From: Bacteroidota bacterium
GTDB lineage: Bacteria; Bacteroidota; Bacteroidia; Palsa-965
Reading direction: 5' to 3'
NCBI GenBank assembly: GCA_020402865.1
Contig: JADBYT010000005.1
Coordinates: 1 to 64,000, forward strand
DNA: 64,000 nt
The position numbers were made by a program, and so were the translations under genes. Numbering within the stretch: position 1 is the first letter of the stretch; every line of letters starts with the position of its first letter. The notes beneath the pieces are model-generated. The model was not told where the DNA came from. It ran no database searches and saw nothing but the letters and a program-made list of their open reading frames with translations. Positions 1-64,000 of this stretch are shown one piece after another.

Positions 1-560
1 AGCGACAAACCAAAACGCAGCTACGGCAGCGACGAGGAAAAGCCGCGCCGCAAATTCAACGACGATAAGCCTTACGGAAAATCATCGTACGGCAGCGACA
101 AACCAAAACGCAGCTACGGCAGCGATGATGAAAAGCCGCGCCGCAAATTCAACGACGATAAACCTTACGGAAAATCTTCATACGGCAGCGACAAACCAAA
201 ACGCAGCTACGGCAGCGATGATGAAAAGCCGCGCCGTAAGTTTGATGATGAGAAACCAAAACGCAGCTACGGCAGCGATGAGGAAAAGCCGCGACGCAAA
301 TTCGATAGTGATAAGCCTTACGGAAAATCATCGTACGGCAGCGACAAGCCCAAACGCAGCTATGGCAGCGATGAGGAAAAGCCGCGCCGTAAGTTTGATG
401 ATGAGAAGCAAAAACGCAGCTACGGAAGCGACGATGAAAAGCCGCGCCGTAAATTCAATGATGACAAGCCCTACGGCAAATCAGCTTACGGAAGCGATAA
501 ACCCAAACGCAGCTACGGCAACAACGACGAAAAGCCCTATAAAAAATCGCGCGGCAGCGA
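1..560 (+). repeat. Imperfect in-frame tandem repeats encoding charged N-terminal extension
   Basis: Units of about 30-50 bases, grouped in ~100-base higher-order repeats (for example cggcagcgacaaaccaaaac, recurring from the left edge to about 520), keep the reading frame. They encode alternating SYGSDKPKR, SDDEKPRRKF and NDDKPYGK modules. Copies differ by substitutions and by loss of whole modules, as expected from slippage or unequal recombination. The array continues off the left edge. Confidence 0.9.
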
Positions 561-1461
561 CGACGATGCAGGAAGCTGGGAAGTATTTGACGACGCGCCC
601 TCGGCCAGCGATTATGTAAAGGCAGCGGAGCGTCCGGCTTTCCGCAAATCAAAAGGCGCACCCTCGCAGTATGCCGAAGCCAGCGGCGGATCAGTGCGTC
701 TGAATCGCTTTATAGCCAACACCGGCCTCTGCTCGCGACGCGAAGCCGATGAGCTGATTGAAGCAGGTGTAGTGAAAGTAAACGGCAAAATTGTGACCGA
801 ACTCGGCACCAAAATTTCGCCGACCGACACTGTTCACTACGGCGATCAGCTGTTGCGCCGCGAACGCATGCAGTATGTGCTGCTCAACAAGCCCAAAGAC
901 TTCATCACCACCACCGATGATCCGCAGGAACGCAAAACCGTACTGCAGCTTGTGAGCGATGCCTGCGACGAGCGCATTTACCCCGTTGGCCGCCTCGACC
1001 GCAACACCACCGGCCTGCTCCTGCTCACCAACGATGGTGATCTTGCTGAGCGACTGATGCACCCGCGCTACGGGATCCGCAAAATCTACCACGTTACGCT
1101 CGACATGGCCCTTAAAGCCGAGCATTTCGAAGCCATCGAAAACGGCGTTGAACTCGAAGACGGCCCCATCAAAGCCGATGAACTCAGCTACGTGGGCGAA
1201 GGCGGCAACAAGAAAGAAGTGGGCATCGTGCTTCACTCCGGCCGCAACCGCATCGTACGCCGCATCTTCGAACACTTCGGCTATCAGGTTATCGGCCTCG
1301 ACCGCGTAGTGTACGCCGGCCTCACCAAGAAAAACCTCCCCCGCAGCCGCTGGCGCCACCTCACCGAAGAAGAAGTAGGTATGCTGAAAATGACTACCGG
1401 CGCAGGTACTAAAAAGGTTAAAGCGAAAACTACCGGGTACAGGAGTAAGAAGAAAGATTGA
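1..1461 (+). CDS. rluB: RsuA/RluB-family 23S/16S rRNA pseudouridine synthase, 5'-truncated, with long repetitive N-terminal extension
   Basis: The frame is open from base 1 to the stop at 1459-1461, so the gene begins outside the window. The first ~185 residues are low-complexity repeats built on SYGSDKPKRSYGSDDEKPRR-like units, rich in K, R, D, S and Y and probably disordered. From about residue 232 comes an S4 RNA-binding domain (RLNRFIANTGLCSRREAD), then the catalytic domain with the GRLDRNTTGLLLLTNDGD motif, whose Asp in GRLD is the catalytic nucleophile of the family, and the late RNRIVRRIFEHFGY segment. The enzyme isomerises a uridine in rRNA. A GTG at 694 could start a bare synthase, but the frame upstream is uninterrupted and codon-like, so the extension belongs to the protein. 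RluB rather than RsuA/RluE/RluF is a family-level guess. The last 28 codons recur at 3165-3250. Confidence 0.9.
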   Translation, partial: SDKPKRSYGSDEEKPRRKFNDDKPYGKSSYGSDKPKRSYGSDDEKPRRKFNDDKPYGKSSYGSDKPKRSYGSDDEKPRRKFDDEKPKRSYGSDEEKPRRKFDSDKPYGKSSYGSDKPKRSYGSDEEKPRRKFDDEKQKRSYGSDDEKPRRKFNDDKPYGKSAYGSDKPKRSYGNNDEKPYKKSRGSDDDAGSWEVFDDAPSASDYVKAAERPAFRKSKGAPSQYAEASGGSVRLNRFIANTGLCSRREADELIEAGVVKVNGKIVTELGTKISPTDTVHYGDQLLRRERMQYVLLNKPKDFITTTDDPQERKTVLQLVSDACDERIYPVGRLDRNTTGLLLLTNDGDLAERLMHPRYGIRKIYHVTLDMALKAEHFEAIENGVELEDGPIKADELSYVGEGGNKKEVGIVLHSGRNRIVRRIFEHFGYQVIGLDRVVYAGLTKKNLPRSRWRHLTEEEVGMLKMTTGAGTKKVKAKTTGYRSKKKD

Positions 1462-1463
1462 TT
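1378..1463 (+). repeat. Direct repeat copy 1: 3' end of the pseudouridine synthase gene
   Basis: This 86-base stretch holds the last 27 sense codons and the stop of the synthase. It matches 3165-3250 at 80 of 86 positions, and all six differences are synonymous in the synthase frame. The pair brackets a 1.7-kb segment carrying one AT-rich gene. Confidence 0.9.
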
Positions 1464-1480
1464 TCTCAACCATATTCAAA

Positions 1481-1515
1481 CAGGGCTGCCGGATAATTTC
1501 CGACAGCCCTGTTTT
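1481..1515 (+). terminator. Rho-independent terminator after the pseudouridine synthase
   Basis: A 12-bp stem (cagggctgccgg with ccgacagccctg, one mismatch) and an 8-base loop are followed by tttt. It lies 20 bases after the synthase stop, on the same strand. Confidence 0.8.
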
Positions 1516-1635
1516 ATTGTAATCACACTTTTATCTTGATTTTGACTATAACCTCAGTACAAACGAAGCCGGAACATAATTCACTCCCACAGCCTGACAA
1601 ACTACAAAAAACTCCCACTCATTCGTATTAGGTTT

Positions 1636-3078
1636 TCATTTACAATTTGAAGCGATAACCTGTCCGGCAGGCATATTGTTCAGTTGAAATTCATAATGGG
1701 TTAGTCGCCCTTCGGATGAAATTACCGTACATCGTGAACTGGCTTTGGGTGCTTCTTTTTCCTGCCCATATACAGCCGGATTTATCATCGAATTATATAT
1801 GACAACTATTGAATTTCCTGTTTGAAAAAACTGTTTCTCAAGTTTTAAATGCGCTGTATTATCGAGTGAATTGTTTTTGAAATCGGGCAATACTACTGTT
1901 TCTATAATCTCTGCATTGGTGTTTTCGAGGTTGGAGTTAAACCTATATAGCTGCACTACGGATCGTAGTTTTTTATCGTCCGCACTGAATGGCATAAAAA
2001 AATCATCGCCACCACGACCAATTATAATAAACCCGTTTTCTTTCAGATCGAAAAAAAGTAAATCATCGCTCCACTTAATAATACGATCATAATCATGGAG
2101 CCGCATAAATACCGAATCGGGAATATAGGATAACTGTGGCGTTTTAAACGTCCCTTCAAATTCGTCCATTTGCCAGAAAGCAAAACCGGTTACATGTTGC
2201 CAGTTTGTTTTCGACAACATTGGGGCAATAGCGTACGTTTTTTTATGGTAAGAAATATACCGGACCCAGCCTGTTTTTACCGGAGTTCCTTCTGGCTTAA
2301 ACTTGTATGTTTCCTTATTGGGTATATCAATACATATTACTTCCTGTTCAGGCGATCCGTTTTCAGCATGCTCGCCAAACGTATAAAAAAGTAATCCGTC
2401 ATTTGAAAGTATTTTACTTTGAATTAACTGTTCCGCATTGTATCGGCCCATTAAATGCGGACTAATCAACGAATTGGTCTTGGGTACACGGTCATACTTA
2501 TACACATCCATATCCTGATCAATCATACAGCTAAAACTGTTCAACTCAGAACGGTCATAAATAACGGCCAACTTAGTTTCATCGGGCGAGATAAGTACTT
2601 CTAAATTCCGATATAAGTCGAAAACAGAATCATCAGAATAGGGAAACCTGATTAACTCTTTTGTCTGCACCGAATCACCCATAATCCGTGATATCTCAAT
2701 TATTGCCGTTGAGTTATTTATCCTGTAGCAAACATAAGCCTCATATCCATTGAACTTCCCAATCCAAAAGGAAATTCGCATAACACTATCGGGCAGATCT
2801 CCCCATCCGGGATGAATATTTTTCATCTTACGGCGCGAAATTTCTTTCTCGTTATTAATTGGCTTACATGATGCTATTGCATATTTGCTCTGTTTTGGAG
2901 CACGTTTTTTTGAATTGGAAAATGTGCCCACGATCAATGTATCTCCTGCGAAAAAATGAAGATATGTGGCAGGATTGACAATTGAGATTCTTTTATCGCA
3001 ACCGGAAAGTTGTATTGTTTGCGAAAAAATAACTGAGTGGGTAAGAGAAAAAAGAAGGAGTGCAAATATTGTTTTCAT
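1636..3078 (-). CDS. Secreted protein of unknown function (480 aa)
   Basis: I do not recognise this family. The product starts with a clean signal peptide (MKTIFALLLFSLTHSVIFSQ) and has no later membrane segment, so it should be periplasmic or surface-exposed. The remainder is a beta-rich sequence with many polar residues that reads like a propeller or WD-like protein, but no repeat is firm. The gene is clearly more AT-rich than the synthase and the atp genes. It lies between the two copies of the synthase 3' end, which suggests arrival as part of an insertion. The next gene (3326-4927) codes for a protein of similar size and style, perhaps a distant relative. Both are transcribed leftwards. 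Confidence 0.75.
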   Translation of the reverse strand: MKTIFALLLFSLTHSVIFSQTIQLSGCDKRISIVNPATYLHFFAGDTLIVGTFSNSKKRAPKQSKYAIASCKPINNEKEISRRKMKNIHPGWGDLPDSVMRISFWIGKFNGYEAYVCYRINNSTAIIEISRIMGDSVQTKELIRFPYSDDSVFDLYRNLEVLISPDETKLAVIYDRSELNSFSCMIDQDMDVYKYDRVPKTNSLISPHLMGRYNAEQLIQSKILSNDGLLFYTFGEHAENGSPEQEVICIDIPNKETYKFKPEGTPVKTGWVRYISYHKKTYAIAPMLSKTNWQHVTGFAFWQMDEFEGTFKTPQLSYIPDSVFMRLHDYDRIIKWSDDLLFFDLKENGFIIIGRGGDDFFMPFSADDKKLRSVVQLYRFNSNLENTNAEIIETVVLPDFKNNSLDNTAHLKLEKQFFQTGNSIVVIYNSMINPAVYGQEKEAPKASSRCTVISSEGRLTHYEFQLNNMPAGQVIASNCK

Positions 3079-3164
3079 AAGGGTTAGTTTCAGCTCTTAA
3101 AAATAATTGTTTTTTTAAATTGATTGGGGACTCTCAAATTACTTGTCCGGTTAATCATATCCTG

Positions 3165-3250
3165 GGTATGCTGAAAATGACTACCGGCGCAGGTACCAAA
3201 AAGGTGAAAGCGAAAACTACCGGGTATCGCAGTAAGAAGAAGGATTGATT
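3165..3250 (+). repeat. Direct repeat copy 2: orphan 3' end of a pseudouridine synthase gene
   Basis: It encodes exactly the same 27 residues and stop as 1378-1463, but with acc for act, gtg for gtt, tat for tac, cgc for agg and aag for aaa. Homology stops abruptly before the ggt codon. There is no start codon or upstream domain, so it is a gene remnant. Its own terminator follows at 3267-3306. Confidence 0.9.
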
Positions 3251-3266
3251 GTACAATCAAATATCA

Positions 3267-3306
3267 AAAGAGGCGGTCTCAATATGCTGAGGCCGCCTCT
3301 TTTTTT
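3267..3306 (+). terminator. Strong terminator after the orphan synthase 3' end
   Basis: Stem agaggcggtctca / tgaggccgcctct (one wobble) with a short loop, followed by seven T. It lies 20 bases after the orphan stop, matching the position of a native gene terminator. Its A-rich left flank could let it also serve the leftward gene ending at 3326. Confidence 0.85.
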
Positions 3307-3325
3307 GCATGCAATGAAGTGAAGA

Positions 3326-4927
3326 CTATTCCACGGTTAGCTCTCCTAATTTGTAATCTTTACCCTTTGAACCATAGATCAATAAATGATTCTGGTCGAG
3401 AGGCAGTGAAATACGCGGACAAAGATTTACTTCCGTACCTGCGATTTCGGTGAGTGTTTTTTTCCTCATTTCACCATTTTCATTTAAGATGGCCACCACC
3501 GGGACTGTACCTTTTATTTTTTTCAAAATCTTGATGTCTCTTGGTTTGGTTACTGGTGCATTAGCAGGAAGGTCATTATACAAAACAAAAATTTGTTCAT
3601 CTTTTATTACCACATTGTAGGAATAGTAAATAGACTCATCACTATTCAGGTTCACACTTGTAGTAAGCATCACCGGTCCGATTCCAATTCCTAGCGGTCC
3701 TTGTTTTCGAATAAAATATTGTCTTTTGGGCACCATTTTCACCCAAAGGATATCGCCTTTTGGATCAATATTTACAATCAAAAGATCGCCGTAATAATAC
3801 GTTTGGCTCGATGCACCATTTGGCCCCTGATTGAATTGCATGTAAAACTCTTCATACGTAATCACATACCCCCCGTTTTCTTTCTGAATTACTTTCCCGG
3901 GCTTTGAGTTTACACCAAAATATGTTATTGGCCCATTTTTGGTTTGCTTCAGCTGATAGTAGTTGTTGAATAGTTCCGTTTCAAAATTATACTGCGAAAC
4001 TGACTTTACGGCTCCTGTCTGTGCATTAAGCAGGATAAAATAGGTTCCGTTATAGCTCATATCGTAATATCGCTCTTTTTTGCCCGGATTGCTTTTGTAA
4101 TGACCGTAAACCATCAGGTCCCCGTTATCATTAAACTGAACTGAAAATGAAATGATTCGCTTGTCTTCCAGTTCAACAGGAAAACGATCAGTCTCTTTAC
4201 CATCTGAAGCATACTTGATAATTGAATAACTAAACTTACTGTCTCGGGTTTCTGTGGGTGTAACCAGTTGCAACTCGGTTAGAAATATTTCTTTGTTATT
4301 ATTTATATAACAATTCATCAGAATATTATAGGCATCATCTGTTTTACTCTTAATAATATTATCTGCCTGAGAAAGGATGGTGAGGCTCTTATCAAGAATA
4401 AAAAATTCGAGATGATTAAGCTTGGTCTTGGGGCTGGTGTATATATGTGTGATGAGAATATTTGCAGAGTCGGGAGAAAAGCGAAAGAAAATATCCCCGA
4501 TATCATTTTTGCCTTCTGCTTCAAGTTTAATCAACTCTGTAGGCTTTGGGTTAAGTACACCTTGCATGTTTATACTGTATGCATTAAGCCGAAACTTCTT
4601 TTCAGGTTTATTATAGTACGATGTGAAAATAATAAACTGACTGCCCTGAAATATAATCTCTTCTATTTCCTGCTTTTTATTTACTATTCTCGGAATATCA
4701 AGCTTCGTACTGAACAGTTTATTGTAAGTGCCCTGCTCAAAACATTCAATATAATAATCATCTCCTTTTGCAGAAAGGGTATATAGCCTTCCCTCCTTGC
4801 TTGCCATAAAGGATGTAATCTTTACCGATGATTCCAGAGGTTTTCCCCACTGAATTTTTACATTTTGTCCGGCCAGCTCATACGAAAAGACAAGACACAG
4901 AATGAGTGCTTTTAAAAAGTTGTGCAT
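3326..4927 (-). CDS. Secreted protein of unknown function (533 aa)
   Basis: Start chosen at the ATG at 4927, which gives a standard signal peptide (MHNFLKALILCLVFSYELAG). A longer frame back to 5011 would run through the atp operon terminator at 4974-5001 and is unlikely. The mature part has no membrane helix. It is rich in aromatic and polar residues, with recurring short beta-strand patterns (for example YFILLNAQTGAVKSVSQYNF), compatible with a propeller fold, but no named domain can be assigned. It is AT-rich compared with the atp genes and resembles the neighbouring 480-aa secreted protein in style. No function is proposed. Confidence 0.75.
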   Translation of the reverse strand: MHNFLKALILCLVFSYELAGQNVKIQWGKPLESSVKITSFMASKEGRLYTLSAKGDDYYIECFEQGTYNKLFSTKLDIPRIVNKKQEIEEIIFQGSQFIIFTSYYNKPEKKFRLNAYSINMQGVLNPKPTELIKLEAEGKNDIGDIFFRFSPDSANILITHIYTSPKTKLNHLEFFILDKSLTILSQADNIIKSKTDDAYNILMNCYINNNKEIFLTELQLVTPTETRDSKFSYSIIKYASDGKETDRFPVELEDKRIISFSVQFNDNGDLMVYGHYKSNPGKKERYYDMSYNGTYFILLNAQTGAVKSVSQYNFETELFNNYYQLKQTKNGPITYFGVNSKPGKVIQKENGGYVITYEEFYMQFNQGPNGASSQTYYYGDLLIVNIDPKGDILWVKMVPKRQYFIRKQGPLGIGIGPVMLTTSVNLNSDESIYYSYNVVIKDEQIFVLYNDLPANAPVTKPRDIKILKKIKGTVPVVAILNENGEMRKKTLTEIAGTEVNLCPRISLPLDQNHLLIYGSKGKDYKLGELTVE

Positions 4928-4973
4928 TTGATTTGTGATTAGGGTTAACAATTGTTGCTGTATAACAGCACAA

Positions 4974-5001
4974 AAAAGCCGGAGTAAATATACTCCGGCT
5001 T
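4974..5001 (-). terminator. Terminator of the ATP synthase operon
   Basis: A perfect 12-bp stem (aaagccggagta / tactccggcttt) with a 4-base loop. Read on the minus strand it ends in a run of six T, 22 bases after the atpG stop. Confidence 0.9.
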
Positions 5002-5023
5002 TCTCATACATACAATTTTCCCT

Positions 5024-5899
5024 TTATCCTTTCAACGCTTCCGCACCACCCACAATTTCCAGAATCTCGTTGGTAATTGCGGCCTGACGGGCTTTGTTGT
5101 AGCTGATACGCAGGTTGCGCAGCAGTTCTTTCGCGTTGTCGGTAGCTTTGTGCATAGCTGTCATACGCGCGCCGTGTTCGGAAGCGTGTGAGTCGAGCAG
5201 TGCTTTGTAAAGCTGTGTTTTGAGCGAGCGGGGAATGAGATCCTGAACGATCTCGGCTTTCTCGGGCTCAAAAATGTAATCGGTTTTGCTTGATGCGTTG
5301 CCGGAAGCAGTGGGCACCACGGGCAAAAACTGCTCGGCCTGGGTAATTTGTACCGCAGCGTTTTTAAACTGGTTATATACCAGCACCACTTTGTCAAACT
5401 GTCCTTCGCCAAACGCTTTCATAATGGCTTCGGCCACGGGCGCAGTGTTTGCAAAGGCTAGTTTGTCGAAAAGCACATTGAGGTTGCCCAACTCCGACAA
5501 TGCAGCGGTGTACGGTGTTTTGCGGAAGAAATCGCCGCCTTTTTTACCGATGGTGATGTAGCTGGCTTTTGCCGTGGGGTAATCTTCGCGGATGGCACGC
5601 ATGGTGCGCTTGATTACGTTGGCATTAAAGCCGCCGCAAAGACCACGGTTGGAGGTAATCACCACAAACAGCACGTTTTTCACTTCGCGCTGGCGTGAAT
5701 AAACGCCCTCGGTGCTGTCTAAACTGGCGCTCAGGTTTTCAAGAATCTCGCGCAGTTTCTCGGCATACGGACGCATCTGGGTGATGGCATCCTGCGCACG
5801 ACGCAGCTTGGCAGCCGACACCATTTTCATGGCGCTGGTGATTTGCTGGGTTGACTGTACCGAGGTAATTCGGTTGCGGACTTCTTTTAAGTTCGGCAT
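5024..5899 (-). CDS. atpG: F1-ATPase gamma subunit
   Basis: The central rotor shaft of F1, which couples c-ring rotation to catalysis in the beta subunits. The start is the ATG at 5899 (MPNLKEVRNRITSVQSTQQI), the classical gamma N-terminus; an earlier ATG at 5944 would add 15 unrelated residues. At 291 aa the length is normal. The C-terminal ITNEILEIVGGAEAL motif that inserts into the alpha3beta3 hexamer is intact. It is the last gene of the cluster, 72 bases after atpA, and is followed by a strong terminator. Beta (atpD) and epsilon (atpC) are absent here and must lie elsewhere, as is usual in Bacteroidota. Confidence 0.97.
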   Translation of the reverse strand: MPNLKEVRNRITSVQSTQQITSAMKMVSAAKLRRAQDAITQMRPYAEKLREILENLSASLDSTEGVYSRQREVKNVLFVVITSNRGLCGGFNANVIKRTMRAIREDYPTAKASYITIGKKGGDFFRKTPYTAALSELGNLNVLFDKLAFANTAPVAEAIMKAFGEGQFDKVVLVYNQFKNAAVQITQAEQFLPVVPTASGNASSKTDYIFEPEKAEIVQDLIPRSLKTQLYKALLDSHASEHGARMTAMHKATDNAKELLRNLRISYNKARQAAITNEILEIVGGAEALKG

Positions 5900-5971
5900 C
5901 GTATTGCGTTTTGCTCCGGTTACGGGGAAGCATTGTGCGGACAATTACTCGTCCGCACATTTTGTTCAGAT

Positions 5972-7552
5972 TTACGCTTTGTACTTGGCAGCAACTTCTT
6001 TTGCAGCCGCTTCAATCACACCGGTAATGTTGTCGTCAATTTTACCGGCTTTGATTTCGTTCATGGTTGAAGCGTGCTTGCCGCGCATGTATTGCAGGAA
6101 ATCCACTTCAAACTCTTTTACTTTGTTGGCGGGCACATCGCGCAGCAAACCTTTGGTACCACAGTAAATAATGGCTACCTGATCTTCTACACGGAACGGC
6201 TGGAACTGACCCTGCTTGAGGATTTCCACGTTGCGCACACCTTTGTCGAGTACCGACTTGGTAGCCGCATCGAGGTCAGAACCAAACTTGGCAAATGCCT
6301 CAAGTTCGCGGTACTGCGCCTGGTCGAGCTTAAGTGTACCAGCCACTTTTTTCATCGACTTGATCTGGGCGTTACCACCCACACGCGATACGGAGATACC
6401 TACGTTGATAGCAGGGCGCACACCGGCGTTGAACAGGTTCGACTCAAGGAAGATCTGACCGTCGGTAATTGAAATTACGTTGGTCGGGATATAAGCGGAT
6501 ACGTCGCCGGCCTGTGTTTCGATGATCGGGAGTGCGGTGAGTGAACCGCCGCCTTTTACGAGCGGACGGATAGACTCGGGCAGGTCGTTCATGGCGCGGG
6601 CTACATCGTCGCTGTTGTTGATTTTAGCAGCACGCTCGAGCAGACGGCTGTGCAGGTAAAATACGTCGCCGGGATAAGCCTCACGTCCGGGAGGACGACG
6701 GAGCAGCAGTGATACTTCGCGGTAAGCTACAGCCTGCTTGGAGAGATCATCATAAATGATCAGCGCAGGACGGCCGGTATCGCGGAAGAATTCGCCGATG
6801 GCAGCGCCCGCCATCGGAGCGTAGAACTGCAGCGGAGCCGGATCGGCAGCGGGAGCAGCTACTACTACGGTGTAAGGCATAGCGCCGTTTTCTTCGAGTA
6901 CGCGTACTACGTTAGCCACGGTAGAGCCTTTCTGGCCCACAGCTACGTAGATACAGAATACCGGGTTGCCGGCTTCGTAAAACTCTTTCTGGTTAATGAT
7001 GGTGTCGATGCAAACGGCTGTTTTACCGGTCTGGCGGTCGCCGATTACAAGCTCACGCTGCCCGCGGCCAATCGGAATCATGGCGTCGATAGCCTTGATA
7101 CCGGTTTGCAGCGGCTCGGTAACGGGCTGACGGTAGATTACACCCGGCGCTTTACGCTCAATCGGCATTTCGTACAACTCGCCTTTCAGCGGGCCTTTGC
7201 CGTCGATCGGATTGCCGAGCGTGTCAACTACGCGGCCCAGCATGCCTTCGCCAACATTGATAGAAGCAATGCGGTTGGTGCGGCGCACAGTGTCGCCTTC
7301 GCGGATATCGTTGGAGGCACCAAGCAGTACTGCGCCCACATTGTCTTCTTCAAGGTTGAGTACGATGCCCTGAAGGCCGTTCTCAAACTCAATCAGCTCG
7401 CCCGACTGAGCGTTTGAAAGGCCATAGATACGGGCAATACCGTCGCCCACCTGGAGCACGGTGCCCACCTCTTCCATTTCTTTAGCCGACTTAAAGCCTG
7501 CAAGCTGCTGACGTAGGATCGCGGATACTTCCGCCGGTTTAACTTCTGCCAT
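5972..7552 (-). CDS. atpA: F1-ATPase alpha subunit
   Basis: Non-catalytic nucleotide-binding subunit of the F1 hexamer. At 526 aa it is full length. The order is an N-terminal beta-barrel ([19 protein letters not shown]), the P-loop [18 protein letters not shown], the family signature with the arginine finger region ([20 protein letters not shown]), and a C-terminal helical domain. It begins 37 bases after atpH in the same orientation, so it is co-transcribed. No substitutions were seen at conserved motifs. Confidence 0.98.
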
Positions 7553-7589
7553 TGTATTGGATAGTTATGCGTTGGTTCGCGTGTTGTAT

Positions 7590-8147
7590 TTAGAATTCTT
7601 TGATAAACGGGTTTTCGCTGAAACTGCGCTCAAGCATGCGGATCTGGCGGATCATTGAAGTATCCACCTGACGGTCGCCTACGCGGAGAATAAAACCACC
7701 GATAAGTGTATCATCAATTTTCTCGGTGAGTTCCACTTCGGTGCCGGCTGCTTTACGCACAATTTCGAGTACCTGTTTGCGCAGCATATCGTCGAGCGGA
7801 GCAGCTGTGGTAATGCTGGCGGTAACAATATTCTTGTTTTTGCGGTACTGGCTCAGGAACGATTCGGCAATAATTTCCAGCTCGGCCTCGCGGCGTTTGC
7901 GGGTAATAATGTCGATGAATTCGGTAGTAATAACACCAATCTTTCCGCCAAAAATGGCTTTAAGAATTTCCTGCTTTTTGTCGGTTTTAATTACCGGACT
8001 TTTCAGCAGCAGCTCCAGATCGCGGTTTTCATGCACGGTGTCGCGCACCAATTGCATGTCTTCGCGCACCTGTTCAAGCTGACCTTTTTCGATGGCCAGA
8101 TCCAGCAGCGATTTCGCGTAGCGATAGGAAACCCGTGTTTCGCGCAT
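7590..8147 (-). CDS. atpH: F1-ATPase delta subunit
   Basis: Peripheral-stalk subunit that ties the top of F1 to the b subunits. At 185 aa it shows the family pattern: N-terminal RVSYRYAKSLLDLAIEKGQL and the C-terminal signature IDDTLIGGFILRVGDRQVDTS. Its start lies 2 bases after the atpF stop, so the two are probably translationally coupled. Confidence 0.95.
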   Translation of the reverse strand: MRETRVSYRYAKSLLDLAIEKGQLEQVREDMQLVRDTVHENRDLELLLKSPVIKTDKKQEILKAIFGGKIGVITTEFIDIITRKRREAELEIIAESFLSQYRKNKNIVTASITTAAPLDDMLRKQVLEIVRKAAGTEVELTEKIDDTLIGGFILRVGDRQVDTSMIRQIRMLERSFSENPFIKEF

Positions 8148-8149
8148 GG

Positions 8150-8644
8150 TTAGTTGAGCTTGGCGTCTTTAAGCAGATCGCCGATGAGTTCTTTCTGTTT
8201 GTTTTCGGCAGAGAGTTCACGCTTGAGCATGGTCTCGGCAATATCAATCGAGAGCTGCGCTACCTGATTTTTCAGTTCGGTAATGGCAGCCATTTTCTCG
8301 TTGTGAATGCTTTCGCGGGCAGCAGCCAGAAGCTTGTCGGCTTCCTGCTTGGCTTTTCCTTTGGCTTCGGCCACAATAGCGTCTTTCATGTCGCGGGCTT
8401 CTTTCAGCATCGCGTCACGCTCGCGGCGGGCTTCGTTGAGCAAACGCTCGTTGTCGGCCTGCATGGACGCAATATCAGCCTTCGCCTTTTCGGCCGACTT
8501 CAACGCATCGTCAATTGAAGCTTCGCGATCCTTGATCATTTTCATGATCGGCTTCCACGCAAACTTGGTCAAAAGGAAAAGAACGATCAGGAAGGTGACC
8601 ATCATCCAGAAGAACAAGCCTAAGTCCGGTTTTACGAGTTCCAT
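8150..8644 (-). CDS. atpF: F0 subunit b
   Basis: Membrane-anchored peripheral stalk. An N-terminal transmembrane helix (LGLFFWMMVTFLIVLFLLTK) is followed by a ~120-residue charged coiled coil (AEKAKADIASMQADNERLL and onward) that dimerises and contacts delta. At 164 aa it is typical. It is separated from atpE by 113 bases containing a hairpin, unlike the tight spacing that follows. Confidence 0.96.
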   Translation of the reverse strand: MELVKPDLGLFFWMMVTFLIVLFLLTKFAWKPIMKMIKDREASIDDALKSAEKAKADIASMQADNERLLNEARRERDAMLKEARDMKDAIVAEAKGKAKQEADKLLAAARESIHNEKMAAITELKNQVAQLSIDIAETMLKRELSAENKQKELIGDLLKDAKLN

Positions 8645-8703
8645 TTAGCGTATCGTATTGTTGGGTAATGAATGCTTGATGTTGTTTAACCTGATGTTTT
8701 GAA

Positions 8704-8737
8704 AGATCAGCCACAGCCAACCGCTGCGGCTGATCTT
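8704..8737 (-). other. Hairpin in the atpE-atpF intergenic gap
   Basis: A 14-bp stem (agatcagccacagc / gctgcggctgatct, one mismatch) with a ~6-base loop, 20 bases downstream of the atpE stop. On the minus strand only a short TTT run follows, so it looks more like an RNA 3'-stabilising or attenuating hairpin than a full terminator. It is the only sizeable gap inside atpB-G. Confidence 0.6.
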
Positions 8738-8757
8738 TTCAATGTTTCTTCCGCAAA

Positions 8758-9009
8758 TTACGCAATGAAGGTAACGAGCAGACCAACTACCATCGCGAAG
8801 AAGGCTGCACCTTCAACGAGAGCGGCAGTAAGAATCATGTTGGCGCGGATGTCACCAGCGGCTTCGGGCTGACGAGCGATAGACTCGAGAGCGCTGCCAC
8901 CGATACGTCCGATACCCATACCGGCACCTACAGCAGCAAGACCTGCACCGAGTGCAGCGAGACCGTGACCTGTTGTAGCACCAGCTTGGAGAAGGATGTC
9001 AGAAAGCAT
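8758..9009 (-). CDS. atpE: F0 subunit c
   Basis: Proteolipid of the rotating c-ring. Its 83 aa form a helical hairpin: a glycine-rich helix 1 (GLAALGAGLAAVGAGMGIGR), the polar RQPEA loop that contacts F1, and helix 2 with the ion-binding glutamate in AALVEGAAFFAMVVG. Glycine follows that Glu, where Na+-binding rings usually carry Ser or Thr, so proton coupling is inferred. It sits 34 bases after atpB. The hairpin downstream may raise its mRNA level relative to the other subunits, as its high stoichiometry needs. Confidence 0.97.
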   Translation of the reverse strand: MLSDILLQAGATTGHGLAALGAGLAAVGAGMGIGRIGGSALESIARQPEAAGDIRANMILTAALVEGAAFFAMVVGLLVTFIA

Positions 9010-9043
9010 GTGAATTTATATTTAGGTTAAACAAATTACGTGG

Positions 9044-10249
9044 TTAGTGAGCGGCCGCCGCATGCGCGTGGTCGTGTGCGTGATCATGCTCCTCGTGGTG
9101 ATGCTCCTCCACTGCCGCGCCAAAGTAAATGGCCGAAAGCAGGGTGAATACATACGCCTGAAGGAATGCCACAAGTAATTCCATGGCAAACATGAACACG
9201 GTAAAGAGAATGGATACTATGGACACACCAAGACCACCTCCCATAGACTCGCCGCCTTTGCCGAAGATGAAGATGAGGCTGTAGAACGCAAGGGCTATGA
9301 TGTGACCGGCTGAAATGTTCGCAAACAAACGAATCATGAGTACGAACGGACGCAGGAACATACCCAGAATTTCAATCGGAGTAAGAATAACCAGTACGAA
9401 CGCCGGTACACCGGGCATGGCAAAAATGTGGCGCCAGTAGTGGCCGTTTCCGTTAATGGTGGTAATAATAAAGGTAAGCAGGGCTAGCGCAGCGGTAATG
9501 GTGATGTTTCCGGTAAAGTTGGCTCCGCCCGGGAAGAACGGAATAAGACCAAGCATGTTGGAGAACCAGATAAAGAAAAATACCGTGAGCAGGTAAGGCA
9601 TAAACTTCTCGTACTTGTGCCCCAGCGCCGGCCTGGCAAGATCATCGCGCACGAAAATGATAATGGGTTCAAAGAACGACTGCATGCCCTTGGGCGCCTG
9701 TCCGGGACGACGCTTGTAGGCTTTCGCTATGCTCATAAATACATACATGAGCATAATTACCACAATGAAAAGGGTAACTACGTTCTTGGTAATGGAGAAA
9801 TCATACAGGTGGTGGGTAGCCTCGTGGTTGGCCGCATTCAGCGTTTCGTCCCAAACCTCAATTTTGTTTTCCTCCATTTTGTAGCTGTAGTGGGCACCTT
9901 TGTACACACCCGACGCATTGTCGTGGAAACGGCTGGAAAGGAAAAACTCAAACCCTTTGTCGGTTTTCAGGATCACGGGCAGGGGAATGTGCGTGTGGCC
10001 CCAGAGGTGCCAGTCGTGCGCATCGGAGATGTGCTCCATGATCATTTTGCCGGGATTGAACTTGGCTTCTTCACCATGTTCGCCGTGGGCAGGCTTGGCC
10101 TCATGGCCCGAAGCCATTACGGAGTCATTATTGAGCGAATCGTGTTCCTGCGGTTCGTAAGCAAAACCAAAGGCAGGCAGCAGCAGCGTGCTGAAAAAGA
10201 GGACGAGACGGGTCAGAGCGGCGTTGGAACGCATTGATTCTGAGTGCAT
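9044..10249 (-). CDS. atpB: F0 subunit a, with exported N-terminal extension and His-rich tail
   Basis: Forms the proton half-channels against the c-ring. The core carries the conserved MIRLFANISAGHIIALAFYS helix with the essential Arg. At 401 aa it is longer than the ~270-aa E. coli protein: a signal-peptide-like segment (RLVLFFSTLLLPAFGFAY) and ~110 mostly polar residues precede the first core helix, and the C-terminus is a string of His, Glu, Asp and Ala (EEHHHEEHDHAHDHAHAAAAH, 21 residues). Such extensions are known from other Bacteroidota a subunits. The start could instead be the ATG at 10234. It heads the core atpBEFHAG run, 192 bases after the AtpI-like gene. Confidence 0.96.
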   Translation of the reverse strand: MHSESMRSNAALTRLVLFFSTLLLPAFGFAYEPQEHDSLNNDSVMASGHEAKPAHGEHGEEAKFNPGKMIMEHISDAHDWHLWGHTHIPLPVILKTDKGFEFFLSSRFHDNASGVYKGAHYSYKMEENKIEVWDETLNAANHEATHHLYDFSITKNVVTLFIVVIMLMYVFMSIAKAYKRRPGQAPKGMQSFFEPIIIFVRDDLARPALGHKYEKFMPYLLTVFFFIWFSNMLGLIPFFPGGANFTGNITITAALALLTFIITTINGNGHYWRHIFAMPGVPAFVLVILTPIEILGMFLRPFVLMIRLFANISAGHIIALAFYSLIFIFGKGGESMGGGLGVSIVSILFTVFMFAMELLVAFLQAYVFTLLSAIYFGAAVEEHHHEEHDHAHDHAHAAAAH

Positions 10250-10441
10250 TTAAGGTGAGCGGCGTGCTACACCCCGAAATTCGGCTGCAAATGTAGGGAT
10301 TTGTTTCGGAGATCAGAAAGAAAGTTCAGGGAAATTCGTCGAAATCAGTTGCCCGTTGGTCGTATTCGGAGCTGATTGTGGTCAGGTTGCGGGAATGCGG
10401 GCGAAATTAAAACCCCGGGGGATGTTTGTAGCGGGAAAAAC

Positions 10442-10831
10442 TTACTTGCCTTTGGGCAGGAAATGCTTATAAAGAAGTGCTACCTCAAACGTAGTAAAGA
10501 GGAGATAAAAAACGAGGAAGTGAATAATAAAATGCACCGCCAGCGCCTTGTTGGTAAATGCATAAAGTACAATGACAATCAGAAAAATAAACAACTTAAA
10601 TGTGGTAAGCCCCATGAACATGCGCACGAAGGCTTTCGGGTCGCCCTCGCCCGAGCGGAGAAGGATGTAATGTACCACCGCTGTAATGATTACAAAAAAA
10701 GCAAACAATGCCCAGCTCAGCGGGTGTTGCTTCCACACCGGCATAAATGCATTCCATGCCGCCAGCGCCCCGCCCACAATGGCCGAGAACACCAGCAAAC
10801 GCACTAAAAAGGATTTGAAAGCTGCAGGCAT
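10442..10831 (-). CDS. AtpI-like four-helix membrane protein
   Basis: A 129-aa protein with four predicted membrane helices (around residues 8-26, 37-58, 70-93 and 97-118) and a basic C-terminus (KHFLPKGK). The position directly upstream of atpB matches that of the I/AtpI-type accessory protein thought to help c-ring assembly. Sequence similarity to AtpI is too weak to see by eye, so the name rests on topology and position. Confidence 0.7.
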   Translation of the reverse strand: MPAAFKSFLVRLLVFSAIVGGALAAWNAFMPVWKQHPLSWALFAFFVIITAVVHYILLRSGEGDPKAFVRMFMGLTTFKLFIFLIVIVLYAFTNKALAVHFIIHFLVFYLLFTTFEVALLYKHFLPKGK

Positions 10832-10876
10832 CTGGCCGCAAAGATAGGAGTTTGCCGCTCGGCTTTGCCCGCAACG

Positions 10877-11566
10877 TTATTTCAAAAACGGAATTGCCAC
10901 AAAAAATGTAGCCGAAGCCCCGCTCAGCCGCGTGCCCGGAAATGGCAAAGCATTTCCACGTTTTTGCTTCCAGCCGGTTTTCGACCAGTCGTGACGGTAC
11001 AGGCCACGCAAGCCAAGTACAGCATACCTGCCCAACAGGATAGTAAACTCCGTACGTAATACAGGCACAAAATACGGATTGACAAACCGGCTTTCTTCCG
11101 TTTGTGTGCTTTGCACCACCCTGAACCGCCCCAACGCCCAGCCTAAACCGGCTGTTAAAACCAGCTTTTCAGAAGAAAGAAAATCGCAGCTGAAACCATC
11201 AAGGAAAAACTCATAGCCGCTCAGTCTGAATTCATGTGAAGAGGTACGAACTGTTTGAGCCGGGTAGTAATGAAATGCAAAAGCCCCGCTTGTAGAGGGC
11301 CATTGATTCACCACAAACATGCCCATTGCCCCGGTTTCAAATCCCGCAGAAAACATCGCCGATTGAAAGCCTGCAGCACCATATTGAGCCGCAAGAAAAG
11401 CATTTACTCCGGCAAGCGGCAGCGGGCGATAACCCAATCCTGCACCATAATAATCTGCAATGGATCTCACCGTTTTATCACGCGGATGCCTGATTCCCGG
11501 ATGCCCCCAAACCATTACCGCAGCCAGAATACAAGCTGCGGTAATGATAATTTTTTTGCCGTACAT
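10877..11566 (-). CDS. Secreted/outer-membrane protein of unknown function, paralogue of 11580-12320
   Basis: A 229-aa protein starting with a signal peptide (MYGKKIIITAACILAAVMVW). The mature part alternates aromatic and polar residues as in small outer-membrane beta-barrels and ends in a strand with Phe near the C-terminus. It shares with the next gene upstream the order GLGW...GR, PYF(V/I)P(V/M)LR(T/S)E, then RHDWSKTGW and PGTRLSG, so the two are tandem duplicates. They lie 13 bases apart inside the atp cluster. Function unknown; a link to ATP synthase is not implied by sequence. Confidence 0.8.
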   Translation of the reverse strand: MYGKKIIITAACILAAVMVWGHPGIRHPRDKTVRSIADYYGAGLGYRPLPLAGVNAFLAAQYGAAGFQSAMFSAGFETGAMGMFVVNQWPSTSGAFAFHYYPAQTVRTSSHEFRLSGYEFFLDGFSCDFLSSEKLVLTAGLGWALGRFRVVQSTQTEESRFVNPYFVPVLRTEFTILLGRYAVLGLRGLYRHDWSKTGWKQKRGNALPFPGTRLSGASATFFVAIPFLK

Positions 11567-11579
11567 GAACTGTTAACAT

Positions 11580-12320
11580 TTACTCCGCCCCCGGCGCCGA
11601 AGGCGCCGGCATTGTATCAGCCGGTGCATCTTCCTTATCGGCAGTGCCAAAGGTGAATGCGATAAATGCACCGTACATGCCGCCGCTTAAACGCGTGCCG
11701 GGCAAATCGCCGCCATTGCCGCTCTTTTTCCGCCAGCCGGTTTTCGACCAGTCGTGGCGATAGGCACCGCGTGCGCCGATGGTTACACGGTCAAACAGCG
11801 TAAAGCTGAGCTCCGAACGCAGCATGGGTATGAAATACGGATTGGTGTAAACCGTTTCGCCGGCTGCATCCTTGCTTACAATTTTGGTGCGGCCCCAGGT
11901 CCAGCCCAAGCCGGCCGTAAACACCACTTTGCGCGAACTGATGAAATCGAAGCTGGAACCATCATACTGCATGTTCCAGCCACCCAGCGTCATTTCGCGG
12001 GCCGAATCGGAAATGGTTTGCGGCAGCAGGTAATGAAAAGTAAGCAGCGATGCCGAATTGAATTCGGTGCTGGAAGCATCCACATGGTTAAAACGACCAC
12101 GATCAAGCCCCACATACATCGCGTTGCTTTCAAAACCGCTGGCAAAACCGCTGTAACGGAGCTGACTGTTGAGACTGGCGATGGGCAATACATAAAAACC
12201 GGCGCCGGGGCCGATATACTGCATGCCGCCTTTGAGCGGGTTTTGTGCGTGCGCCTGCGTAGCACCAAATGTCATGGCCGCAAACACAGCTGCCGCTGAA
12301 ATAAAGTACAATTTTTTCAT
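11580..12320 (-). CDS. Secreted/outer-membrane protein of unknown function, paralogue of 10877-11566
   Basis: A 246-aa protein with a signal peptide ending in AQAHAQ. The body has beta-barrel-like alternation, including VFTAGLGWTWGR, NPYFIPMLRSEL and RHDWSKTGWRKKSG, and the C-terminal tail is Ala/Pro-rich. It is the likely parent or sister of the shorter copy that follows. It sits 113 bases after the AtpZ-like gene, in the same direction, so it is probably transcribed with it. Confidence 0.8.
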   Translation of the reverse strand: MKKLYFISAAAVFAAMTFGATQAHAQNPLKGGMQYIGPGAGFYVLPIASLNSQLRYSGFASGFESNAMYVGLDRGRFNHVDASSTEFNSASLLTFHYLLPQTISDSAREMTLGGWNMQYDGSSFDFISSRKVVFTAGLGWTWGRTKIVSKDAAGETVYTNPYFIPMLRSELSFTLFDRVTIGARGAYRHDWSKTGWRKKSGNGGDLPGTRLSGGMYGAFIAFTFGTADKEDAPADTMPAPSAPGAE

Positions 12321-12433
12321 AACGGGAGTTTAAGTATGTGTACTGGATATGCTGTTTGTGAGCCTAATTTAGATAAACTGAAGCAGGCGAGTACGTTAAA
12401 TTTCACTTCTCCACGTGTATTGTGCAGGATGGG

Positions 12434-12664
12434 TTATTTCTTCTTCAGAAAATCGCGGATGAAATACCAGATGGAGGCAAACACACCAACCAGTGTAAGC
12501 ACCAGTGTAAACACCGGAATTTTGCCCAGCGGGAAACGCGCATCAAGCCAGCGCCCGCCCAGAGCGGCAGCGGTAATAATTACGGCCATGTAGGTGGCCA
12601 TGCTCAGGTAACGTGCGGCCGACGGATCAAGCCGTTTGCGGTTCGGTGGTGGCGGTGCTGTCAT
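12434..12664 (-). CDS. atpZ: AtpZ/AtpI-family small membrane protein
   Basis: A 76-aa protein with two membrane helices (SMATYMAVIITAAALGGRWL and VFTLVLTLVGVFASIWYFIR) and a charged end, the layout of the AtpZ/AtpI family encoded next to many F-ATPase operons. AtpZ is reported to help Mg2+/Ca2+ supply or rotor assembly in some bacteria; here only family and context support the role. The start at 12664 overlaps the bactofilin 3' end by 38 bases; the ATG at 12601 would remove the overlap but shorten the proline-rich head. Confidence 0.75.
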   Translation of the reverse strand: MTAPPPPNRKRLDPSAARYLSMATYMAVIITAAALGGRWLDARFPLGKIPVFTLVLTLVGVFASIWYFIRDFLKKK

Positions 12665-13046
12665 GCAGTGCGGGCCTGGTTACACCGGCCATGGTGCAGG
12701 AACCTGAAAAATCGGCACCGGGCTCAATAGCCAGTTTGCCGGTCACCAGATCGCCCGAAAGCTTTGAGGTGGCTTTAAGTGTAAGCAGCTCGGCCACGTT
12801 CACATTGCCTTTTACAGTACCCGAAATATCGGCGTTCTGGCAATGCACTTCTCCTTCAATTACACCGGTTGGGCCTACTACTAATTTACCACGGGTGTTT
12901 ACCGAACCTTTCAGGTTGCCGTCAATCCGGATATCGCCGCCCGAAACAATATCGCCGTCAATGGATGTGCCCGAACCAATAATGTTTACTGAACCGCCAT
13001 CGGCAGCAGCTGTGCGTGATGAAGTATTGCCTTTTGCATTGAACAT
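12627..13046 (-). CDS. Bactofilin-family polymer-forming cytoskeletal protein
   Basis: A 139-aa protein. Start at the ATG at 13046 (MFNAKGNTSS); an upstream in-frame ATG at 13130 would add an unlikely Cys/Trp-rich leader. The core is a bactofilin right-handed beta-helix with short turns (GTSIDGDIVSGGDIRIDGNL, then GVIEGEVHCQNADISGTVKG), flanked by disordered tails. Bactofilins form non-polar filaments that scaffold cell-wall or envelope machinery. It overlaps the AtpZ-like gene downstream, a pairing found in other Bacteroidota. Confidence 0.93.
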   Translation of the reverse strand: MFNAKGNTSSRTAAADGGSVNIIGSGTSIDGDIVSGGDIRIDGNLKGSVNTRGKLVVGPTGVIEGEVHCQNADISGTVKGNVNVAELLTLKATSKLSGDLVTGKLAIEPGADFSGSCTMAGVTRPALHDSTATTEPQTA

Positions 13047-13138
13047 GAAGTAAAGATAAGTATTTGCACAAAAAAAACACCAGCAAATAGGGGTTCGCCC
13101 GTTCTGCCTTGTCATACCTGCATAACACAATCCATAAA

Positions 13139-13855
13139 ATGAAACAATTCAGCTACACATTACTTTTCTCAATGGCCCTTGCGGTGCTTTCTTCGTGCTC
13201 AGGTGTGCTGGGTGTACACGGTGAAGGCGCTGCCGTAGTAGAACAACGTTCTCCGGGTGTATTTCAAAAACTGGCTCTTGATATTGATGCCGATGTGATT
13301 CTGCACTCCGATTCGGTTTACCGCCTCGAAATAACCGGCCAGCGCAACATACTCGATGTACTTACCACACGCGTAAACAACAACGAACTGGAAATCGACT
13401 TTTCAGATTGCGTAAGTGAGTACAGCGGCATCACCATTCATGTGTATGCTCCTGTATATGTGGCGGTCAGCATCAGCGGCTCAGGCAGCATACGCAACAA
13501 CGACAGCCTCACCGCAGCTTCATTACGCATCGACATTAATGGCTCGGGCACGGCCAGTCTTCAAAACATACGCAGCAATTCGGTTGTTTCCGATATCAGT
13601 GGCAGCGGCAACGTAACCCTCAGCGGCAGTGCACAGTTGTTTACCCACTCCGTTTCCGGCAGCGGCAACCTGAAAGCATACGATCTCATCACTCAAACAG
13701 CCAACCTCACCTGCTCAGGCAGCGGCAACTGCGAAGTAACTGTATCGCAAACACTTGCGGTTGACATTTCGGGCAGCGGCGACGTGTTTTACCAGGGCAA
13801 TCCGGCACTAAACGTTTCCATTTCGGGTTCGGGGCGCGTTGTACACGTAAACTAA
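13139..13855 (+). CDS. DUF2807 (head GIN domain) lipoprotein
   Basis: A 238-aa lipoprotein. Start at the ATG at 13139. The signal peptide ends in a lipobox (AVLSSC) followed by SGV. The rest is a DUF2807-type beta-helix with the characteristic recurring (D)ISGSG turns: SISGSGSI, DINGSGTA, DISGSGNV, SVSGSGNL, TCSGSGNC, DISGSGDV and SISGSGRV. Such proteins are abundant in Bacteroidota and probably form surface or periplasmic scaffolds; no enzymatic role is known. It is divergent from bactofilin, with 92 bases between starts. Confidence 0.93.
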   Translation: MKQFSYTLLFSMALAVLSSCSGVLGVHGEGAAVVEQRSPGVFQKLALDIDADVILHSDSVYRLEITGQRNILDVLTTRVNNNELEIDFSDCVSEYSGITIHVYAPVYVAVSISGSGSIRNNDSLTAASLRIDINGSGTASLQNIRSNSVVSDISGSGNVTLSGSAQLFTHSVSGSGNLKAYDLITQTANLTCSGSGNCEVTVSQTLAVDISGSGDVFYQGNPALNVSISGSGRVVHVN

Positions 13856-13868
13856 GAGCCTTTGTTTT

Positions 13869-14015
13869 TGAGCTTTGTTTTGAGCACATTTTTCCTCAGA
13901 CAAGGCGTGTTTTGCAGGCGATCCTTGGAGAGGATCGACAAAAAACAGAACGCAGGATGAGGGAAAATGAACCGAAACAAAGCCAAAGGATAAATTTTAA
14001 ACAATCACTAAACAC
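13869..14015 (+). repeat. Structured intergenic repeat, copy A
   Basis: About 147 bases resembling 14507-14652 over nearly the full length (shared blocks include gagca.attttt, gcaggc, aacgcaggatg and ccaaaggat). It can fold on itself: gctttgttt near 13872 pairs with aaacaaagc near 13982, cctca with tgagg, and gatcct with aggatc at the apex. It ends just before the ATG of the next gene. Confidence 0.7.
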
Positions 14016-14016
14016 A

Positions 14017-14406
14017 ATGAGGCTTGCATTTGCTTTTATCGCTTCACTTTTTCTTTTCACAGCCTGCGAAAGCAGCACCGAGCGCCAGTGGGTGGTTTCA
14101 AACCGTTCGGCCACTACCGTAAGGGTAAGTCTTATTACCAAAATAACCGGCGACACGCTTTATCAATCCATTGAACCGGGAAAAACCCGCGTCATTTATT
14201 CGCAAATGCAGGCGGGCGCAAGTTCGGGTGTGCTGCGTGCACTTACCGTGTTTGATACCGTGGTTATTGAAAATGCCACGAACAATTTTATGCAGAAGGA
14301 TTTTTTCAATCAGCGTAACTGGGGCATCGATATTTCACAGATAAAAAAATTCCCTTCTTACTATTCCCATCAATATACCTTCGTGATTACCGATCAGGAC
14401 TTTTAG
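14017..14406 (+). CDS. Small lipoprotein of unknown function
   Basis: A 129-aa lipoprotein. The start at 14017 gives a standard lipoprotein signal (MRLAFAFIASLFLFTACESS); the in-frame codons upstream belong to a repeat. The mature part is a short beta-rich domain (VVSNRSATTVRVSLITKITG) with no recognised family. It lies between two direct copies of a structured repeat and is followed by an 18-bp stem hairpin. Function unknown. Confidence 0.75.
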   Translation: MRLAFAFIASLFLFTACESSTERQWVVSNRSATTVRVSLITKITGDTLYQSIEPGKTRVIYSQMQAGASSGVLRALTVFDTVVIENATNNFMQKDFFNQRNWGIDISQIKKFPSYYSHQYTFVITDQDF

Positions 14407-14438
14407 CCAATCTGCATCCCCGATTAATACATCCCCAT

Positions 14439-14480
14439 ATACTACAAAGCCGCACTGAAATAAGTGCGGCTTTGTAGTAT
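14439..14480. terminator. Long perfect hairpin, probable terminator
   Basis: An 18-bp perfect stem (atactacaaagccgcact / agtgcggctttgtagtat) with a 6-base loop. The T run (ccttttt) comes only after four more bases, so it may act by strong pairing. It sits 32 bases after the small lipoprotein gene. Confidence 0.75.
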
Positions 14481-14506
14481 ATGTGCCTTTTTAAATAGTT
14501 GTTGTT

Positions 14507-14652
14507 GAGATTTGTGTTGAGCAGATTTTTCTTCGGAAAAGGCGCTTTTCGCAGGCAATACTTAGAAAGTACCGACAAGTAATGCAACGCAGGATGGGGA
14601 AAAATCCACCATCACAAGGCCAAAGGATGAATTTAAACAGGCGCTGAATAAT
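14507..14652 (+). repeat. Structured intergenic repeat, copy B
   Basis: Second copy of the element at 13869-14015, in the same orientation, ending just before the 3' end of porW. Arms ttttcttcg.., gcgcttttcgc and the apex aatactt/aagta keep pairing potential while the sequence differs, suggesting that structure matters. Confidence 0.7.
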
Positions 14653-14659
14653 GCTCTTT

Positions 14660-17350
14660 TTATTTCGTGTTGTTTACGTAGTTCTTGTCGAAAAACTCCT
14701 TGTACTGCTGGGTGTTTTTACTGCGGTAAAACAGGCTGTAATTGTCTTTAGAAATACTAAACACCTGATAAGATCCCGCTGTAAGTTCGGCAAACAGTTC
14801 AGGACGGCCTTTGAGAACGGAAAAATAGCTCATGGCCGAATTTTTATCCTTGAAGCCTTTCACAAGAATAATTTCGCGCTGGTTATCCAGAATAATGCTT
14901 GAAATAGTGAGCCCGTTCGACGCGTAATTCTGCATGTTGAAATCAGACAAGGCTATTTTAAAGTTGTTGATGTTTCCCTTGCCTTTAGTCACCACAATCA
15001 TAAACTGGTGTTCGGCGTTGGCATCTAAAGTATAGGGTGGTGCAGCTTTAGCCGTGTCGGCACTAACCACATCGCCGCGCTGGCGTTTTATCGCATCAAG
15101 CAGCGCCTGCGCCTGATCTTTTACCGGATCCTTGGGGAATGTGGCCACAAGGTTGGTAAGCGATTTTTCCATTGCCGGTGTGCCTTGTGTTTTGCCAATA
15201 CTTACGGCGCGGATATAGGCAAAGCGGGCTGCATTTTCGTTTTTGCGGCCAAATGTGGTATCGGCATAATTACAGCGGGTAATTACTTCGCTGTATTTGC
15301 CCTCGGTAAACATTACGTAGGTTTCCTCGTAATAGCGAACCACCTTGTTTTTTTCGGTGAGCTTATCCACCTCAAAATTCGGGTTGCGGATGAGTTCAGC
15401 ATACTCGCTTTGCGGATATTTTGAGAGGATATAGTTTTTATGCTCGTCGGCTTTGGCGGTATTATTCTGGCTTTGGTAAATACGGTAAAGCTGAAAATGT
15501 GAGGGCAGTGAATATTTGTGTGTGGGAAAACGCTGGCACAGGGCTTCAAAAGCCTCAATGGAGCGCGCATTGTTGCGCAACTGTTCTTTGTAAATAGCTC
15601 CGAGGCTGTATAGTGCTTCGGCAATTTTTTCGTCAGATGCGGTAAGCTGTTCGGGCGTGAGCGGCAGGTTTTTCAGGTAAAAATCACGCCCCAGTTTGTC
15701 GTTGTTGCCGGGTTTGTTTCCGCCAGCCTGCGTGGTATTGCTGCTGCCTCCGTCGCCGCCGTCTTCGGTAATGTAGGTTTCCTTATTCATCCGCCGCCAG
15801 TTGTCTTCAAGCTTGCGGTTGCCCCATTTGCGGGTAAACTCGCCCATGCCGAATGAAATGGTGGACGGATTGTAGAAGTACCAAAGCCCGCCCGGGTTGC
15901 CACCGCCAATGGGGCTGCCGCCCGGGTTATTTACCGGATTTACGGGGCCGCCTCCTTGCTGCAGCAAGGCCTCCTGTTCTTCTTTTTTCTTACGGTCTTC
16001 TTCTTTCTTGGCTGCAATCAGTTTGTCGATATAGGCATACAGCCCGGTAGTGTCTGTACCGTACTTTTTTACAATGCCCTGCAGGCTGTCTTCAAGGCGC
16101 ACAGTTTTTATATAACGTACCAGGGTGCTCAGGCTTGATCTTTTTTCATCAATCTGGGCATACGAAGCGTAGTCTTTGGGCAAAAACTGCATGGTACTGT
16201 CGTAATAGGCCTGTGCATTAATGTAATCGGTTTCCGTAAAATACAAATCGCCGAGCGCCAGATACGTAAGTGCTTTTTGTTTGGCATTGCCTGCACTTAC
16301 CGCAATTGATTTTTTGTAGAACGTGCGGGCGCCTTCCATATCGCCACCGGCTGCTTCGAGCTGGCCCAGGGTGTAATAAATCTGGTCCTGATACTCGTTG
16401 TTTTTATCGTCGGTGAGCATTTTCTCCAGTTCCTTTTTGGCGCCGGCGCGTGTTTTGCTGTTGGCTCCGCTCAGTCGTGCGCGGCTTATGCGCGCATTGA
16501 AAAGCATTTCGTAGGGCGGATTCATTTCCACTACTTCGCCATAGAGTTTGCCGGCTTTTTTCTCCTCGCCGGTTTTCTCGTAAAGCTGCGCCAGAATGTA
16601 GGTGTAGCGTGCGCGGGTCTTTTTCTTTTTGGTAATGAGCAGGGCTTCTTCGAGGTATTTAATGGCGTTGCCGTAATTGCCGGTGTGCATGTACAGATCG
16701 GCGTAGGTTGCCTTTATTTCGGGCAGCAGTGCCGGCGGGCAGGCCTTATCGTTGGCAATCATGTCAAGAAGCGTCTCGGCCTGACTGTAGCCACCCAGCC
16801 CGATGTGTGTGCGCGCCTGCCAGAGATAACCGTCAAAACGAATGGGAAACTTGGCGTATTTCTGCGTCACATAATTAAACACCTCCATGGCCGAGAGGTA
16901 CTCGCCCTTGTAGTAGCGCGCCTGACCAATAATCAGGTAGCTGTCGTCAATCCATTTTACCGCACCGGCAATTTCTTCACCGTCTTTTTTGGTAATGGCG
17001 TGGCGTTCAATAACGGTGGTCGATTTCTTTATGGCCTTTTCGTAATCGGCAAACGACCCTTTTGTTTCGGGCGTATTGGGCAGGCGGAAAATAGGCAGCA
17101 GCTCCGAGTAATCGTCCACATAGGCCTTTTCAATCTTGTCGCGGGCATCCTTCATGCTTTCGCGGGCATAGAAATAGCCGTTGTAGCGCGAAGTCATGTT
17201 GTGATAACCACGGGTAACCCGCGTGTTTTTCTTGGTGGTACACGATGTGGCAAAAGCGCCCAGCAAAAGCAGCAGCGCGGCAAAAGACAGATATGCGGAA
17301 GTACGGTTCACGAAACGAATGGTCTGGCGGGGATAACGCCCGAAAAACAA
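14660..17350 (-). CDS. porW: PorW/SprE-type T9SS TPR lipoprotein
   Basis: At 896 aa this matches the size of F. johnsoniae SprE and P. gingivalis PorW, lipoproteins required for type IX secretion and gliding that link the trans-envelope ring to the outer-membrane translocon. A lipobox (GAFATSC) near residue 37 is followed by TKKNTRVTRGYHNMTSRYNGYFYARESMKD, typical of the family, then multiple TPR-like repeats (for example ALYSLGAIYKEQLRNNARSI), a Lys/Glu plus Gly/Asn/Pro-rich linker near 450-500, and a C-terminal SPOR-like globular part. Many T9SS cargo proteins in this window (20-22, 32-34, 55-61 kb) depend on such machinery. It is transcribed alone. Confidence 0.9.
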   Translation of the reverse strand: MFFGRYPRQTIRFVNRTSAYLSFAALLLLLGAFATSCTTKKNTRVTRGYHNMTSRYNGYFYARESMKDARDKIEKAYVDDYSELLPIFRLPNTPETKGSFADYEKAIKKSTTVIERHAITKKDGEEIAGAVKWIDDSYLIIGQARYYKGEYLSAMEVFNYVTQKYAKFPIRFDGYLWQARTHIGLGGYSQAETLLDMIANDKACPPALLPEIKATYADLYMHTGNYGNAIKYLEEALLITKKKKTRARYTYILAQLYEKTGEEKKAGKLYGEVVEMNPPYEMLFNARISRARLSGANSKTRAGAKKELEKMLTDDKNNEYQDQIYYTLGQLEAAGGDMEGARTFYKKSIAVSAGNAKQKALTYLALGDLYFTETDYINAQAYYDSTMQFLPKDYASYAQIDEKRSSLSTLVRYIKTVRLEDSLQGIVKKYGTDTTGLYAYIDKLIAAKKEEDRKKKEEQEALLQQGGGPVNPVNNPGGSPIGGGNPGGLWYFYNPSTISFGMGEFTRKWGNRKLEDNWRRMNKETYITEDGGDGGSSNTTQAGGNKPGNNDKLGRDFYLKNLPLTPEQLTASDEKIAEALYSLGAIYKEQLRNNARSIEAFEALCQRFPTHKYSLPSHFQLYRIYQSQNNTAKADEHKNYILSKYPQSEYAELIRNPNFEVDKLTEKNKVVRYYEETYVMFTEGKYSEVITRCNYADTTFGRKNENAARFAYIRAVSIGKTQGTPAMEKSLTNLVATFPKDPVKDQAQALLDAIKRQRGDVVSADTAKAAPPYTLDANAEHQFMIVVTKGKGNINNFKIALSDFNMQNYASNGLTISSIILDNQREIILVKGFKDKNSAMSYFSVLKGRPELFAELTAGSYQVFSISKDNYSLFYRSKNTQQYKEFFDKNYVNNTK

Positions 17351-17470
17351 AAATAGTGTATTCTGTGTAAGAATAGGACGCAGAAAAGGGTGTTTGGTTG
17401 CTTGAAAGAAGGCTAAACCATACTATTTCACCGGGAAACGATAGACTCAGCAGGGAAGCCAGTCTTGAAT

Positions 17471-17782
17471 TTACTTCCTTCTCTTGCGTATGGCCCGCTC
17501 TCTAACATTCGGATTTCGGGCCGAATGAAATAACCCTAACACCACTAATTCATCTTCAAATACATCATATTCAATATAATATGGAAATTTTTCCATCCGG
17601 GCAAGGCGTGAATTATTTCTCGTTTTCACCGCCGTATTCGGATTTTCGGTTAAAAACCGAATGAATTGATGAAATTCCTGCTGAAAAACACTCCCAAGAC
17701 CTTCACGCTGTATCTCATACCATTTCGATACGGCAATAATCTCGCTAAAAACTTCCGGGTGATACCGTACCCGAAAATTCAT
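17471..17782 (-). CDS. RelE/ParE-family toxin
   Basis: A 103-aa protein with the ParE/RelE fold pattern: RYHPEVFSEIIAVSKWYEIQ, the basic middle RLARMEKFPYYIEYDVFEDE, and the end strand VVLGLFHSARNPN. ParE members inhibit gyrase and RelE members cleave mRNA; the branch cannot be told here, though the RNP.V.ER end is common in ParE/RelE plasmid-stabilisation proteins. Its ATG overlaps the antitoxin stop by 4 bases. Confidence 0.9.
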   Translation of the reverse strand: MNFRVRYHPEVFSEIIAVSKWYEIQREGLGSVFQQEFHQFIRFLTENPNTAVKTRNNSRLARMEKFPYYIEYDVFEDELVVLGLFHSARNPNVRERAIRKRRK

Positions 17783-18024
17783 TTTGAAATTGTTTTTAAC
17801 GTCTTGGTCATTTGCTCCATTAACTCTTCATGACTCAACCCTTTCACTTTACCTGTCTGCATTTCCATCCTGCGTCTTTTCGTTGTTTCGATGTCCTCAT
17901 TACTTAATTCAAAATTTTGAAGACCTACTTCACGCTCCAATAGTTGATGAACGATAATTAAAAAACTATCATCAACCTGATCGATGTACTCGTGAATTTT
18001 TTTCCTTAATGCCGAAGTCGTCAT
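17779..18024 (-). CDS. Antitoxin of the ParE/RelE-type pair
   Basis: An 81-aa acidic/basic helical protein (MTTSALRKKIHEYIDQVDDS) immediately upstream of and overlapping a ParE/RelE-type toxin. It resembles the short helical antitoxins common in Bacteroidota (segment LSNEDIETTKRRRMEMQTGK with HEELMEQ later). There is no obvious ribbon-helix-helix motif, so self-regulation cannot be read from sequence. Assignment rests on position and size. Confidence 0.85.
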   Translation of the reverse strand: MTTSALRKKIHEYIDQVDDSFLIIVHQLLEREVGLQNFELSNEDIETTKRRRMEMQTGKVKGLSHEELMEQMTKTLKTISK

Positions 18025-18160
18025 CGTGTCTTATTTTGATTTAAAGGTAACAAAACCCACGCATATTTTCTTTTGACTCGGGGATAAAAGCGTCTCTCTT
18101 GAACAACAAAAAGACGAATTCCTGATTCATTCGGGAATAATCCGATATTTGTTTGCAATC

Positions 18161-19027
18161 ATGGCAAAAGAAACCGGCAAACGCAAATGGAGAGATCGTT
18201 TACGCCGCCCTTACAGGCTGGTGGTAATGAACGACGATACCTTTGCCGAGCAGTTTTCGCTGCGGCTTACACCCATGGGCATTCTGGTGCTTATCGGTGT
18301 GGTCACAATCATTATGACCACGCTGGTCATCATGCTCATTGCCTTCACCCCGCTGCGCGAATACATTCCCGGCTATTCCGACCCCGAACTGCGCAACGAG
18401 CTTGATATGACCCGGCAGCGGGTCGATTCGCTCAACCGGGCGGCCGAGGCCAACAGCATTTGGGTAAGCAACCTGCAAAAAATACTCACCGGCACCGACA
18501 AGCCCGAAAAGCCCGGCAACCCGCGCGATACATCCCGCACACGCAACATCCCCGCCGCCAAACCCTCAGCCGCCGACACCGCCCTGCGCCGCGAAATTGA
18601 GGGCGACATGAACACCTACTCCCTGCGCCTGGGCGTAAAAAAAAGCAGCGGCATCAGCGGCTTCTTCTTCTTCGCTCCGGTTAAAGGCGCTGTTACTACC
18701 GCCTACAGCGCGGCCGAAGAACATTACGGCGTGGATGTGGCCGCCGCCGAATCAGATGCCGTAAAAGCCACGCTCGACGGCACGGTTATTTCGGCCGGGT
18801 GGACGCTCGAAAACGGCTATGTCATTCAGCTTCAGCACACCAACAACATCGTCTCGGTGTACAAGCATAACTCGGTGCTGCTCAAAAAACCCGGCCAGTT
18901 TGTAAAAGCCGGCGACCCCATTGCCATTGTAGGCACCAGCGGCGAACAAAGCACCGGCCCGCACCTGCACTTCGAGCTTTGGTACAACGGCATCCCGCTC
19001 GATCCGCAGGACTTCATCAGCTTCTGA
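18161..19027 (+). CDS. M23/LytM-family metallopeptidase with N-terminal membrane anchor
   Basis: A 288-aa protein. Start at the ATG at 18161 (MAKETGKRKWRDRLRRPYRL). A basic cytoplasmic head is followed by one membrane helix (LVLIGVVTIIMTTLVIMLIA), a short coiled-coil/linker rich in Pro and Ala, then a LytM domain with zinc ligands in HYGVD and HLHFEL. All four metal ligands appear present (H..., D, H, H), so it could be an active peptidoglycan endopeptidase. It is followed 12 bases later by a lipoprotein gene. Confidence 0.93.
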   Translation: MAKETGKRKWRDRLRRPYRLVVMNDDTFAEQFSLRLTPMGILVLIGVVTIIMTTLVIMLIAFTPLREYIPGYSDPELRNELDMTRQRVDSLNRAAEANSIWVSNLQKILTGTDKPEKPGNPRDTSRTRNIPAAKPSAADTALRREIEGDMNTYSLRLGVKKSSGISGFFFFAPVKGAVTTAYSAAEEHYGVDVAAAESDAVKATLDGTVISAGWTLENGYVIQLQHTNNIVSVYKHNSVLLKKPGQFVKAGDPIAIVGTSGEQSTGPHLHFELWYNGIPLDPQDFISF

Positions 19028-19039
19028 TTTTTTTTGCGC

Positions 19040-19828
19040 ATGAACTACATCGCCGCCCTTTCACTGCTTCTGCTGCTGGCTGCATGCGGCAGCAATACCC
19101 CAAAACCCGTGGCCGGCACCGTCACCACGCCCGCAGCCGTGGCCGATACGCTCAATCGTTTCGACACCATTACCGCAAACGGCCACACCATTATGCTCCT
19201 GCCCGCCACCGAGGCCCAATTCAACGTGCGCGATGCGTCTGAGTGGCGCATTCCCTGCAACGAAAACCTGGGCGAACAGCACTTCTCCTGCCTCGAAAAA
19301 TGGATGAAAGATGTGCTCATCGCCGATTCCGCCATCGTTTCCCGCACCGACTCGGTAACTATGCGTATCCGCCTGAACAACGGAAACAACATCTTCCTGC
19401 GCGATACACTTTACACCGAAGCCAATGAGGGCGATGTGCGCCTCAACGAATACATGGGCAGGCTTTACCGTATGCCGTGGCTGGTTTTCGGCCGCACGTA
19501 CTACGAAGCGTTTGATGCCGCCCTTTACAACCTCAACACCGGGCAGGAAGTGCCGCTTTATCACTATCCCATCCTCTCGCCGCAAAAAAACTGGCTGCTC
19601 GTGTACAACTACGACCTCGAAGCCGGCTACACCTTTAACGGCCTACAACTGCTCAGCCTCAGCGGCGATAATGCCACCGTTGTTTTCGAACGTGCTTACG
19701 ATAAATGGGGCGCCACCAATGCAAAGTGGATCAGCGCAAACGAAGCCATTATTGAACAGAGTGTGCCCGATTACGGGAGTCCCGATTATCGGTTAAAGAA
19801 GTTTTACGCGCGGTTGGTGATTAACTAA
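19040..19828 (+). CDS. Lipoprotein of unknown function
   Basis: A 262-aa lipoprotein. ATG at 19040; the signal MNYIAALSLLLLLAACGSNT has a canonical lipobox. The rest is a single globular domain with no family I recognise. It is rich in aromatic residues (LYRMPWLVFGRTYYEAFDAA) and paired acidic residues. It directly follows the LytM peptidase (12-base gap), so an envelope role is plausible but unproven. Confidence 0.8.
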   Translation: MNYIAALSLLLLLAACGSNTPKPVAGTVTTPAAVADTLNRFDTITANGHTIMLLPATEAQFNVRDASEWRIPCNENLGEQHFSCLEKWMKDVLIADSAIVSRTDSVTMRIRLNNGNNIFLRDTLYTEANEGDVRLNEYMGRLYRMPWLVFGRTYYEAFDAALYNLNTGQEVPLYHYPILSPQKNWLLVYNYDLEAGYTFNGLQLLSLSGDNATVVFERAYDKWGATNAKWISANEAIIEQSVPDYGSPDYRLKKFYARLVIN

Positions 19829-20020
19829 AAATCAAAAATCAGGAGCGAACCTTCAGCATTTCAAAAAACCGTTCGGCTCCTGCTTTCTCTGCGGTGCGGC
19901 AGCGGTTACACAACAAAAAACACATACCCGGCCGCCCCTTCGTTCAATCAGGGCTATAGCCTCAACTGGTCAGGTGCATTTAATATACAATTGTCCTGAT
20001 TTGCGTAAATTAACCCTGCC

Positions 20021-22189
20021 ATGAAAAATTGCTTCACTTCAGCCGTATTCCTGTTCCTGTGTCATTCCCTCGCCGCCCAACTCTGGACACAGCTCGGCCC
20101 TAATGGCGGCTACTTCAAGGATTTCGCCATTGACCCGGCCAGCCCGCAAACCGTGTTTGCCGGCAGCGACGATTCGGGCGGTATCTGGAAAAGTACCGAT
20201 GGCGGTGTAACCTGGGCACACGTAACCGAAGAACTTCCCGACTTTACCGGCTGGCACATTACCATTGATACGCTTACGCCCGGCACTGTATATGCCTGCG
20301 AAATGTATGGCCGCTACGGCGTAGCCAAATCAACCGACGGCGGCAATACGTGGACGCACATCGGCAACGGCCTGCAAACCAAGTACGACCGCATGGTAAC
20401 CAAACTGGCCGTTGACCCGGCCAATGCCCAGCGCCTCTGGATAAGCACCGGCAGCGACGAAAACGGCAATCCGCCCCGGCCCGGCAACGGCGTGTTTGTA
20501 AGCACCAACGGCGGGGCAAGCTGGCAACCTACAGGCCTGCAGGACACAACAGTGCCCTGCCTTGCGGTTACACCCGCCGGCGTACTTTTTGCGGGAACAG
20601 CCGGTCACGGGCTCTACACCTCAACCAACGGCGGAACCAGTTGGCAGCCCGTAACGGCTATTCCCGGCACCACAGGCATTCAGCAAATTGAAGTGTCGGG
20701 GCAGGTGGTGGCAGTGGCGGCTTATCCGGCGGGCATTTACCTGAGTACCGACGGGGGCGGCACCTTCATCAACATCGGTCTCACGGGCGAATTCAATTTC
20801 GACATCAGCATTGCCCGCATTACACCCGCTATCGAAATTTACAGCACCGCCACCCTGCAGCCGCAGCGCTGGTCGTCGCAAACCGGCACCTGGACGGTGC
20901 TCACCGCCGCGCCCTCAAACCTTCTCGGCATTGGCCTTACCGCGCGGGGCAACGAAATTTTCTACGGCACGTTTTCCAACACCCTCATCTGGCATTCTGC
21001 CGACGGCGGCAACACCTTTTCGCAAATCGCACAGTCGCCCCGCTGCATCGAATCAAACAGCATTGTGGTTGATCCGCAAAATCAAAACCACTGGTGCATC
21101 AGTTTGCTCGGCACTTACTCGGCTAACTGGAACCAGCCCTGCCTCTCCGAAACATTCGATGCAGGCCTTACCTGGACACGCAAAGGGCCCGATGCGCACG
21201 GACTTTGCGTGCGCTTTGTGCCCGGCGCGCCGCAGGTAATGTATGCGGGTACGTTTGCGCAGGGACTGTTTAAATCGTACAACGGCTTCACTACGTGGAC
21301 GCAACTCCGCAGCGGCAACAAACTCATCGGCGAAATCAGCATCGACCCGCAGGACACCGCAAAAGTGTTTATTGCCGAAGTGGATCTCACCACACTGCAG
21401 TTTGGCCTCTACCGCAGCAACGATGGTGGCAATACGTTTACACCGGTACTTACACAGCTCGTAAACCAGCTCTGGAATTCACCCACATCCGACACGCTGG
21501 TAGCAGCAACCGAAAACGGCATCTTCATCAGTCCCGACGATGGCAGCAACTGGACACAGCTTTTTGCGGGTTTTGATGTAACTACCCTTGCAATACACAA
21601 CGGCAGCATTTACGCCGGGCTGCAAACCGGTCAGGTATTCCGCGCCTGGCCCGTGTATCAGAATCTCACCAACCCAATCTGGGGCCCGATGGTTTGCAAA
21701 ACCCTGCTGTTTAAGGGCGATACGCTGTTTGCCGGTTTCAGTGGTGCCGAAATGGACACCAGCTACACGCTGCACGGCGGGGTGTGGATGAGCACCGATC
21801 AGGGCGTTTCGTGGAGCGATGTAACGGGTAATCTTTCCACCACGCACGCCTACGGCTATCCGGCGCTGGCTGTGGCCAACGGCTATGTGCTCATCAGCAC
21901 CTACACCGGCAGTGTATGGAGTTTCGACATCATTACCTCGGCGCCGGTGGCCGCACAGGAGGAAACGTGGCCGGTGTATCCGGTGCCTGCAACAGATATG
22001 CTGCGGTTTACGCTCCGGCAGCCTGCGCGTGTAGCGTTGTACGATGCCGCAGGACGCATGGTGCGCGAAATGCAGGCGCAACCCGGCACACACACCATGC
22101 CGGTGTATGATTTGCCGGCCGGGGTGTATGTACTGCGCATGCAGGCGGCAAACAATGTGCAACGTTCGCGTGTTGTAGTGGCGCATTAA
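20021..22189 (+). CDS. Secreted BNR/sortilin-like repeat protein with T9SS sorting tail
   Basis: A 722-aa protein. A signal peptide (MKNCFTSAVFLFLCHSLAAQ) is followed by a beta-propeller built from Asp-box/BNR repeats: KSTDGGVTW, KSTDGGNTW, VSTNGGASW, TSTNGGTSW, LSTDGGGTF, HSADGGNTF, RSNDGGNTF and MSTDQGVSW. The last ~75 residues are a type A T9SS domain (VYPVPATDMLRFTL, YDLPAGVYVLRM), so the protein should be exported by the PorW-containing system and bound to or released from the cell surface. Similar proteins are annotated as exo-alpha-sialidase or glycosyl hydrolase, but no catalytic residues can be claimed. Confidence 0.92.
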   Translation: MKNCFTSAVFLFLCHSLAAQLWTQLGPNGGYFKDFAIDPASPQTVFAGSDDSGGIWKSTDGGVTWAHVTEELPDFTGWHITIDTLTPGTVYACEMYGRYGVAKSTDGGNTWTHIGNGLQTKYDRMVTKLAVDPANAQRLWISTGSDENGNPPRPGNGVFVSTNGGASWQPTGLQDTTVPCLAVTPAGVLFAGTAGHGLYTSTNGGTSWQPVTAIPGTTGIQQIEVSGQVVAVAAYPAGIYLSTDGGGTFINIGLTGEFNFDISIARITPAIEIYSTATLQPQRWSSQTGTWTVLTAAPSNLLGIGLTARGNEIFYGTFSNTLIWHSADGGNTFSQIAQSPRCIESNSIVVDPQNQNHWCISLLGTYSANWNQPCLSETFDAGLTWTRKGPDAHGLCVRFVPGAPQVMYAGTFAQGLFKSYNGFTTWTQLRSGNKLIGEISIDPQDTAKVFIAEVDLTTLQFGLYRSNDGGNTFTPVLTQLVNQLWNSPTSDTLVAATENGIFISPDDGSNWTQLFAGFDVTTLAIHNGSIYAGLQTGQVFRAWPVYQNLTNPIWGPMVCKTLLFKGDTLFAGFSGAEMDTSYTLHGGVWMSTDQGVSWSDVTGNLSTTHAYGYPALAVANGYVLISTYTGSVWSFDIITSAPVAAQEETWPVYPVPATDMLRFTLRQPARVALYDAAGRMVREMQAQPGTHTMPVYDLPAGVYVLRMQAANNVQRSRVVVAH

Positions 22190-22238
22190 TCGTGAACCGA
22201 TTCACGGTATATTTGCGGCCACGCTAATTTGTCTGTTT

Positions 22239-23408
22239 GTGAATTCATCTGCACCACTCCGTCTCGCAATTCTTGGTTCAACCGGCTCCATCGGCACACA
22301 GGCGCTCGATGTGGTGGCTGCACAGCCCGGCCGTTTTGAGGTGGAAGTACTGGCCGCAGGCGGCAATGCCACACTGCTCATTGAGCAGGCCATAAAATTT
22401 AAGCCCAATGTGGTGGTGATTAACGACACCGCCAAACTGGCCGAAGTAAAAGCAGCCTTGCTCCCGCACGATATAAAAGTATATGGCGGCGAAGAGGCGC
22501 TGGCCGATGTGGTGCGCATGGACAGTGTGGATATGGTGCTGGCCGCCATTGTGGGCTATGCCGGACTGCGTTCTACGCTGGCCGCTATTGATGCAGGCAA
22601 GCAGATTGCGCTGGCCAACAAGGAAACACTGGTAGTGGCCGGCGATATTGTGACTAAACTGGCCCGTGAAAAGGGCGTAAATCTTTATCCGGTTGACTCC
22701 GAGCATTCGGCCATTTTTCAGTGCCTGGCCGGCGAGTTTCACAACCCGGTAGAGAAGATTTACCTCACCGCATCGGGCGGCCCGTTTCGCGGCAAAAAAC
22801 GCGATGAGCTGGCCACAGTAACCCGCGCACAGGCACTCAGGCATCCCAACTGGGCCATGGGTGCAAAAATTACCATCGACTCGGCCAGCCTTATGAACAA
22901 AGGGCTGGAAGTGATTGAAGCGAAATGGCTCTTTCACCTCAATCCCGAGCAGATTGATGTAATTGTACACCCGCAAAGCATAGTACACAGCATCGTGCAG
23001 TTTACCGACGGCAGCATGAAAGCCCAGATGGGCCTGCCCGACATGAAGCTGCCCATTCAATACGCGCTGGCCTACCCGCAGCGCCTGAAGGCCGATTTTC
23101 CGCGCTTCAACTTCCTCCACTATCCGCAGCTCACCTTCGAAGCGCCCGACCGGGAAACCTTCGGCTGCCTGCAACTGGCGTTTGACGCACTGGCGCTGGG
23201 CGGCAACAAAGCCTGCGCCCTCAACGCCGCCAACGAAGTAGCCGTGGCCGCCTTCCTCGAAGAAAAAATAGGCTTCCTGCAAATTGCCGAGATCAATGCC
23301 GAAGCCATGCAGCGCACTTCGTTTGTAGCTTCGCCAAGCTATGAAGATTACGTACAAACCGATGCGGAAGCGAGGCGGATTGCAGCTGAGCTTGCGAAGC
23401 TGCACTGA
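22239..23408 (+). CDS. dxr: 1-deoxy-D-xylulose-5-phosphate reductoisomerase
   Basis: Converts DXP to MEP with NADPH, the committed step of the non-mevalonate isoprenoid pathway. At 389 aa with a GTG start at 22239 it is full length. The NADPH loop LGSTGSIGTQALDVV is at the N-terminus, the metal/substrate segment VDSEHSAIFQC is in the middle, ASGGPFR forms the flexible-loop region, and HPQSIVHSIVQFTDGSMKAQ is conserved. It lies 50 bases after the BNR gene. rseP follows 2.8 kb later; dxr-rseP proximity is common, here split by an AT-rich insertion and repeats. Confidence 0.97.
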   Translation: MNSSAPLRLAILGSTGSIGTQALDVVAAQPGRFEVEVLAAGGNATLLIEQAIKFKPNVVVINDTAKLAEVKAALLPHDIKVYGGEEALADVVRMDSVDMVLAAIVGYAGLRSTLAAIDAGKQIALANKETLVVAGDIVTKLAREKGVNLYPVDSEHSAIFQCLAGEFHNPVEKIYLTASGGPFRGKKRDELATVTRAQALRHPNWAMGAKITIDSASLMNKGLEVIEAKWLFHLNPEQIDVIVHPQSIVHSIVQFTDGSMKAQMGLPDMKLPIQYALAYPQRLKADFPRFNFLHYPQLTFEAPDRETFGCLQLAFDALALGGNKACALNAANEVAVAAFLEEKIGFLQIAEINAEAMQRTSFVASPSYEDYVQTDAEARRIAAELAKLH

Positions 23409-23446
23409 GTTTAACGAGCGAAGCGAGTATAACTCCGTGCAAGATT

Positions 23447-23470
23447 GAAACAAGTCTCCAGACTTGTTTC
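23447..23470. terminator. Inverted repeat after dxr
   Basis: Gaaacaagtct / agacttgtttc, an 11-base inverted repeat with a 2-base centre, 38 bases after dxr. There is no T run, so it is a weak terminator candidate or a remnant of a repeat. Confidence 0.4.
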
Positions 23471-23638
23471 AGGCCGCGAAGCTGATTTAATTATAAAATT
23501 CCTTTTAATAATTATATTGTTCTCTTTCAAAAAATAAGATTTTCAAGTACTTGTTTTTTTGTTTTTGGGTCAAAATTACTAGGTTAGCATTAATACATTT
23601 TCGCATTTACAAGATTAGATTTTATTTCAAAAAAAACA

Positions 23639-25429
23639 ATGAAAAAAACCGCCGAAGATATTTATCAAGCTATTGCTTTAAATAGTGGGGAAGATGTTAT
23701 TATTAATAATTGTACTGTTTCTGAGAGACTTGACTTTTATTCTATACATAAATTAGAAAATAAGCGTATTTATTTTGTTGGAGTGACTTTTGAAAATGAA
23801 ATTATATTCAATAGCTCGACCACTATTAATCAAGTAATATTTGAGAATTGCAGGTTTATTAAATATATTGTGTTTTTTAATGTTACTACTCGGAAAACAT
23901 CAAATGCACATGGACCATCTATTCAGTTTATATCTAAGTGCAGTATTGTCGGCACACTACTTTTCGAAATGGGATGTAATATAAACAGAGGAGTGCTTAT
24001 TAATGATTGCCAAATAAACAATTTAAAGATATCTAATACAGAGATTGAATCTGGAAACTATGAAATATCAAAATGCGAAATAAACTCTTTTGATAGTTTT
24101 GGCAGAAATGTGTTTGCACAAATTACAAAATTTGTTCACAACAAATTTTTTTGTAATTTTTATTCAACTACTAATTATTTCAACTACTTGCTATTTGCAA
24201 ATAATGAAGTCTATGGTGATCTTTATTTCGAGTCGAGTGGTAGTAAGAAAGTTATTTTCACAGAAAATCCTTCTTTGAAAAAAATGGTTACTATATGCAA
24301 TTACCCTTATAATAATGCTAACATTGAAATTAGTAGAAATACTGTCTTAGAACAAATCAAAATTTTACTGGAAAAAAATAACAGTGTAGAGCCTTCGTTA
24401 AATGTATTGTCATTATTAATAGATAGTAATATTGTTTCGAAAAATATTTCCGTAGATGCGATAGGGAATGAATCAATCCCAAACTTGTCTGAAATTAGAT
24501 TGAGATACTCTAATGGTAGTATGGGTGAAATTAGTCTAAATAATCTTCATGTAGATCAATTATTTTTCTCTGGTTTAGTCAATAGTAATTGCATTACAAC
24601 AATTAACAATATTCATGTTCGATCGATGAATATAAGTAAATTCACCAATAAAGGTGTTTTACAATTTTATCACTGCTCTGTACTAAAAGATGAAAATAAC
24701 ACTTTAGCCATTACCGACACAGTACTTGGTGATACACAATTTAGAAATTTTAATATTGATAAATTTGACTCTGTCATTATGTTAGGTACTGATTTATCTA
24801 CCATCACAATATCACCTATTCCATACAAACCAATCTCCGCAGAAAAGTTCATTCCTAAGTTAACATCTCTAAATTTAAAGGGATACCTCATCAATCTATA
24901 TAATAACCAACTCGAAGATTCTTATGACGTAAATATTCTGAAACAAGAACGCGATATTTTCCGCCAGCTCAAATTGGTTTGCGAAAAAGCCGGTGATCGA
25001 TCAGGAGCTTTATATTACAAATCTCACGAAATGCGAACCCTTCACCGGGAGTTAATCAGAACAAAGCGTTTTTACAATGCGGATAGAATATTGCTTGCTC
25101 TTAGTCGCACAAACAGCTATGGCCAAGATTACAGGTGGCCAATTCTTTGGGCGGTTGTATTCACCGTCTGTTTTTATTTTATCATTTTCACTGGAATTTC
25201 CTACAAACACGAATTCATACAAAACTCCAAACCATGGTGGGGAAGTGCTGCTTTTTCATGTGATAACTTTCCGTTAATATTCAAAATGCTAAATCCGGTA
25301 TATGATCTTACCCGTTTCGGAGAATTGGAAATAAAGTCTTGGGTATGGCCCTTTGAATACCTGCACAAATTAACCCTCGCCTTCTTCATTTTCCAAACTA
25401 TTTCAGCTTTCCGGAAATTCGTAAAATGA
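23639..25429 (+). CDS. AT-rich membrane protein with predicted beta-helix-like N-terminus
   Basis: A 596-aa protein of unknown function. The first ~420 residues are Asn/Ile/Ser-rich short strands (VIFENCRF, GVLINDCQINNLKISN, VEPSLNVLSLLIDSN), reminiscent of pentapeptide/right-handed beta-helix proteins. A conserved-looking linker (QERDIFRQLKLVCEKAGDRS) leads to a C-terminal part with membrane helices (WPILWAVVFTVCFYFIIFTG and FEYLHKLTLAFFIFQTISAF). Related C-termini occur on other pentapeptide-repeat membrane proteins. The gene is strongly AT-rich up to about 24940, then returns to the local style. The stop overlaps the next start (ATGA). Confidence 0.8.
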   Translation: MKKTAEDIYQAIALNSGEDVIINNCTVSERLDFYSIHKLENKRIYFVGVTFENEIIFNSSTTINQVIFENCRFIKYIVFFNVTTRKTSNAHGPSIQFISKCSIVGTLLFEMGCNINRGVLINDCQINNLKISNTEIESGNYEISKCEINSFDSFGRNVFAQITKFVHNKFFCNFYSTTNYFNYLLFANNEVYGDLYFESSGSKKVIFTENPSLKKMVTICNYPYNNANIEISRNTVLEQIKILLEKNNSVEPSLNVLSLLIDSNIVSKNISVDAIGNESIPNLSEIRLRYSNGSMGEISLNNLHVDQLFFSGLVNSNCITTINNIHVRSMNISKFTNKGVLQFYHCSVLKDENNTLAITDTVLGDTQFRNFNIDKFDSVIMLGTDLSTITISPIPYKPISAEKFIPKLTSLNLKGYLINLYNNQLEDSYDVNILKQERDIFRQLKLVCEKAGDRSGALYYKSHEMRTLHRELIRTKRFYNADRILLALSRTNSYGQDYRWPILWAVVFTVCFYFIIFTGISYKHEFIQNSKPWWGSAAFSCDNFPLIFKMLNPVYDLTRFGELEIKSWVWPFEYLHKLTLAFFIFQTISAFRKFVK

Positions 25430-25800
25430 CCATAAAACCTCCCCACATAAACTTCAACCCCGCCGATTTTGAACCGGTGCGGCAAATTGCGCTGAAATTT
25501 CCCGGTGCCGAAGACAGCATTTCGCACGAGGGCACACCTTCTATCAAGGTGCGGGGCAAACTTCTCTGCCGCCTGCACGACAGCGGCGAGTTTCTGAGCA
25601 TTCAGGTTGGCTTTGAACGCCGCGAATATTACCTCGAAACCTATCCCGAAGCCTTTCACCTCCCCGAACATTTTAAGGCTTACCCCTACATTGCCCTCTG
25701 GCTGCACGCCGCGCGCAAACCATTGCTCGAAGAAGTGCTGGAACAAGGCTGGCGCCGCCTCGCTTCAAAGAAGCAACTCAAGGAATGGGACGAAAAGTAA
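25426..25800 (+). CDS. MmcQ/YjbR-family protein
   Basis: A 124-aa protein with the YjbR (CyaY-like fold) pattern: ALKFPGAEDSISHEGTPSIK, then a mid-protein FLSIQVGFERREYYLETYPE and the C-terminal WLHAARKPLLEEVLEQGWRR. The family is thought to be DNA-binding-like, with no settled function. It overlaps the AT-rich membrane protein by 4 bases, suggesting co-translation, but its base composition is that of the host genome. Confidence 0.9.
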   Translation: MTIKPPHINFNPADFEPVRQIALKFPGAEDSISHEGTPSIKVRGKLLCRLHDSGEFLSIQVGFERREYYLETYPEAFHLPEHFKAYPYIALWLHAARKPLLEEVLEQGWRRLASKKQLKEWDEK

Positions 25801-25848
25801 AGCATTCTACCCGGTGATTCCGACAAACATTTTGTACCCGGTGGTTTC

Positions 25849-25870
25849 GATCCCCGCAGAAATTGCGGGG
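25849..25870. repeat. Hairpin-forming inverted repeat, left copy
   Basis: Contains ccccgcagaaattgcgggg, a 7-bp stem with a 5-base loop. The whole 22 bases recur in exact inverse at 26038-26059, framing the three REP-like units. Confidence 0.85.
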
Positions 25871-25909
25871 GCTCAACCAACGGATACAAAACCTGCCGCA
25901 CCACAATAC

Positions 25910-26021
25910 CCCGGTGGCTGAGCTTGTCGAAGCCACCGATACAACATGCTCCCGGTGGCTGAGCTTGTCGAAGCCACCGCAACCAACATGCTCCCGGTGG
26001 CTGAGCTTGTCGAAGCCACCG
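25910..26021. repeat. Three REP-like palindromic units
   Basis: Three identical 29-base copies at 25910-25938, 25951-25979 and 25993-26021, each with a ggtggct/agccacc stem around gagcttgtcga. Spacers of 12-13 bases share ...acatgct, so the repeating unit is 41-42 bases. The core (cttgtcgaagccacc, or in reverse ggtggcttcgacaag) is a sequence I recognise as a widespread intergenic repeat in Bacteroidota and other genomes. Confidence 0.9.
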
Positions 26022-26037
26022 ATACAACAATGCCCCT

Positions 26038-26059
26038 CCCCGCAATTTCTGCGGGGATC
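26038..26059. repeat. Hairpin-forming inverted repeat, right copy
   Basis: Exact reverse complement of 25849-25870, with its own ccccgca/tgcgggg stem. Together with the left copy it encloses the REP-like units in a 211-base composite element. Confidence 0.85.
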
Positions 26060-26171
26060 AAAGCCGCCGGTCAGCCAAAGCCCGGCATTCACAATGCATT
26101 GTTTGCCAAAAATCCCAAACATGACCAAATAACCCGCAACCCTGCTTATTTTTGTCAAAATCCTATTTCAA

Positions 26172-27506
26172 TTGGTAAAGTTCACGCTATTCTTCCTCAG
26201 CCTTTCGCTGCTCATTATTCTTCACGAATTTGGTCATTACATCACCGCCCGCTGGTTTAAAACGCGGGTGGACAAGTTTTACCTTTTCTTCGATTTCCTT
26301 TTTCCCTTCGGCAACCTGCTGAAGTTTTCGCTGTTTAAGAAGAAAATAGGCGATACCACTTACGGCTTGGGCTGGTTTCCGTTTGGCGGCTATGTGGACA
26401 TTGCCGGCATGGCGGCCGAGCCGGGCACCGACCCCGACACGCCGCCCGCTCCCGATGAATTCCGTGGCAAAAAACCCTGGCAGCGACTGATTATTCTGGC
26501 CGGTGGTGTGACGGTGAATGCAATTCTGGCGGTAATCATTTACGCTGTAATGTCGTTTGTATGGGGCGAAAGCTACACACCGGCCAACAAATTGCCCTAC
26601 GGTATTGCCTGCGATTCGCTGGCGAAAAATTTAGGATTGATGAATGGCGATTTCATTACCGCTGTTGATGGTAAGCCGACTAAGAGTTTTATGGCAATCC
26701 GCAAGGATATTTTGCTCGATGATGCGCGTTCGCTGGAAATAATGCGCAACGGGAATAAAGTAAAAATTGAACTGCCCGAAGATCTTCCGACGAAACTGAT
26801 TGAAAATGGCGGATCGATGTTTGACATCTGCATGCCTTTTGTGGTTGATAGTGTAATGGCTGACGGCACGGCCATAAAAGCCGGGATACAAAAGGGCGAC
26901 AGCATTTTTGCGGTAAACGGCGATACGCTGGTATGGTATCACGAAATTGCGGCCTCGCTGGGTAAACATAAAAACAAAGAAGTAACCCTTGGCCTCACCC
27001 GAAAAGGTGAACCCATGAGTATTAAACTGAAGCTGAATGAGGAAGGTAAAATGGGTGTTGCAGCCAAACAGCCTGAACTCGAAAAAGTAACCACCGAGTA
27101 TGGCTTTGGTGCAGCCATTGTGCGCGGCTTTACCCGCACCGGCGAATCGTTTACAAACTACGTGAAACAACTTCCGCTGCTGTTTACCAAAGCCGGCGCC
27201 AAACAGGTGGGCGGTTTTGCCAGCATGGGCAGCATTTTCCCGAGCAGCTGGGACTGGGAAAGTTTCTGGGGGATTACGGCTTTACTGTCGTGCATTCTGG
27301 CCTTTATGAACCTGCTTCCCATTCCGGTGCTCGACGGCGGTTACATTCTGTTTGTGCTCTGGGAAATGGTTACAGGCCGCAAGCCGGGCGAGAAATTCAT
27401 GCGCATTGCCATGAACGTGGGCACCTTTATGGTACTTGGCCTGCTCATCTTTGCCAACGGCAACGACCTCTGGAAATTTGTCATCAAACCGCTCATCGGC
27501 GGCTGA
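26172..27506 (+). CDS. rseP: RseP-family site-2 metalloprotease
   Basis: A 444-aa intramembrane protease that cleaves anti-sigma factors and cleaved signal peptides. The N-terminal helix carries the zinc motif HEFGH (LLIILHEFGHYITARWF), followed by GWFPFGGYVDIAGM, a PDZ region (about residues 200-290), and the C-terminal helix with the third ligand region NLLPIPVLDGGYIL. A TTG at 26172 is taken as start because it gives the usual N-terminus and no ATG in frame lies nearby upstream. It follows the repeat cluster. Confidence 0.94.
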   Translation: MVKFTLFFLSLSLLIILHEFGHYITARWFKTRVDKFYLFFDFLFPFGNLLKFSLFKKKIGDTTYGLGWFPFGGYVDIAGMAAEPGTDPDTPPAPDEFRGKKPWQRLIILAGGVTVNAILAVIIYAVMSFVWGESYTPANKLPYGIACDSLAKNLGLMNGDFITAVDGKPTKSFMAIRKDILLDDARSLEIMRNGNKVKIELPEDLPTKLIENGGSMFDICMPFVVDSVMADGTAIKAGIQKGDSIFAVNGDTLVWYHEIAASLGKHKNKEVTLGLTRKGEPMSIKLKLNEEGKMGVAAKQPELEKVTTEYGFGAAIVRGFTRTGESFTNYVKQLPLLFTKAGAKQVGGFASMGSIFPSSWDWESFWGITALLSCILAFMNLLPIPVLDGGYILFVLWEMVTGRKPGEKFMRIAMNVGTFMVLGLLIFANGNDLWKFVIKPLIGG

Positions 27507-27570
27507 TGAACAGGCTGGCACGGGCTTTGCCGGTAGCAGATACGATTTTGCACCCAAACTGCGTTTGAGG

Positions 27571-28404
27571 ATGAACATGAAGGCTTTTCGTTTGCTCTTT
27601 CTGCTGCTGGCCACCCCGGCGCTGCTTCCCGCACAAACCACCACACGCGGCACCGGCAGCGACAGTGCGGGCGGCACCACACCCTCGCCGGGAGGCAAAA
27701 CAAACATTCTGGTGATACCCATGTATCCCACCATGTTTAACGTGGACCCCGACATAAGCCGCGCCATGAGCAAAGCCAGCGGCCAAACCTTCGAGCAAAT
27801 CCGCCACACGTTCAACCAGGCGCTTGTGGACCAGCTGCGCAAACAGTTTGGCAACGGCTTCAGCATTACCTCGCTCATTGATGATACCGTGAAAATGAAA
27901 GAGGACCTGCGCTATGTATATGCCAATACAGCCAGCGAATGGACACTAACCGGATCTCCTTTAAATCCGCCCCCGGCTACCACTCCGCAAAAGCCACAAC
28001 CCGGCCTTAAAAACGGACAGGTGCAAGCGACCACCGCACAGGGCGACCGGTTTATGAATACCGTATTGAAAACGCCAGAGGTCATTGAAAAGTTAAAAAC
28101 CAAGTACAAGGCGCAGTACATCATTTTCATCAACCAGCTTGACCTGAAAAACGACCTTGGCAGCGATCCCTACAACCTGAACGGCACGCAAACCTTTAAA
28201 CGCAGTGCGATAATGCACTTTACCATTTTTTCTGCCGCCACCGGAAAACGCACTGCCGCCGGAAAACTGCGCAGCGAATTTGCCAATACCGACAATACGC
28301 CCCGCGCAATCATCCAGAAAGCGTTCCCCTCGCTCATGCGCCAGCTGCAACTACGCTACCAGACCGGACTAAAGCCCGAACCGCCAAAGCCTGCCGGAAA
28401 GTAA
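27571..28404 (+). CDS. Exported protein of unknown function
   Basis: A 277-aa protein. Start at the ATG at 27571 (or 27577), giving signal peptide MNMKAFRLLFLLLATPALLP. After a Gly/Thr/Ser linker comes a globular domain (NILVIPMYPTMFNVDPDISR, YKAQYIIFINQLDLKNDLG). I do not recognise the family; the pattern resembles periplasmic proteins that combine short N-terminal motifs (VIP..P) with a nucleotide-free alpha/beta domain. It lies 64 bases after rseP and may be co-transcribed with it. Confidence 0.75.
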   Translation: MNMKAFRLLFLLLATPALLPAQTTTRGTGSDSAGGTTPSPGGKTNILVIPMYPTMFNVDPDISRAMSKASGQTFEQIRHTFNQALVDQLRKQFGNGFSITSLIDDTVKMKEDLRYVYANTASEWTLTGSPLNPPPATTPQKPQPGLKNGQVQATTAQGDRFMNTVLKTPEVIEKLKTKYKAQYIIFINQLDLKNDLGSDPYNLNGTQTFKRSAIMHFTIFSAATGKRTAAGKLRSEFANTDNTPRAIIQKAFPSLMRQLQLRYQTGLKPEPPKPAGK

Positions 28405-28492
28405 AGCACCGGCAAAAACCGGCACACGGCCGAATCGGAATTATATTTTCACGCTGTACGCTGTATATTGGCTCCGACCCAATATTCAATTC

Positions 28493-28945
28493 ATGCGCCT
28501 CATACTCTTTACTGCCCTGCTGGGCATTGCCGGCTGCTGCACCCGCCGCGACTGCGACGAAACCACAACCATCACCGCCATCGGTTTCAATAACTACACC
28601 CGCAACCAGATCAGCAACGGACAAATCATCCGCTTCGATGCCGCTTCCGGCTTCACACAACCTATTGACACCATTACCATAAGCAGTGCAGCGCTCTCGC
28701 CTACAAACAACAACCCCGACTCAATGCACTACACCTTTACACTGCCTGCTGCTTTCACCCCGCAAAACAATTACCGCATTCAGCTGCCCGTACAGCAAAT
28801 AGACATTACCAATTTTAAATACGAAACCTTTGAATGCAACTCCTGTTTCCTGAAACAACAGGACGACAGCCGCCGGCTGAGTACCGTAAAAGTAAACGGA
28901 CAGGAGCGCGCCATTGCCGGCGGATTTTTGCAGGTGTTCAGATAA
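28493..28945 (+). CDS. Small lipoprotein of unknown function
   Basis: A 150-aa lipoprotein with signal MRLILFTALLGIAGCCTRRD (lipobox GIAGC). The mature domain is a short beta-sandwich-like sequence with an internal Cys-x-x-Cys (ECNSCFLKQQ). No family recognised. A bidirectional terminator follows at 28959. Confidence 0.75.
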   Translation: MRLILFTALLGIAGCCTRRDCDETTTITAIGFNNYTRNQISNGQIIRFDAASGFTQPIDTITISSAALSPTNNNPDSMHYTFTLPAAFTPQNNYRIQLPVQQIDITNFKYETFECNSCFLKQQDDSRRLSTVKVNGQERAIAGGFLQVFR

Positions 28946-28958
28946 AATACACACCCAC

Positions 28959-28997
28959 TAAAAAGCGGCTGATGCACAGTGCATCAGCCGCTTTTTT
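28959..28997. terminator. Bidirectional terminator
   Basis: Stem aagcggctgatgca / tgcatcagccgctt with a 3-base loop, flanked by A5 on the left and T6 on the right. It separates the convergent lipoprotein (28945) and PhnA-domain gene (29010). Confidence 0.92.
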
Positions 28998-29009
28998 GAA
29001 GACACTCAT

Positions 29010-29219
29010 TTACGACTTCTTCAAAAACTCGGTGCGCAGCACAATGGTCTGGCGGTCGATACGGCCTTCCACTTCGCTTTCATCGTCGGTGAGGCGGATG
29101 CCTTTTACCATAGTGCCCCGTTTGAGCACGGCCGAAGAGCCGCGCAGCTTGAGGTCTTTGATCAGGGTCACGTTATCGCCTTCGCTTAAAAGCGTGCCGT
29201 TACTGTCTCTTACTTCCAT
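29010..29219 (-). CDS. PhnA-domain protein (C-terminal domain only)
   Basis: A 69-aa protein. The start at 29219 gives MEVRDSNGTLLSEGDNVTLI. This is the C-terminal PhnA/YjdM domain (GDNVTLIKDLKLRGSSAVLK, then GTMVKGIRL), without the N-terminal zinc ribbon of full-length YjdM. The name 'alkylphosphonate utilisation' is historical and no such role is implied. A separate, single-gene unit divergent from the AsmA-like gene. Confidence 0.9.
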   Translation of the reverse strand: MEVRDSNGTLLSEGDNVTLIKDLKLRGSSAVLKRGTMVKGIRLTDDESEVEGRIDRQTIVLRTEFLKKS

Positions 29220-29371
29220 AATTGAGTTGGTTTGGTGAAGCAAAGGTAGAGTTTGACGGGCATTACGTTATAAACATTTCACATTTCATACTTTCTCCTG
29301 CCACATACCTTTCTGCATCGGGCAGCGTTTTAGTTTTGAATTTGCAGGCAAACCAGTCTGCAAGTGCCTGC

Positions 29372-32011
29372 ATGGAAGAAAACGCTGCTGTAGTAGTAAA
29401 GAAAAAACGCCCGTGGTGGAAACGGATACTGCGCCTGTTTATGTGGACAGGTCTTTCGGTACTGTTGCTGCTGGGGCTGGCGGTGCTGCTGCTGTTTGTG
29501 TTTGAGGATGATGTGAAAAAATACATTACCGCCGAAGCCAACAAGCACCTGAATACGGTAGTGTTTATTGATCCGAAAGACATCAACCTGACCCTGTTCA
29601 GCAGTTTTCCGGATGTGTCGCTTGAGTTTAAAAATGTGAAGGCGCTGGATGCGCTGCCCGACGAAAAACGCGATACCTTGTTTAAGGCCGAACGAATTGC
29701 GCTTTCGTTCAGCTTGCTTGATTTTTTCCGCGAAAACTATACTGTGCGCGATATTGCAATGGAAAATGCGGCGGTTGAACTGCGTATCGACAAAAAAGGG
29801 CGCGACAACTTTCACTTCCTCAAAACCACTGCCGACACGGGCGCATCTAATCCGGTGGCTTTTGCGCTGGAGCATGTGGGGCTCGAAAATGTGCGCGTAC
29901 TTTACTTCAACCAGCCCGCACAAAGTACCTATGAAGTGCTAATTGATGCGCTCAACTGTTCGGGCGATTTTGGTACTGAGCAATACGTATTGCAAACCGA
30001 TGCCGGCTTTACAGTAGGGCAGCTCAAACAGGGCAGGGCCTCGTATTTTGCCGGGAACAAAGGCACCCTCGACCTTGCGCTGCAGATAAACAACACGCAG
30101 AACCTTTACACGGTACAAACCGGCCGACTCACGCTTTCGCAGCTTGAACTGCTGGTGAGCGGATCAGTAAACAACAAGGCCGGTGTGCCGGTGCTTGATC
30201 TAGCTGTTACCGGCAACCGCATCGACCTCGGCAAGGCTCTTACGCTGCTGCCCGAAAGCCTGCGCAAAGACATTGAAGACTACAAAGCCACGGGCGAATT
30301 TTACACCGACATTACCGTAAAAGGGCCTGTGGCCGATACGGCTGCACTGGCGGTAGAAGGCAAATTCGGCATACGCAGCAACGGCACGCTGAGCCGCGAA
30401 GGCACCAATGTGACAATGCGCAACATTGCACTCAAAGGCGTGTTCAGCAGCGGGCGCGGACGCGACGGGTTTGAGCTTTCGGAGTTCAGCGCGGGCACGG
30501 GTACAAGCAGGTTTTCGGGACGCTTTGCCATGGACGGATTCACCAATCCGGGCTACACAGCCTCGCTCAACGGCAATATCAATCTGGCCGAAATGCAGGA
30601 GCTTTTTCAGCTCGACACCATTGAAAAAGCAGCGGGCAACATCGAGCTGCGCATCAACGCATCGGGCCGCCCCGGAAAAGGCAGCACACTCACCGCCGCC
30701 GATTTCCGCAACTTTAAAACCAGCGGCGAAATGACCCTGCGCAACGTAGTATGCCGCCTCAAAAACAGCGCACTGCCGGTTGACAGTCTCAGCGGCGCAC
30801 TGGGTTTCGACGGCAACAACGTATCCATTACTAACCTGCGCGTCCGCTCAGGACCCAGCGACCTTGTGCTCAACGGCAAACTGCGCAACCTGCTCGGCTT
30901 CCTGTTTACACAACGCGAAGTGCTTGACATAACCGCCAGCCTCAGCTCCGAACTCACCGACCTCAACGCGCTATTGAGCACACCTGCAACCACCAAAAGC
31001 AGCGATACAACCTACAGCCTCACACTGCCCGAACGCATTGCCGTGAGCATTGCCGCGCAGGTGGGACAGGTAAAATTCCGCAAGTTCTATGCACGCGACC
31101 TGCGCGGCGAACTCAAGCTGCGAAACCAGCGACTTGTGGCCGATCCGGTGTCGTTCTGGACAATGGATGGAAAAATAAACGGCAGCGGAATGATAGACGG
31201 CACCCGGTCCGACTCGCTGCTTATTACCGGCAACGCACACTGTGAGCGCGTAAATATCAACAAACTGTTTGTGCAGCTCGAAAACTTCGGCCAAACCACA
31301 CTCACAAACGAACACGTGCGCGGCACACTTACGTCTGATCTCAACTTCGCTTCACTCTGGAGCACAAGCCTTGTGATGAACGAACAAAAACTCTTTGCCG
31401 GTGCCGATGTAACCATTGATCAGGGCCAGCTCATCAACTTCAAACCGCTCGAAGAACTTTCGCGCTTCATCAAACTCGACGACCTGCGCAACATCCGTTT
31501 CAGCACACTCACCAACCACATCGACATCCGCAACCGCATCATCACCATTCCCGAAATGGATATCCGCTCAAGCGCAATAGATATAACCATGTCGGGCACT
31601 CACAATTTTGATAATGTGGTGGATTACCACATTGTGGTGGGGCTCGATGAACTCCGTGCACAGAAAGTGAAAAAAGCCAATCCGGTAAACGCCGAACTTG
31701 GCATTGTGGAAGAAGACGACGGCGGCCACCGTACCAAACTTTACATACTCATGAGCGGCCCGCTCGATAATCCCGATATCCGCTACGACTCAAAAGGCCT
31801 TGTGCGCGGCATACGCAACGATCTGAAGCAGGAAAAACAAGACCTGAAACAACTGCTGCGCGAAGAGTTTGGCTGGTTTAAAAAAGACACTACACTCAAC
31901 AATAAAAAGCCCGGCGAGAAACCGCAGAAAAAGAACGAAGACGGCAAGTTCATCATCCGCTTTGAACAGGGTGAAGATGAAGAGGCTCCGCCGGAGGATG
32001 ATGATTTTTAA
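29372..32011 (+). CDS. AsmA-like envelope protein
   Basis: An 879-aa protein. Start at the ATG at 29372 (MEENAAVVVKKKRPWWKRIL). One N-terminal membrane helix (SVLLLLGLAVLLLFVFED) anchors a long beta-rich domain built of AsmA/TamB-like strands (LFSSFPDVSLEFKNVKALDA, IDITMSGTHNFDNVVDYHIV). AsmA-like proteins are now seen as bridge-like lipid carriers between inner and outer membrane; that role is inferred from the family. The C-terminus is a charged, probably disordered tail (GEKPQKKNEDGKF). Transcribed alone. Confidence 0.88.
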   Translation: MEENAAVVVKKKRPWWKRILRLFMWTGLSVLLLLGLAVLLLFVFEDDVKKYITAEANKHLNTVVFIDPKDINLTLFSSFPDVSLEFKNVKALDALPDEKRDTLFKAERIALSFSLLDFFRENYTVRDIAMENAAVELRIDKKGRDNFHFLKTTADTGASNPVAFALEHVGLENVRVLYFNQPAQSTYEVLIDALNCSGDFGTEQYVLQTDAGFTVGQLKQGRASYFAGNKGTLDLALQINNTQNLYTVQTGRLTLSQLELLVSGSVNNKAGVPVLDLAVTGNRIDLGKALTLLPESLRKDIEDYKATGEFYTDITVKGPVADTAALAVEGKFGIRSNGTLSREGTNVTMRNIALKGVFSSGRGRDGFELSEFSAGTGTSRFSGRFAMDGFTNPGYTASLNGNINLAEMQELFQLDTIEKAAGNIELRINASGRPGKGSTLTAADFRNFKTSGEMTLRNVVCRLKNSALPVDSLSGALGFDGNNVSITNLRVRSGPSDLVLNGKLRNLLGFLFTQREVLDITASLSSELTDLNALLSTPATTKSSDTTYSLTLPERIAVSIAAQVGQVKFRKFYARDLRGELKLRNQRLVADPVSFWTMDGKINGSGMIDGTRSDSLLITGNAHCERVNINKLFVQLENFGQTTLTNEHVRGTLTSDLNFASLWSTSLVMNEQKLFAGADVTIDQGQLINFKPLEELSRFIKLDDLRNIRFSTLTNHIDIRNRIITIPEMDIRSSAIDITMSGTHNFDNVVDYHIVVGLDELRAQKVKKANPVNAELGIVEEDDGGHRTKLYILMSGPLDNPDIRYDSKGLVRGIRNDLKQEKQDLKQLLREEFGWFKKDTTLNNKKPGEKPQKKNEDGKFIIRFEQGEDEEAPPEDDDF

Positions 32012-32141
32012 GCAGTTGCATAACGTTCTTATGGGCGGGTAACGCAAAAAAAATCGCCCGGCCTGCAGTTCACCATGATAAGGTTTAGCAAAAGCGGCGT
32101 ATCTTTCCATCTGATTCCCGTTACCACAATAAACCAGAACA

Positions 32142-34298
32142 ATGAAACACACCTTACTCGCCTTTGCACTTTTTGGTGCAATAGCAGTTTCTGCGCAATC
32201 AGCTGCAACGGACACGGCAAACACCCTGCAGCAGTACGAGCAGATTAAGCTTCAGGGCCGGCAGCCCGTAATACGCACTGCCGCCTGGAACACCGCCCCT
32301 GCAGCAAACGTGCGCGTACAACCCAGCATTACCACACAATCAACCGATTGTGACTGTATGCTTCCTGTGGACAGCACATTTCAGGTTGTGCCGTTTTCAT
32401 TCTCCAACCCGCCCGATTACCGCAACGATGACGGATCGACGGGTGTAATTCCCATCCCTTTCAACTTTTGCTTTTACGGCCAAAACCAAACCTCATGCTA
32501 CATCAACAACAATGGTAACATTTCGTTTGGTGGCTCTTATGCTACATTTTCTGCCGTTGGCTTCCCGAGCAATCAGTTCTCGATGGTAGCACCCTTCTGG
32601 GCCGATGTGGATACACGCGGCACCGGTTCGGGACTGGTGTATTATAAAGTTACGCCCACTGCACTTATTGTGCGCTGGCAAACAGTAGGGTATTTTGCTT
32701 CCTACTTCGACAAACTCAACGATTTCCAGCTTATCATTACCGATGGTGTGGATCCGCTCATTCCTGGCGGCAACAACGTATCGTTCTGCTACGGCGATAT
32801 GCAGTGGACCACCGGCGATGCCTCGGGTGGCAGTAATGGTTTTGGCGGCACACCGGCCACCGTGGGTGCCAACCTCGGAAACGGAGTGGATTATATTCAG
32901 TTCGGGCAGTTTGATGCACCGGGCTCGTTGTACGATGGTCCTTTTGGCAACAACGATCAGATAAGCTGGCTCGATAACCAGAACTTCGTGTTCAACACCT
33001 GTGCGGTGGGCAATATTCCGCCCATTCCTACCATGACCATTACCGACCCTGCCGGAAACACGACCAGTGTGCAGCCCTATTGCGGCGACACACTGCGCAT
33101 TTGCGAAGGCAACACGGTTACACTCAACGCCACCTTCTTTGCACCCGAGCCCAACCAAACCGTTACAGTTACGCACACCGCTCCGCAAAACTTCACCGTA
33201 GTATCAAACACACCCGGCACAGCCGGCATTCTCATCGGCTCATTCACCCCCGATGCCACCAACTTCGGCATCAATACATTTACATTCACCGGCACCGATA
33301 ATGGCACGCCCGTAGGCACAGCTACTTTCTCAATAAACATTCTGGTGGATACCTTCCAGCTGCCGCCCCCGGTTATCACCGGCCTCGACGAATATTGCCA
33401 GAACACGCCCGGCGTTACACTTACCGTAAACAACCCCGGCTACGACAGTGTAATGTGGAGCAACGGCCCTACAAACGTGAACTCGGTAAGCAACATTACA
33501 CAAGGCACCTACATTGTAACCGTGGCCGACAACGGCTGCTTTGACCGCGACACCATTACCATAACCGAGCTGCCTTCTCCGGTACCGGCAATTACCGGCG
33601 TGCTTAACTTCTGCGGCACTACCACTACACTCAGTGCCGCAAACCCGGCCTATGCCAGCTATGTGTGGAGCAACAACACCACCACACCCGTAACCACTGC
33701 AGGCTCCGGCAACTACACTGTAACCGTGGTTGACACCAATGGCTGCACCGGCACATCGGCATCCGTTACCGTAAATGCCAACCCGGTTCCGCAGGCCGCA
33801 TTCGCCGCCACACCGCCCACTGCATTTGCCGGCGACACCGTGGCCTTTACCGACCAAAGCACCGTAAGCAGCGGCAGCATCACGTCGTGGATTTGGGATT
33901 TCGGCGATGGCAATAACTCCACCGCCTCCAACCCCACACACAGCTACGGCACACCGGGCACTTACAACGTTTGCCTGTATGTAGCCACATCCACACCGTG
34001 CTACGATACTATCTGCAACGAGTACGTGGTGTTGCCTTTCACCATCATCGCCCCCAACATCATCACTCCCAACGGCGATGGCAAAAACGACAACCTTGTA
34101 TTCATCAACCTTGAGTTTTATCCCAACGCACGCCTTACCGTGTACAACCGCTGGGGCAGCAAGGTGTATGAAAACACCAACTACCAGAACAACTGGGACG
34201 GCGGCGGTATGGTTGACGGCGTGTATTACTACGTAGTGGAGGCTGTTGATTTGCAGGAGCCGGCTACCGGGTTTTTCCATATCATCAGGGGGAATTGA
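32142..34298 (+). CDS. Surface protein: nidogen-like domain, PKD and gliding-associated C-terminal domain
   Basis: A 718-aa protein. A signal peptide (MKHTLLAFALFGAIAVSAQS) is followed by a nidogen-type domain (SMVAPFWADVDTRGTGSGLV around residues 145-165), Ig-like modules, a PKD domain (AGDTVAFTDQSTVSSG, WIWDFGDGN), and a C-terminal type B T9SS/CHU_C domain (APNIITPNGDGKNDNLVFIN, YNRWGSKVYENTNY). It is probably a large adhesin-like protein exported by type IX secretion. It ends 75 bases before the EPS locus, with a terminator between. Confidence 0.92.
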   Translation: MKHTLLAFALFGAIAVSAQSAATDTANTLQQYEQIKLQGRQPVIRTAAWNTAPAANVRVQPSITTQSTDCDCMLPVDSTFQVVPFSFSNPPDYRNDDGSTGVIPIPFNFCFYGQNQTSCYINNNGNISFGGSYATFSAVGFPSNQFSMVAPFWADVDTRGTGSGLVYYKVTPTALIVRWQTVGYFASYFDKLNDFQLIITDGVDPLIPGGNNVSFCYGDMQWTTGDASGGSNGFGGTPATVGANLGNGVDYIQFGQFDAPGSLYDGPFGNNDQISWLDNQNFVFNTCAVGNIPPIPTMTITDPAGNTTSVQPYCGDTLRICEGNTVTLNATFFAPEPNQTVTVTHTAPQNFTVVSNTPGTAGILIGSFTPDATNFGINTFTFTGTDNGTPVGTATFSINILVDTFQLPPPVITGLDEYCQNTPGVTLTVNNPGYDSVMWSNGPTNVNSVSNITQGTYIVTVADNGCFDRDTITITELPSPVPAITGVLNFCGTTTTLSAANPAYASYVWSNNTTTPVTTAGSGNYTVTVVDTNGCTGTSASVTVNANPVPQAAFAATPPTAFAGDTVAFTDQSTVSSGSITSWIWDFGDGNNSTASNPTHSYGTPGTYNVCLYVATSTPCYDTICNEYVVLPFTIIAPNIITPNGDGKNDNLVFINLEFYPNARLTVYNRWGSKVYENTNYQNNWDGGGMVDGVYYYVVEAVDLQEPATGFFHIIRGN

Positions 34299-34321
34299 GA
34301 AGTTTGATGAAATGAAATGTA

Positions 34322-34352
34322 TAAAAGGCTGTCTCAATAAGGACAGCCTTTT
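34322..34352. terminator. Terminator between the surface protein and the EPS locus
   Basis: Stem aaaaggctgtc / gacagcctttt with an 8-base loop, A/T-flanked on both sides. Convergent genes end at 34298 and 34373, so it may serve both. Confidence 0.85.
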
Positions 34353-34372
34353 ATATTCATCACCCTAACCAT

Positions 34373-35689
34373 TCATCTCCTCATTCCCACTACACTTTCT
34401 TTACGCACCAGCGAACGTCGTATGTGCAGTGTTTTTGCCTCCATTGGAGTAAGCAAGCTGCTGCCGCTGCGGGTTGCATGCATTATGATGAGCTGATAAA
34501 ACAAAATGCCGTAATTGGTTTCGCCAAAAATGCCAAATTCGGTAAATGAATTGATGAGCAGCGGAATCATCATCCCGTAATACATCAACTTTGTTTCTGT
34601 GTTTTCTGCGCGATTGAAACCGCGTATAGTAAATACCATTTGAAACAACACAATTGCAAAACCCACAAAGCCAAGATTCATGAGCACCTGAATAAAGGTA
34701 TTGTGTGTCATTTGTCCGGCGTAGGTGTGTACGCCTTGAAAATAATCTTTGTACGCAATGCGCATAAACCCAAAGCCAAAGAGCGGTTCTTTGGGTAAAC
34801 CTTCAGTGAGCAGAGCTTCCCAGAAAGGCAAACGCCCCGTCATGCTCATTACTTCATCAAGTCCGCCGCCACCTTCCTTAATCATGATTTTTTCAACGGC
34901 CACAGGCACAGCCAGCAAAGCGCCGATATACATTGCAGCTTTAAGTTTACGATTATCGGAGCGTTTGATGTGAAAGAAGAAAATGAGCAGAAGACCAATG
35001 GTTGACGAACGGGAGCCAGTCATTACCAACGCATACACCAGCACCAGTACTTTAGTGATGGTCCATACTTTATTTGATTTATTGTAAAGATCAAACAACA
35101 AACACGAAACGCCCAATGCACAAAGCATTCCAAGTTCATTGGGGTTCATGAAATACCCCCCCAGTCTGGCTTCTTCGCCACCATGTGTCATGCGGTAAAA
35201 CTGATCAGGAGCAATGAACATGCCGGACACAAAAATCAGAATCATTAAAAAAATGGCATTTCCTGTAACCGAATAAAATCTGATGTGATTTCCCGGAAAA
35301 TAGGTATCGAGTAAAATGAAACACTGGATAAAGAAAAAAGCAAACACAAGACTTTGCGCATCCATTACCCATTGTAAAGCACTGTAACCGGGGTTGGTTG
35401 ACCATAACAATGAAACGAGACCAAGCAACAGATAGGCAACATACAAAAGGATGGCACCTTTATTCTTCCATCCAAAAGATGCAACAGCACCACGTTTCAC
35501 AATGCTCCACTGCACGGCAAATACAGACACCACCATGAGCATACGGCTGGCTACTTTCAGTACGCGTGTTATGGCCACATTTTCGCTCCACGTAAAGAAG
35601 CCGCCTATCATGATAAACAGAATAAGCAGGAGCAGCCATTCGGTGCGACGCAGAAAAAGGCGGTGTGCAAATGTCAGATTGCCTTCCAT
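34373..35689 (-). CDS. O-antigen ligase/polymerase (Wzy/WaaL-like)
   Basis: A 438-aa protein with about ten to twelve membrane helices and a large periplasmic loop before the C-terminal helices, as in Wzy and WaaL. Family hallmarks include MTGSRSSTIGLLLIFFFHIK and GFGFMRIAYKDYF with a following TH (QMTHNTFIQVLMNLGFVG). In this locus it most likely polymerises lipid-linked repeat units (Wzy role). It is the last gene of the EPS run and overlaps the preceding glycosyltransferase gene by 16 bases. Confidence 0.88.
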   Translation of the reverse strand: MEGNLTFAHRLFLRRTEWLLLLILFIMIGGFFTWSENVAITRVLKVASRMLMVVSVFAVQWSIVKRGAVASFGWKNKGAILLYVAYLLLGLVSLLWSTNPGYSALQWVMDAQSLVFAFFFIQCFILLDTYFPGNHIRFYSVTGNAIFLMILIFVSGMFIAPDQFYRMTHGGEEARLGGYFMNPNELGMLCALGVSCLLFDLYNKSNKVWTITKVLVLVYALVMTGSRSSTIGLLLIFFFHIKRSDNRKLKAAMYIGALLAVPVAVEKIMIKEGGGGLDEVMSMTGRLPFWEALLTEGLPKEPLFGFGFMRIAYKDYFQGVHTYAGQMTHNTFIQVLMNLGFVGFAIVLFQMVFTIRGFNRAENTETKLMYYGMMIPLLINSFTEFGIFGETNYGILFYQLIIMHATRSGSSLLTPMEAKTLHIRRSLVRKESVVGMRR

Positions 35690-36798
35690 GCTTTTAGATA
35701 GAGTTGCTGAAATTCGGGGATGATACGCTCCCAGCTAAATGCCTGTCTGATCATTTGACGTGCGCCATAGCGAAGTGCGGGCATTTTCCCGTTTTGTACT
35801 TCGCCATAAATTTTACAGAGCGCCTGTTCAACTTCGGATGCCGAAGTGCTGTGAATGACTTCGCCTGCGTGATAATTCTGTACGGCCTCTGCCAGGTTGG
35901 TTGCTTCGCTAATGAGGCAGGGCACACCCAGCGAAGCCGCTTCGAGCACCGATGCAGGTAAACCTTCGTTGCGTGAGGGATGGGCAAAAACAGAAATATA
36001 TTTGAGCAAGGCTGTTTTATCATTGCCAAATCGGCTTCCCCAAAGTTTTACTTTATGCTGAATGCCGTGAGAAACAGTCATTTCGCGCAGCCGTTCCAGT
36101 TCAGCACCATCTCCAATAATCCAAAGTTGTGTGCGGTTGTTGTTTTTGGCAAACTCCGCAAACCCGTCAATGAGGGCATCAAGCCCCTTTGTATATACAT
36201 CAATACGCCCGCAAAAGCCTACGATAAAATCAGCATGTTGTTCGTACCGGGGGGCGCATTCGTCAGCGGCTTCAAAGCCATAGGGAAGTAATGCGGCTTC
36301 CTTACCGGGCATCACTTCGTGCAGGCCGTGTATTTCGCTTTGACCGATGCAATGAACTACGGAAGCGGCTTCGAGGAGTTTACGTTCAAACAATATGGTA
36401 TAAATTTTTTTGCGCAAACTACTTTTGCGTCGGGCAATTGTATTGTAGCTGCCGTGCGGAGTAAATACAAAACGAATATTGTTTTTCTTCATCCACAATG
36501 CAGCCGAATAAAACAGGGGAATAAAGCCACCATGAATATGAAAAACAGCCTTGCCCTTTTTTTGGGCAATTGCCTCGCTTAGCTTTCGGCTCATTGCAAA
36601 CGGATTGCGTGACGCTAAAAACAAGCGTGTGCTGAAATTACGTGGCGGATAATCATGTTCGGGATTCTGTGTAATACCCCAAACCTGCACATTGTGCCCT
36701 TGGGTAGTTTGTTTCGAAGCTAGTTCAAAAACTACTTTATTCACGCCGTTCATCCTTTCGGGATTGGCTTTACCAAGAATCAGATGAATGATTTCCAT
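35674..36798 (-). CDS. GT4-family glycosyltransferase
   Basis: A 374-aa GT-B enzyme: N-terminal acceptor domain (GKANPERMNGVNKVVFELAS) and C-terminal donor domain with GFCGRIDVYTKGLDALIDGF and the retaining-enzyme motif NEGLPASVLEAASLGVP (E-x7-E). It transfers a sugar from a nucleotide donor to the growing lipid-linked repeat unit on the cytoplasmic face. It overlaps its neighbours on both sides (16 and 19 bases), so translation is coupled. Sugar specificity unknown. Confidence 0.93.
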   Translation of the reverse strand: MEIIHLILGKANPERMNGVNKVVFELASKQTTQGHNVQVWGITQNPEHDYPPRNFSTRLFLASRNPFAMSRKLSEAIAQKKGKAVFHIHGGFIPLFYSAALWMKKNNIRFVFTPHGSYNTIARRKSSLRKKIYTILFERKLLEAASVVHCIGQSEIHGLHEVMPGKEAALLPYGFEAADECAPRYEQHADFIVGFCGRIDVYTKGLDALIDGFAEFAKNNNRTQLWIIGDGAELERLREMTVSHGIQHKVKLWGSRFGNDKTALLKYISVFAHPSRNEGLPASVLEAASLGVPCLISEATNLAEAVQNYHAGEVIHSTSASEVEQALCKIYGEVQNGKMPALRYGARQMIRQAFSWERIIPEFQQLYLKAWKAI

Positions 36799-38009
36799 GT
36801 AAGATGATGTTTATGGTGAAGAATAATGAGCCAGTAGCAAAGAGGGAAAAACTGTGCGGCGAAAAGTCCGGCCACAATTGCCAATGCATCAGCCCCGGGG
36901 ATAAGCAATGCAAAAGAAGCAGCCACAACCGATAGGATTGCGCCTGAGAAATAAAGTTGATTGAGATGTAGGCTGCGTAAAGCAGTGCGCACACTATAGC
37001 CCAAAGTAACAAGCAGATAAACTGCAGCGAGTGCCGGAATGATACTGCTGCTATCGGGCACATCGTTACCACCAATAAATTGCATCAGCGGGCGCGCAAA
37101 CAGGCAAAGCACAAGGGCAAACGGCACATACAAAAGCAAAAGTGTGAATGTCATTTTACGTAGTCCGGCTGCCAGTTGTGCGCTGTGTGCGGCAAGGGCA
37201 GCAGCTTTGGGGAGCGCATACGTTTCGGCAGCCTGCAAAATGAGTGTAAACGTGCTAAACAACTGCTGCCCCAGGCGCAACACGCCCAAAGCTGCTGCAC
37301 CCGTTCGTGCAGAAAGCGCCAGCATGAGCAGATTGCCCGAACACCATTGCAGTAAAGCCGTGTAAAATAACCAGCGTCCCTGACGAAAATGTATGCGCAG
37401 GGTTAGATGCCACATACTACGCTGCACAACCGGCCTGCCAAACAACCACATGCTGGCCGCAAGCATGGGGCACAATGCCGCAGCCGATGTGAACAATGCG
37501 TCCTCCACAGTAAGCGTATGGCGCTGCATAAAAAGTAAAGCCAGCAACAACAGCGACACACACACATCAAGCAGAAGCACTGTTTTGTAGTTGCTTCGGG
37601 CAAGCAGTACACGCCGCACACCGTCGGCAGTAAGCTGTGCGGCTGCATACACGCATATAGCCGCCGAAGCAGGAAACAACTGCACAAAGGCAAACGGCAA
37701 TTGTCTGAACAGCAGAACCAGCAAAACAAGTAAAGTCGTAAGCATCACCAGCCCCAGCAACACAGCCTGTGTATATGCCTTACGGCGATGCACCGAAATC
37801 CTGCTGAAGTTTACCTGAAACACACCCGAAATAAATGCCTGCTGCACGGCCTGCAACAAAAAAAGCAAAAGTACCACAGCCGAAAAACGACCATAACCAT
37901 CCACCCCGCTTGTACGCGCAATGAACAACGACGAAAGCAAGGCAGTACCGCTCACCACAGCCTGATCGGCTACCACAGCCAAACGGTTTATGTACCTTAA
38001 GATATTCAT
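36780..38009 (-). CDS. Wzx-like polysaccharide flippase
   Basis: A 409-aa integral membrane protein with about twelve helices in the MATE/MOP arrangement (AVVSGTALLSSLFIARTSGV near the start, SGVFQVNFSR). It should flip lipid-linked repeat units to the periplasm. It overlaps the Wzc-like gene by 4 bases (ATGA) and the downstream glycosyltransferase by 19. The sequence is divergent; topology and place in the locus support the call. Confidence 0.85.
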   Translation of the reverse strand: MNILRYINRLAVVADQAVVSGTALLSSLFIARTSGVDGYGRFSAVVLLLFLLQAVQQAFISGVFQVNFSRISVHRRKAYTQAVLLGLVMLTTLLVLLVLLFRQLPFAFVQLFPASAAICVYAAAQLTADGVRRVLLARSNYKTVLLLDVCVSLLLLALLFMQRHTLTVEDALFTSAAALCPMLAASMWLFGRPVVQRSMWHLTLRIHFRQGRWLFYTALLQWCSGNLLMLALSARTGAAALGVLRLGQQLFSTFTLILQAAETYALPKAAALAAHSAQLAAGLRKMTFTLLLLYVPFALVLCLFARPLMQFIGGNDVPDSSSIIPALAAVYLLVTLGYSVRTALRSLHLNQLYFSGAILSVVAASFALLIPGADALAIVAGLFAAQFFPLCYWLIILHHKHHLTWKSFI

Positions 38010-40201
38010 GCCTGAGCTTTTTTAATCCGCTTCATCCATGTATGCACAAAGTCTGATGCTTCGCAAACAAACAGCCATGCACTGCGCAAAATGCTGGGTG
38101 TATAATCCGCTCGGTTGAGCACATAAGCGGGGTCGGGCAATCGGAACTCGCTGCACAGCATGTCGTTTTGCACAAGCTGTTTCCTGCGCGTATTGCGCGA
38201 ATCGGTAACGAGAAAATTATGGTCGGCAGCAGCCATAATGCGCAGGGCATCGGGGTTTTTTCGCATACAACCATTGTTCCAGATAATCAGCGTATGTGTT
38301 TGCATCCACTGCTGCATCATTTCACGCAGTGTGCCTGCATTGCGTATTGCCAGCAATTGTTCGCCCTGCATACGGGTAATGCTGCTTGCTGCTGCTGAAT
38401 CAGAAAGTGTATTATCAGCATCGGCAAGCAAGACCGAATAGCCGGCATCTGTTGCCGCAGCGGCAAGCTGCATGCACATAAACTGGCGGCCATCTTTATC
38501 CGTATCTGACGAAAACACAAGCACTTTGCCTGGGTTTAGCTTGTTTCTCAACTCAAGTTCAATGAGCCAGCGACGAAAGAAAAGTTGTTTTTCGGCCTGG
38601 TTTTTGAAAACGGGTACACTTGCATCAAGCGGCAATGATGTATTTCGCTGAAGCGTATCGGCATCATTAACACGGGCTTTTTGAAAATGCACGATATAAA
38701 TAAGCGTAACAGAAGCCAGCATGCCAAGAAAGCCCGCCAGAATGCGAATCAACCCGGCATTGGGCGAAACCGGCTTCCGGGCTGCTTCTGCTGCAGTAAT
38801 AATTCGGTGAAACGAAATGCGCGCTGCCTGTGCAATTTCGGCTTCAGTACGCTTTTCATGCAGGAAGCGGTAAAGTTGTTCGTTTAAACTGAAATCGCGC
38901 TCAAGATCATTCATACGCCTTTCGCGCGAGGGTAGTCCAACAAATACCGCTTCCGCATCACGAATGCCCTGCTCAAGCTCAAAGAGTTTAATGCGCAACG
39001 CTGTTTTCGAATTTGAAATGCTTTCGCGGAGATAAAGAATCAGATCCTGAAGCTTGGCGTCGATCAGTTTTACTTTCTCATGTTCGGCCGTGTAGCGGGT
39101 CAGCAACTCCTTTTTCTCGGCTTGAAGTGCTTTTATTTTAAGCACAATTTCGGTAGAAAGCAGATCCGTAAACTGCTCAAAATTTGGCGCCAGTTCAAGA
39201 AAGCGATCTACCCCTTTTTGAATCGCCGCATGTAAGCTGTCAACCGCCGAAAGGCTCATCTGCACACTGATGTACTGTTTTTTCAGGTCGGATATTTTAC
39301 GCAAATCGGTTTCGGTTTCCTGCTTGATATTTATTATGCGGTGAGTATCACGATACATTTCAATATCATCTTCACTCCTGCTTAGTTTTTTACCATACGA
39401 CTCAAGTTGCTGGTCAAGAAATTTTCGGGTTGTGTCTGCTACCAGAAATTTGGTTTCCACAAAATCATTGAGATAAGCCATTGCCACGGCATTGGCCATA
39501 TCGGCAGCTTTATCAGGCACAGCACTCCGGCAACTGATACGTAATACAGGAACCTCTTTATCAACAGCCATTACATCCAGCTGCCCGCTTATCATTTCCT
39601 TTTGCTTCTTTAAGCTGTTGAATACAAATTCGTAATTATCATTTATTCGTATCTGCTTGTTTGCAGTAATAAATTCGTCGTTTTTCACAATCAGTATTTC
39701 GCCGCCGGCGGTAATAATTTTTTGCCCGAATACCGATTGATGCACTACACCGTCGGGTGAAGTGAGTGTGAGTGTATCGTTACTCACACATAGCTTAAAT
39801 GGTTTATCGAACCAATTTTCTTTGCTGAGATTTACCAGTATGGTAATGGGTGAATTCTTGTACAGTTCTGTTTTATTAATTTTCCCGATGCGTGAAATAC
39901 TTACTTCAAGGTTTAACATGTGCGCTGCCTTTTCCAGCAGTACACCTGATTTTATCAGTTCAACTTCAGCATTTATTTTATTGCTGGTGGCAAACACGTC
40001 AAAATCATTAAACAAATTGGCACCTGACGGGCCATCGTGGTTATCGGCAAGTTTGATGAATGTGGTGCTTTCAAACACAGGAGTGACATAACGCAAATAC
40101 CTGTTTGCAACCAGTACACCAATTGCCATACAAACAATTACGATTGGAATCCCTCTGTAAACGGGACGCAATACGGGAGGCAGAAGTGAGGCAATTTTCA
40201 T
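38006..40201 (-). CDS. Wzc-like chain-length/co-polymerase protein with degenerate kinase domain
   Basis: A 731-aa protein. Membrane helix 1 (PIVIVCMAIGVLVANRYLRY) is followed by a Wzz domain, a long coiled coil (about 250-450, SYGKKLSRSEDDIEMYRDTH), and helix 2 near 490 (LIRILAGFLGMLASVTLIYI). The C-terminal cytoplasmic domain has the shape of a bacterial tyrosine kinase, but the Walker A equivalent near residue 565 is SSDTDKDGRQFM (no GKS/T), Walker A' is LLADAD, and the Walker B Asp is replaced (LIIWNNG). No Tyr cluster ends the protein. It probably still shapes the export complex with the Wza-like protein but should not phosphorylate. Confidence 0.9.
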   Translation of the reverse strand: MKIASLLPPVLRPVYRGIPIVIVCMAIGVLVANRYLRYVTPVFESTTFIKLADNHDGPSGANLFNDFDVFATSNKINAEVELIKSGVLLEKAAHMLNLEVSISRIGKINKTELYKNSPITILVNLSKENWFDKPFKLCVSNDTLTLTSPDGVVHQSVFGQKIITAGGEILIVKNDEFITANKQIRINDNYEFVFNSLKKQKEMISGQLDVMAVDKEVPVLRISCRSAVPDKAADMANAVAMAYLNDFVETKFLVADTTRKFLDQQLESYGKKLSRSEDDIEMYRDTHRIINIKQETETDLRKISDLKKQYISVQMSLSAVDSLHAAIQKGVDRFLELAPNFEQFTDLLSTEIVLKIKALQAEKKELLTRYTAEHEKVKLIDAKLQDLILYLRESISNSKTALRIKLFELEQGIRDAEAVFVGLPSRERRMNDLERDFSLNEQLYRFLHEKRTEAEIAQAARISFHRIITAAEAARKPVSPNAGLIRILAGFLGMLASVTLIYIVHFQKARVNDADTLQRNTSLPLDASVPVFKNQAEKQLFFRRWLIELELRNKLNPGKVLVFSSDTDKDGRQFMCMQLAAAATDAGYSVLLADADNTLSDSAAASSITRMQGEQLLAIRNAGTLREMMQQWMQTHTLIIWNNGCMRKNPDALRIMAAADHNFLVTDSRNTRRKQLVQNDMLCSEFRLPDPAYVLNRADYTPSILRSAWLFVCEASDFVHTWMKRIKKAQA

Positions 40202-40209
40202 GGTGCAGA

Positions 40210-41394
40210 TCAGCGGAAAAAATTAAACACCAGTGCAAGCGCACTAATCACACTGGCTATCGGAATAACAGAGCCTGATTTTTTATCCCACATTTTTCCT
40301 TTGCGCGAAGGCACCACAATAATATCACGGGGATGAAGCTGAATGTTGGTTTCGAGATGCTGGTCGCGGCCGGTAAGATTTACGGTTACCTGCTTTTGCA
40401 ATCCATCTACAATGCGCAACACCTGTATTTGTTTTTTGTCGGCATAAAATTCAAAACCGCCAGACCGGCCAATAAGTTCAATCAGCGTATTATGTTCTTT
40501 TTCGAGCAGATAATTTCCGGGGGTTTTAACTTCACCCAGCATGGTAACTTCTTTGTTTAGCACTTTTACTTCTAAAACCGGATTAACTACCAGCAACGAA
40601 TACTTTTTCACAAGTGTGTCCTTCGCTTCACGCTGTGTTAGCCCACCAATTTTCACACGTCCGATGCGCGGCACAGGAATCATTCCTTCAGCATCCACCA
40701 TCAGCCACTTTCCATATACTTCATTGGAATTGTATATTCCATAAAGAGAGCCCACGCTTAAATCATCGTGATTCCATACGCTGATGGTTACTTTATCATC
40801 TTTACTAATCCGGTATTCATAAAACGGATCATATTTAAAAAAGGCCGTATCGCCCGAAACCAAATCATTTGCAGCCTGCTTTTTCTCAAAGAGATTCTGG
40901 GCAGAACATCCGTTCAGAAAAAAAAGCAGCGGAAAAAACGAAAAAGCAAAAAACAACAACTTCAGATTATTCCAAAATCCACCCTTACGATTATTACCCA
41001 TTTGCTTTTCATGCAATTTAATACGCACCTGCATGATCCGTTCAAGCACATTCGAAATCTTTCCCTGATCGTCCTGACCTTTTATGATGTAGTCAAAGGC
41101 TCCATACTTCAAGGCATCCACAGCTACAGAAATTGATTCCTGCGATGAAATAAAAACCACATAGATGTCTGGATTAATGCGCTTGATTTTCAAAAGCACA
41201 TCCAAACCATCCATATTGTTCATAACATGATCCAGGAAAATAATTTCGGGATGCCCGGTAAGCTGATTAATTGCCTGCTGCCCGTCTTCGAAACAGGTAA
41301 TTTTTGAGTACCCAAGTCTGCGCAGCATTTTCTCATAGATTAACCGGTAAAACGGATCATCATCTACAAGAAAGATTTTTGGATTTTCAAACAT
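40210..41394 (-). CDS. Receiver domain in one frame with a Wza-like polysaccharide export lipoprotein
   Basis: A 394-aa single frame. Residues 1-125 are a complete receiver (REC) domain: acidic pocket D11-D12-D13, phospho-acceptor D55 (IIFLDHVMNNMDG), S83/S84 and K105 (YDYIIKGQ). After a basic stretch comes a hydrophobic segment and lipobox (FFPLLFFLNGC, Cys163), then a polysaccharide export domain (YRISKDDKVTISVWNHDDLS) with GEVKTPGNYLLEKE (SLBB part) and a C-terminal hydrophobic helix (VIPIASVISALALVFNFF). An ATG at 41001 (residue 132, MGNNRKGG) could start a separate lipoprotein with an ordinary signal, but there is no stop or frameshift between the parts. It sits between the hybrid kinase and Wzc-like genes. 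Either a true fusion or two products from one frame. Confidence 0.92.
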   Translation of the reverse strand: MFENPKIFLVDDDPFYRLIYEKMLRRLGYSKITCFEDGQQAINQLTGHPEIIFLDHVMNNMDGLDVLLKIKRINPDIYVVFISSQESISVAVDALKYGAFDYIIKGQDDQGKISNVLERIMQVRIKLHEKQMGNNRKGGFWNNLKLLFFAFSFFPLLFFLNGCSAQNLFEKKQAANDLVSGDTAFFKYDPFYEYRISKDDKVTISVWNHDDLSVGSLYGIYNSNEVYGKWLMVDAEGMIPVPRIGRVKIGGLTQREAKDTLVKKYSLLVVNPVLEVKVLNKEVTMLGEVKTPGNYLLEKEHNTLIELIGRSGGFEFYADKKQIQVLRIVDGLQKQVTVNLTGRDQHLETNIQLHPRDIIVVPSRKGKMWDKKSGSVIPIASVISALALVFNFFR

Positions 41395-41427
41395 GGCTGT
41401 CTTTTTAAAAAGCAGTCCATGAATACT

Positions 41428-41493
41428 GTGCCAATTATCTATTCAACTGATATAATGGCACTTAAGCCATCAGCCACATTCCGGAATTCTTTG
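41428..41493 (-). promoter_or_regulatory. Candidate sigma-54 -24 element and upstream palindrome for the export gene
   Basis: On the minus strand TTGGCAC (41434-41428) lies 39 bases before the ATG at 41394. The -12 region (TTCAT) fits poorly. About 55 bases further upstream is ttccggaat (41479-41487), half of a palindrome found upstream of other genes in the locus. Layout matches 48783-48885. Weak on its own. Confidence 0.3.
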
Positions 41494-41531
41494 TTATAGA
41501 CAGTCTTTTCCAAAAAATAGAAGGCCGTATT

Positions 41532-44378
41532 TTACAAATAAAACTGTCTGATATGCTCAATAACCCCATTCACCCTATCAGTTAAGTCGGCAAATCGTTC
41601 ACTAACTTGAGGAACGGGATTATTGTTTTTCCCTTCGGTTTCAATTTCAGCAAGAAGATTGGTGGATATACCCACATCGTTCAAAGAAGGTTTGATTCGA
41701 TGAGCAATACGACCCATTTTCACAAAATCTCCGGCATCGCAGGCGGCTTTCATTTCTGCCAGTTGAGCGGGAGTTTCCTTTACAAAAATCGTGAGCATTT
41801 TATTCAGAAACACCTTATCGCCAGCCGCAATCTTTAACAGGCGCGAAAGATCCGGTGTATAGTCGTCATTCATTGTATTCTCCCGCAATATAACGGAACC
41901 AATGGCAATCCACTTAAAGACTTTCTGAATGAGTTGCTGCTCTTCAAACGGTTTGGAAAGAAAATCATCCATACCGGCAGCAATACACTTTTCGCGTTCA
42001 CCCGTAAGCGCATTTGCTGTTAAGGCAACTACAGGCAAACCCGTTCCATACAACTGACGAATTATGCCGGTACACTCAACGCCATCCATCACAGGCATCT
42101 GAACATCCATAAGTACAACATCTGCATCCCGTTTTTCTAACGCAAGTACCGCTTCGGCTCCATCGTTGCACACAATTACTTCGGCTCCGTAGCGTTCGAG
42201 AATTGTGGTGGCGAGGAGCTGGTTATAGGAATTGTCTTCAGCAAGCAAAATCGTTTTGCCGCTCAGTTGGCCATCAGGAGTAATATCGGGATGCTGCACA
42301 CTTATATCAGAACTATTTCCGGCAGGCAACAACAAATTAACTTTAAATACCGACCCTAGCCCTTTTGTACTTGCAACCGAAATACTTCCACCCATAAGCT
42401 CAACCAGCTCGCGGGTAATCGCCATGCCCAACCCGGTTCCTCCGTACATACGTGCTGTTGAATCATCTTCCTGACTGAATTTGCCAAACATCTGCGTCAA
42501 AAATTCGTTACTCATACCAATTCCTGTATCGCTTACGGCAAGCTCTATTTCCTGTCCGAGTTTGGCATTCTGAATTACGGTCACCTGAACTGATACTTTG
42601 CCCTGTTCTGTAAACTTTATACTATTTCCGATCAGATTAATGAGTACCTGCGTAATTCTGAAAGGATCGCCAATGAGAACGGGCGTAAGGTTTTCGTCGA
42701 TTTTACATTCAAGCAGAATACCTTTTTCTTCGGCTTTCGAAAAAAGGATGCTGCATACTGTTTTTACAACATCAACTAACGAAAACGTAATACGTTCAAC
42801 AGTTAATTGCCCCGCTTCAATTTTCGAGAAGTCGAGAATGTCGTTAATAATTACAAGCAGGTTGGCACTTGCCGAATTAATGGCATTCACAAACGTGCGT
42901 TGCTTACCGGAAAGCGGCGTATTGAGCAATTGCTCGCCAAAGCCCGAAATCGCATTCATGGGTGTTCGTATTTCATGACTCATGTTTATCATGAACGATT
43001 CTTTGGCTTTAGCCGATTCTTCGGCAAGCTTGCGGGCTGTACGTAGCTGTTCCTCAAGCTCCATCTGATCTGTAATATCCACATGTACGCCAATGCTTCC
43101 GATAACGGTTCCTTTTGAGTCATACATAGGCGCTCCGGAAATCATCCACCACCTGGCCTCGCCGCGTTTGTTACGCACCTGCATTTCATAGGCATCCGAA
43201 ATACCCTGATTCCGTTCTTTCTGCCGGCTATTGAAAGTCTGGCGGAGTTCTTTAGGTAAAAGTAAATCGTATGTTTTCCGGCCCAATAATTCGTCAGTCG
43301 TGTAACCGGAAATATTACAGAACGACTGGTTGGCGTAAACGATTTTTTCTTCAAGATCAACCTCAATGAGTCCGAGGTTCATATTTTCTATAATGCCTCT
43401 GTACTTTTCTTCCTGTTCCTGAAGTTTCTGCTCATAGCGTTTTGCAGCTGTAATATCAGTGTATTTCCAGAGATGCCCCTTGTATTCATTATTCACAAAA
43501 AACGGGATATAATCGCGGTTGAGTACACGGCCATCAGCCATAATCAACTCTTCACCGGTAACAGCTGTTTTCTGTTGGAGCAGGTCATTAATGCGGGCAA
43601 TAAAACCTTCGGGATCCTCGAACAACCCTTTGCTTTGTTCGGCCGATTGTGAACAATCCATACCTCTCAGTTCGGCAGGCGAAAGCGGTATGCTGAAAAT
43701 CTGACAAAAGGTATGATTGATTACCTCAATATGACGCGTTTCACTCTCGAGCAGCACGCCTGAATTGAGGTTGGTAATCATGTGCAAAAGCTTATCTGCA
43801 GCCAGCCGCAACTCTTCTTCTGCATGCTTTTGTTCTGAAATATCAGTATTGACGCCAATTATTCGCAGCGGTTTTCGCTTCTCGTCAACCTCAACGGCAC
43901 AACCACTATCGAGTAACCACTTCCATCCTTCGCGCTTTGAACGCATTCTGAATGCAAGTGTATGTTCGCTTCTTAAACCGGTTGAATATTCTTTATATAC
44001 TCCCAATACCCGGAGCAAATCATCGGGGTGCAGAATGCTAAGCCAGAAATCAACATTATTTTCAAATTCATGGGGAAGATACCCCAATACTGATTTATAG
44101 CGCGGGGAAAATATAATTTCATTTGTTCTGAAATCAACTTCCCACATCCCATCGCCCGACCTTTCGATGGCAAACTTTAGTCTGCTTTCACTTATCTGAA
44201 GTTCATGAGTACGGCTTTGTATTAATGTTTCGAGGGTTTTATTCTGTTCGCTGAGTTTTTCATTCACATAATACAGCTCGCGGCTTTTCATTTCCAGAAT
44301 GCGCTCAGAAGCCTTGCGTGCATTGCGTTCACGCTCAAGCATACGCCTCAGCACAGCAATTTCATCCTCAGCACTCAT
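41532..44378 (-). CDS. Soluble PAS hybrid histidine kinase with receiver and HPt domains
   Basis: A 948-aa protein without membrane helices. An N-terminal coiled coil (1-65) is followed by three PAS/PAC domains (about 66-190, 195-320, 325-445), HisKA with H468 (MINMSHEIRTPMNAISG), an HATPase (NLIGNSIKFT, DTGIGM, GGTGLGM), a receiver with D758 (VVLMDVQMPVMDG) and a C-terminal HPt with H893 (IAHRIKPSLN). All phosphorelay residues are present. It overlaps the H-NOX gene by 11 bases, so H-NOX is the likely input, as with HnoK-type kinases. The HPt can pass phosphate to the receivers of the sigma-54 regulator and of the export protein, both encoded next door. Confidence 0.96.
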   Translation of the reverse strand: MSAEDEIAVLRRMLERERNARKASERILEMKSRELYYVNEKLSEQNKTLETLIQSRTHELQISESRLKFAIERSGDGMWEVDFRTNEIIFSPRYKSVLGYLPHEFENNVDFWLSILHPDDLLRVLGVYKEYSTGLRSEHTLAFRMRSKREGWKWLLDSGCAVEVDEKRKPLRIIGVNTDISEQKHAEEELRLAADKLLHMITNLNSGVLLESETRHIEVINHTFCQIFSIPLSPAELRGMDCSQSAEQSKGLFEDPEGFIARINDLLQQKTAVTGEELIMADGRVLNRDYIPFFVNNEYKGHLWKYTDITAAKRYEQKLQEQEEKYRGIIENMNLGLIEVDLEEKIVYANQSFCNISGYTTDELLGRKTYDLLLPKELRQTFNSRQKERNQGISDAYEMQVRNKRGEARWWMISGAPMYDSKGTVIGSIGVHVDITDQMELEEQLRTARKLAEESAKAKESFMINMSHEIRTPMNAISGFGEQLLNTPLSGKQRTFVNAINSASANLLVIINDILDFSKIEAGQLTVERITFSLVDVVKTVCSILFSKAEEKGILLECKIDENLTPVLIGDPFRITQVLINLIGNSIKFTEQGKVSVQVTVIQNAKLGQEIELAVSDTGIGMSNEFLTQMFGKFSQEDDSTARMYGGTGLGMAITRELVELMGGSISVASTKGLGSVFKVNLLLPAGNSSDISVQHPDITPDGQLSGKTILLAEDNSYNQLLATTILERYGAEVIVCNDGAEAVLALEKRDADVVLMDVQMPVMDGVECTGIIRQLYGTGLPVVALTANALTGEREKCIAAGMDDFLSKPFEEQQLIQKVFKWIAIGSVILRENTMNDDYTPDLSRLLKIAAGDKVFLNKMLTIFVKETPAQLAEMKAACDAGDFVKMGRIAHRIKPSLNDVGISTNLLAEIETEGKNNNPVPQVSERFADLTDRVNGVIEHIRQFYL

Positions 44379-44904
44379 TGCAACTGATTAAAAACTCCGT
44401 TGTGCCATCGGGCAATTCCTTTCGTACAAGAATCAGGCTGGTCTGGTAATAATCACCGCAACCTAAAATAAGTCCTTCGGCCACATCCGCCATTCCACGA
44501 TGCGACTGATATGTAAGTTTTATTTGTTGCTCCGAAATACGCTGAGGCTGAAGCGCAGGTGGTCTGGACTCAGGGTATAATTTCTTTACTTCCACATGTA
44601 TGTGCGTCTCAATCTTCTCAAGAAAGCTGAGCGGATCGGTAATGCCCACTATCATTTCAGGATATTGCGCGGCCAGGCGGCCAAATAAATAACGCCCGTA
44701 CACTTTCAGTAACTCCTCAACAGGTATTCCGGTATGCTTGCTCAGGTTAACCACAAGGTTAACCATTTGTCCGTGCGGATATGACCCAACTGAGGTATAG
44801 CTATCAGACTCAATATTTGGTTGTGAAACAATTATATCAACGGTTTTGATACCAAACCGCTTTTCAACCATTTCAAGGAATTCAGTAAAGATTAAGCCTT
44901 TCAT
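44368..44904 (-). CDS. H-NOX (haem nitric oxide/oxygen binding) sensor protein
   Basis: A 178-aa protein, the normal size for a stand-alone bacterial H-NOX. The proximal haem ligand is H103 in HVEVKKLYPESRPP, with P116 13 residues later as in characterised H-NOX proteins, and the haem-propionate motif Y-x-S-x-R is Y132-S134-R136 (TYQSHRGM). The position equivalent to the distal Tyr that supports O2 binding in the Thermoanaerobacter protein is Val141, so NO rather than O2 is the expected ligand. Genes overlap on both sides: 4 bases with the sigma-54 regulator and 11 with the kinase. It probably inhibits or switches the kinase when NO is bound, as in Shewanella, Vibrio and Legionella systems. 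Confidence 0.93.
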   Translation of the reverse strand: MKGLIFTEFLEMVEKRFGIKTVDIIVSQPNIESDSYTSVGSYPHGQMVNLVVNLSKHTGIPVEELLKVYGRYLFGRLAAQYPEMIVGITDPLSFLEKIETHIHVEVKKLYPESRPPALQPQRISEQQIKLTYQSHRGMADVAEGLILGCGDYYQTSLILVRKELPDGTTEFLISCNEC

Positions 44905-46259
44905 TCGCTCTCGTTTTTTACCTCGCCGTCTTTTATCATTTTGTAAATGGTCGATTTTCCGACATTTAGTTTTTCAGCCACTTTCACAATGTTGTGGTTG
45001 TATCTGCGCAGGTAGGTTTCAATTATTTCGATTGTATATTCTTTCAATGTACGTTCACTGCCCGATAAAACGGATGTGCGTGTGTTGGGTGTAAAAGAAA
45101 TTTCGCTGCTTTTTATTTCGGGCGGATCGGCCAATACAGCGGCAAGTTCAATAATTGATTTGAGTTCGCGCACATTACCGGGAAAGTGATACTGCATGAG
45201 CTTGTTTGCTGCATCGGTTGACAATTTAAGTGGCTGAAGGGCATTCGCTTTACAAAACTCATCGAGAAACGAGCGTGCAAGCAGCAGAATATCATTGCCC
45301 CGCTCACGCAGTGGAGGCAGATGAACCGGAAATCCAATAATTCGGTAATACAAATCCTCTCTGAAACGACCAGCTTTTACTTCCTCTGCAAGGTCTTTAT
45401 GCGTAGCCACAACCAAACGTACATCGAGTGAAACACGTTCATTGCCACCTACGCGGATAAGTTCACGTTCCTGCAATACACGCAGCAGCTTGCTTTGCAT
45501 GGATAAATCCATTTCAGCTATTTCGTCGAGAAAGAGTGTGCCTTTTTCGGCTTCTTCAAAACGCCCGTGCCTGCGTGAAACGGCGCCGGTAAAAGCACCT
45601 TTCTCATGTCCGAACAATTCACTTTCGAGCAACTCCTTTGGGATGGCGGCCATGTTTACAGCCACAAACGGCCTGTTACGGCGGTCGCTGTTAAAGTGAA
45701 TTGCTTTTGCCACCAGCTCTTTGCCTGTGCCCGTTTCGCCGGTAATGGTTACGTTTATGGATGTGCGTATCGCCTTTTCAAGCAAAGCAAATACCTTGCG
45801 CAGCGCGGCACTGTCGCCTTTAATACTATTCGAAAATGAATACTTTTTGCCAAGCTCCTCTTCAAGATACTCCACTTTCCGCTGAAGTGCATGTGTTTCT
45901 CTCGCGGCATTCACTGTTGACCAGAGCAGATCTTTTGTATTCTCGTCTTTCAGCAAATAATCATAAGCTCCTTCTTTTAGCAAACTCACTGCAACAGACA
46001 CATCCTCCTGTGCACTGATAATTACAACTGGAATACCAGGATAACGCTCCCGTATTTTACGAAATAGTTCCTGCCCGGTCATATCAGGCAAGCCATAGTC
46101 TATTGTAATCAAATCAGGAGAAGCTGATAAGGCCTTTAAACAGTCGTGCCCGTTTGTGAACAGCGTAACCGAATTATCCGGATTAAGACTAAGATGATAG
46201 TCAAGAATTTCCCCATACCAGGGATCATCTTCCACAATAAAAATTCTGAATGTGCTCAT
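44901..46259 (-). CDS. Sigma-54-dependent response regulator (NtrC family)
   Basis: A 452-aa protein from the ATG at 46259 (MSTFRIFIVEDDPWYGEILD); an upstream ATG at 46277 is possible. A receiver with phospho-Asp D54 (LITIDYGLPDMTGQE) and K in YDYLLKD is followed by an AAA+ domain with Walker A GETGTGKE, the sigma-54 contact GAFTGA, and Walker B GTLFLDEIAEMD. The C-terminus is a Fis-type HTH (NIVKVAEKLNVGKSTIYKMI). It activates RNA polymerase holding RpoN. It is the first gene of the regulator/H-NOX/kinase set and ends 4 bases into H-NOX. Targets are inferred to be the EPS genes around it. Confidence 0.96.
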   Translation of the reverse strand: MSTFRIFIVEDDPWYGEILDYHLSLNPDNSVTLFTNGHDCLKALSASPDLITIDYGLPDMTGQELFRKIRERYPGIPVVIISAQEDVSVAVSLLKEGAYDYLLKDENTKDLLWSTVNAARETHALQRKVEYLEEELGKKYSFSNSIKGDSAALRKVFALLEKAIRTSINVTITGETGTGKELVAKAIHFNSDRRNRPFVAVNMAAIPKELLESELFGHEKGAFTGAVSRRHGRFEEAEKGTLFLDEIAEMDLSMQSKLLRVLQERELIRVGGNERVSLDVRLVVATHKDLAEEVKAGRFREDLYYRIIGFPVHLPPLRERGNDILLLARSFLDEFCKANALQPLKLSTDAANKLMQYHFPGNVRELKSIIELAAVLADPPEIKSSEISFTPNTRTSVLSGSERTLKEYTIEIIETYLRRYNHNIVKVAEKLNVGKSTIYKMIKDGEVKNESE

Positions 46260-46389
46260 AACGTGCAGGGAAGTCACAGACGAAACTTTCTTTCGTGTTT
46301 ACATGATGGATGAAATGATGAGTTACATGATCTGTTTACTTATTTTACTGAAATACAGATTGGATTATATTATCCTGAATTTAAATGTA

Positions 46390-46404
46390 TTCCAATAACC
46401 GGAA
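46390..46404 (-). promoter_or_regulatory. Candidate operator upstream of the sigma-54 regulator gene
   Basis: TTCCAATAACCGGAA matches 11 of 15 bases of the palindrome TTCCGGAATCCGGAA seen at 48850 and keeps both outer arms. It lies 131 bases upstream of the regulator ATG. No TGGCAC element was found between them. Confidence 0.25.
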
Positions 46405-46467
46405 CTCACATCAATTTGAACGAAATTTTTAAGAATAGGTTACACAATGTAAGTCGCTGAACAGCAA

Positions 46468-47547
46468 CTACTTATAACTTCTTTCGTTTTCTCTTACCAT
46501 GTTTTTCCATTTTTCGAACCGGGCGATGGCTTTTACAAACCTTGTAAAGAGCAGTACCATAGTAAGCTGCACAAGCAGAATATATGTCGTATCTAATTTA
46601 TCTATGGTAAAAAGTGAAAACAGGAGAATACCTATCTGCAACACAAAAATGTGTTTCACAGCCGAGGGGTGATTGTTTCCTGCCAGCAGCAACCAGTGAT
46701 GCAGATGACTGCGATCGGCCATAAAAGGCGAACGTCCTGACCCGATCCGATAAGCAAACACACGTAAAGCATCGGCCACGGGAAGAATAAGTATAGCCGA
46801 AACTAATGCAGCATACGGATGTGCAGTAGTGTTTGCCCCCTGTTCAAGAATAGTCATACCCGACGCCGCCAGCAAAAATCCCAGCATTTGCGAACCGCTG
46901 TCGCCCATAAAAACCGAGGCTGGTGTAAAATTGTATTTTAGAAACAGAACCAGTGCTGCAATAAAAGGCAACAGCAGCAACAGCATTGATGTTGATCCGC
47001 ATAATAAAAAAAGAATACTGAATACAGTAAGCCCTGTTAAAGCCAGCACACCCGAAAGTCCGTCGATTCCATCGATAAGATTAAACGCATTGGTGGCTCC
47101 GGCATAAATAACCGTACTTAACAGAATCTGGGCCGGCCATGCAAGTTCATACACGCCAAACACACCGTGCAACGATTGCAGCCTGAGCCCTGAGAGCGAA
47201 AGCAAGGCACCACAGCCCAACTGCACCAGCAAACGCATCAACGGCCTGAGGTTTCGCTGATCGTCCCATGCGCCTATGCCGCAAAGTACAAGCAATGCAA
47301 GTGTTTCAAACAGGTGCGAAGCCAGAAAAGACCGGCCCGTTTCAAACATAACCAGAGCTCCAAACACAGAAAGAGCAATAACTACACCGCCGGCTGCCGG
47401 CACCGGCTTAATATGTTTCTTTCGGTTGTCAGGCTTATCAACCCAGCCTTTATGCAAATAGACACGAATGAAGGCCGGAAAAAGCAAGGTGGCCAGCAGA
47501 AATGAAACTCCTGCCATGAGTAATGCCTGAGTGAGATGTGTGTGCAT
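46468..47547 (-). CDS. WecA/MraY-family undecaprenyl-phosphate sugar-1-phosphate transferase
   Basis: A 359-aa polytopic membrane protein with about ten to eleven helices. It has KKHIKPVPAAGGVVIALSVF near the N-terminus, the catalytic segment NAFNLIDGIDGLSGVLALTG, and the SHLHHWLL motif in a cytoplasmic loop. The family transfers a HexNAc-1-phosphate from UDP-sugar to undecaprenyl phosphate, which here would prime the EPS repeat unit. Its start lies 2 bases after the DUF1972 glycosyltransferase stop; 208 bases separate its end from the regulator gene. Confidence 0.93.
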   Translation of the reverse strand: MHTHLTQALLMAGVSFLLATLLFPAFIRVYLHKGWVDKPDNRKKHIKPVPAAGGVVIALSVFGALVMFETGRSFLASHLFETLALLVLCGIGAWDDQRNLRPLMRLLVQLGCGALLSLSGLRLQSLHGVFGVYELAWPAQILLSTVIYAGATNAFNLIDGIDGLSGVLALTGLTVFSILFLLCGSTSMLLLLLPFIAALVLFLKYNFTPASVFMGDSGSQMLGFLLAASGMTILEQGANTTAHPYAALVSAILILPVADALRVFAYRIGSGRSPFMADRSHLHHWLLLAGNNHPSAVKHIFVLQIGILLFSLFTIDKLDTTYILLVQLTMVLLFTRFVKAIARFEKWKNMVRENERSYK

Positions 47548-47549
47548 AT

Positions 47550-48758
47550 TCAGCGTTTTTGATAGAATAATTGAGTTGACTGGAGATGTGTTGCGCCGAG
47601 CTCGCCCAATTCATGTATGCTCAGCAATTCTGCATTCGACTGCAGCGAGTTGCGTATTTCCCCTTCAAGTGCACAGCGTATTACATCGCCATACCGCGCA
47701 GCCACTGCATGCCACGTGTAACGTTGCGCTGCAATTTTTTTCATTGCATTTCCCTGTGCAAGAATTTTAAGGTAGGGTGTGTGCATAACGAGATTGGCAA
47801 GCGAAGTTGCATCGGCGAAATACAGGGCTTTTTGCTGTGTGGTGGTGCGGTTGTAGCTCACATCAAAGCAGCACACACAGCAACCTAAAGTCATTGCTTC
47901 TACCAGCGAGGGGTTGGTGCCACCTGCACTGTGGCCGTGCAAGTAGAGCATGCAGTTGGTGCGCATCGCATCAATTAGCCGCTGATCGTAAATCGGGTCG
48001 AGCAGGAAAATGTTGCCATAATCGGCGTATTTTTCCAGAAGGGTTTTCCCGTATTCGCTTTTGCTCCAGTTACCCACCAGCACCAGTTGTCTGTTTGGAA
48101 TACTACTGAAAGCATCAAGCATGAGATGAATATTATTTTCAGGCTCAATGCGGCACACTGAAAATGCATAGGGTTTAGATAAAAACGGGTATCGTTTTAA
48201 ATCGGCATTGGTAAAACTCTGCTGCGTCACATGGTCGCCCCCGTATTCAATAATGCAACTCAAACTCTCGTACCGTTTTGCGGTGTAATCCTGTATGCTT
48301 TCGTTATCGGCAATATTCACATGTGCATAACGCACGGCAAGCATTTCGGCAAACCATAAATACCACGCAGCCATACGCCCCCATTTATCCCGCTTCCACT
48401 CAATCCCGTCAACCGACACAATAATTTTTTTGCGTGTAAACCAGCGCACAAACGGAATCATAAATCCGCCGCTTACACCAAGAATAAGCAATACATCGTT
48501 TTTGAAAAGCGCATGTAATATACTTACTGCGTCGTAAATAATACTTTGAATACCGTTGGCTTTAAATGGCAAATACACAAGCCGGGTATTCCCTTCGTGC
48601 GCTTTACGCTCCTCTTTACGGTAAGCCTGCTTTGAGCAATACACCGTAAACGAATAATCATTGCCCAAATGCGCAGTCAGGCGCGCAGCAAGCGTTTCAA
48701 ATCCGCCGTATCGGGCCGGTATGCCCACAGTTCCTATTATGGCTACTCTGGAATTCAT
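47550..48758 (-). CDS. DUF1972/GT4-type glycosyltransferase
   Basis: A 402-aa GT-B enzyme with the DUF1972 N-terminus (VAIIGTVGIPARYGGFETLA) found on rhamnosyl- and related transferases of EPS loci. The C-terminal donor domain has FSVCRIEPENNIHLMLDAF and HGHSAGGTNPSLVEAMTLGC, the usual variant in this group, where the first Glu of E-x7-E is not present. It likely adds the second sugar after priming. It heads a short unit with the priming transferase and has the best sigma-54 promoter candidate of the window upstream. Confidence 0.92.
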   Translation of the reverse strand: MNSRVAIIGTVGIPARYGGFETLAARLTAHLGNDYSFTVYCSKQAYRKEERKAHEGNTRLVYLPFKANGIQSIIYDAVSILHALFKNDVLLILGVSGGFMIPFVRWFTRKKIIVSVDGIEWKRDKWGRMAAWYLWFAEMLAVRYAHVNIADNESIQDYTAKRYESLSCIIEYGGDHVTQQSFTNADLKRYPFLSKPYAFSVCRIEPENNIHLMLDAFSSIPNRQLVLVGNWSKSEYGKTLLEKYADYGNIFLLDPIYDQRLIDAMRTNCMLYLHGHSAGGTNPSLVEAMTLGCCVCCFDVSYNRTTTQQKALYFADATSLANLVMHTPYLKILAQGNAMKKIAAQRYTWHAVAARYGDVIRCALEGEIRNSLQSNAELLSIHELGELGATHLQSTQLFYQKR

Positions 48759-48782
48759 AGGTTTGAATTTTACTGCTTAATA

Positions 48783-48797
48783 CTTGTACCGTGCCAT
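48783..48797 (-). promoter_or_regulatory. Candidate sigma-54 promoter of the DUF1972 glycosyltransferase gene
   Basis: Minus-strand TATGGCACGGTACAAGTATT: the -24 block TGGCACG is perfect. At the -12 position the G is correctly spaced but is followed by T rather than C. The ATG lies 38 bases downstream of the -24 block. A GAFTGA-type activator is encoded 2.5 kb away. Confidence 0.4.
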
Positions 48798-48849
48798 ACT
48801 CCTATCATCTTGTTAACAAAACAATTACACAAAAAGACAGGAAGTGATT

Positions 48850-48885
48850 TTCCGGAATCCGGAAGCAGGTTTCCATTATCCGGCA
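48850..48885 (-). promoter_or_regulatory. Candidate paired activator sites (UAS)
   Basis: TTCCGGAATCCGGAA (48850-48864) is a perfect 7+1+7 palindrome. TTCCATTATCCGGCA (48871-48885) matches it at 11 of 15 positions. Centres are 21 bases apart, two helical turns, as expected for cooperative dimers. They lie ~60-80 bases upstream of the -24 element. The right copy runs into the 3' end of the next gene. Confidence 0.4.
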
Positions 48886-49952
48886 TGCGCCGTATGTGAG
48901 AAATGAGGATAAGATTCGTTGCAGATATGGCGCACCATATCATGGTACAAATCGTTGCGGAGCCAGAGTTTTTTTATGGCAGCATCAAGCGCGCCGGCAT
49001 TACGCGAGTCGATAAGAAAACCATTTACTCCATGCGTAACCAGTTCGGAAGGGCCGCCTACAGGGGGGGCAATAACCGGACGGCCATAGGCAAATGCTTC
49101 GAGTATGGTCATCCCAAATGTTTCAATCCACTGATCGGGACGTGAAAGATTAACCACCACATGAGCCTGGCTGTAAAACCAATGTGTGTCTGATGTAGCC
49201 GGATGGATTTCCAGATTGGCCGGTGCATTTACCTGCCACTTAAACTTCTCTGCTTCGTTTAAACCGGCATTTAGCACAAGTAAAAAGCGGATTCCCGGAA
49301 AACGCCTGGAAAGCCCGGCATATTCATAAATACCTTTGTATGCTTTGAGTGAAGCCAGCATAAGTACTGTAAACTTCCCTTGCGGACGCGTAAACCTGTG
49401 CTGGGTGGCTTTGTCCCAAAACTCGTCGGGAAGTGTGTTGCGCACCACGCTGGTAGGGGTTTTCGAAAAACGAAAACGACTGGCAGTGTACTGTGATACA
49501 AATACAACCTCACTGGCACAACTCTTAGCCATGAATACAAGGAAACGCTGCAGCCATAGAGGCCGCAGACTTACTTCGTGAATGTGTACAGTTACCTGCA
49601 CACGTTTTAACTTACCGGCCAGCATAGCACCAAAGGGCAGCAATGTATTCACATATACAGAATCATTTCTGTTAAGTGATCGGAGCAGAAAGAAAAATGT
49701 GAAGAGCTGCGACCAGAGGTAACGCATAAATGTAACGGCTTTTGATGGCGACCAGCCGTAAGGAATTCTGGCTACATGAACCTGTAATCCATGAGTAAGA
49801 AAGCCGGTGGGTTTTTCAGTAGAAGTAAGTACAGTTATGCGGTTTCCCATTTTTTGCATATCGCGTAATACTTCGCGCAGCACAAGCGGACTTCCGCTGA
49901 AATCATTGAGCAGATGAACGGCGTAGGTGCGCCCCCAGTGATTGTATTTCAT
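48876..49952 (-). CDS. GT4-family glycosyltransferase
   Basis: A 358-aa GT-B enzyme: HLLNDFSGSPLVLREVLRDM at the acceptor domain, LMLASLKAYKGIYEYAGLSR before the donor domain, and IETFGMTILEAFAYGRPVIA with the E-x7-E motif. It is a cytoplasmic, membrane-associated sugar transferase in repeat-unit assembly. Its start lies 50 bases inside the preceding gene, an unusually long overlap, but the N-terminal sequence is typical for the family and supports it. Confidence 0.92.
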   Translation of the reverse strand: MKYNHWGRTYAVHLLNDFSGSPLVLREVLRDMQKMGNRITVLTSTEKPTGFLTHGLQVHVARIPYGWSPSKAVTFMRYLWSQLFTFFFLLRSLNRNDSVYVNTLLPFGAMLAGKLKRVQVTVHIHEVSLRPLWLQRFLVFMAKSCASEVVFVSQYTASRFRFSKTPTSVVRNTLPDEFWDKATQHRFTRPQGKFTVLMLASLKAYKGIYEYAGLSRRFPGIRFLLVLNAGLNEAEKFKWQVNAPANLEIHPATSDTHWFYSQAHVVVNLSRPDQWIETFGMTILEAFAYGRPVIAPPVGGPSELVTHGVNGFLIDSRNAGALDAAIKKLWLRNDLYHDMVRHICNESYPHFSHTAHAG

Positions 49953-51207
49953 GTGCAGGAGTTTTTGAATTAATTTTTTCTTTATTGATTACAGCCGTGT
50001 AAACATCACGCAGTATTTCGCCGCGCTGCTCCCAGCGAAAGTGTTTTTGATACTGTTCGGCAGCCAGGTGCTGTTCTTTAAGCAGGTGCTGCTTATTGGT
50101 AAAAAGCTTAAACAGTTGTGTTGCAAAAGCATCAACCGCTTGCCTGTAGCTGCATACCGGAACTGCGGTGGTAGCCTGCGGATGCAGAAAAGCTCCCGGC
50201 CCGCAATTGTCCCAGCACACAACCGGCAATGCATAGCTCATGGCTTCGGCCACCACCATGCCCGCACCTTCGTGGCTGGGGAAAAGAAAAACAGATGAAC
50301 TTCGGTAAACAGCTCCCAATTCATGGCGCGGTATCCATGCTATTATTTCTACTTTTTCACGAATTCCTTCGTTTTCGGCAATGCGTTCTATTTCGTTCAG
50401 CATCGGGCCGGTTCCTGCCAGGCGAAGCTTAACTTTTTCCCGATCCTCATCGCCCAGCATCCTGCAAAATGCGGCAAAGCTGCGCACTGTAATATCAAAG
50501 CCTTTGAGCGGAACAAAACGGCCCGCCGAAAAAACAGTGAAGCCTTTGTCGGTTGTTGCTCCGGGCTCTGGCGCCTCGGTTGCTACCGAAGGAAGCAGTG
50601 AATAAGTTGCCGTGCGCGGCAATTTTGCGGCCGATTTTTTGTGCATACAAAACACATGCGATGCACGCCGCCGGGTGATTTTTAAAAACGGATCAAAATT
50701 CCAAAACATCCATTTGAAACCGCGCAGCATATACTCACGCATTTTTTCACGTCGCGAAAACCGGCGCAAAAAAGTGCTGCGAACAGGCGGGTGATGACCA
50801 ACCGGCCCCCAAACCAGCGGGCGGCCAAGTATCCAGAGAAAAGAAGGTGTCCAGTCGTTATGAAAATTGAGGTTGTGTACTACATCAAATTTATTGCGCT
50901 GTGAAAACAAACGAAGCGCAACCGAAATTTGCCAGCAGTAAAAATAGATGAGCGAAAGCAGCGGGCCTTTTTTCCAAAACAACATCCAGCCGGGCCAGTC
51001 AACTGCACGAAACACGATGTTGTCTGTTTGTGCTTTTAGCTCAGGATGTTCGGCTATGTAAGTGTTGATGTGCGGCAAATTATTGCGCCGTGTTACAGCA
51101 ACTACTCGCTGAAATCGAGCAGCCTGCAATACAAACTGCCAACCCATTCCGTCTTCCGATCCTTTGTACGGATTGATTGCATACGCTGTTATAAGTACAG
51201 TTTTCAT
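49903..51207 (-). CDS. GT4-family glycosyltransferase
   Basis: A 434-aa GT-B enzyme. The start (MKTVLITAYAINPYKGSEDG) is typical of a subgroup with GMGWQ glycine-rich acceptor loops. The donor domain shows FSAGRFVPLKGFDITVRSFA and HEGAGMVVAEAMSYALPVVC, with the E-x7-E pattern. The C-terminal ~35 residues are Lys/Ser-rich and encoded by bases shared with the next gene. It overlaps the acyltransferase gene by 4 bases. Confidence 0.93.
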   Translation of the reverse strand: MKTVLITAYAINPYKGSEDGMGWQFVLQAARFQRVVAVTRRNNLPHINTYIAEHPELKAQTDNIVFRAVDWPGWMLFWKKGPLLSLIYFYCWQISVALRLFSQRNKFDVVHNLNFHNDWTPSFLWILGRPLVWGPVGHHPPVRSTFLRRFSRREKMREYMLRGFKWMFWNFDPFLKITRRRASHVFCMHKKSAAKLPRTATYSLLPSVATEAPEPGATTDKGFTVFSAGRFVPLKGFDITVRSFAAFCRMLGDEDREKVKLRLAGTGPMLNEIERIAENEGIREKVEIIAWIPRHELGAVYRSSSVFLFPSHEGAGMVVAEAMSYALPVVCWDNCGPGAFLHPQATTAVPVCSYRQAVDAFATQLFKLFTNKQHLLKEQHLAAEQYQKHFRWEQRGEILRDVYTAVINKEKINSKTPAHEIQSLGAHLRRSSAQ

Positions 51208-51932
51208 ACTGCCGCACGTTGCTGGTTTGTAAATTCAGTTGCTTCATACCGATTGCGCAGCAACCGCGCGGGCACGCCCCCTAAAATGCTGCCCGGCGGA
51301 AAACTGCGGTTAACTACAGCACCCGCGGCAATAACACTACCCTCACCAATACTCACCCCGTCGAGTATGGTTACTTTGCTGCCAATCCAGCAGTTATTGC
51401 CAATACGGATACCGTTTCTTGTTACGCCCTGAAAGCGGATAGCCTGATCAGGGTCTGCTGTAATATGATTTTCGGGATGACAACTGAAATACTGACCAAT
51501 AATGCACTCGTCGCCAATTTCCAAACCACCTGTGCCACCGAGGTAAGCAAATTCGCCCATACCCACACTGTTGCCGATGCGGATAAAACCACAGGGCTGT
51601 TGCGGCGATGTGCAAACTACCAGACGGCTGTATGCTCCAATGCTTACATTGTTGCCAAGCGTAATTCCGCCGCTGCTCATACTGCTCAGTAACACACCAT
51701 CACCAAGCCGGAGAAAACGCCCCCAGCTGATGCGGCGAAGATTGAAAAAAACAACGCCCCGGCCGGCCAGCAGCATACGCGGGTGTTTCATAAAAACAAG
51801 CACACGCATACCACGCAGCAAACAAAACAATTGCTGAAAACAAAACAATAACAGCATACGTGCATCCGCCGCATCCGAAAAAGTAAAATTCGGATTACGC
51901 CTGCGGATGAGTTGTTCAAGCCATTTTTTCAT
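51204..51932 (-). CDS. Hexapeptide-repeat acyltransferase (LbH fold)
   Basis: A 242-aa protein. An N-terminal helical/hydrophobic part precedes a left-handed beta-helix of hexapeptide repeats (ITLGNNVSIGAYSRLVV, IRIGNNCWIGSKVTILDGVS, IGEGSVIAAGAVV) and the end GGVPARLLRNR. A catalytic His is plausible in CHPENHITADP. WcaF/WcaB-like enzymes O-acetylate EPS sugars with acetyl-CoA. It overlaps genes on both sides (17 and 4 bases). Confidence 0.92.
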   Translation of the reverse strand: MKKWLEQLIRRRNPNFTFSDAADARMLLLFCFQQLFCLLRGMRVLVFMKHPRMLLAGRGVVFFNLRRISWGRFLRLGDGVLLSSMSSGGITLGNNVSIGAYSRLVVCTSPQQPCGFIRIGNSVGMGEFAYLGGTGGLEIGDECIIGQYFSCHPENHITADPDQAIRFQGVTRNGIRIGNNCWIGSKVTILDGVSIGEGSVIAAGAVVNRSFPPGSILGGVPARLLRNRYEATEFTNQQRAAV

Positions 51933-54375
51933 ACCTGCTGAAGATTATGGTTTCGATCTGTGAAATAGTTTGCTTCAGGTCGAGATTCTGAACAGGCACA
52001 TAACGACGCGGAGCGCTCACTGCAGCCGTTCTGAAAAAATTCAGGTATCGATCCATTATTGCACTTATAGCTGTCCGGCTCATTTCCTGTTTGCGCGCAT
52101 AAATCACTTCAACGGGCGCATACAAGAAGAAATTGAAATCGGGCTTGAGCAAAAACTTGTAACACAACTTCGCCAGACGTTGCGGTAAGCGAATATTACT
52201 GCGCTCGGGATTATGAATGAAATCAAAATAATACCGATCATAAATAACAATATCACCTCTGAGATTATATCGAAAGAATACATAAAACTGCCCGAATAAA
52301 TAATCGGCATAGTAATACGTAAACCGAAGCAGTGACGAAACTTTGCCTGATTGTGCATGTGTTGTTGGCATTGCATCGGTGGCCAGCTTTTCGGCCTTCG
52401 CTTTGCCGTGGCGCCACGCGCTTATGATGGGCAGCACAGACGGACGGTGACGCAACACCACAACACGGCGGCGTGTGCGTTTTTCAATTCGCTCGCGAAG
52501 TGTATTGATTACAGTGCTCTTGCCCGCACCGTCAACACCGCTGAATGTGACAATGAAGCCGGGTGATACAAAAAACGAACGCAGCACATCAGCATAATAT
52601 TCGATCCGGTTCCGGGCAGCAACCAAACCCTTATTACTTTTCAGTTCACCAATAACCCTGAGCGGGTTTGGCTGCTGCCGGATATTTAAAAGCTGAACAA
52701 AATTTTCGGCGCCCAGTTCCTGTGCTGTTTTATCGAGCACCTGCCGCTGCACTGCATAGCGGCTGAAATAATACAAACGGTAACGTTCGCTCAACGCTGC
52801 TCCGTTGAGCCGTGCAAACAACCAGCTATAAGTTAAATCATCTGCCAGCGATGCAATGCGGATACCGGTGCTTGTTGTTTCTGCATTATTAAGCACATCA
52901 GCTGTATTCATAAACTGTAATGCTTTGCGTTTGAATTTGTGAATACAATCCACTGAAAGCATTTCGCCGTTTGCAAGCACAACGGCAATAACCGTTCGGT
53001 GAAAATATCGTGTAACATTGACACGCTTTACAAAAGCATGCCGCTTAAAAAAGCTGATAATTATTGCTGTTGTTTTTGGCGTTGCACAAAGATCAATGTC
53101 AGACCACTCATGCAATTCCCAGGGCTGCGCGCCGCATGATTTCAGCCAGGCGTACTGCTGCATCCGGACTGATGAGAAAAAATCGCGGAGCAGCAGCTGC
53201 CTGTATTGAGAAGGGTCCTCAAGCGTTAAATGATCATTCAGGGCTTCGTTCCAAACCTCCATAAGCCAGTTGGTTTGAACATGCCAGCTATTTTGTTTCG
53301 ACCAGCTTTGCAGCGAAGACGTAATTACGGTGTAGAGATATTGCTGTTCAAGCAAGTCGAGGTTGATTCCTATTTTATCCGTAAAACTCCTGCAACAGGG
53401 CAAATCAAAAAATGCATCTATTGTCTTTCTGATTTGTGCATACGAATGGCGGTTGATAAGCACAGCCTGCTGATACATAAAATGAAATGCATCAAAAAAA
53501 ACAGGGTATGATGTGTCAAACATTTCCCAATCCCACGCAATCAGCTGGTTCTCTGCAGCCCGTGTATTCCACGGTGTAAAATCGCCATGCGCCGGCGCTG
53601 TAAGACAGGTGTCATACTGACCAAGATGTTTGGCAAGCTGGTCGAGTTTTGAGATCAATGCCTTACTGATGTGCTTGTTGTTGTAGCGCAACAGACTGAG
53701 GTATGTGGTTGATCTTTGCCACCAGGCAGAGGCCACACGGTTTTGTTCGGTAATTGAACCTGTAAACCATTCGGAAAGTGTGGCAAACGGAAAATCGGAA
53801 AGCGATTTCGGATATGCTGCGCCCGGAACGTTTATATCACTGAGCTGATGAATATCGTTCTGCAGCAATTTATGCTCAGGCACAACCAACCCGCATACCG
53901 GATGCAGGTTCAGCCGCTTCAATGCTGCCGCTTCGTTGCTGAGCTGATGTTTGGCCTGCTCACCAACAGGTACTTTTATAAATGTTACGCCCTCGGCATC
54001 ACTGAGCCGAAAAATGGCTTTACGGTTCGGGCCAACCGTACCGGTAAAAAGCGCCCAGTTTTTCCCTGCCAGCGGTGAGCCTTCCGGGACAACTAGAAAA
54101 CCGGAAGAACTCACAAACAACCGCTGCAGGTTTATCGCAAAAAGCAAACGGATAAACATCACCATTGCAGCAGCCCGAAAACTTCCCACATGATAGAAGT
54201 TTAAAAAATCAGGCTGCTGCGCTTCCGAAGGCCATGCCCAGCGGATTGTTCCGTCGGGATTGTTGCGGCAATACACCTTTACTTTGCTGTGTGAACTGCC
54301 TGATTGCGGATAAACAGCTTCGGCAATGGCCTGTAACTCGGAAGGTGATGTAAATAAGTTTGCTTGTTGTGCCAT
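51916..54375 (-). CDS. Three-domain protein: APH-like kinase, nucleotidyltransferase-like, thymidylate-kinase-like
   Basis: An 819-aa protein from the ATG at 54375 (MAQQANLFTSPSELQAIAEA); an upstream frame to 54456 is less likely. About residues 100-330 form an aminoglycoside/choline-kinase-like domain with the Brenner motif HGDFTPWN (H263) and IAWDWEMF. Around 400-520 a nucleotidyltransferase-like domain carries HEWSDIDLC (D426, D428). Residues ~605-819 resemble thymidylate kinase with P-loop FSGVDGAGKST (K619) and YDRYYFDF. It is the first gene of the EPS run. It may phosphorylate or nucleotidylate a sugar or lipid precursor; substrate unknown. Confidence 0.85.
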   Translation of the reverse strand: MAQQANLFTSPSELQAIAEAVYPQSGSSHSKVKVYCRNNPDGTIRWAWPSEAQQPDFLNFYHVGSFRAAAMVMFIRLLFAINLQRLFVSSSGFLVVPEGSPLAGKNWALFTGTVGPNRKAIFRLSDAEGVTFIKVPVGEQAKHQLSNEAAALKRLNLHPVCGLVVPEHKLLQNDIHQLSDINVPGAAYPKSLSDFPFATLSEWFTGSITEQNRVASAWWQRSTTYLSLLRYNNKHISKALISKLDQLAKHLGQYDTCLTAPAHGDFTPWNTRAAENQLIAWDWEMFDTSYPVFFDAFHFMYQQAVLINRHSYAQIRKTIDAFFDLPCCRSFTDKIGINLDLLEQQYLYTVITSSLQSWSKQNSWHVQTNWLMEVWNEALNDHLTLEDPSQYRQLLLRDFFSSVRMQQYAWLKSCGAQPWELHEWSDIDLCATPKTTAIIISFFKRHAFVKRVNVTRYFHRTVIAVVLANGEMLSVDCIHKFKRKALQFMNTADVLNNAETTSTGIRIASLADDLTYSWLFARLNGAALSERYRLYYFSRYAVQRQVLDKTAQELGAENFVQLLNIRQQPNPLRVIGELKSNKGLVAARNRIEYYADVLRSFFVSPGFIVTFSGVDGAGKSTVINTLRERIEKRTRRRVVVLRHRPSVLPIISAWRHGKAKAEKLATDAMPTTHAQSGKVSSLLRFTYYYADYLFGQFYVFFRYNLRGDIVIYDRYYFDFIHNPERSNIRLPQRLAKLCYKFLLKPDFNFFLYAPVEVIYARKQEMSRTAISAIMDRYLNFFRTAAVSAPRRYVPVQNLDLKQTISQIETIIFSRYEKMA

Positions 54376-54390
54376 GCCAACAGAATTACG

Positions 54391-54404
54391 ATTGGCATGC
54401 CAAT
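54391..54404. promoter_or_regulatory. Perfect 14-bp palindrome upstream of the EPS operon head
   Basis: Attggcatgccaat reads the same on both strands and lies 16 bases before the ATG at 54375. A partial copy (gccatgccaa) overlaps that ATG. It could be an operator or a degenerate sigma-54 core (TGGCAT with G at -12). Confidence 0.3.
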
Positions 54405-54476
54405 ATTGCATCGTGCTGCTATTCTGATACTTACAGAAACTGCATGTTTGCAGCACTACAAATTCGGGACAGGCAT

Positions 54477-54491
54477 TTCCGAAATCCGGAA
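54477..54491 (-). promoter_or_regulatory. Candidate activator site upstream of the EPS operon head
   Basis: TTCCGAAATCCGGAA differs at one base from the perfect palindrome at 48850-48864; a further half site (atccggga) follows 12 bases on. It lies about 100 bases upstream of the ATG at 54375. Confidence 0.35.
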
Positions 54492-54648
54492 AAACATCCG
54501 GGAAAAACTGCTTTAATCCCCAAACATTACTGAAATTGGCACTTGCATCTACATAACGTCATAACTATGCTTTCGCAAAACACCTGTTTGATTTGCCCGA
54601 TGATATTCTGGCATTGATGCACCACTTAAACACTAGAAGCCATTTCAA

Positions 54649-55269
54649 ATGACCCGATTTACACTTTTCATTTTTACACTTTTTTGTTGTGCGGCATTCA
54701 CCCGTGATACTCAACATCAAAAATTTACCCCTGAAACAGTTGCGGTTAGTCCCGACAGTGTGAACACTGCTCGCGATGTAACTTACCTCGGCGAAGAAGA
54801 AAAGCGTGTTATCGCACTCTGCAACATCGCACGCACGCAGCCAAAAGTATTTGCACAAAACTACGCGCAGCCGTTTATCGACTCGGCAGGAAAGAAGAAC
54901 AGCTACACCAATTCATTACTGCGCACCTTGCGCACCATGAAACCCGCAGCAGCACTTCTGCCCGATGAAGCCCTCACCAAAACTGCCGCCGCACACGCCG
55001 AGAAAAGCGGAAAAGCAGGAACCACCGGCCACAGCGGAAAAAAAGAGCGTTTCAAAAAAAGCGGCTTTTCGTATTGGGGCGAAAACTGCAGCTACGGCTA
55101 CAGCGATGCGCTCGATATTGTGATGCAACTGCTCATCGACGATGGCATCAAAAACCTCGGCCACCGTAAAAACATCCTCGACCCAAAATTCACACACATC
55201 GGCGTAGCCATCCGAAAACACAAACGTTACAACTGGAACTGCGTGCAGAATTTTGGCGGACGCAAGTAA
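54649..55269 (+). CDS. CAP-domain (SCP/PR1-like) secreted protein
   Basis: A 206-aa protein with a signal peptide (MTRFTLFIFTLFCCAAFTRD). The CAP fold is shown by VIALCNIARTQPKVFAQNYA, LTKTAAAHAEKSGKAGTTGHS (first His), YWGENCSYGYSDAL and LGHRKNILDPKFTHIGVAIR (second His). CAP proteins bind lipids or act on the envelope; the role in bacteria is unsettled. It is divergent from the EPS operon, with 273 bases between starts. Confidence 0.93.
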   Translation: MTRFTLFIFTLFCCAAFTRDTQHQKFTPETVAVSPDSVNTARDVTYLGEEEKRVIALCNIARTQPKVFAQNYAQPFIDSAGKKNSYTNSLLRTLRTMKPAAALLPDEALTKTAAAHAEKSGKAGTTGHSGKKERFKKSGFSYWGENCSYGYSDALDIVMQLLIDDGIKNLGHRKNILDPKFTHIGVAIRKHKRYNWNCVQNFGGRK

Positions 55270-55281
55270 ATTAATGAACGC

Positions 55282-55317
55282 AAAAAACGCCGCATCGTAG
55301 CTGATGCGGCGTTTTTT
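55282..55317. terminator. Bidirectional terminator
   Basis: Stem aaaaaacgccgcatc / gatgcggcgtttttt, perfect over 15 bp with a 6-base loop. It lies between the convergent CAP gene and T9SS protein gene. Confidence 0.94.
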
Positions 55318-55335
55318 GTGTTGTATCGTTGCTGT

Positions 55336-57561
55336 TTATCGCTGAATCACCAAACGTGCGGTGCTTATTGCGCCTGATGCGTTGGTGTAACGCACCATGT
55401 AAATGCCCGAAGCCAGTGCCGATGTGCTCACGGTTTCGCGGGTGGAGGTGATGCGCTGTGCTGCAACAAGCTGCCCGGCTGCTGATACCAGTTCAAGCAT
55501 ACCGTTTCCGCTGCTTACAAACAAAAACTCGTTTGCAGCAGGGTTCGGATAAAGCGCAAGCACACCTGCTGATACAGTTGCAATGCCCGTACACTCCTGC
55601 ACCGTAATTGTATCGGTGGCAACACCTGTGCAGCCATTGAAATCAGTAAATGTGTAGGTGATCACATGCATACCTGCTCCTGCGGTTGACGGCGAGAATT
55701 GTGTGCCTGTTACGCCGGGACCGCTCCATGTGCCGCCAGCAGGCGATTCGCCGGTGAGCGTAAACGATGCATCATCTTCACAAACGGCTGCCGGTGTATT
55801 GAGTGCAAGTGTAACACCCGGATCAAGCACCGTTACTCCGTAGGCAGTAAACGCCGCGTTGCCCGAAGTATCTGTTGCCGAAAACTGAAGCGTATAGGTT
55901 CCGGCCTGAAGCACAGAGCCGCTTGCCGGGCCTGCGGTTTGTGTTACTGTAACCGGACTGCAGACGTCGGTAGCGGTGGGCAGTGCAAACAACAAGGTAT
56001 CTCCCACACAAAGTTGTATGTTGAGCTGTATGGAAGTAAACTGTGGCGCAAGCGAATCGACAACTGTAATTAATTGCTGACAGGTACTTGTGTTGCCCGC
56101 TCCGTCGGTGGTTGTCCACGTAACTATTGTTGTGCCCAGCGGATAGGTTGCAGAAGCATCATTACCTGCTGAAACAATACCGCAGTTATCAGTTGTAATT
56201 GCGTTGCCGATGTTTGGCAGCGTGGCTGTGCACAGACCCGAATCGGCAGCTACGGTAATGTTTTGCGGACAAACAATTCCGGGTGCTTCGTTGTCGGTAA
56301 CGGTAATTGTAAACGAAGCCGTGTCGGCATTTCCGCTGGCATCGGTAGCAATGTAAACCACGGTGTGCGTGCCGGTGGTGAATGCCGTTCCGCTGCTGTC
56401 AGACAGCGTAAGCGAAGCTACGCCGCAGTTATCGTTCACCGCAGGTGCGTTCCAGCTTACTACTGCCGAGCAAAGGCCGGAGTCGGTTGACACGTTGAGG
56501 TTTTGCGGTATTGCCGAAATTACGGGCGGCTGGTTGTCACTCACGGTAATTGTAAAGGAACAAACGTTGGTATTACCAAATGCATCGCTTGCAATGAATG
56601 TGTTTGTGGTGATGCCCGTTGGGAAAATGCTTCCGGAGGGAAGTCCGGCTGTTTGTGTAAGTGTGGGTGTGGATGTGCCGAGGTATTCGATTACCACTTT
56701 GCCGTGGCCTGCACGCACGCCGTTTTGCATGGCTGTATTGGTAGCTGCGGGAATTACGTAGCCGCTTCCGCCGCCGCCGCCGCGACAGTTTCCGCTGCCT
56801 GCGCCGCCATACCAGCCGCCGCCGCCGCCGTATCCTTCGCAGCCGCAGTTGAAGCCAAACGGTGTGCCTCCAAAGCCAAAGCCGCCGGCCATTGTGGTCA
56901 TGTTAAAGTTTACGCACGTGCCGTTGGCACCGGGGCCGGTTTGTGTGGCGCCGAGGCCACCCATGTCTGAAGTGGTGTTCCGGTAACCATCGCCGCCGGT
57001 AAGTCCGCCGCCCGCGCCGCCTACTACGTGCAGGTTGCTCCAGTAGCCGGCGCCGCCACCGCCTCCGGCCACCACAAGGCGGCTGTTGAGGTCGTTGCTG
57101 ATGGTGCGCACATCGGTGCCGCCGCCACCGCCTTTGCCGGCGCCGTCGCCCGCACCGCCGCCGTTAAAACCGCCGGCGGTTGTTGTAGGCTGTCCGCCCA
57201 CATACACGTAAAGTGTTTGTCCGGGTGTTACACTCACCGTGCCTTTCACATAACCGCCAAAGTTGGTGTTGTTTACCCAGTTTGCGCCACCCTGTGCGCC
57301 CCATGTTTTAATGGTAACCTGCGTAACACCAGGCGGCACCAAAAATGTTTGCACCGCACCGGTGAAGTTAAACACCGCCGAATCGTTGGCCACCACACAC
57401 GACGAGGTGGCCTGCGGCGAAGTGTAATTTACCACAGCGCCACATATGCCCGAATTGGCCGTAGTTGTTACGTTTGCGGGGCACGTGATGCTGATACACT
57501 GTGCGTGAAGATGAATGACACACACAAAAGCGGCTGCCGCAAGAAGTAGTTGTTTTTTCAT
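55336..57561 (-). CDS. Secreted T9SS protein with glycine-rich domain and HYR repeats
   Basis: A 741-aa protein from the ATG at 57561 (MKKQLLLAAAAFVCVIHLHA). It opens with a partial HYR-like segment (ITCPANVTTTANSGICGAVV), then a Gly-rich domain (about residues 70-290: KTWGAQGGANW, GQTLYVYVGGQ, RLVVAGGGGGAG), resembling the glycine-rich fold next to ALK/LTK-type receptors. Three HYR modules follow (PPVISAIPQNLNVSTDSGLC, APGIVCPQNITVAADSG) and a WSGPGV module shared with 60292-61803. The end is a type A T9SS tail (LYPNPAANEFLFVSS). Surface exposed, function unknown. Confidence 0.9.
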   Translation of the reverse strand: MKKQLLLAAAAFVCVIHLHAQCISITCPANVTTTANSGICGAVVNYTSPQATSSCVVANDSAVFNFTGAVQTFLVPPGVTQVTIKTWGAQGGANWVNNTNFGGYVKGTVSVTPGQTLYVYVGGQPTTTAGGFNGGGAGDGAGKGGGGGTDVRTISNDLNSRLVVAGGGGGAGYWSNLHVVGGAGGGLTGGDGYRNTTSDMGGLGATQTGPGANGTCVNFNMTTMAGGFGFGGTPFGFNCGCEGYGGGGGWYGGAGSGNCRGGGGGSGYVIPAATNTAMQNGVRAGHGKVVIEYLGTSTPTLTQTAGLPSGSIFPTGITTNTFIASDAFGNTNVCSFTITVSDNQPPVISAIPQNLNVSTDSGLCSAVVSWNAPAVNDNCGVASLTLSDSSGTAFTTGTHTVVYIATDASGNADTASFTITVTDNEAPGIVCPQNITVAADSGLCTATLPNIGNAITTDNCGIVSAGNDASATYPLGTTIVTWTTTDGAGNTSTCQQLITVVDSLAPQFTSIQLNIQLCVGDTLLFALPTATDVCSPVTVTQTAGPASGSVLQAGTYTLQFSATDTSGNAAFTAYGVTVLDPGVTLALNTPAAVCEDDASFTLTGESPAGGTWSGPGVTGTQFSPSTAGAGMHVITYTFTDFNGCTGVATDTITVQECTGIATVSAGVLALYPNPAANEFLFVSSGNGMLELVSAAGQLVAAQRITSTRETVSTSALASGIYMVRYTNASGAISTARLVIQR

Positions 57562-57720
57562 GGAATATTGCGTGAAGAATAATAGGGGCTTATAAAAATA
57601 AGCAATATCCGCCATGGTAATTCCGCGAAAGAAAGAAACAGGTATTTCCTGCATATCGAAAACATTTTTGTATTCCCTTTCCACACACGTAAACCACATG
57701 CGCAAACGCGGTTTGTTTTG

Positions 57721-58788
57721 TTAAAAATCAAATGTCGAATAACTTACACCCAAAGCCACACGCGGGAAATCGGTTTCGTGCGTGGTTTGTTTATTTATGC
57801 GGCAGTTCAAAAACACACGCCAGCCCGCATGGCTTATGCCGCAGGTCATGTAGCTGCTCCATGCGTTGATGCTGTATAAACCGGTGGCTTTAATTTTTGT
57901 AACGGCCACGCTTTGCTGCCCCGATGCCGGCAGCGGCTGTTGCACTATATTTCTTGCCATGTAAACCGAGCGCACAATGCGTTCGATACCCAGCCCGACC
58001 TCTATGCTGCTGATGAATTTACCTCCGGTACGGTTAATGTGCAGCGCAGTTTCGGTGCAGAAGCTGTGCAGGCGGATTTTTTCATTTGCGGCGGCGGTTT
58101 CCGGAAGCGGGAGCGGGCGTTGCGGGGTTTGTTTCACCGGCAAGCGTGCATAGCGGTAACTGCACGAGGCCAGCACAGCCAGACGCGGGCCGGTGGTAAA
58201 AGCAAGCGTGTAGCCGCCTCCGGCAAAACCAGCACCCGCTGCCAGCGGAAAGTGGCGGCCACCCGCAGGCATGAGTCCGGCGGCAAATACACGGAAGCCG
58301 CCCTCTACATCAACCCCGCCCCGCGACACAGTGGCGTTTCGGCTGCCGCTGCTGTCGGGCAGCACAACGGATGGCTGCGCGGCAACAGCACTATCTGCCA
58401 CCGGCGGCGCGTTTGCCTGCGGCGGAGCAGCAACCGGAGGCTGAGGAACCTGAGCCACCGGCGGCGGCAACGGAGGTGAAGGCAGCGGGGTTGCAGGCGG
58501 TGTGCCGGCGGTGCCCCCCGGCGGCGATGGAAAAGAAGGCACAGCAGCCGGAGTAGTTTGCGGCGGGCTGCTTTGCCGGGGCTGCGGCACACTTGCGGGA
58601 TAAATTACCGGCGTTTGCACTGGCGGCGGATACGCGTGTGTAATCGGCTCGCCACGTGGCGGAATACTCACGTACCAGCCCGGACGATAAATACGCTTTT
58701 CGATGTGGAGTTTGCGGATATCTCGCTGACAGCCGCATAGCAGCAAACCACAAACAATAAGTCCGCGCAGCAGAAGGGTGGTACTCAT
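57721..58788 (-). CDS. Proline-rich lipoprotein with predicted barrel-like C-terminus
   Basis: A 355-aa lipoprotein from the ATG at 58788 (MSTTLLLRGLIVCGLLLCGC, a lipobox). A short conserved-looking head (LHIEKRIYRPGWYVSIPPRG) is followed by ~100 residues of Pro/Ala/Ser/Gln linker and a C-terminal domain of alternating strands (FAGGGYTLAFTTGPRLAVLA, SSIEVGLGIERIVRS) ending in YSTFDF, typical of outer-membrane proteins. The linker may span the peptidoglycan. No family recognised. Confidence 0.8.
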   Translation of the reverse strand: MSTTLLLRGLIVCGLLLCGCQRDIRKLHIEKRIYRPGWYVSIPPRGEPITHAYPPPVQTPVIYPASVPQPRQSSPPQTTPAAVPSFPSPPGGTAGTPPATPLPSPPLPPPVAQVPQPPVAAPPQANAPPVADSAVAAQPSVVLPDSSGSRNATVSRGGVDVEGGFRVFAAGLMPAGGRHFPLAAGAGFAGGGYTLAFTTGPRLAVLASCSYRYARLPVKQTPQRPLPLPETAAANEKIRLHSFCTETALHINRTGGKFISSIEVGLGIERIVRSVYMARNIVQQPLPASGQQSVAVTKIKATGLYSINAWSSYMTCGISHAGWRVFLNCRINKQTTHETDFPRVALGVSYSTFDF

Positions 58789-58900
58789 TTCAGAAATTGT
58801 TGCGCGTAGTTTTAGCTCATTACCGGTATAACATCTGCCGTACAAAAAGATACACCCTGATTTTTATCCTCACACTTTTTCAGCTTTTATCCCCGCCCAT

Positions 58901-58908
58901 TAAATTTG
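58901..58908 (+). promoter_or_regulatory. Candidate Bacteroidota -7 promoter element
   Basis: Taaatttg fits the TAnnTTTG consensus of the Bacteroidota housekeeping sigma factor. It is 120 bases upstream of the gene at 59028; a -33 element is not clear. Confidence 0.3.
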
Positions 58909-59027
58909 TATTTCACTTACAAATCACAACGCAGCCTAAATCGTTAAATGTTTATTTATCAATACATTATGGTATAATTATTGCGCATTGAAATACGCTT
59001 TACAGCTAACCTCTGCAATTTATTGAT

Positions 59028-60227
59028 ATGAAAACAATTCTACCTGCGCTGCTTTTTTCCGCGTTCGTTTCATTGGGATTGGCCTGTTCGCGGCAGGTGC
59101 AGCCCGACAATACTCCCTCACACTACAAAAAGCATAAAATACTTTCGTATTTCAAGCCCGAAAAAGTGGTGAAAATGCGTGTACTGCTCATCGACTCGGT
59201 TAACCCGGGTTTTGGCGATACGGTAACATTTGGTGTGGCAATGGCGGTGGAGCATGAAGGGCAGCGGTATTCGTATATGGTTTATGATAAATCATTGTAT
59301 TATATAAATAATAATGATGCTGCAAAAATGATCACCCTTCCGCGGCCCTATACAAAAATGACATATCGTCCGTTTTACTGGAAAGATTTTGACATAAGCG
59401 TAAACGGAGCGCGCCTGATAGACAGCAACCGTTTTGTGATACACAATTCGCCGTCACAATGTCTTGAAGGAGTTGCATCTGTTACACTTACCTACAAACA
59501 CAAAAGCGGGTTTACAAATACTGCAAAAATAAATCTGCTTTCGGGCAAACGCTTTGAACTCAATCTTAGCGGCAGGAATGGCTATTGGGGAAACAGTGGG
59601 AACAGTGGTACAAACGGCAGCGACGGCTCCTCAGAACGATCGTGCCAGAGCGGCACACACGGCACGCACGGCACCGACGGATTTCGCGGATCTGATGGTC
59701 ATGATGCCGACATTTACCTGAAGCAATACAAAACGGCCGACGGGCAAACGGAATACCTACAGGCTATAGTGCATGACCTTACAACCGGCCGCCGTTATTA
59801 TTATTTCATGGATTACAGCGGTTCGCTGCGGGTAATTGCCAATGGCGGCGACGGTGGGCACGGCGGCAGGGGCGGCGATGGCGGAAATGGCGGCCGGCAG
59901 GGCGACTTCCGTTGTACGGGAGGAAACGGCGGCGATGGCGGACATGGTGCCAATGCCGGCAATGGCGGACAAATACGCATTATAGCCGATACGAGTGTAA
60001 GCCTGAGCCGCCTGCAACTCACCACATCCAATTCAGGCGGAAGAGCCGGGCATGGCGGCAGGGGCGGCGATGCCGGCGCAGGCACAGGTACCGAACGTGC
60101 AAACCAGCGCCGCAACAATGCCGCACTGCCCGGACGACCCGGCCAAAACGGGCAGCAGGGAGCAAACGGCCCGCGTATTGAAACCACAGTGAAACCGCTC
60201 GACAATTCCATGTTCCGGCCGGTTTAA
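59028..60227 (+). CDS. Collagen-like glycine-rich lipoprotein
   Basis: A 399-aa lipoprotein with signal MKTILPALLFSAFVSLGLAC (lipobox GLAC). An N-terminal domain (about 40-170) has no recognised family. Then come two Gly-rich blocks: GNSGNSGTNGSDGSSE...GTHGTHGTDGFRGSDG near 190-225 and GGDGGHGGRGGDGGNGGRQG with relatives near 275-370. Interruptions (FRCTGGNGG; IRIIADTSVSLSRLQL) show that only short stretches keep Gly-X-Y, so a collagen helix would be partial at best. Probably surface-exposed. Confidence 0.82.
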   Translation: MKTILPALLFSAFVSLGLACSRQVQPDNTPSHYKKHKILSYFKPEKVVKMRVLLIDSVNPGFGDTVTFGVAMAVEHEGQRYSYMVYDKSLYYINNNDAAKMITLPRPYTKMTYRPFYWKDFDISVNGARLIDSNRFVIHNSPSQCLEGVASVTLTYKHKSGFTNTAKINLLSGKRFELNLSGRNGYWGNSGNSGTNGSDGSSERSCQSGTHGTHGTDGFRGSDGHDADIYLKQYKTADGQTEYLQAIVHDLTTGRRYYYFMDYSGSLRVIANGGDGGHGGRGGDGGNGGRQGDFRCTGGNGGDGGHGANAGNGGQIRIIADTSVSLSRLQLTTSNSGGRAGHGGRGGDAGAGTGTERANQRRNNAALPGRPGQNGQQGANGPRIETTVKPLDNSMFRPV

Positions 60228-60240
60228 CAGAACGGCATAA

Positions 60241-60277
60241 AAAAGCGGCGGACCCGATGTGAGTCCGCCGCTTTTTG
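60241..60277. terminator. Bidirectional terminator
   Basis: Stem aaaaagcggcggac / gtccgccgcttttt with a 9-base loop, A-rich on the left and T-rich on the right, between convergent genes ending at 60227 and 60292. Confidence 0.93.
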
Positions 60278-60291
60278 TTGGTAGAAACAGC

Positions 60292-61803
60292 TTACTGTTT
60301 TACAAAAGCAATACGCTCAATGATAATGCCTGATGCATTGCGAAGGGCAAGCACGTAGCTGCCGTTTTCAAGTGCGCTGATGTTGAGTTGAGGCTGGGCG
60401 GTTTGTGCCATTACCAGACGGCCTGTAGCATCGAATACTTCAAGCTGTGTGCCGGCGGGCACTGCGCTGAGCTGAAGTGTTTCATTAGCCGGATTGGGGA
60501 ATACACGGATGCTGCCGGTGGTGTTGCTTTGTGCAAGACCGGTACATACATCTACAAAAATGCTGTCGGTGGCGCTGCCTACGCAGCTGCTGGTATCCGT
60601 GTAAGTGTAGGTAATGAGCTGCCAGCCCGGCGTGGTGGTGGATGCATTAAACATATTGCCACTAACTCCGGGGCCGCTCCAGGTGCCGCCTGCCGGGCTT
60701 TCGCCGCCAAGCATAAAGGCCGGTGTGTTAAGGCAAAGTGTATCGGAATTGGTAAGCTGAAGGGTAACAACCGGCGGTGTACTGTTGGTGAGTGTGGTGA
60801 AAAATTGGGTGCCGCAGCCGTTTCCGTCTATAATTACACAGTTGTAAACACCGGCCGGAAGGTTGTTGATTGTGGGCGAAGTACCACCGTTTGACCACTG
60901 GTAGGTGTAGGGCAGTGTGCCGCCGCTTACCACAATTGTAACTGAACCATTGTTCTGATTGCAACCGGGGTTTACAATGTTGGTAAAGGTGGCGGTAATT
61001 TGTGTGGGTTGGGTAATGGTTACCGAAACGGTATCAGAAAGGTTACACTCGTTGGTAACGATACAGGTGTACACGCCAGCCATTAAACCTGTGGCTGTGG
61101 CAGAAGTACTGCTATTGGGCGACCAGGCGTAGGTAAAGGTATTTCCGTTGGTAGCTTGCACAGTGGCCTGACCGTTTGTACCTCCGAAACAGTTTACGTT
61201 TTGTGTATTGGTAATTTGTGCCACCGGAGCCACGCAGCACGGTGTCATAGTGTGGTTACCAATGTAGGTGGTGGTATTTTGCGGATACACGTCATACTCC
61301 GTAGCGGCCACTGCCCAGTTCGTGTTGCCCTGATTGGTGCTGATGTTGCGCACCAGTGTAAATTCGCTGGTAGCGCCGGTGCCTACGGGCCAGTTGGTGC
61401 CGGGATCCACACCAATAATACCGATGATATCGAGTACGGTGTTGGTGGAAATGTTTTTAAGCACCATCGCATCATCGCCATTGTAGAAAGTAATGCTATG
61501 AAGTGTATCTGAAACGGCGAGAATAGCAGCTATGGCCTGCGAGTTTCCGGCTACATACACAGCGCCCGGAGCAAGCGTGCCCTGAGGTGAAAGTGAATCG
61601 GTAGGCGTAGGTGAACCGTTGTTGTAGCGGTAAATTTTGTAGTTGGATAGGTTAACCGTGCCAGAGGTAGGATTGTAAATTTCAATGGCTTTGTTGTTCG
61701 ATGAGCCTTCGAGGTATTCGGAGAAGAAGAGCTCCGAACACGATTGTGCGTAGCCGGCGGCTGATACCAGCAACAGCAGAGACAGGGTAATGGTTTTTTT
61801 CAT
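60292..61803 (-). CDS. Secreted lamin-tail and SprB-repeat protein with T9SS sorting tail
   Basis: A 503-aa protein. A signal peptide (MKKTITLSLLLLVSAAGYAQ) is followed by a lamin-tail domain (LFFSEYLEGSSNNKAIEIYN, 20-185), two SprB-like repeats (VNCFGGTNGQATVQATNGN; VNPGCNQNNGSVTIVVSGG), a GGESPAGGTWSGPGV module nearly identical in pattern to that of the protein at 55336-57561, and a type A T9SS tail (VFPNPANETLQLSAVPAG). SprB-type repeats belong to gliding adhesins. Surface-located, transcribed alone. Confidence 0.93.
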   Translation of the reverse strand: MKKTITLSLLLLVSAAGYAQSCSELFFSEYLEGSSNNKAIEIYNPTSGTVNLSNYKIYRYNNGSPTPTDSLSPQGTLAPGAVYVAGNSQAIAAILAVSDTLHSITFYNGDDAMVLKNISTNTVLDIIGIIGVDPGTNWPVGTGATSEFTLVRNISTNQGNTNWAVAATEYDVYPQNTTTYIGNHTMTPCCVAPVAQITNTQNVNCFGGTNGQATVQATNGNTFTYAWSPNSSTSATATGLMAGVYTCIVTNECNLSDTVSVTITQPTQITATFTNIVNPGCNQNNGSVTIVVSGGTLPYTYQWSNGGTSPTINNLPAGVYNCVIIDGNGCGTQFFTTLTNSTPPVVTLQLTNSDTLCLNTPAFMLGGESPAGGTWSGPGVSGNMFNASTTTPGWQLITYTYTDTSSCVGSATDSIFVDVCTGLAQSNTTGSIRVFPNPANETLQLSAVPAGTQLEVFDATGRLVMAQTAQPQLNISALENGSYVLALRNASGIIIERIAFVKQ

Positions 61804-61923
61804 GCTGCGAAATTAAACCTTTCCCCCCGTAGTTCCTATTAATTCTCTCTTATCAATTTGCACCAGCAACCGCTTTCAGCCACAAATAACATGCTGATTA
61901 CAAGCCCCAATACAAATTATTGG

Positions 61924-62010
61924 TTAATCGAACGGACAGAAAACGGCAAGAGCCACAAAGGCAAGAATTAGTGAGCCGGGGAATAGCAGCGAAACGAGAA
62001 ATGAGCGCAT
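61924..62010 (-). CDS. Possible 28-aa single-helix membrane peptide
   Basis: ATG at 62010 to TAA at 61924. The product is one hydrophobic stretch (LLFPGSLILAFVALAVFC) with a basic second residue and ends PFD. A -7-type box TATTTTTG (62042-62035 on the minus strand) is correctly oriented ~25 bases upstream of the ATG. There is no convincing -33 box or ribosome binding site. It could be chance; length alone gives no support. Confidence 0.3.
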   Translation of the reverse strand: MRSFLVSLLFPGSLILAFVALAVFCPFD

Positions 62011-62034
62011 GATACTTTTTTTTAGTGTCCAACT

Positions 62035-62042
62035 CAAAAATA
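62035..62042 (-). promoter_or_regulatory. Candidate -7 promoter element for the micro-ORF
   Basis: TATTTTTG on the minus strand matches TAnnTTTG exactly; the predicted start of transcription would fall ~20 bases before the micro-ORF ATG. No clear -33 element. Confidence 0.3.
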
Positions 62043-62149
62043 ACAGCACCGTTGCTGTTCATCATTAAGACGCCGTTTAAAAGTGATTACAACAGAATTA
62101 AAGCTATTGTTTGCAGTCTTTAAAAGGGTAAATAGTACATTGCGGGCAT

Positions 62150-64000
62150 ATGCGGATGCGACTATTTCTTGCGGTGGTTTTGCTGGCAGCAGGATGCAGC
62201 AGGCAAACACCTGTAGTGCCCGGCGATATCAGCAACAGGTGGTATAACCGGATTACCAGCGATACAAAACCCGCTGTTGACTCGTTACTGATTTATGCGC
62301 AAATGCTTGATTCGGTGGCCGACGACCGTGCGCAGGTAAAAGCAATGGCCTCCTTCGGTTACGGAATTTATTACAAGCAGAAAGGATATTACCGGCAGGC
62401 GTACAGTTCGTTTATGAATGCCGACTCACTGGCCTCAAAAACCGGCACAGACACGCTGCGTGTGCGCGCACTGATTGGAGCCGGCCAGTGCGACTGGAAC
62501 GAAGGGCGCACAGATAATGCAATTGAAAAAATGCTGCGTGCGCTAAAACTGGCCGAAAACACCGGCTTCAACCGCGGTATTGCAGGCGCACATATTTCGC
62601 TGGCGCAGGTGTATCAGCAGAGCGATAAAACTGATCTTGCCCGTGAGCACCTGCAGGCAGCCATGCGCATGAGCAGCGAAAATGGTTCCGACAGAAATTA
62701 TTTTATTGCTGCTCACACGCTGGCCAATTTATATGGCATGGGCGGGAAAATTGACAGTGCGCTGGCCATAGACAGTGCCATGCTGCTGAAGCTGAACAGC
62801 GACCGCCTTCAGAAATTCCGTTCCATGTTTTACGACAATCAGGCCAACTGCTATACCGAAATGCAGCAGTTTGACAAGGCCTATGCCGCTTTTATGCGTT
62901 CCATTGCGCAGGATTCGCTCACCGGCGATGCGCGGCAGCAGGCCGATTCGTATCTGGGACTAAGCAATTTGTTTCTGGCGCAAAACAACGTGGCACAGGC
63001 CGAAATTTACCTGAACGAATTTTTGCGCCGCGCCCGCAGCATAAACTACCGCCAGGGCGAAAAGCAGGCCTGGCAGATTCTGGCCGGCGTGTATGCCGGA
63101 CAGCGCAAATACACCGAAGCACTGGCGGCAAAAGATTCGGTGCGGCGCATCAGCGAGCGTTTGCTGAACGAGAAAACACAAACGCGCATTGCCGAACTGC
63201 AAACGGTGTATGACACGGAGAAAAAAGACCGTTTGCTGGCCGAGGCTGCGGTGAGTTTGGGCAGGCAGCGGCTTATTACCGGCGCGGTGGCGGTAGCGGC
63301 GCTGCTGCTGCTGCTCACAGGCTTTTCGGTTTACCGCCGCTACCGCCACCGCAAAGACGAAGAACTGCGACACGAACTCCGCCGCCAGCAGCAGCTTGCC
63401 ACACAAGCCCTGTTTGCAGGCGAACAACAGGAACGCCTGCGCATTGGCCGCGATCTGCACGACAGCATTGGCCAGCAGCTTGCCGCGCTTAAAATGCAGA
63501 TGGCCGGGCAAAACCTCAGCGCAGCTTCCATGCAGCTGGTAGAACAAACCCTGCGCGATGTGCGCGCCATTTCGCACAACCTCATACCCGAAGCACTCCA
63601 CTTCGGCCTCGCCGCCGCCCTCGATGAATTGTGCGTGCAACTTAGCCACAGCGGCACCACTGCCACATTCAATCCCGCAACCGGCCTGACCCGCCCGCTG
63701 CTCAAACCCGAAGCCGAACTATCGGTCTTCAGGCTCGCGCAGGAAGTGACCGGCAACATGCTCAAGTATGCGCAGGCCACACACATCACCATCGACCTGC
63801 AAAAAACCGAAAACCACGCCGAACTCCGCATTACCGACAACGGCCGCGGATTCGACACCACACAATTTACCCAGTCAGCCGGACGAGGCTGGGGCAATGT
63901 ACAGGCGCGCACACTCATGCTGGGCGGCACTGTTGCCATTGACTCGGCACCCGGATCAGGAACCAAATTGTATCTTCGGATTCCCGTTGAGCCGGGCGCA
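62150..64000 (+). CDS. TPR-containing sensor histidine kinase (HisKA_3 type), 3'-truncated by the window
   Basis: 617 codons are visible from ATG 62150 (or the third codon, ATG 62156) to the edge. A lipoprotein-like signal (FLAVVLLAAGCSRQ) exports a TPR domain (about 30-350, ALIGAGQCDWNEGRTDNAIE). One membrane helix follows near 375-393 (AVAVAALLLLLTGFSVY), then a HisKA_3 domain with phospho-acceptor H437 (RIGRDLHDSIGQQLAALKMQ) and an HATPase with EVTGNMLKYAQA, DNGRGFD and GRGWGNVQAR. Such kinases usually pair with a LuxR-type regulator encoded just downstream, outside this window. Only the last few codons seem missing. Confidence 0.93.
   Translation, partial: MRMRLFLAVVLLAAGCSRQTPVVPGDISNRWYNRITSDTKPAVDSLLIYAQMLDSVADDRAQVKAMASFGYGIYYKQKGYYRQAYSSFMNADSLASKTGTDTLRVRALIGAGQCDWNEGRTDNAIEKMLRALKLAENTGFNRGIAGAHISLAQVYQQSDKTDLAREHLQAAMRMSSENGSDRNYFIAAHTLANLYGMGGKIDSALAIDSAMLLKLNSDRLQKFRSMFYDNQANCYTEMQQFDKAYAAFMRSIAQDSLTGDARQQADSYLGLSNLFLAQNNVAQAEIYLNEFLRRARSINYRQGEKQAWQILAGVYAGQRKYTEALAAKDSVRRISERLLNEKTQTRIAELQTVYDTEKKDRLLAEAAVSLGRQRLITGAVAVAALLLLLTGFSVYRRYRHRKDEELRHELRRQQQLATQALFAGEQQERLRIGRDLHDSIGQQLAALKMQMAGQNLSAASMQLVEQTLRDVRAISHNLIPEALHFGLAAALDELCVQLSHSGTTATFNPATGLTRPLLKPEAELSVFRLAQEVTGNMLKYAQATHITIDLQKTENHAELRITDNGRGFDTTQFTQSAGRGWGNVQARTLMLGGTVAIDSAPGSGTKLYLRIPVEPGA

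Follow-up and report, generated by a model that had tools for sequence, protein, structure and literature searches.

In current models, as outlined in PMC12004946, a cycle of tyrosine phosphorylation is essential for the octamer cycling of PCP-2 co-polymerases, and an octamer motif, EX2RX2R, is named in PMC3795738. According to the former source, both fused and separate BY pseudokinases are already known, the fused ones being exemplified by SMc01795 of Sinorhizobium meliloti and VV1_2305 of Vibrio vulnificus, which it cites from Cuthbertson et al. In Myxococcus, the single-domain response regulator EpsW is described as acting post-translationally on EPS, on EpsZ (PMC12802240), while NosP sensors of the FIST type are described as acting on histidine kinases (PMC12570481).

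The locus that we compare with these systems lies in a stretch of 64,000 nucleotides of DNA from a Bacteroidota bacterium, referred to here as the window. Its operon comprises the following genes:

34373..35689 (-), Wzy-like polymerase (PF04932, 5.2e-16)
35674..36798 (-), glycosyltransferase (Pfam)
36780..38009 (-), putative Wzx flippase, without a Pfam match, assigned by hydrophobicity and conserved place
38006..40201 (-), Wzc-type PCP-2a polysaccharide co-polymerase with a BY-pseudokinase domain, 731 aa (open reading frame list)
40210..41394 (-), receiver-Wza (OPX) fusion, 394 aa (open reading frame list and Pfam)
41532..44378 (-), hybrid histidine kinase with PAS, HisKA, HATPase, REC and Hpt (Pfam)
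44368..44904 (-), H-NOX (predicted heme NO-binding) protein (HNOB, PF07700, 2.9e-39)
44901..46277 (-), receiver with sigma-54 activator, NtrC-like (Pfam)
46468..47547 (-), WecA-like polytopic phosphoglycosyl transferase (PF00953, 2.1e-32)

The co-polymerase and its kinase-like domain

The open frame of 731 aa runs on the minus strand from 40201 to 38006, and the plus strand of the same interval holds many stops. The features to which we refer below are:

39923..40162 (-), Wzz domain, residues 14-93 (Pfam)
38693..38908 (-), GNVR domain, residues 432-503 (Pfam)
38096..38680 (-), degenerate BY-kinase-like domain, residues 508-702 (structure alignment)
38564..38584 (-), place of the EX2RX2R octamer motif, here LFFRRWL and lost, residues 540-546 (alignment)
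38480..38512 (-), degenerate Walker A, SSDTDKDGRQF, residues 564-574 (alignment)
38411..38434 (-), Walker A' equivalent, VLLADADN, residues 590-597 (alignment)
38267..38290 (-), degenerate Walker B, LIIWNNGC, residues 638-645 (alignment)
38189..38209 (-), family-specific motif VTDSRNT, residues 665-671 (alignment)
38096..38119 (-), family-specific motif LNRADYTP, usual form LNRxGYNP, residues 695-702 (alignment)
38012..38092 (-), C-terminal helix where the Tyr-rich tail would be, residues 704-730 (DSSP on the model)

Pfam matches the protein to Wzz (PF02706, 7.3e-7) and GNVR (PF13807, 2.9e-11), and structure comparison returned full-length E. coli Wzc as a fold match. With VIA-align the kinase-like domain could be superimposed on 3la6_E (E. 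coli Wzc) with a Z of 20.9 and an rmsd of 2.7 over 192 residues at 15% identity; the cytoplasmic domain is retained, as a preliminary description of this DNA had claimed. Wzz and GNVR domains are joined to the BY-kinase fold in one polypeptide, which is the arrangement of a PCP-2 protein with a fused BY pseudokinase.

The kinase motifs were read by aligning the protein to 11 Wzc proteins with intact kinases from the same family of genomes, and this alignment bore out what the preliminary description had seen in them. Walker A (SSDTDKDGRQ) is without GKS/T, as Arg and Gln take the places of the Lys and Thr/Ser of the kinases; the Walker B Asp is missing from LIIWNNG, being replaced by Trp; and the Tyr-rich tail is absent, with two Tyr among the last 40 residues versus 10-12 in 10 of the 11 kinases. 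The A' segment, read earlier as LLADAD, keeps its Asp pair, which many relatives do not, and the LN(G/R) strand also retains its Asn. A scan found no GK[ST] anywhere in the 731 aa, so the protein has no functional P-loop at another place. The key catalytic motifs are missing while the domain is maintained, and sequence and fold show that the C-terminal tyrosine-kinase domain is a pseudokinase scaffold, one that has presumably lost its activity. The octamer motif is a further loss, absent from the earlier list.

Receiver, sensor and relatives of the locus

The loss of kinase motifs is real, and it is common to a whole family rather than particular to this genome, which rules out a local accident. 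This discrete Bacteroidota/Balneolota family occurs in 8 of 392 genomes of the phylum. Among its 44 distinct full-length members (L059 and L060, copies of L037 and L022, are omitted from this number, and L026 and L030, whose Wzc is cut, from all motif counts), GK[ST] is kept in 5, the Walker B Asp in 7 and both in a single one, and the motif D[STA]RxT is present in 39; LNRxGYNP is the second conserved family-specific motif. EX2RX2R is found in none of 39 full-length family rows, whereas 11 of 11 active relatives have it, along with both GK[ST] and the Asp of Walker B; for the two Walker motifs the contrast goes beyond chance. The Walker motifs decayed differently from lineage to lineage. The degenerate domain is nevertheless under purifying selection: in the 7 of 10 pairs whose dS was unsaturated (the other three were dropped), its dN/dS is 0.10-0.13, as compared with 0.05-0.08 elsewhere in the protein; selection and the intact frame also rule out a pseudogene.

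The preliminary description had placed a receiver-bearing export protein next to the co-polymerase, and this neighbor is real: the fusion matches PF00072 (3.2e-22), PF02563 (2.7e-17) and SLBB_2 (3.2e-9), and its model has a pLDDT of 86.1.

41020..41394 (-), receiver domain with phospho-acceptor Asp55, Ser83 and Lys105, residues 1-125 (PF00072 and alignment)
40906..41001 (-), possible internal start Met132, signal-sequence helix and lipobox FLNGC (Cys163), between receiver and Wza (sequence)

One helix is predicted over residues 109-160, and as the fusion puts the receiver ahead of the lipobox, Wza is probably cut off from it during export. In nearly all relatives receiver and Wza are separate genes, the fused form being seen in the window and in L020; within the source's own family of genomes the receiver-Wza gene occurs in 1 of 12, namely the window's genome, and a gene-order search returned the same 12 genomes. 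As expected of an EpsW-type regulator, the receiver lacks an output domain, the window's version being joined to Wza, and the catalytic residues, read from the alignment, are retained in the 41 receivers. A clear C-terminal transmembrane stretch is present in three of them (L021, L035, L045), and the receiver of L064 ends in a hydrophobic tail; most tails are amphipathic by eye only and their 19-residue hydropathy is low, so that membrane tethering is not general by that measure.

Is the receiver linked to the state of the kinase? In all 7 pseudokinase loci found via Wzc alone it lies immediately upstream of Wza, versus 0 of 8 loci with an active kinase, a contrast that is not phylogenetically independent because receivers travel with their clade; two of the seven Wzc are identical to those of earlier loci and five are new. 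The receiver also adjoins Wza or is fused to it in 39 of the 40 loci with both genes from the Rec-Wza search, a set chosen for having both. These counts support a link between the receiver and the pseudokinase family. The basal member L045 has receiver, H-NOX, hybrid kinase and sigma-54 regulator and retains GKT, while L035 retains both Walker motifs with its receiver about 6 kb off, a pattern which is as expected if the receiver preceded the decay of the Walker motifs.

On the regulatory side, the Hpt domain of the hybrid kinase scores 24.3 bits against a cut-off of 24.6. H-NOX proteins are able to bind gases other than NO. The one in the window retains the proximal His and YxSxR and matches the H-NOX structure 6ocv at 6e-37. 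Across the relatives a sensor adjoins the hybrid kinase in 25 of the 31 loci with such a kinase, being H-NOX in 10 and FIST in 15 and never both; no such regulatory kinase was counted in the other 10 of 41 loci on the DNA examined, partly owing to contig ends. FIST proteins, identified by phmmer in 15 of 41 loci and carrying PF08495 and PF10442 in the three scanned, are candidate NosP-like sensors, and that of L022 has no sequence relative among solved structures. Sites matching the sigma-54 promoter with at most two mismatches numbered 39 versus 53.3 expected, i.e., there is no promoter signal, and the strict pattern was present in 4 of 65 loci.

Proposed mechanism and its alternatives

We propose that a co-polymerase with a pseudokinase scaffold serves a Wzx/Wzy export operon of Bacteroidota. 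Judging from the protein families, H-NOX or FIST is most likely the NO sensor that controls how active the hybrid kinase is. Through the REC and Hpt that it carries, this kinase would hand phosphate to two receivers, one being the sigma-54 regulator, which would act on transcription, and the other the dedicated receiver whose gene lies beside Wza and Wzc. The latter would be held at the inner membrane by its C-terminal helix or, in the window, by the signal sequence of Wza, and it most likely switches the Wza-Wzc complex post-translationally in place of the tyrosine phosphorylation used in E. coli, which is the least certain step. Taken as a whole, the proposal of a pseudokinase scaffold with an NO-sensing phosphorelay and a receiver that switches Wza-Wzc seems to us evenly poised between right and wrong. 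A stronger version is more tentative and somewhat doubtful: an Asp-phosphorylated, membrane-held receiver would have replaced Tyr phosphorylation as the direct switch, so that NO, via interchangeable H-NOX or FIST, opens or closes export without c-di-GMP; the Tyr tail and octamer motif would have been lost and the receiver gained at the base, Walker erosion would have followed later by lineage, and in the window the helix of the receiver would have fused with the signal sequence of Wza. The export machinery may be under the direct control of gas sensing. The earlier suggestion that control moved from Tyr phosphorylation to the His-Asp relay is supported as far as the tie between receiver and family goes; that Asp phosphorylation took the place of Tyr phosphorylation is no more than plausible.

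The receiver could, however, act on another step, by analogy with EpsW and EpsZ, or it could merely pass on or drain phosphate. It is possible, if unlikely, that next to the same scaffold it targets the first synthesis step (the phosphoglycosyl transferase) or Wzy. EpsW/EpsZ is the closest worked-out case (PMC12802240) and a WecA-like transferase is part of the operon, but EpsW acts on large monotopic transferases; a phmmer search with the genome's own two, which lie on contigs C28 and C15, found none in 41 loci, and a monotopic target in the locus was thus discarded. Moreover, the receiver adjoins Wza and Wzc rather than the transferase. Less probable still is a receiver that acts only as a sink for phosphate, or as a step relaying it, in the service of the sigma-54 regulator, with all control transcriptional and the co-polymerase switchless. 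One hybrid kinase shared by two receivers would fit such a role, and DifD of Myxococcus is described as a sink (PMC12802240). A sink, though, has no need for the neighborhood of Wza and Wzc, for fusion to Wza or for a membrane stretch, and Pedobacter loci L018 and L019 retain the receiver beside both genes with no sigma-54 regulator found on the DNA examined.

We consider it quite improbable that tyrosine control is retained, the domain still binding nucleotide or another ligand or being phosphorylated in trans by an intact kinase. The kept A' Asp pair and Asn, the GK[ST] of five relatives and the presence of two kinase-intact Wzc proteins elsewhere in the genome, on contigs C15 and C39, speak for it. 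TIGR01007 exceeds its cut-off on these two contigs only (with two weaker matches on C25 and C10), which excludes a separate kinase in the locus. Against it are the altered P-loop, the Trp at the Walker B Asp, the lack of both a Tyr tail to phosphorylate and EX2RX2R, and the low-molecular-weight Tyr phosphatases, none of which was found on the window's contig C5, the genome's two being on C15 and C26. That the gene is functionless and decaying is hardly credible: Walker erosion does differ among lineages, but the frame is intact, the domain is under selection and the operon is conserved across related loci.

If the preferred reading of a receiver-switched exporter is true, an NO path to polysaccharide export need not go via c-di-GMP. 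A family without Walker motifs, tail and octamer motif, and yet with a selected domain and its own receiver, would show what else drives the cycle and give a clean system in which to test octamer cycling.

Comparison with known systems

That such a pseudokinase is paired with a receiver dedicated to it and with NO-type sensors that are interchangeable seems to be new; we did not find this pairing in the open-licence literature that was accessible, and a search there for PslE with Wzc and Walker returned nothing. Compared with E. coli Wzc (3la6, 7nhr, 9r62), the window protein has Wzz, GNVR and kinase fold in common and lacks the Walker A and B motifs, the octamer motif and the Tyr tail. EcpK/EpsV of Myxococcus xanthus, as described in PMC12004946, likewise has the kinase fold but neither Walker motifs nor a Tyr tail, with a C-terminal helix (basic in EcpK) replacing the tail and a scaffold role proposed; EcpK is, however, a protein separate from its PCP-2 partner EpsV, and the account of it names no neighboring receiver or NO sensor. 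By their description in the same source, SMc01795 and VV1_2305 resemble our protein in combining co-polymerase and BY pseudokinase in one polypeptide, but they belong to other phyla and a receiver or phosphorelay link is not part of that description.

EpsW, too, is a receiver without an output domain linked to a Wzx/Wzy pathway, but its target is a monotopic transferase and its driver a chemosensory kinase (PMC12802240), whereas here the receiver stands beside Wza-Wzc, with a hybrid kinase that is accompanied by H-NOX or FIST. Finally, in H-NOX and NosP/NosK/NosR circuits a heme sensor gene lies beside histidine kinase and receiver genes, as that of a predicted heme sensor does here; the outputs described for them are proteins of the c-di-GMP type (PMC12570481), while in our locus the neighbors are an exporter and a sigma-54 regulator.

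The kinase-like domain of the window Wzc

The Wzc-type co-polymerase is encoded by a single open frame, and no coding frame is present on the given (plus) strand at 38006-40201.

40201 to 38006, minus strand: Wzc open frame, 731 aa

Pfam recognized Wzz (7.3e-7) and GNVR (2.9e-11) in this protein, while its C-terminal part matched a P-loop family only as a sub-threshold trace (CbiA, 0.094). It had been proposed in the preliminary description that the kinase domain retains its place and size. This was borne out, and for the fold too, since the AlphaFold2 model (mean pLDDT 82.8, alignment of 35 family rows) had E. coli Wzc chains as its top Foldseek matches (9r68, E 3.5e-34), and VIA-align superposed residues 508-702 onto the Wzc kinase domain 3la6_E (Z 20.9, rmsd 2.7, 192 residues, 15% identity) and onto CapAB 3bfv_A (Z 20.7). 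Alignment with 11 intact Wzc proteins, taken from genomes of the window's taxonomic family, agreed with the described motif degeneration: SSDTDKDGRQF stands at the place of Walker A, VLLADADN at that of A', and the Walker B Asp is missing (LIIWNNGC). GK[ST] is absent from the whole 731-aa protein, so that Walker A was not found elsewhere in it. The Tyr-rich tail is indeed gone, as the last 40 residues contain 2 Tyr versus 10-12 in 10 of the 11 kinases, and in the model a helix (residues 704-730) stands in its place. We infer that this domain is without catalysis. As for a separate kinase, which the preliminary description suggested looking for, the window's own genome carries two Wzc genes that appear intact by sequence.

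Motif loss and selection across the family

Using the receiver-Wza protein as a query against named genomes, we obtained 41 loci (L018-L058), nearly all from Bacteroidota, with one Balneolia bin. A relative of the window Wzc is present in 40 of them, and the sequence of L052 stops before the place of Wzc. With Wzc as the query, 8 of 392 phylum-wide genomes matched, including its own. As the seven non-self genomes match at E 6.2e-147 or better, versus about 1e-30 to 1e-40 for intact Wzc proteins, the pseudokinase Wzc is a discrete family and not an accident. Within the window's taxonomic family, the remaining 11 genomes yielded no member. In the tree, 46 family rows separate from the 11 intact rows with support 100/100, at a junction for which the program warned of long branches; L035 and L045 branch first, the remaining family rows hold together at 99/95, and the window groups with L018, L019, L020 and L033 (100/97).

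Among 44 distinct full-length members, GK[ST] occurs in five (L018, L035, L038, L045, L063) and the Walker B Asp in seven (L021, L031, L035, L046, L047, L054, L055), and only L035 has both. EX2RX2R, described as half of the octamer interface (PMC3795738), occurs in none of the 44 (a first count gave 0/39 full-length rows versus 11/11 kinases). Because L035 and L045 lack both this motif and the tail yet have GKT, the tail and octamer motif were probably lost first, judging by this one basal branch. That lineages retain different motif remnants suggests a shared loss of the use of catalysis, followed by a relaxation of the constraint on it. D[STA]RxT (39/44 members) and a second family-conserved motif, LNRxGYNP, are newly arisen conserved positions. 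The kinase-like domain is under selection, not decaying: ten close pairs were compared, and in the seven whose dS is finite its dN/dS is 0.10-0.13 versus 0.05-0.08 for the rest of the protein, the other three being excluded for saturated dS.

The receiver, Wza and the sensors of the operon

The product of the gene before the window Wzc combines a receiver with Wza, the two being linked by a hydrophobic stretch that contains the lipobox FLNGC; in relatives, receiver and Wza are mostly two genes. In the 40 loci holding both, a count biased by a search that found the set with both proteins, they are adjacent in 38, fused in L020 and about 6 kb apart in L035. The Wzc search is unbiased in this respect, and its loci (L059-L065) have the receiver and then Wza directly upstream of Wzc in 7/7, two of them with a Wzc identical to that of L037 or L022. 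In eight control stretches with intact Wzc (two from the own genome, six from relatives; 4 Wza present), no such receiver was found at E 1e-3.

The acidic pair, acceptor Asp, Ser and Lys can be read off the alignment in 41/41 receivers. The receiver tail is mostly a short helix like KPSLLKSLFKFL, with low mean hydropathy; in L021, L035 and L045 it is a transmembrane stretch (hydropathy 2.1-2.4). In the window model the final receiver helix is predicted to continue into the signal sequence (109-160). Cleavage by signal peptidase II before Cys163, or an additional translation start at Met132, would leave receiver and Wza as separate proteins. At 40906-41001 and L020:498-1706 the receiver is fused ahead of the Wza lipoprotein signal sequence, and maturation would probably split the product. 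The receiver's hydrophobic tail at L064:600-860 ends in Cys a few bases before the Wza frame, which likewise has a lipobox; this arrangement may be an intermediate on the way to fusion or away from it.

The window hybrid kinase contains PAS, HisKA, HATPase and REC domains, with Hpt scoring below the cutoff; Hpt was also matched in the kinases of L028, L029, L032, L039 and L045, weakly in L053, and not in those of L022, L025 and L057. In the window an H-NOX gene, with the proximal His and YQSHR, lies between the kinase and the sigma-54 regulator. In the 31 loci with such a kinase, H-NOX is present in 10, FIST in 15, both in none and neither in six; of these six, L025 and L028 have HNOBA inside the kinase itself, and it is absent from the kinases of L029, L039, L053 and L057. 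H-NOX and NosP-like FIST swap at the same operon place (41532-46277, L022, L031, L032, L045). NosP-type FIST proteins are described as sensing NO through heme and setting kinase activity (PMC12570481). The strongest pointer to NO as the possible signal is that two unrelated NO-type sensor families share one operon place.

Other genes were observed in and beside these loci. Between hybrid kinase and receiver, L040:5197-9810 encodes a large FG-GAP/UnbV-ASPIC protein (Pfam) with a type IX secretion tail; similar-sized ORFs occur in L030, L039, L049, L050, L053 and L057, the Pfam domains being those of L040 only. L043:8678-9511 is an AbiEii-type toxin gene flanked by hybrid kinase and receiver. 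Amid glycosyltransferase genes, the 846-aa product of 51916-54456 resembles thymidylate kinase in its C-terminal part and has no Pfam match at 1e-4 in the remainder. By the polysaccharide locus, the products of 55336-57705 (HYR and ALK/LTK glycine-rich) and 60292-61803 (lamin-tail and SprB repeats) have type IX secretion tails.

A possible mechanism and known systems

Beyond the established loss of motifs, retained fold, selection on the domain and linkage of receiver and sensors, we propose that the pseudokinase domain may serve as a scaffold, that phosphate would pass from the hybrid kinase through Hpt to two receivers, and that the receiver might act on Wza-Wzc.

The closest experimental cases are from the Myxococcus EPS pathway, which is described as having a pseudokinase, EcpK, whose C-terminus is likewise a helix, one that is Lys/Arg-rich (PMC12004946), together with EpsW, a single-domain response regulator that targets a monotopic transferase (PMC12802240). 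Since a search of the 41 loci turned up no monotopic transferase, and the own genome's two sit on contigs other than the window's, a different receiver target, Wza-Wzc being the nearest, is favoured, though not proved. BY pseudokinases, separate and fused, are already known (PMC12004946); the new part, which did not come up in our searches of open-licence papers, is the family-wide pairing with an own receiver and H-NOX/FIST.

Follow-up and report, generated by a model that had tools for sequence, protein, structure and literature searches.

A phospho-receiver domain fused in frame to a polysaccharide export lipoprotein in Bacteroidota, and the possible cleavage of the chain into two products

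In the window, the whole stretch of 64,000 nucleotides that was analysed, a single gene encodes a phospho-receiver domain joined to an outer-membrane polysaccharide export (OPX) lipoprotein. This receiver-OPX fusion is genuine and rare, and it belongs to a widespread cassette. The reading that we prefer, at a probability of about one half, is that the chain gives two products. The receiver would lie at the N-terminus inside the cell, signal peptidase II would cut at Cys163, and the products, as in relatives with split genes, would form a membrane switch of export controlled by a kinase/HPt protein and an H-NOX sensor.

The frame is unbroken from the ATG at 41394 to the stop at 40210, a total of 394 codons on the minus strand, and Pfam recognised three domains in the one protein. 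Together with three other genomes in which the gene is fused, this bears out the uninterrupted fusion reported in the initial annotation. The features of the gene are as follows.

40210 to 41394, minus strand: fused receiver-OPX gene, 394 aa (open frame; Pfam; fused orthologues at loci L011, L092 and L110)
41068 to 41376, minus strand: receiver domain, residues 7-109 (Pfam PF00072, Response_reg, E 3.2e-22; invariant positions across 67 receivers; model pLDDT mostly 88-97 for residues 11-120)
Within the receiver, minus strand: D12; phospho-acceptor D55, 41230-41232; S83, 41146-41148; K105, 41080-41082
40915 to 41070, minus strand: junction, about residues 109-160, made up of an extended alpha-5, the former receiver tail and the signal-anchor helix (model helices 109-136 and 141-160)
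40999 to 41001, minus strand: internal in-frame ATG, Met132, a possible secondary start 31 residues before Cys163 (sequence)
40906 to 40917, minus strand: lipobox L-N-G-C with Cys163 (sequence; Cys invariant in 30/30 aligned rows)
40561 to 40821, minus strand: Poly_export domain, residues 192-278 (Pfam PF02563, E 2.7e-17; profile match to E. coli Wza 2j58, 5.2e-32)
40312 to 40554, minus strand: SLBB domain, residues 281-361 (Pfam PF22461, SLBB_2, E 3.2e-9)
40216 to 40302, minus strand: C-terminal helix, residues 365-393, possibly an outer-membrane helix (AlphaFold2 helix; found across the family)

The receiver scored 79 bits against PF00072 (cut-off 30.2) and has the acidic pocket, the phospho-acceptor Asp, a Ser/Thr switch residue and the Lys. 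In the alignment of cassette receivers, D12, D55, Y102 and K105 are invariant (67/67), and the switch residue S83 is Ser in 66 and Thr in one. Most of these receivers have Gly or Ala at position 84, which means that the switch is not S84. Thus the intact receiver described earlier stands with D55, S83 and K105, but not with S84 as an alternative switch.

The remainder of the chain has the order of an OPX protein, Poly_export followed by SLBB, as shown by Pfam and by profile matches to Wza structures. The Wza_C domain (PF18412) that marks class 1 Wza proteins gave no match at E 0.001, and only a C-terminal helix was found. The Cys of LNGC follows the signal helix as expected of a lipoprotein. 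The invariance of Cys163, which the initial annotation had already picked out as the lipobox residue, was counted in the 30 rows of alignment A2, in which the TAA of split pairs was read as Gln solely for aligning. An AlphaFold2 model was run on the same alignment. The receiver and the OPX body were mostly modelled with a pLDDT above 90, alpha-5 was extended, residues 141-160 formed a separate helix at lower confidence, and the C-terminal helix spanned residues 365-393. The pTM was 0.49, and the receiver and OPX body have no defined placement relative to each other.

When one genome of each species was scanned, 41 related loci came to light, and searches of whole genomes supplied others. Of 395 genomes sampled from the class, 22 had the gene at a strict cut-off; among 12 genomes of the window's own order it was found, at the cut-off used, in the window's genome only. 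Besides the window, the gene is fused in one frame in three other species, at L011 (a Chitinophagaceae MAG), L092 and L110. Identity to L011 is 71% for L092, 69% for L110 and about 49% for the window gene. The other 63 distinct relatives, from Bacteroidota and Balneolota, are split, with a receiver gene and then an adjacent OPX gene; they are what is left of 67 pairs, already freed of duplicates, once the three fused genes and the frameshifted L093 were taken out. The co-polymerase gene usually comes third. Fusion of a receiver to polysaccharide export is therefore rare, four intact fused genes versus 63 split, and nearly all relatives encode the two parts separately, although L011, L092 and L110 do not. 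Two further candidates, G774 and G378, had been taken as fused from the length of their open frames and were rejected since stops lie between the two parts.

A quick tree placed the fused genes among 12 rows whose branching was not resolved. A tree that constrained the window, L011, L092 and L093 together had a higher likelihood than the free tree (dlnL 10.9, AU p 0.80). A single old origin of the fusion is compatible with this test and somewhat favoured by it.

The possibility was considered that an assembly or sequencing artefact had joined two genes. There are poly-T runs at the window junction, and L093, nearly identical to L011, has a 1-nt insertion, an extra T, at the Cys codon. Because the adjoining wzc of L093 is broken too, indel errors are likely in that sequence, and the insertion is itself likely to be one. 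Neither alternative frame at the window junction encodes an ATG-started lipoprotein. On this frame analysis and the three other fused genomes an artefact was rejected, and we regard it as extremely improbable. At L108 (10269-13665), from a near relative of L011, the fused gene and wzc are both frameshifted, probably by sequence errors.

In the fused proteins the receiver tail passes straight into the OPX signal helix, the stop codon of the receiver has gone, and so has the start that OPX genes usually have. The junction tail KGGFWNNLKLLF of the window gene corresponds to tails of stand-alone receivers such as KPGFFSKIASLF, and the fused tail KKWFQFLPSLNFL of L092 is comparable with SWTKLFSYLNIL of the split locus L094. 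The lipobox of L011 is GTGC, weak at -3. Between L092 and L110 the junction is free of stops, with a dN/dS of 0.09 and a dS of 1.42. The junction frame is under purifying selection as protein, a result that bears on coding and not on the fate of the chain.

A neutral accident would also give such a gene: loss of a stop would have joined two co-expressed genes, with no functional consequence since cleavage restores the parent proteins. The ratio of fused to split genes is in keeping with this, as is the gap of only a few nucleotides between receiver and OPX genes in many split relatives. The constraint on the junction argues against it, as does the retention of the fusion over a long divergence if it arose once, and we consider an accident of this kind quite improbable.

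A second way to obtain the OPX protein would be internal initiation at Met132, or at its equivalents, with the full-length chain serving as receiver only or being degraded. In each of the four fused genes an ATG in the same frame lies 31-36 residues upstream of the Cys, and the n-region that would result contains Lys or Arg. The distance is far from that of the split family: across 49 split genes, the initiating Met of the OPX protein is a median of 17 residues ahead of the Cys, and 48 of the 49 fall within 14-25. Moreover, the nearest usable Met codons of the fused genes share no alignment column and are not homologous, and, as no stop follows the receiver, the full-length chain is bound to be translated even if some ribosomes start internally. 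A separate lipoprotein from the ATG at 41001 had been offered as one of two readings of this gene; the codon exists, but its use as a start is weakened by these comparisons and is doubtful. At five Lewinella-type loci (L022, L037, L038, L043 and L046) no ATG precedes the signal peptide in the OPX frame, which is therefore likely to start at GTG or another codon.

The stand-alone receivers of the cassette are single-domain response regulators in all 63 split relatives, a description that fits the fused gene only if its chain is cut. A transmembrane-like helix was found at the C-terminus of eight of them (L012, L036, L053, L054, L055, L056, L059 and L062); a ninth listed by the script is the frameshifted fused gene L093 and was left out. 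The remaining 55 have tails such as NPGFIKRLLSIF or KPSLLKSIFKFI. The mean hydrophobic moment of these 55 tails was 0.455 versus 0.287 (sd 0.019) after shuffling, and none of 2000 shuffles was as high, in a test that counts related sequences as independent. The split receivers are thus predicted to be tethered to the membrane, by a transmembrane helix in eight and by an amphipathic tail in most others. Such tails resemble the membrane-targeting tail of MinD, a likeness that we take only as a lead.

If the chain were never cut, the receiver would be covalently tied to the OPX protein and anchored in the inner membrane, and phosphorylation would directly alter the export channel. A single open chain in four species agrees with this, and covalent coupling would account for the retention of the fusion. 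However, the lipobox Cys is kept in every intact fused gene, the split relatives manage without a covalent link, and a protein anchored to the inner membrane at residue 163, with a single Poly_export-SLBB body and a short linker, would probably fail to reach the outer membrane. An uncut bridge is therefore unlikely.

Cleavage at Cys163 is favoured over the uncut bridge by three indirect arguments: the lipobox is kept, the split receivers appear to be membrane-anchored, and the two membranes are far apart. The initial annotation gave two readings, of which the one with a membrane-anchored receiver and a predicted cut at Cys163 fares better. In the preferred two-product reading, the N-terminal receiver would remain cytoplasmic, the hydrophobic segment of about residues 141-162 would act as an N-in signal anchor, and the OPX part would be exported. 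Cys163 would be lipidated, and signal peptidase II would then cleave just before it. Residues 1-162 would form a receiver ending in a membrane helix and residues 163-394 the mature OPX lipoprotein, matching what the relatives make from two adjacent genes. More tentatively, the gene may encode a two-component signalling polyprotein, from which signal peptidase II frees anchored receiver and OPX lipoprotein in equal numbers, within a phylum-wide control of export by tethered receivers.

The fused gene sits inside an exopolysaccharide cluster, and the genes directly upstream of it encode signalling proteins.

34373 to 38009, minus strand: flippase-like protein (named by position and sequence, with no Pfam match), glycosyltransferase and Wzy-type polymerase
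38006 to 40201, minus strand: polysaccharide co-polymerase (Wzz/GNVR) with a degenerate tyrosine-kinase domain (Pfam; Walker motifs and Tyr tail missing)
41532 to 44378, minus strand: PAS hybrid histidine kinase with receiver and HPt domains (Pfam)
44368 to 44904, minus strand: H-NOX haem gas sensor (Pfam PF07700, 2.9e-39; whole-genome search)
44901 to 46277, minus strand: receiver-AAA+ sigma-54 response regulator (Pfam PF00158, 2.3e-70; HTH_8 DNA-binding match below cut-off)
46468 to 54456, minus strand: GT4-type initiating transferase, three glycosyltransferases, hexapeptide acyltransferase and an 846-aa protein with a thymidylate-kinase-like domain (Pfam; gene content of L109 closely similar)

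The large protein of this cluster (51916-54456, 846 aa) has a counterpart of 820 aa at L109 (9786-12248); it is the window copy in which the thymidylate-kinase-like domain was detected. By hand count, about 30 of the 41 loci have a hybrid kinase encoded in the same direction no more than 8 kb upstream and about 24 a sigma-54 regulator, and the co-polymerase follows the OPX gene in almost all. A search of 20 genomes detected H-NOX in 7, and it lies within the cassette at several Bacteroidota loci, including L023, L034, L035, L036, L039 and L047. The genome of L011 has a closely similar set of exopolysaccharide genes, with the sigma-54/H-NOX/kinase block at the opposite end of the cluster.

The HNOB domain of the window H-NOX scored 135 bits (cut-off 25.5), and its haem His, Pro and YxSxR motifs were read by eye in the translation only. 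The HPt domain of the adjoining kinase is marginal, 24.3 bits against a cut-off of 24.6, with the His motif AHRIK present, and the suggestion that this protein supplies the phosphate is plausible. A recent origin of the receiver by duplication from the sigma-54 regulator, also suggested earlier, is not upheld: the cassette receivers group together, apart from the sigma-54 receivers, in a tree from a short alignment with weak internal support. A common ancestor of the two could only be ancient.

The Walker A, A' and B motifs and the Tyr-rich tail were sought in the window co-polymerase and none was found; it does not qualify as a BY-kinase. When the window sequence and 41 related ones were searched by regular expression, GK[ST] was found in 7/42, A' in 1/42, and B and the Tyr tail in 0/42.

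From the gene order, we infer that the hybrid kinase/HPt, under the H-NOX gas sensor, would phosphorylate the receiver, and that the receiver at the membrane would switch the polysaccharide machine post-translationally, most likely through the pseudokinase co-polymerase. The sigma-54 regulator would set transcription of the machine. The presence of H-NOX and the HnoX-HahK case of Vibrio fischeri point to NO as the signal, and by analogy with HnoX-HahK-syp control of the exopolysaccharide by NO is likely. A monotopic transferase of the EpsZ type was rejected as a target of the receiver, the window cluster having a GT4-type enzyme instead.

If this were true, the work of signal peptidase II would extend to the maturation of a signalling protein, and a cassette conserved in Bacteroidota would tie gas sensing to polysaccharide export through a membrane-held receiver beside a kinase-less co-polymerase. 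It would also suggest, in a form open to direct test, how co-polymerases without a kinase are regulated. No description of the widespread receiver-OPX cassette was found in the literature searched. In the open-access papers searched there was no precedent for membrane-anchored response regulators, internal lipoboxes or proteins combining a receiver with Poly_export, and the main text of an OPX survey (PMC9603273) mentions neither response regulators nor receivers.

Among known systems, the window OPX part resembles, in size, Poly_export-SLBB body and C-terminal helix, a kind of short OPX protein that has been described chiefly in Bacteroidetes (PMC9601211), but no receiver is described for that kind. 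E. coli Wza (PDB 2j58), the top match to a solved structure by sequence profile, is likewise a lipoprotein with Poly_export and SLBB; it differs in carrying Wza_C, which the window OPX part lacks at E 0.001, and in having no receiver. The BY pseudokinase EcpK/HfsB also allows a co-polymerase to function without a catalytic tyrosine kinase (PMC12004946). EcpK is a pseudokinase that serves a co-polymerase, whereas the degenerate domain in the window is on the co-polymerase chain itself.

In Myxococcus xanthus the single-domain response regulator EpsW directly switches polysaccharide synthesis (PMC12802240), and the EpsW-EpsZ pair is similar in that a regulator of this type controls a Wzx/Wzy-type exopolysaccharide after translation. 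However, EpsW stands alone as a protein and has a monotopic phosphoglycosyl transferase as its target, while the window receiver is predicted to be membrane-tethered, is fused or co-encoded with the OPX protein, and accompanies an initiating enzyme of the GT4 type. The HnoX-HahK-SypF-SypG/SypE system of Vibrio fischeri (PMC12369376) is alike in its components: H-NOX, a hybrid kinase, HPt, a transcriptional regulator of polysaccharide genes and a second response regulator below transcription. There SypE acts below transcription through SypA, whereas the second receiver of the window is a single domain joined to the OPX protein.
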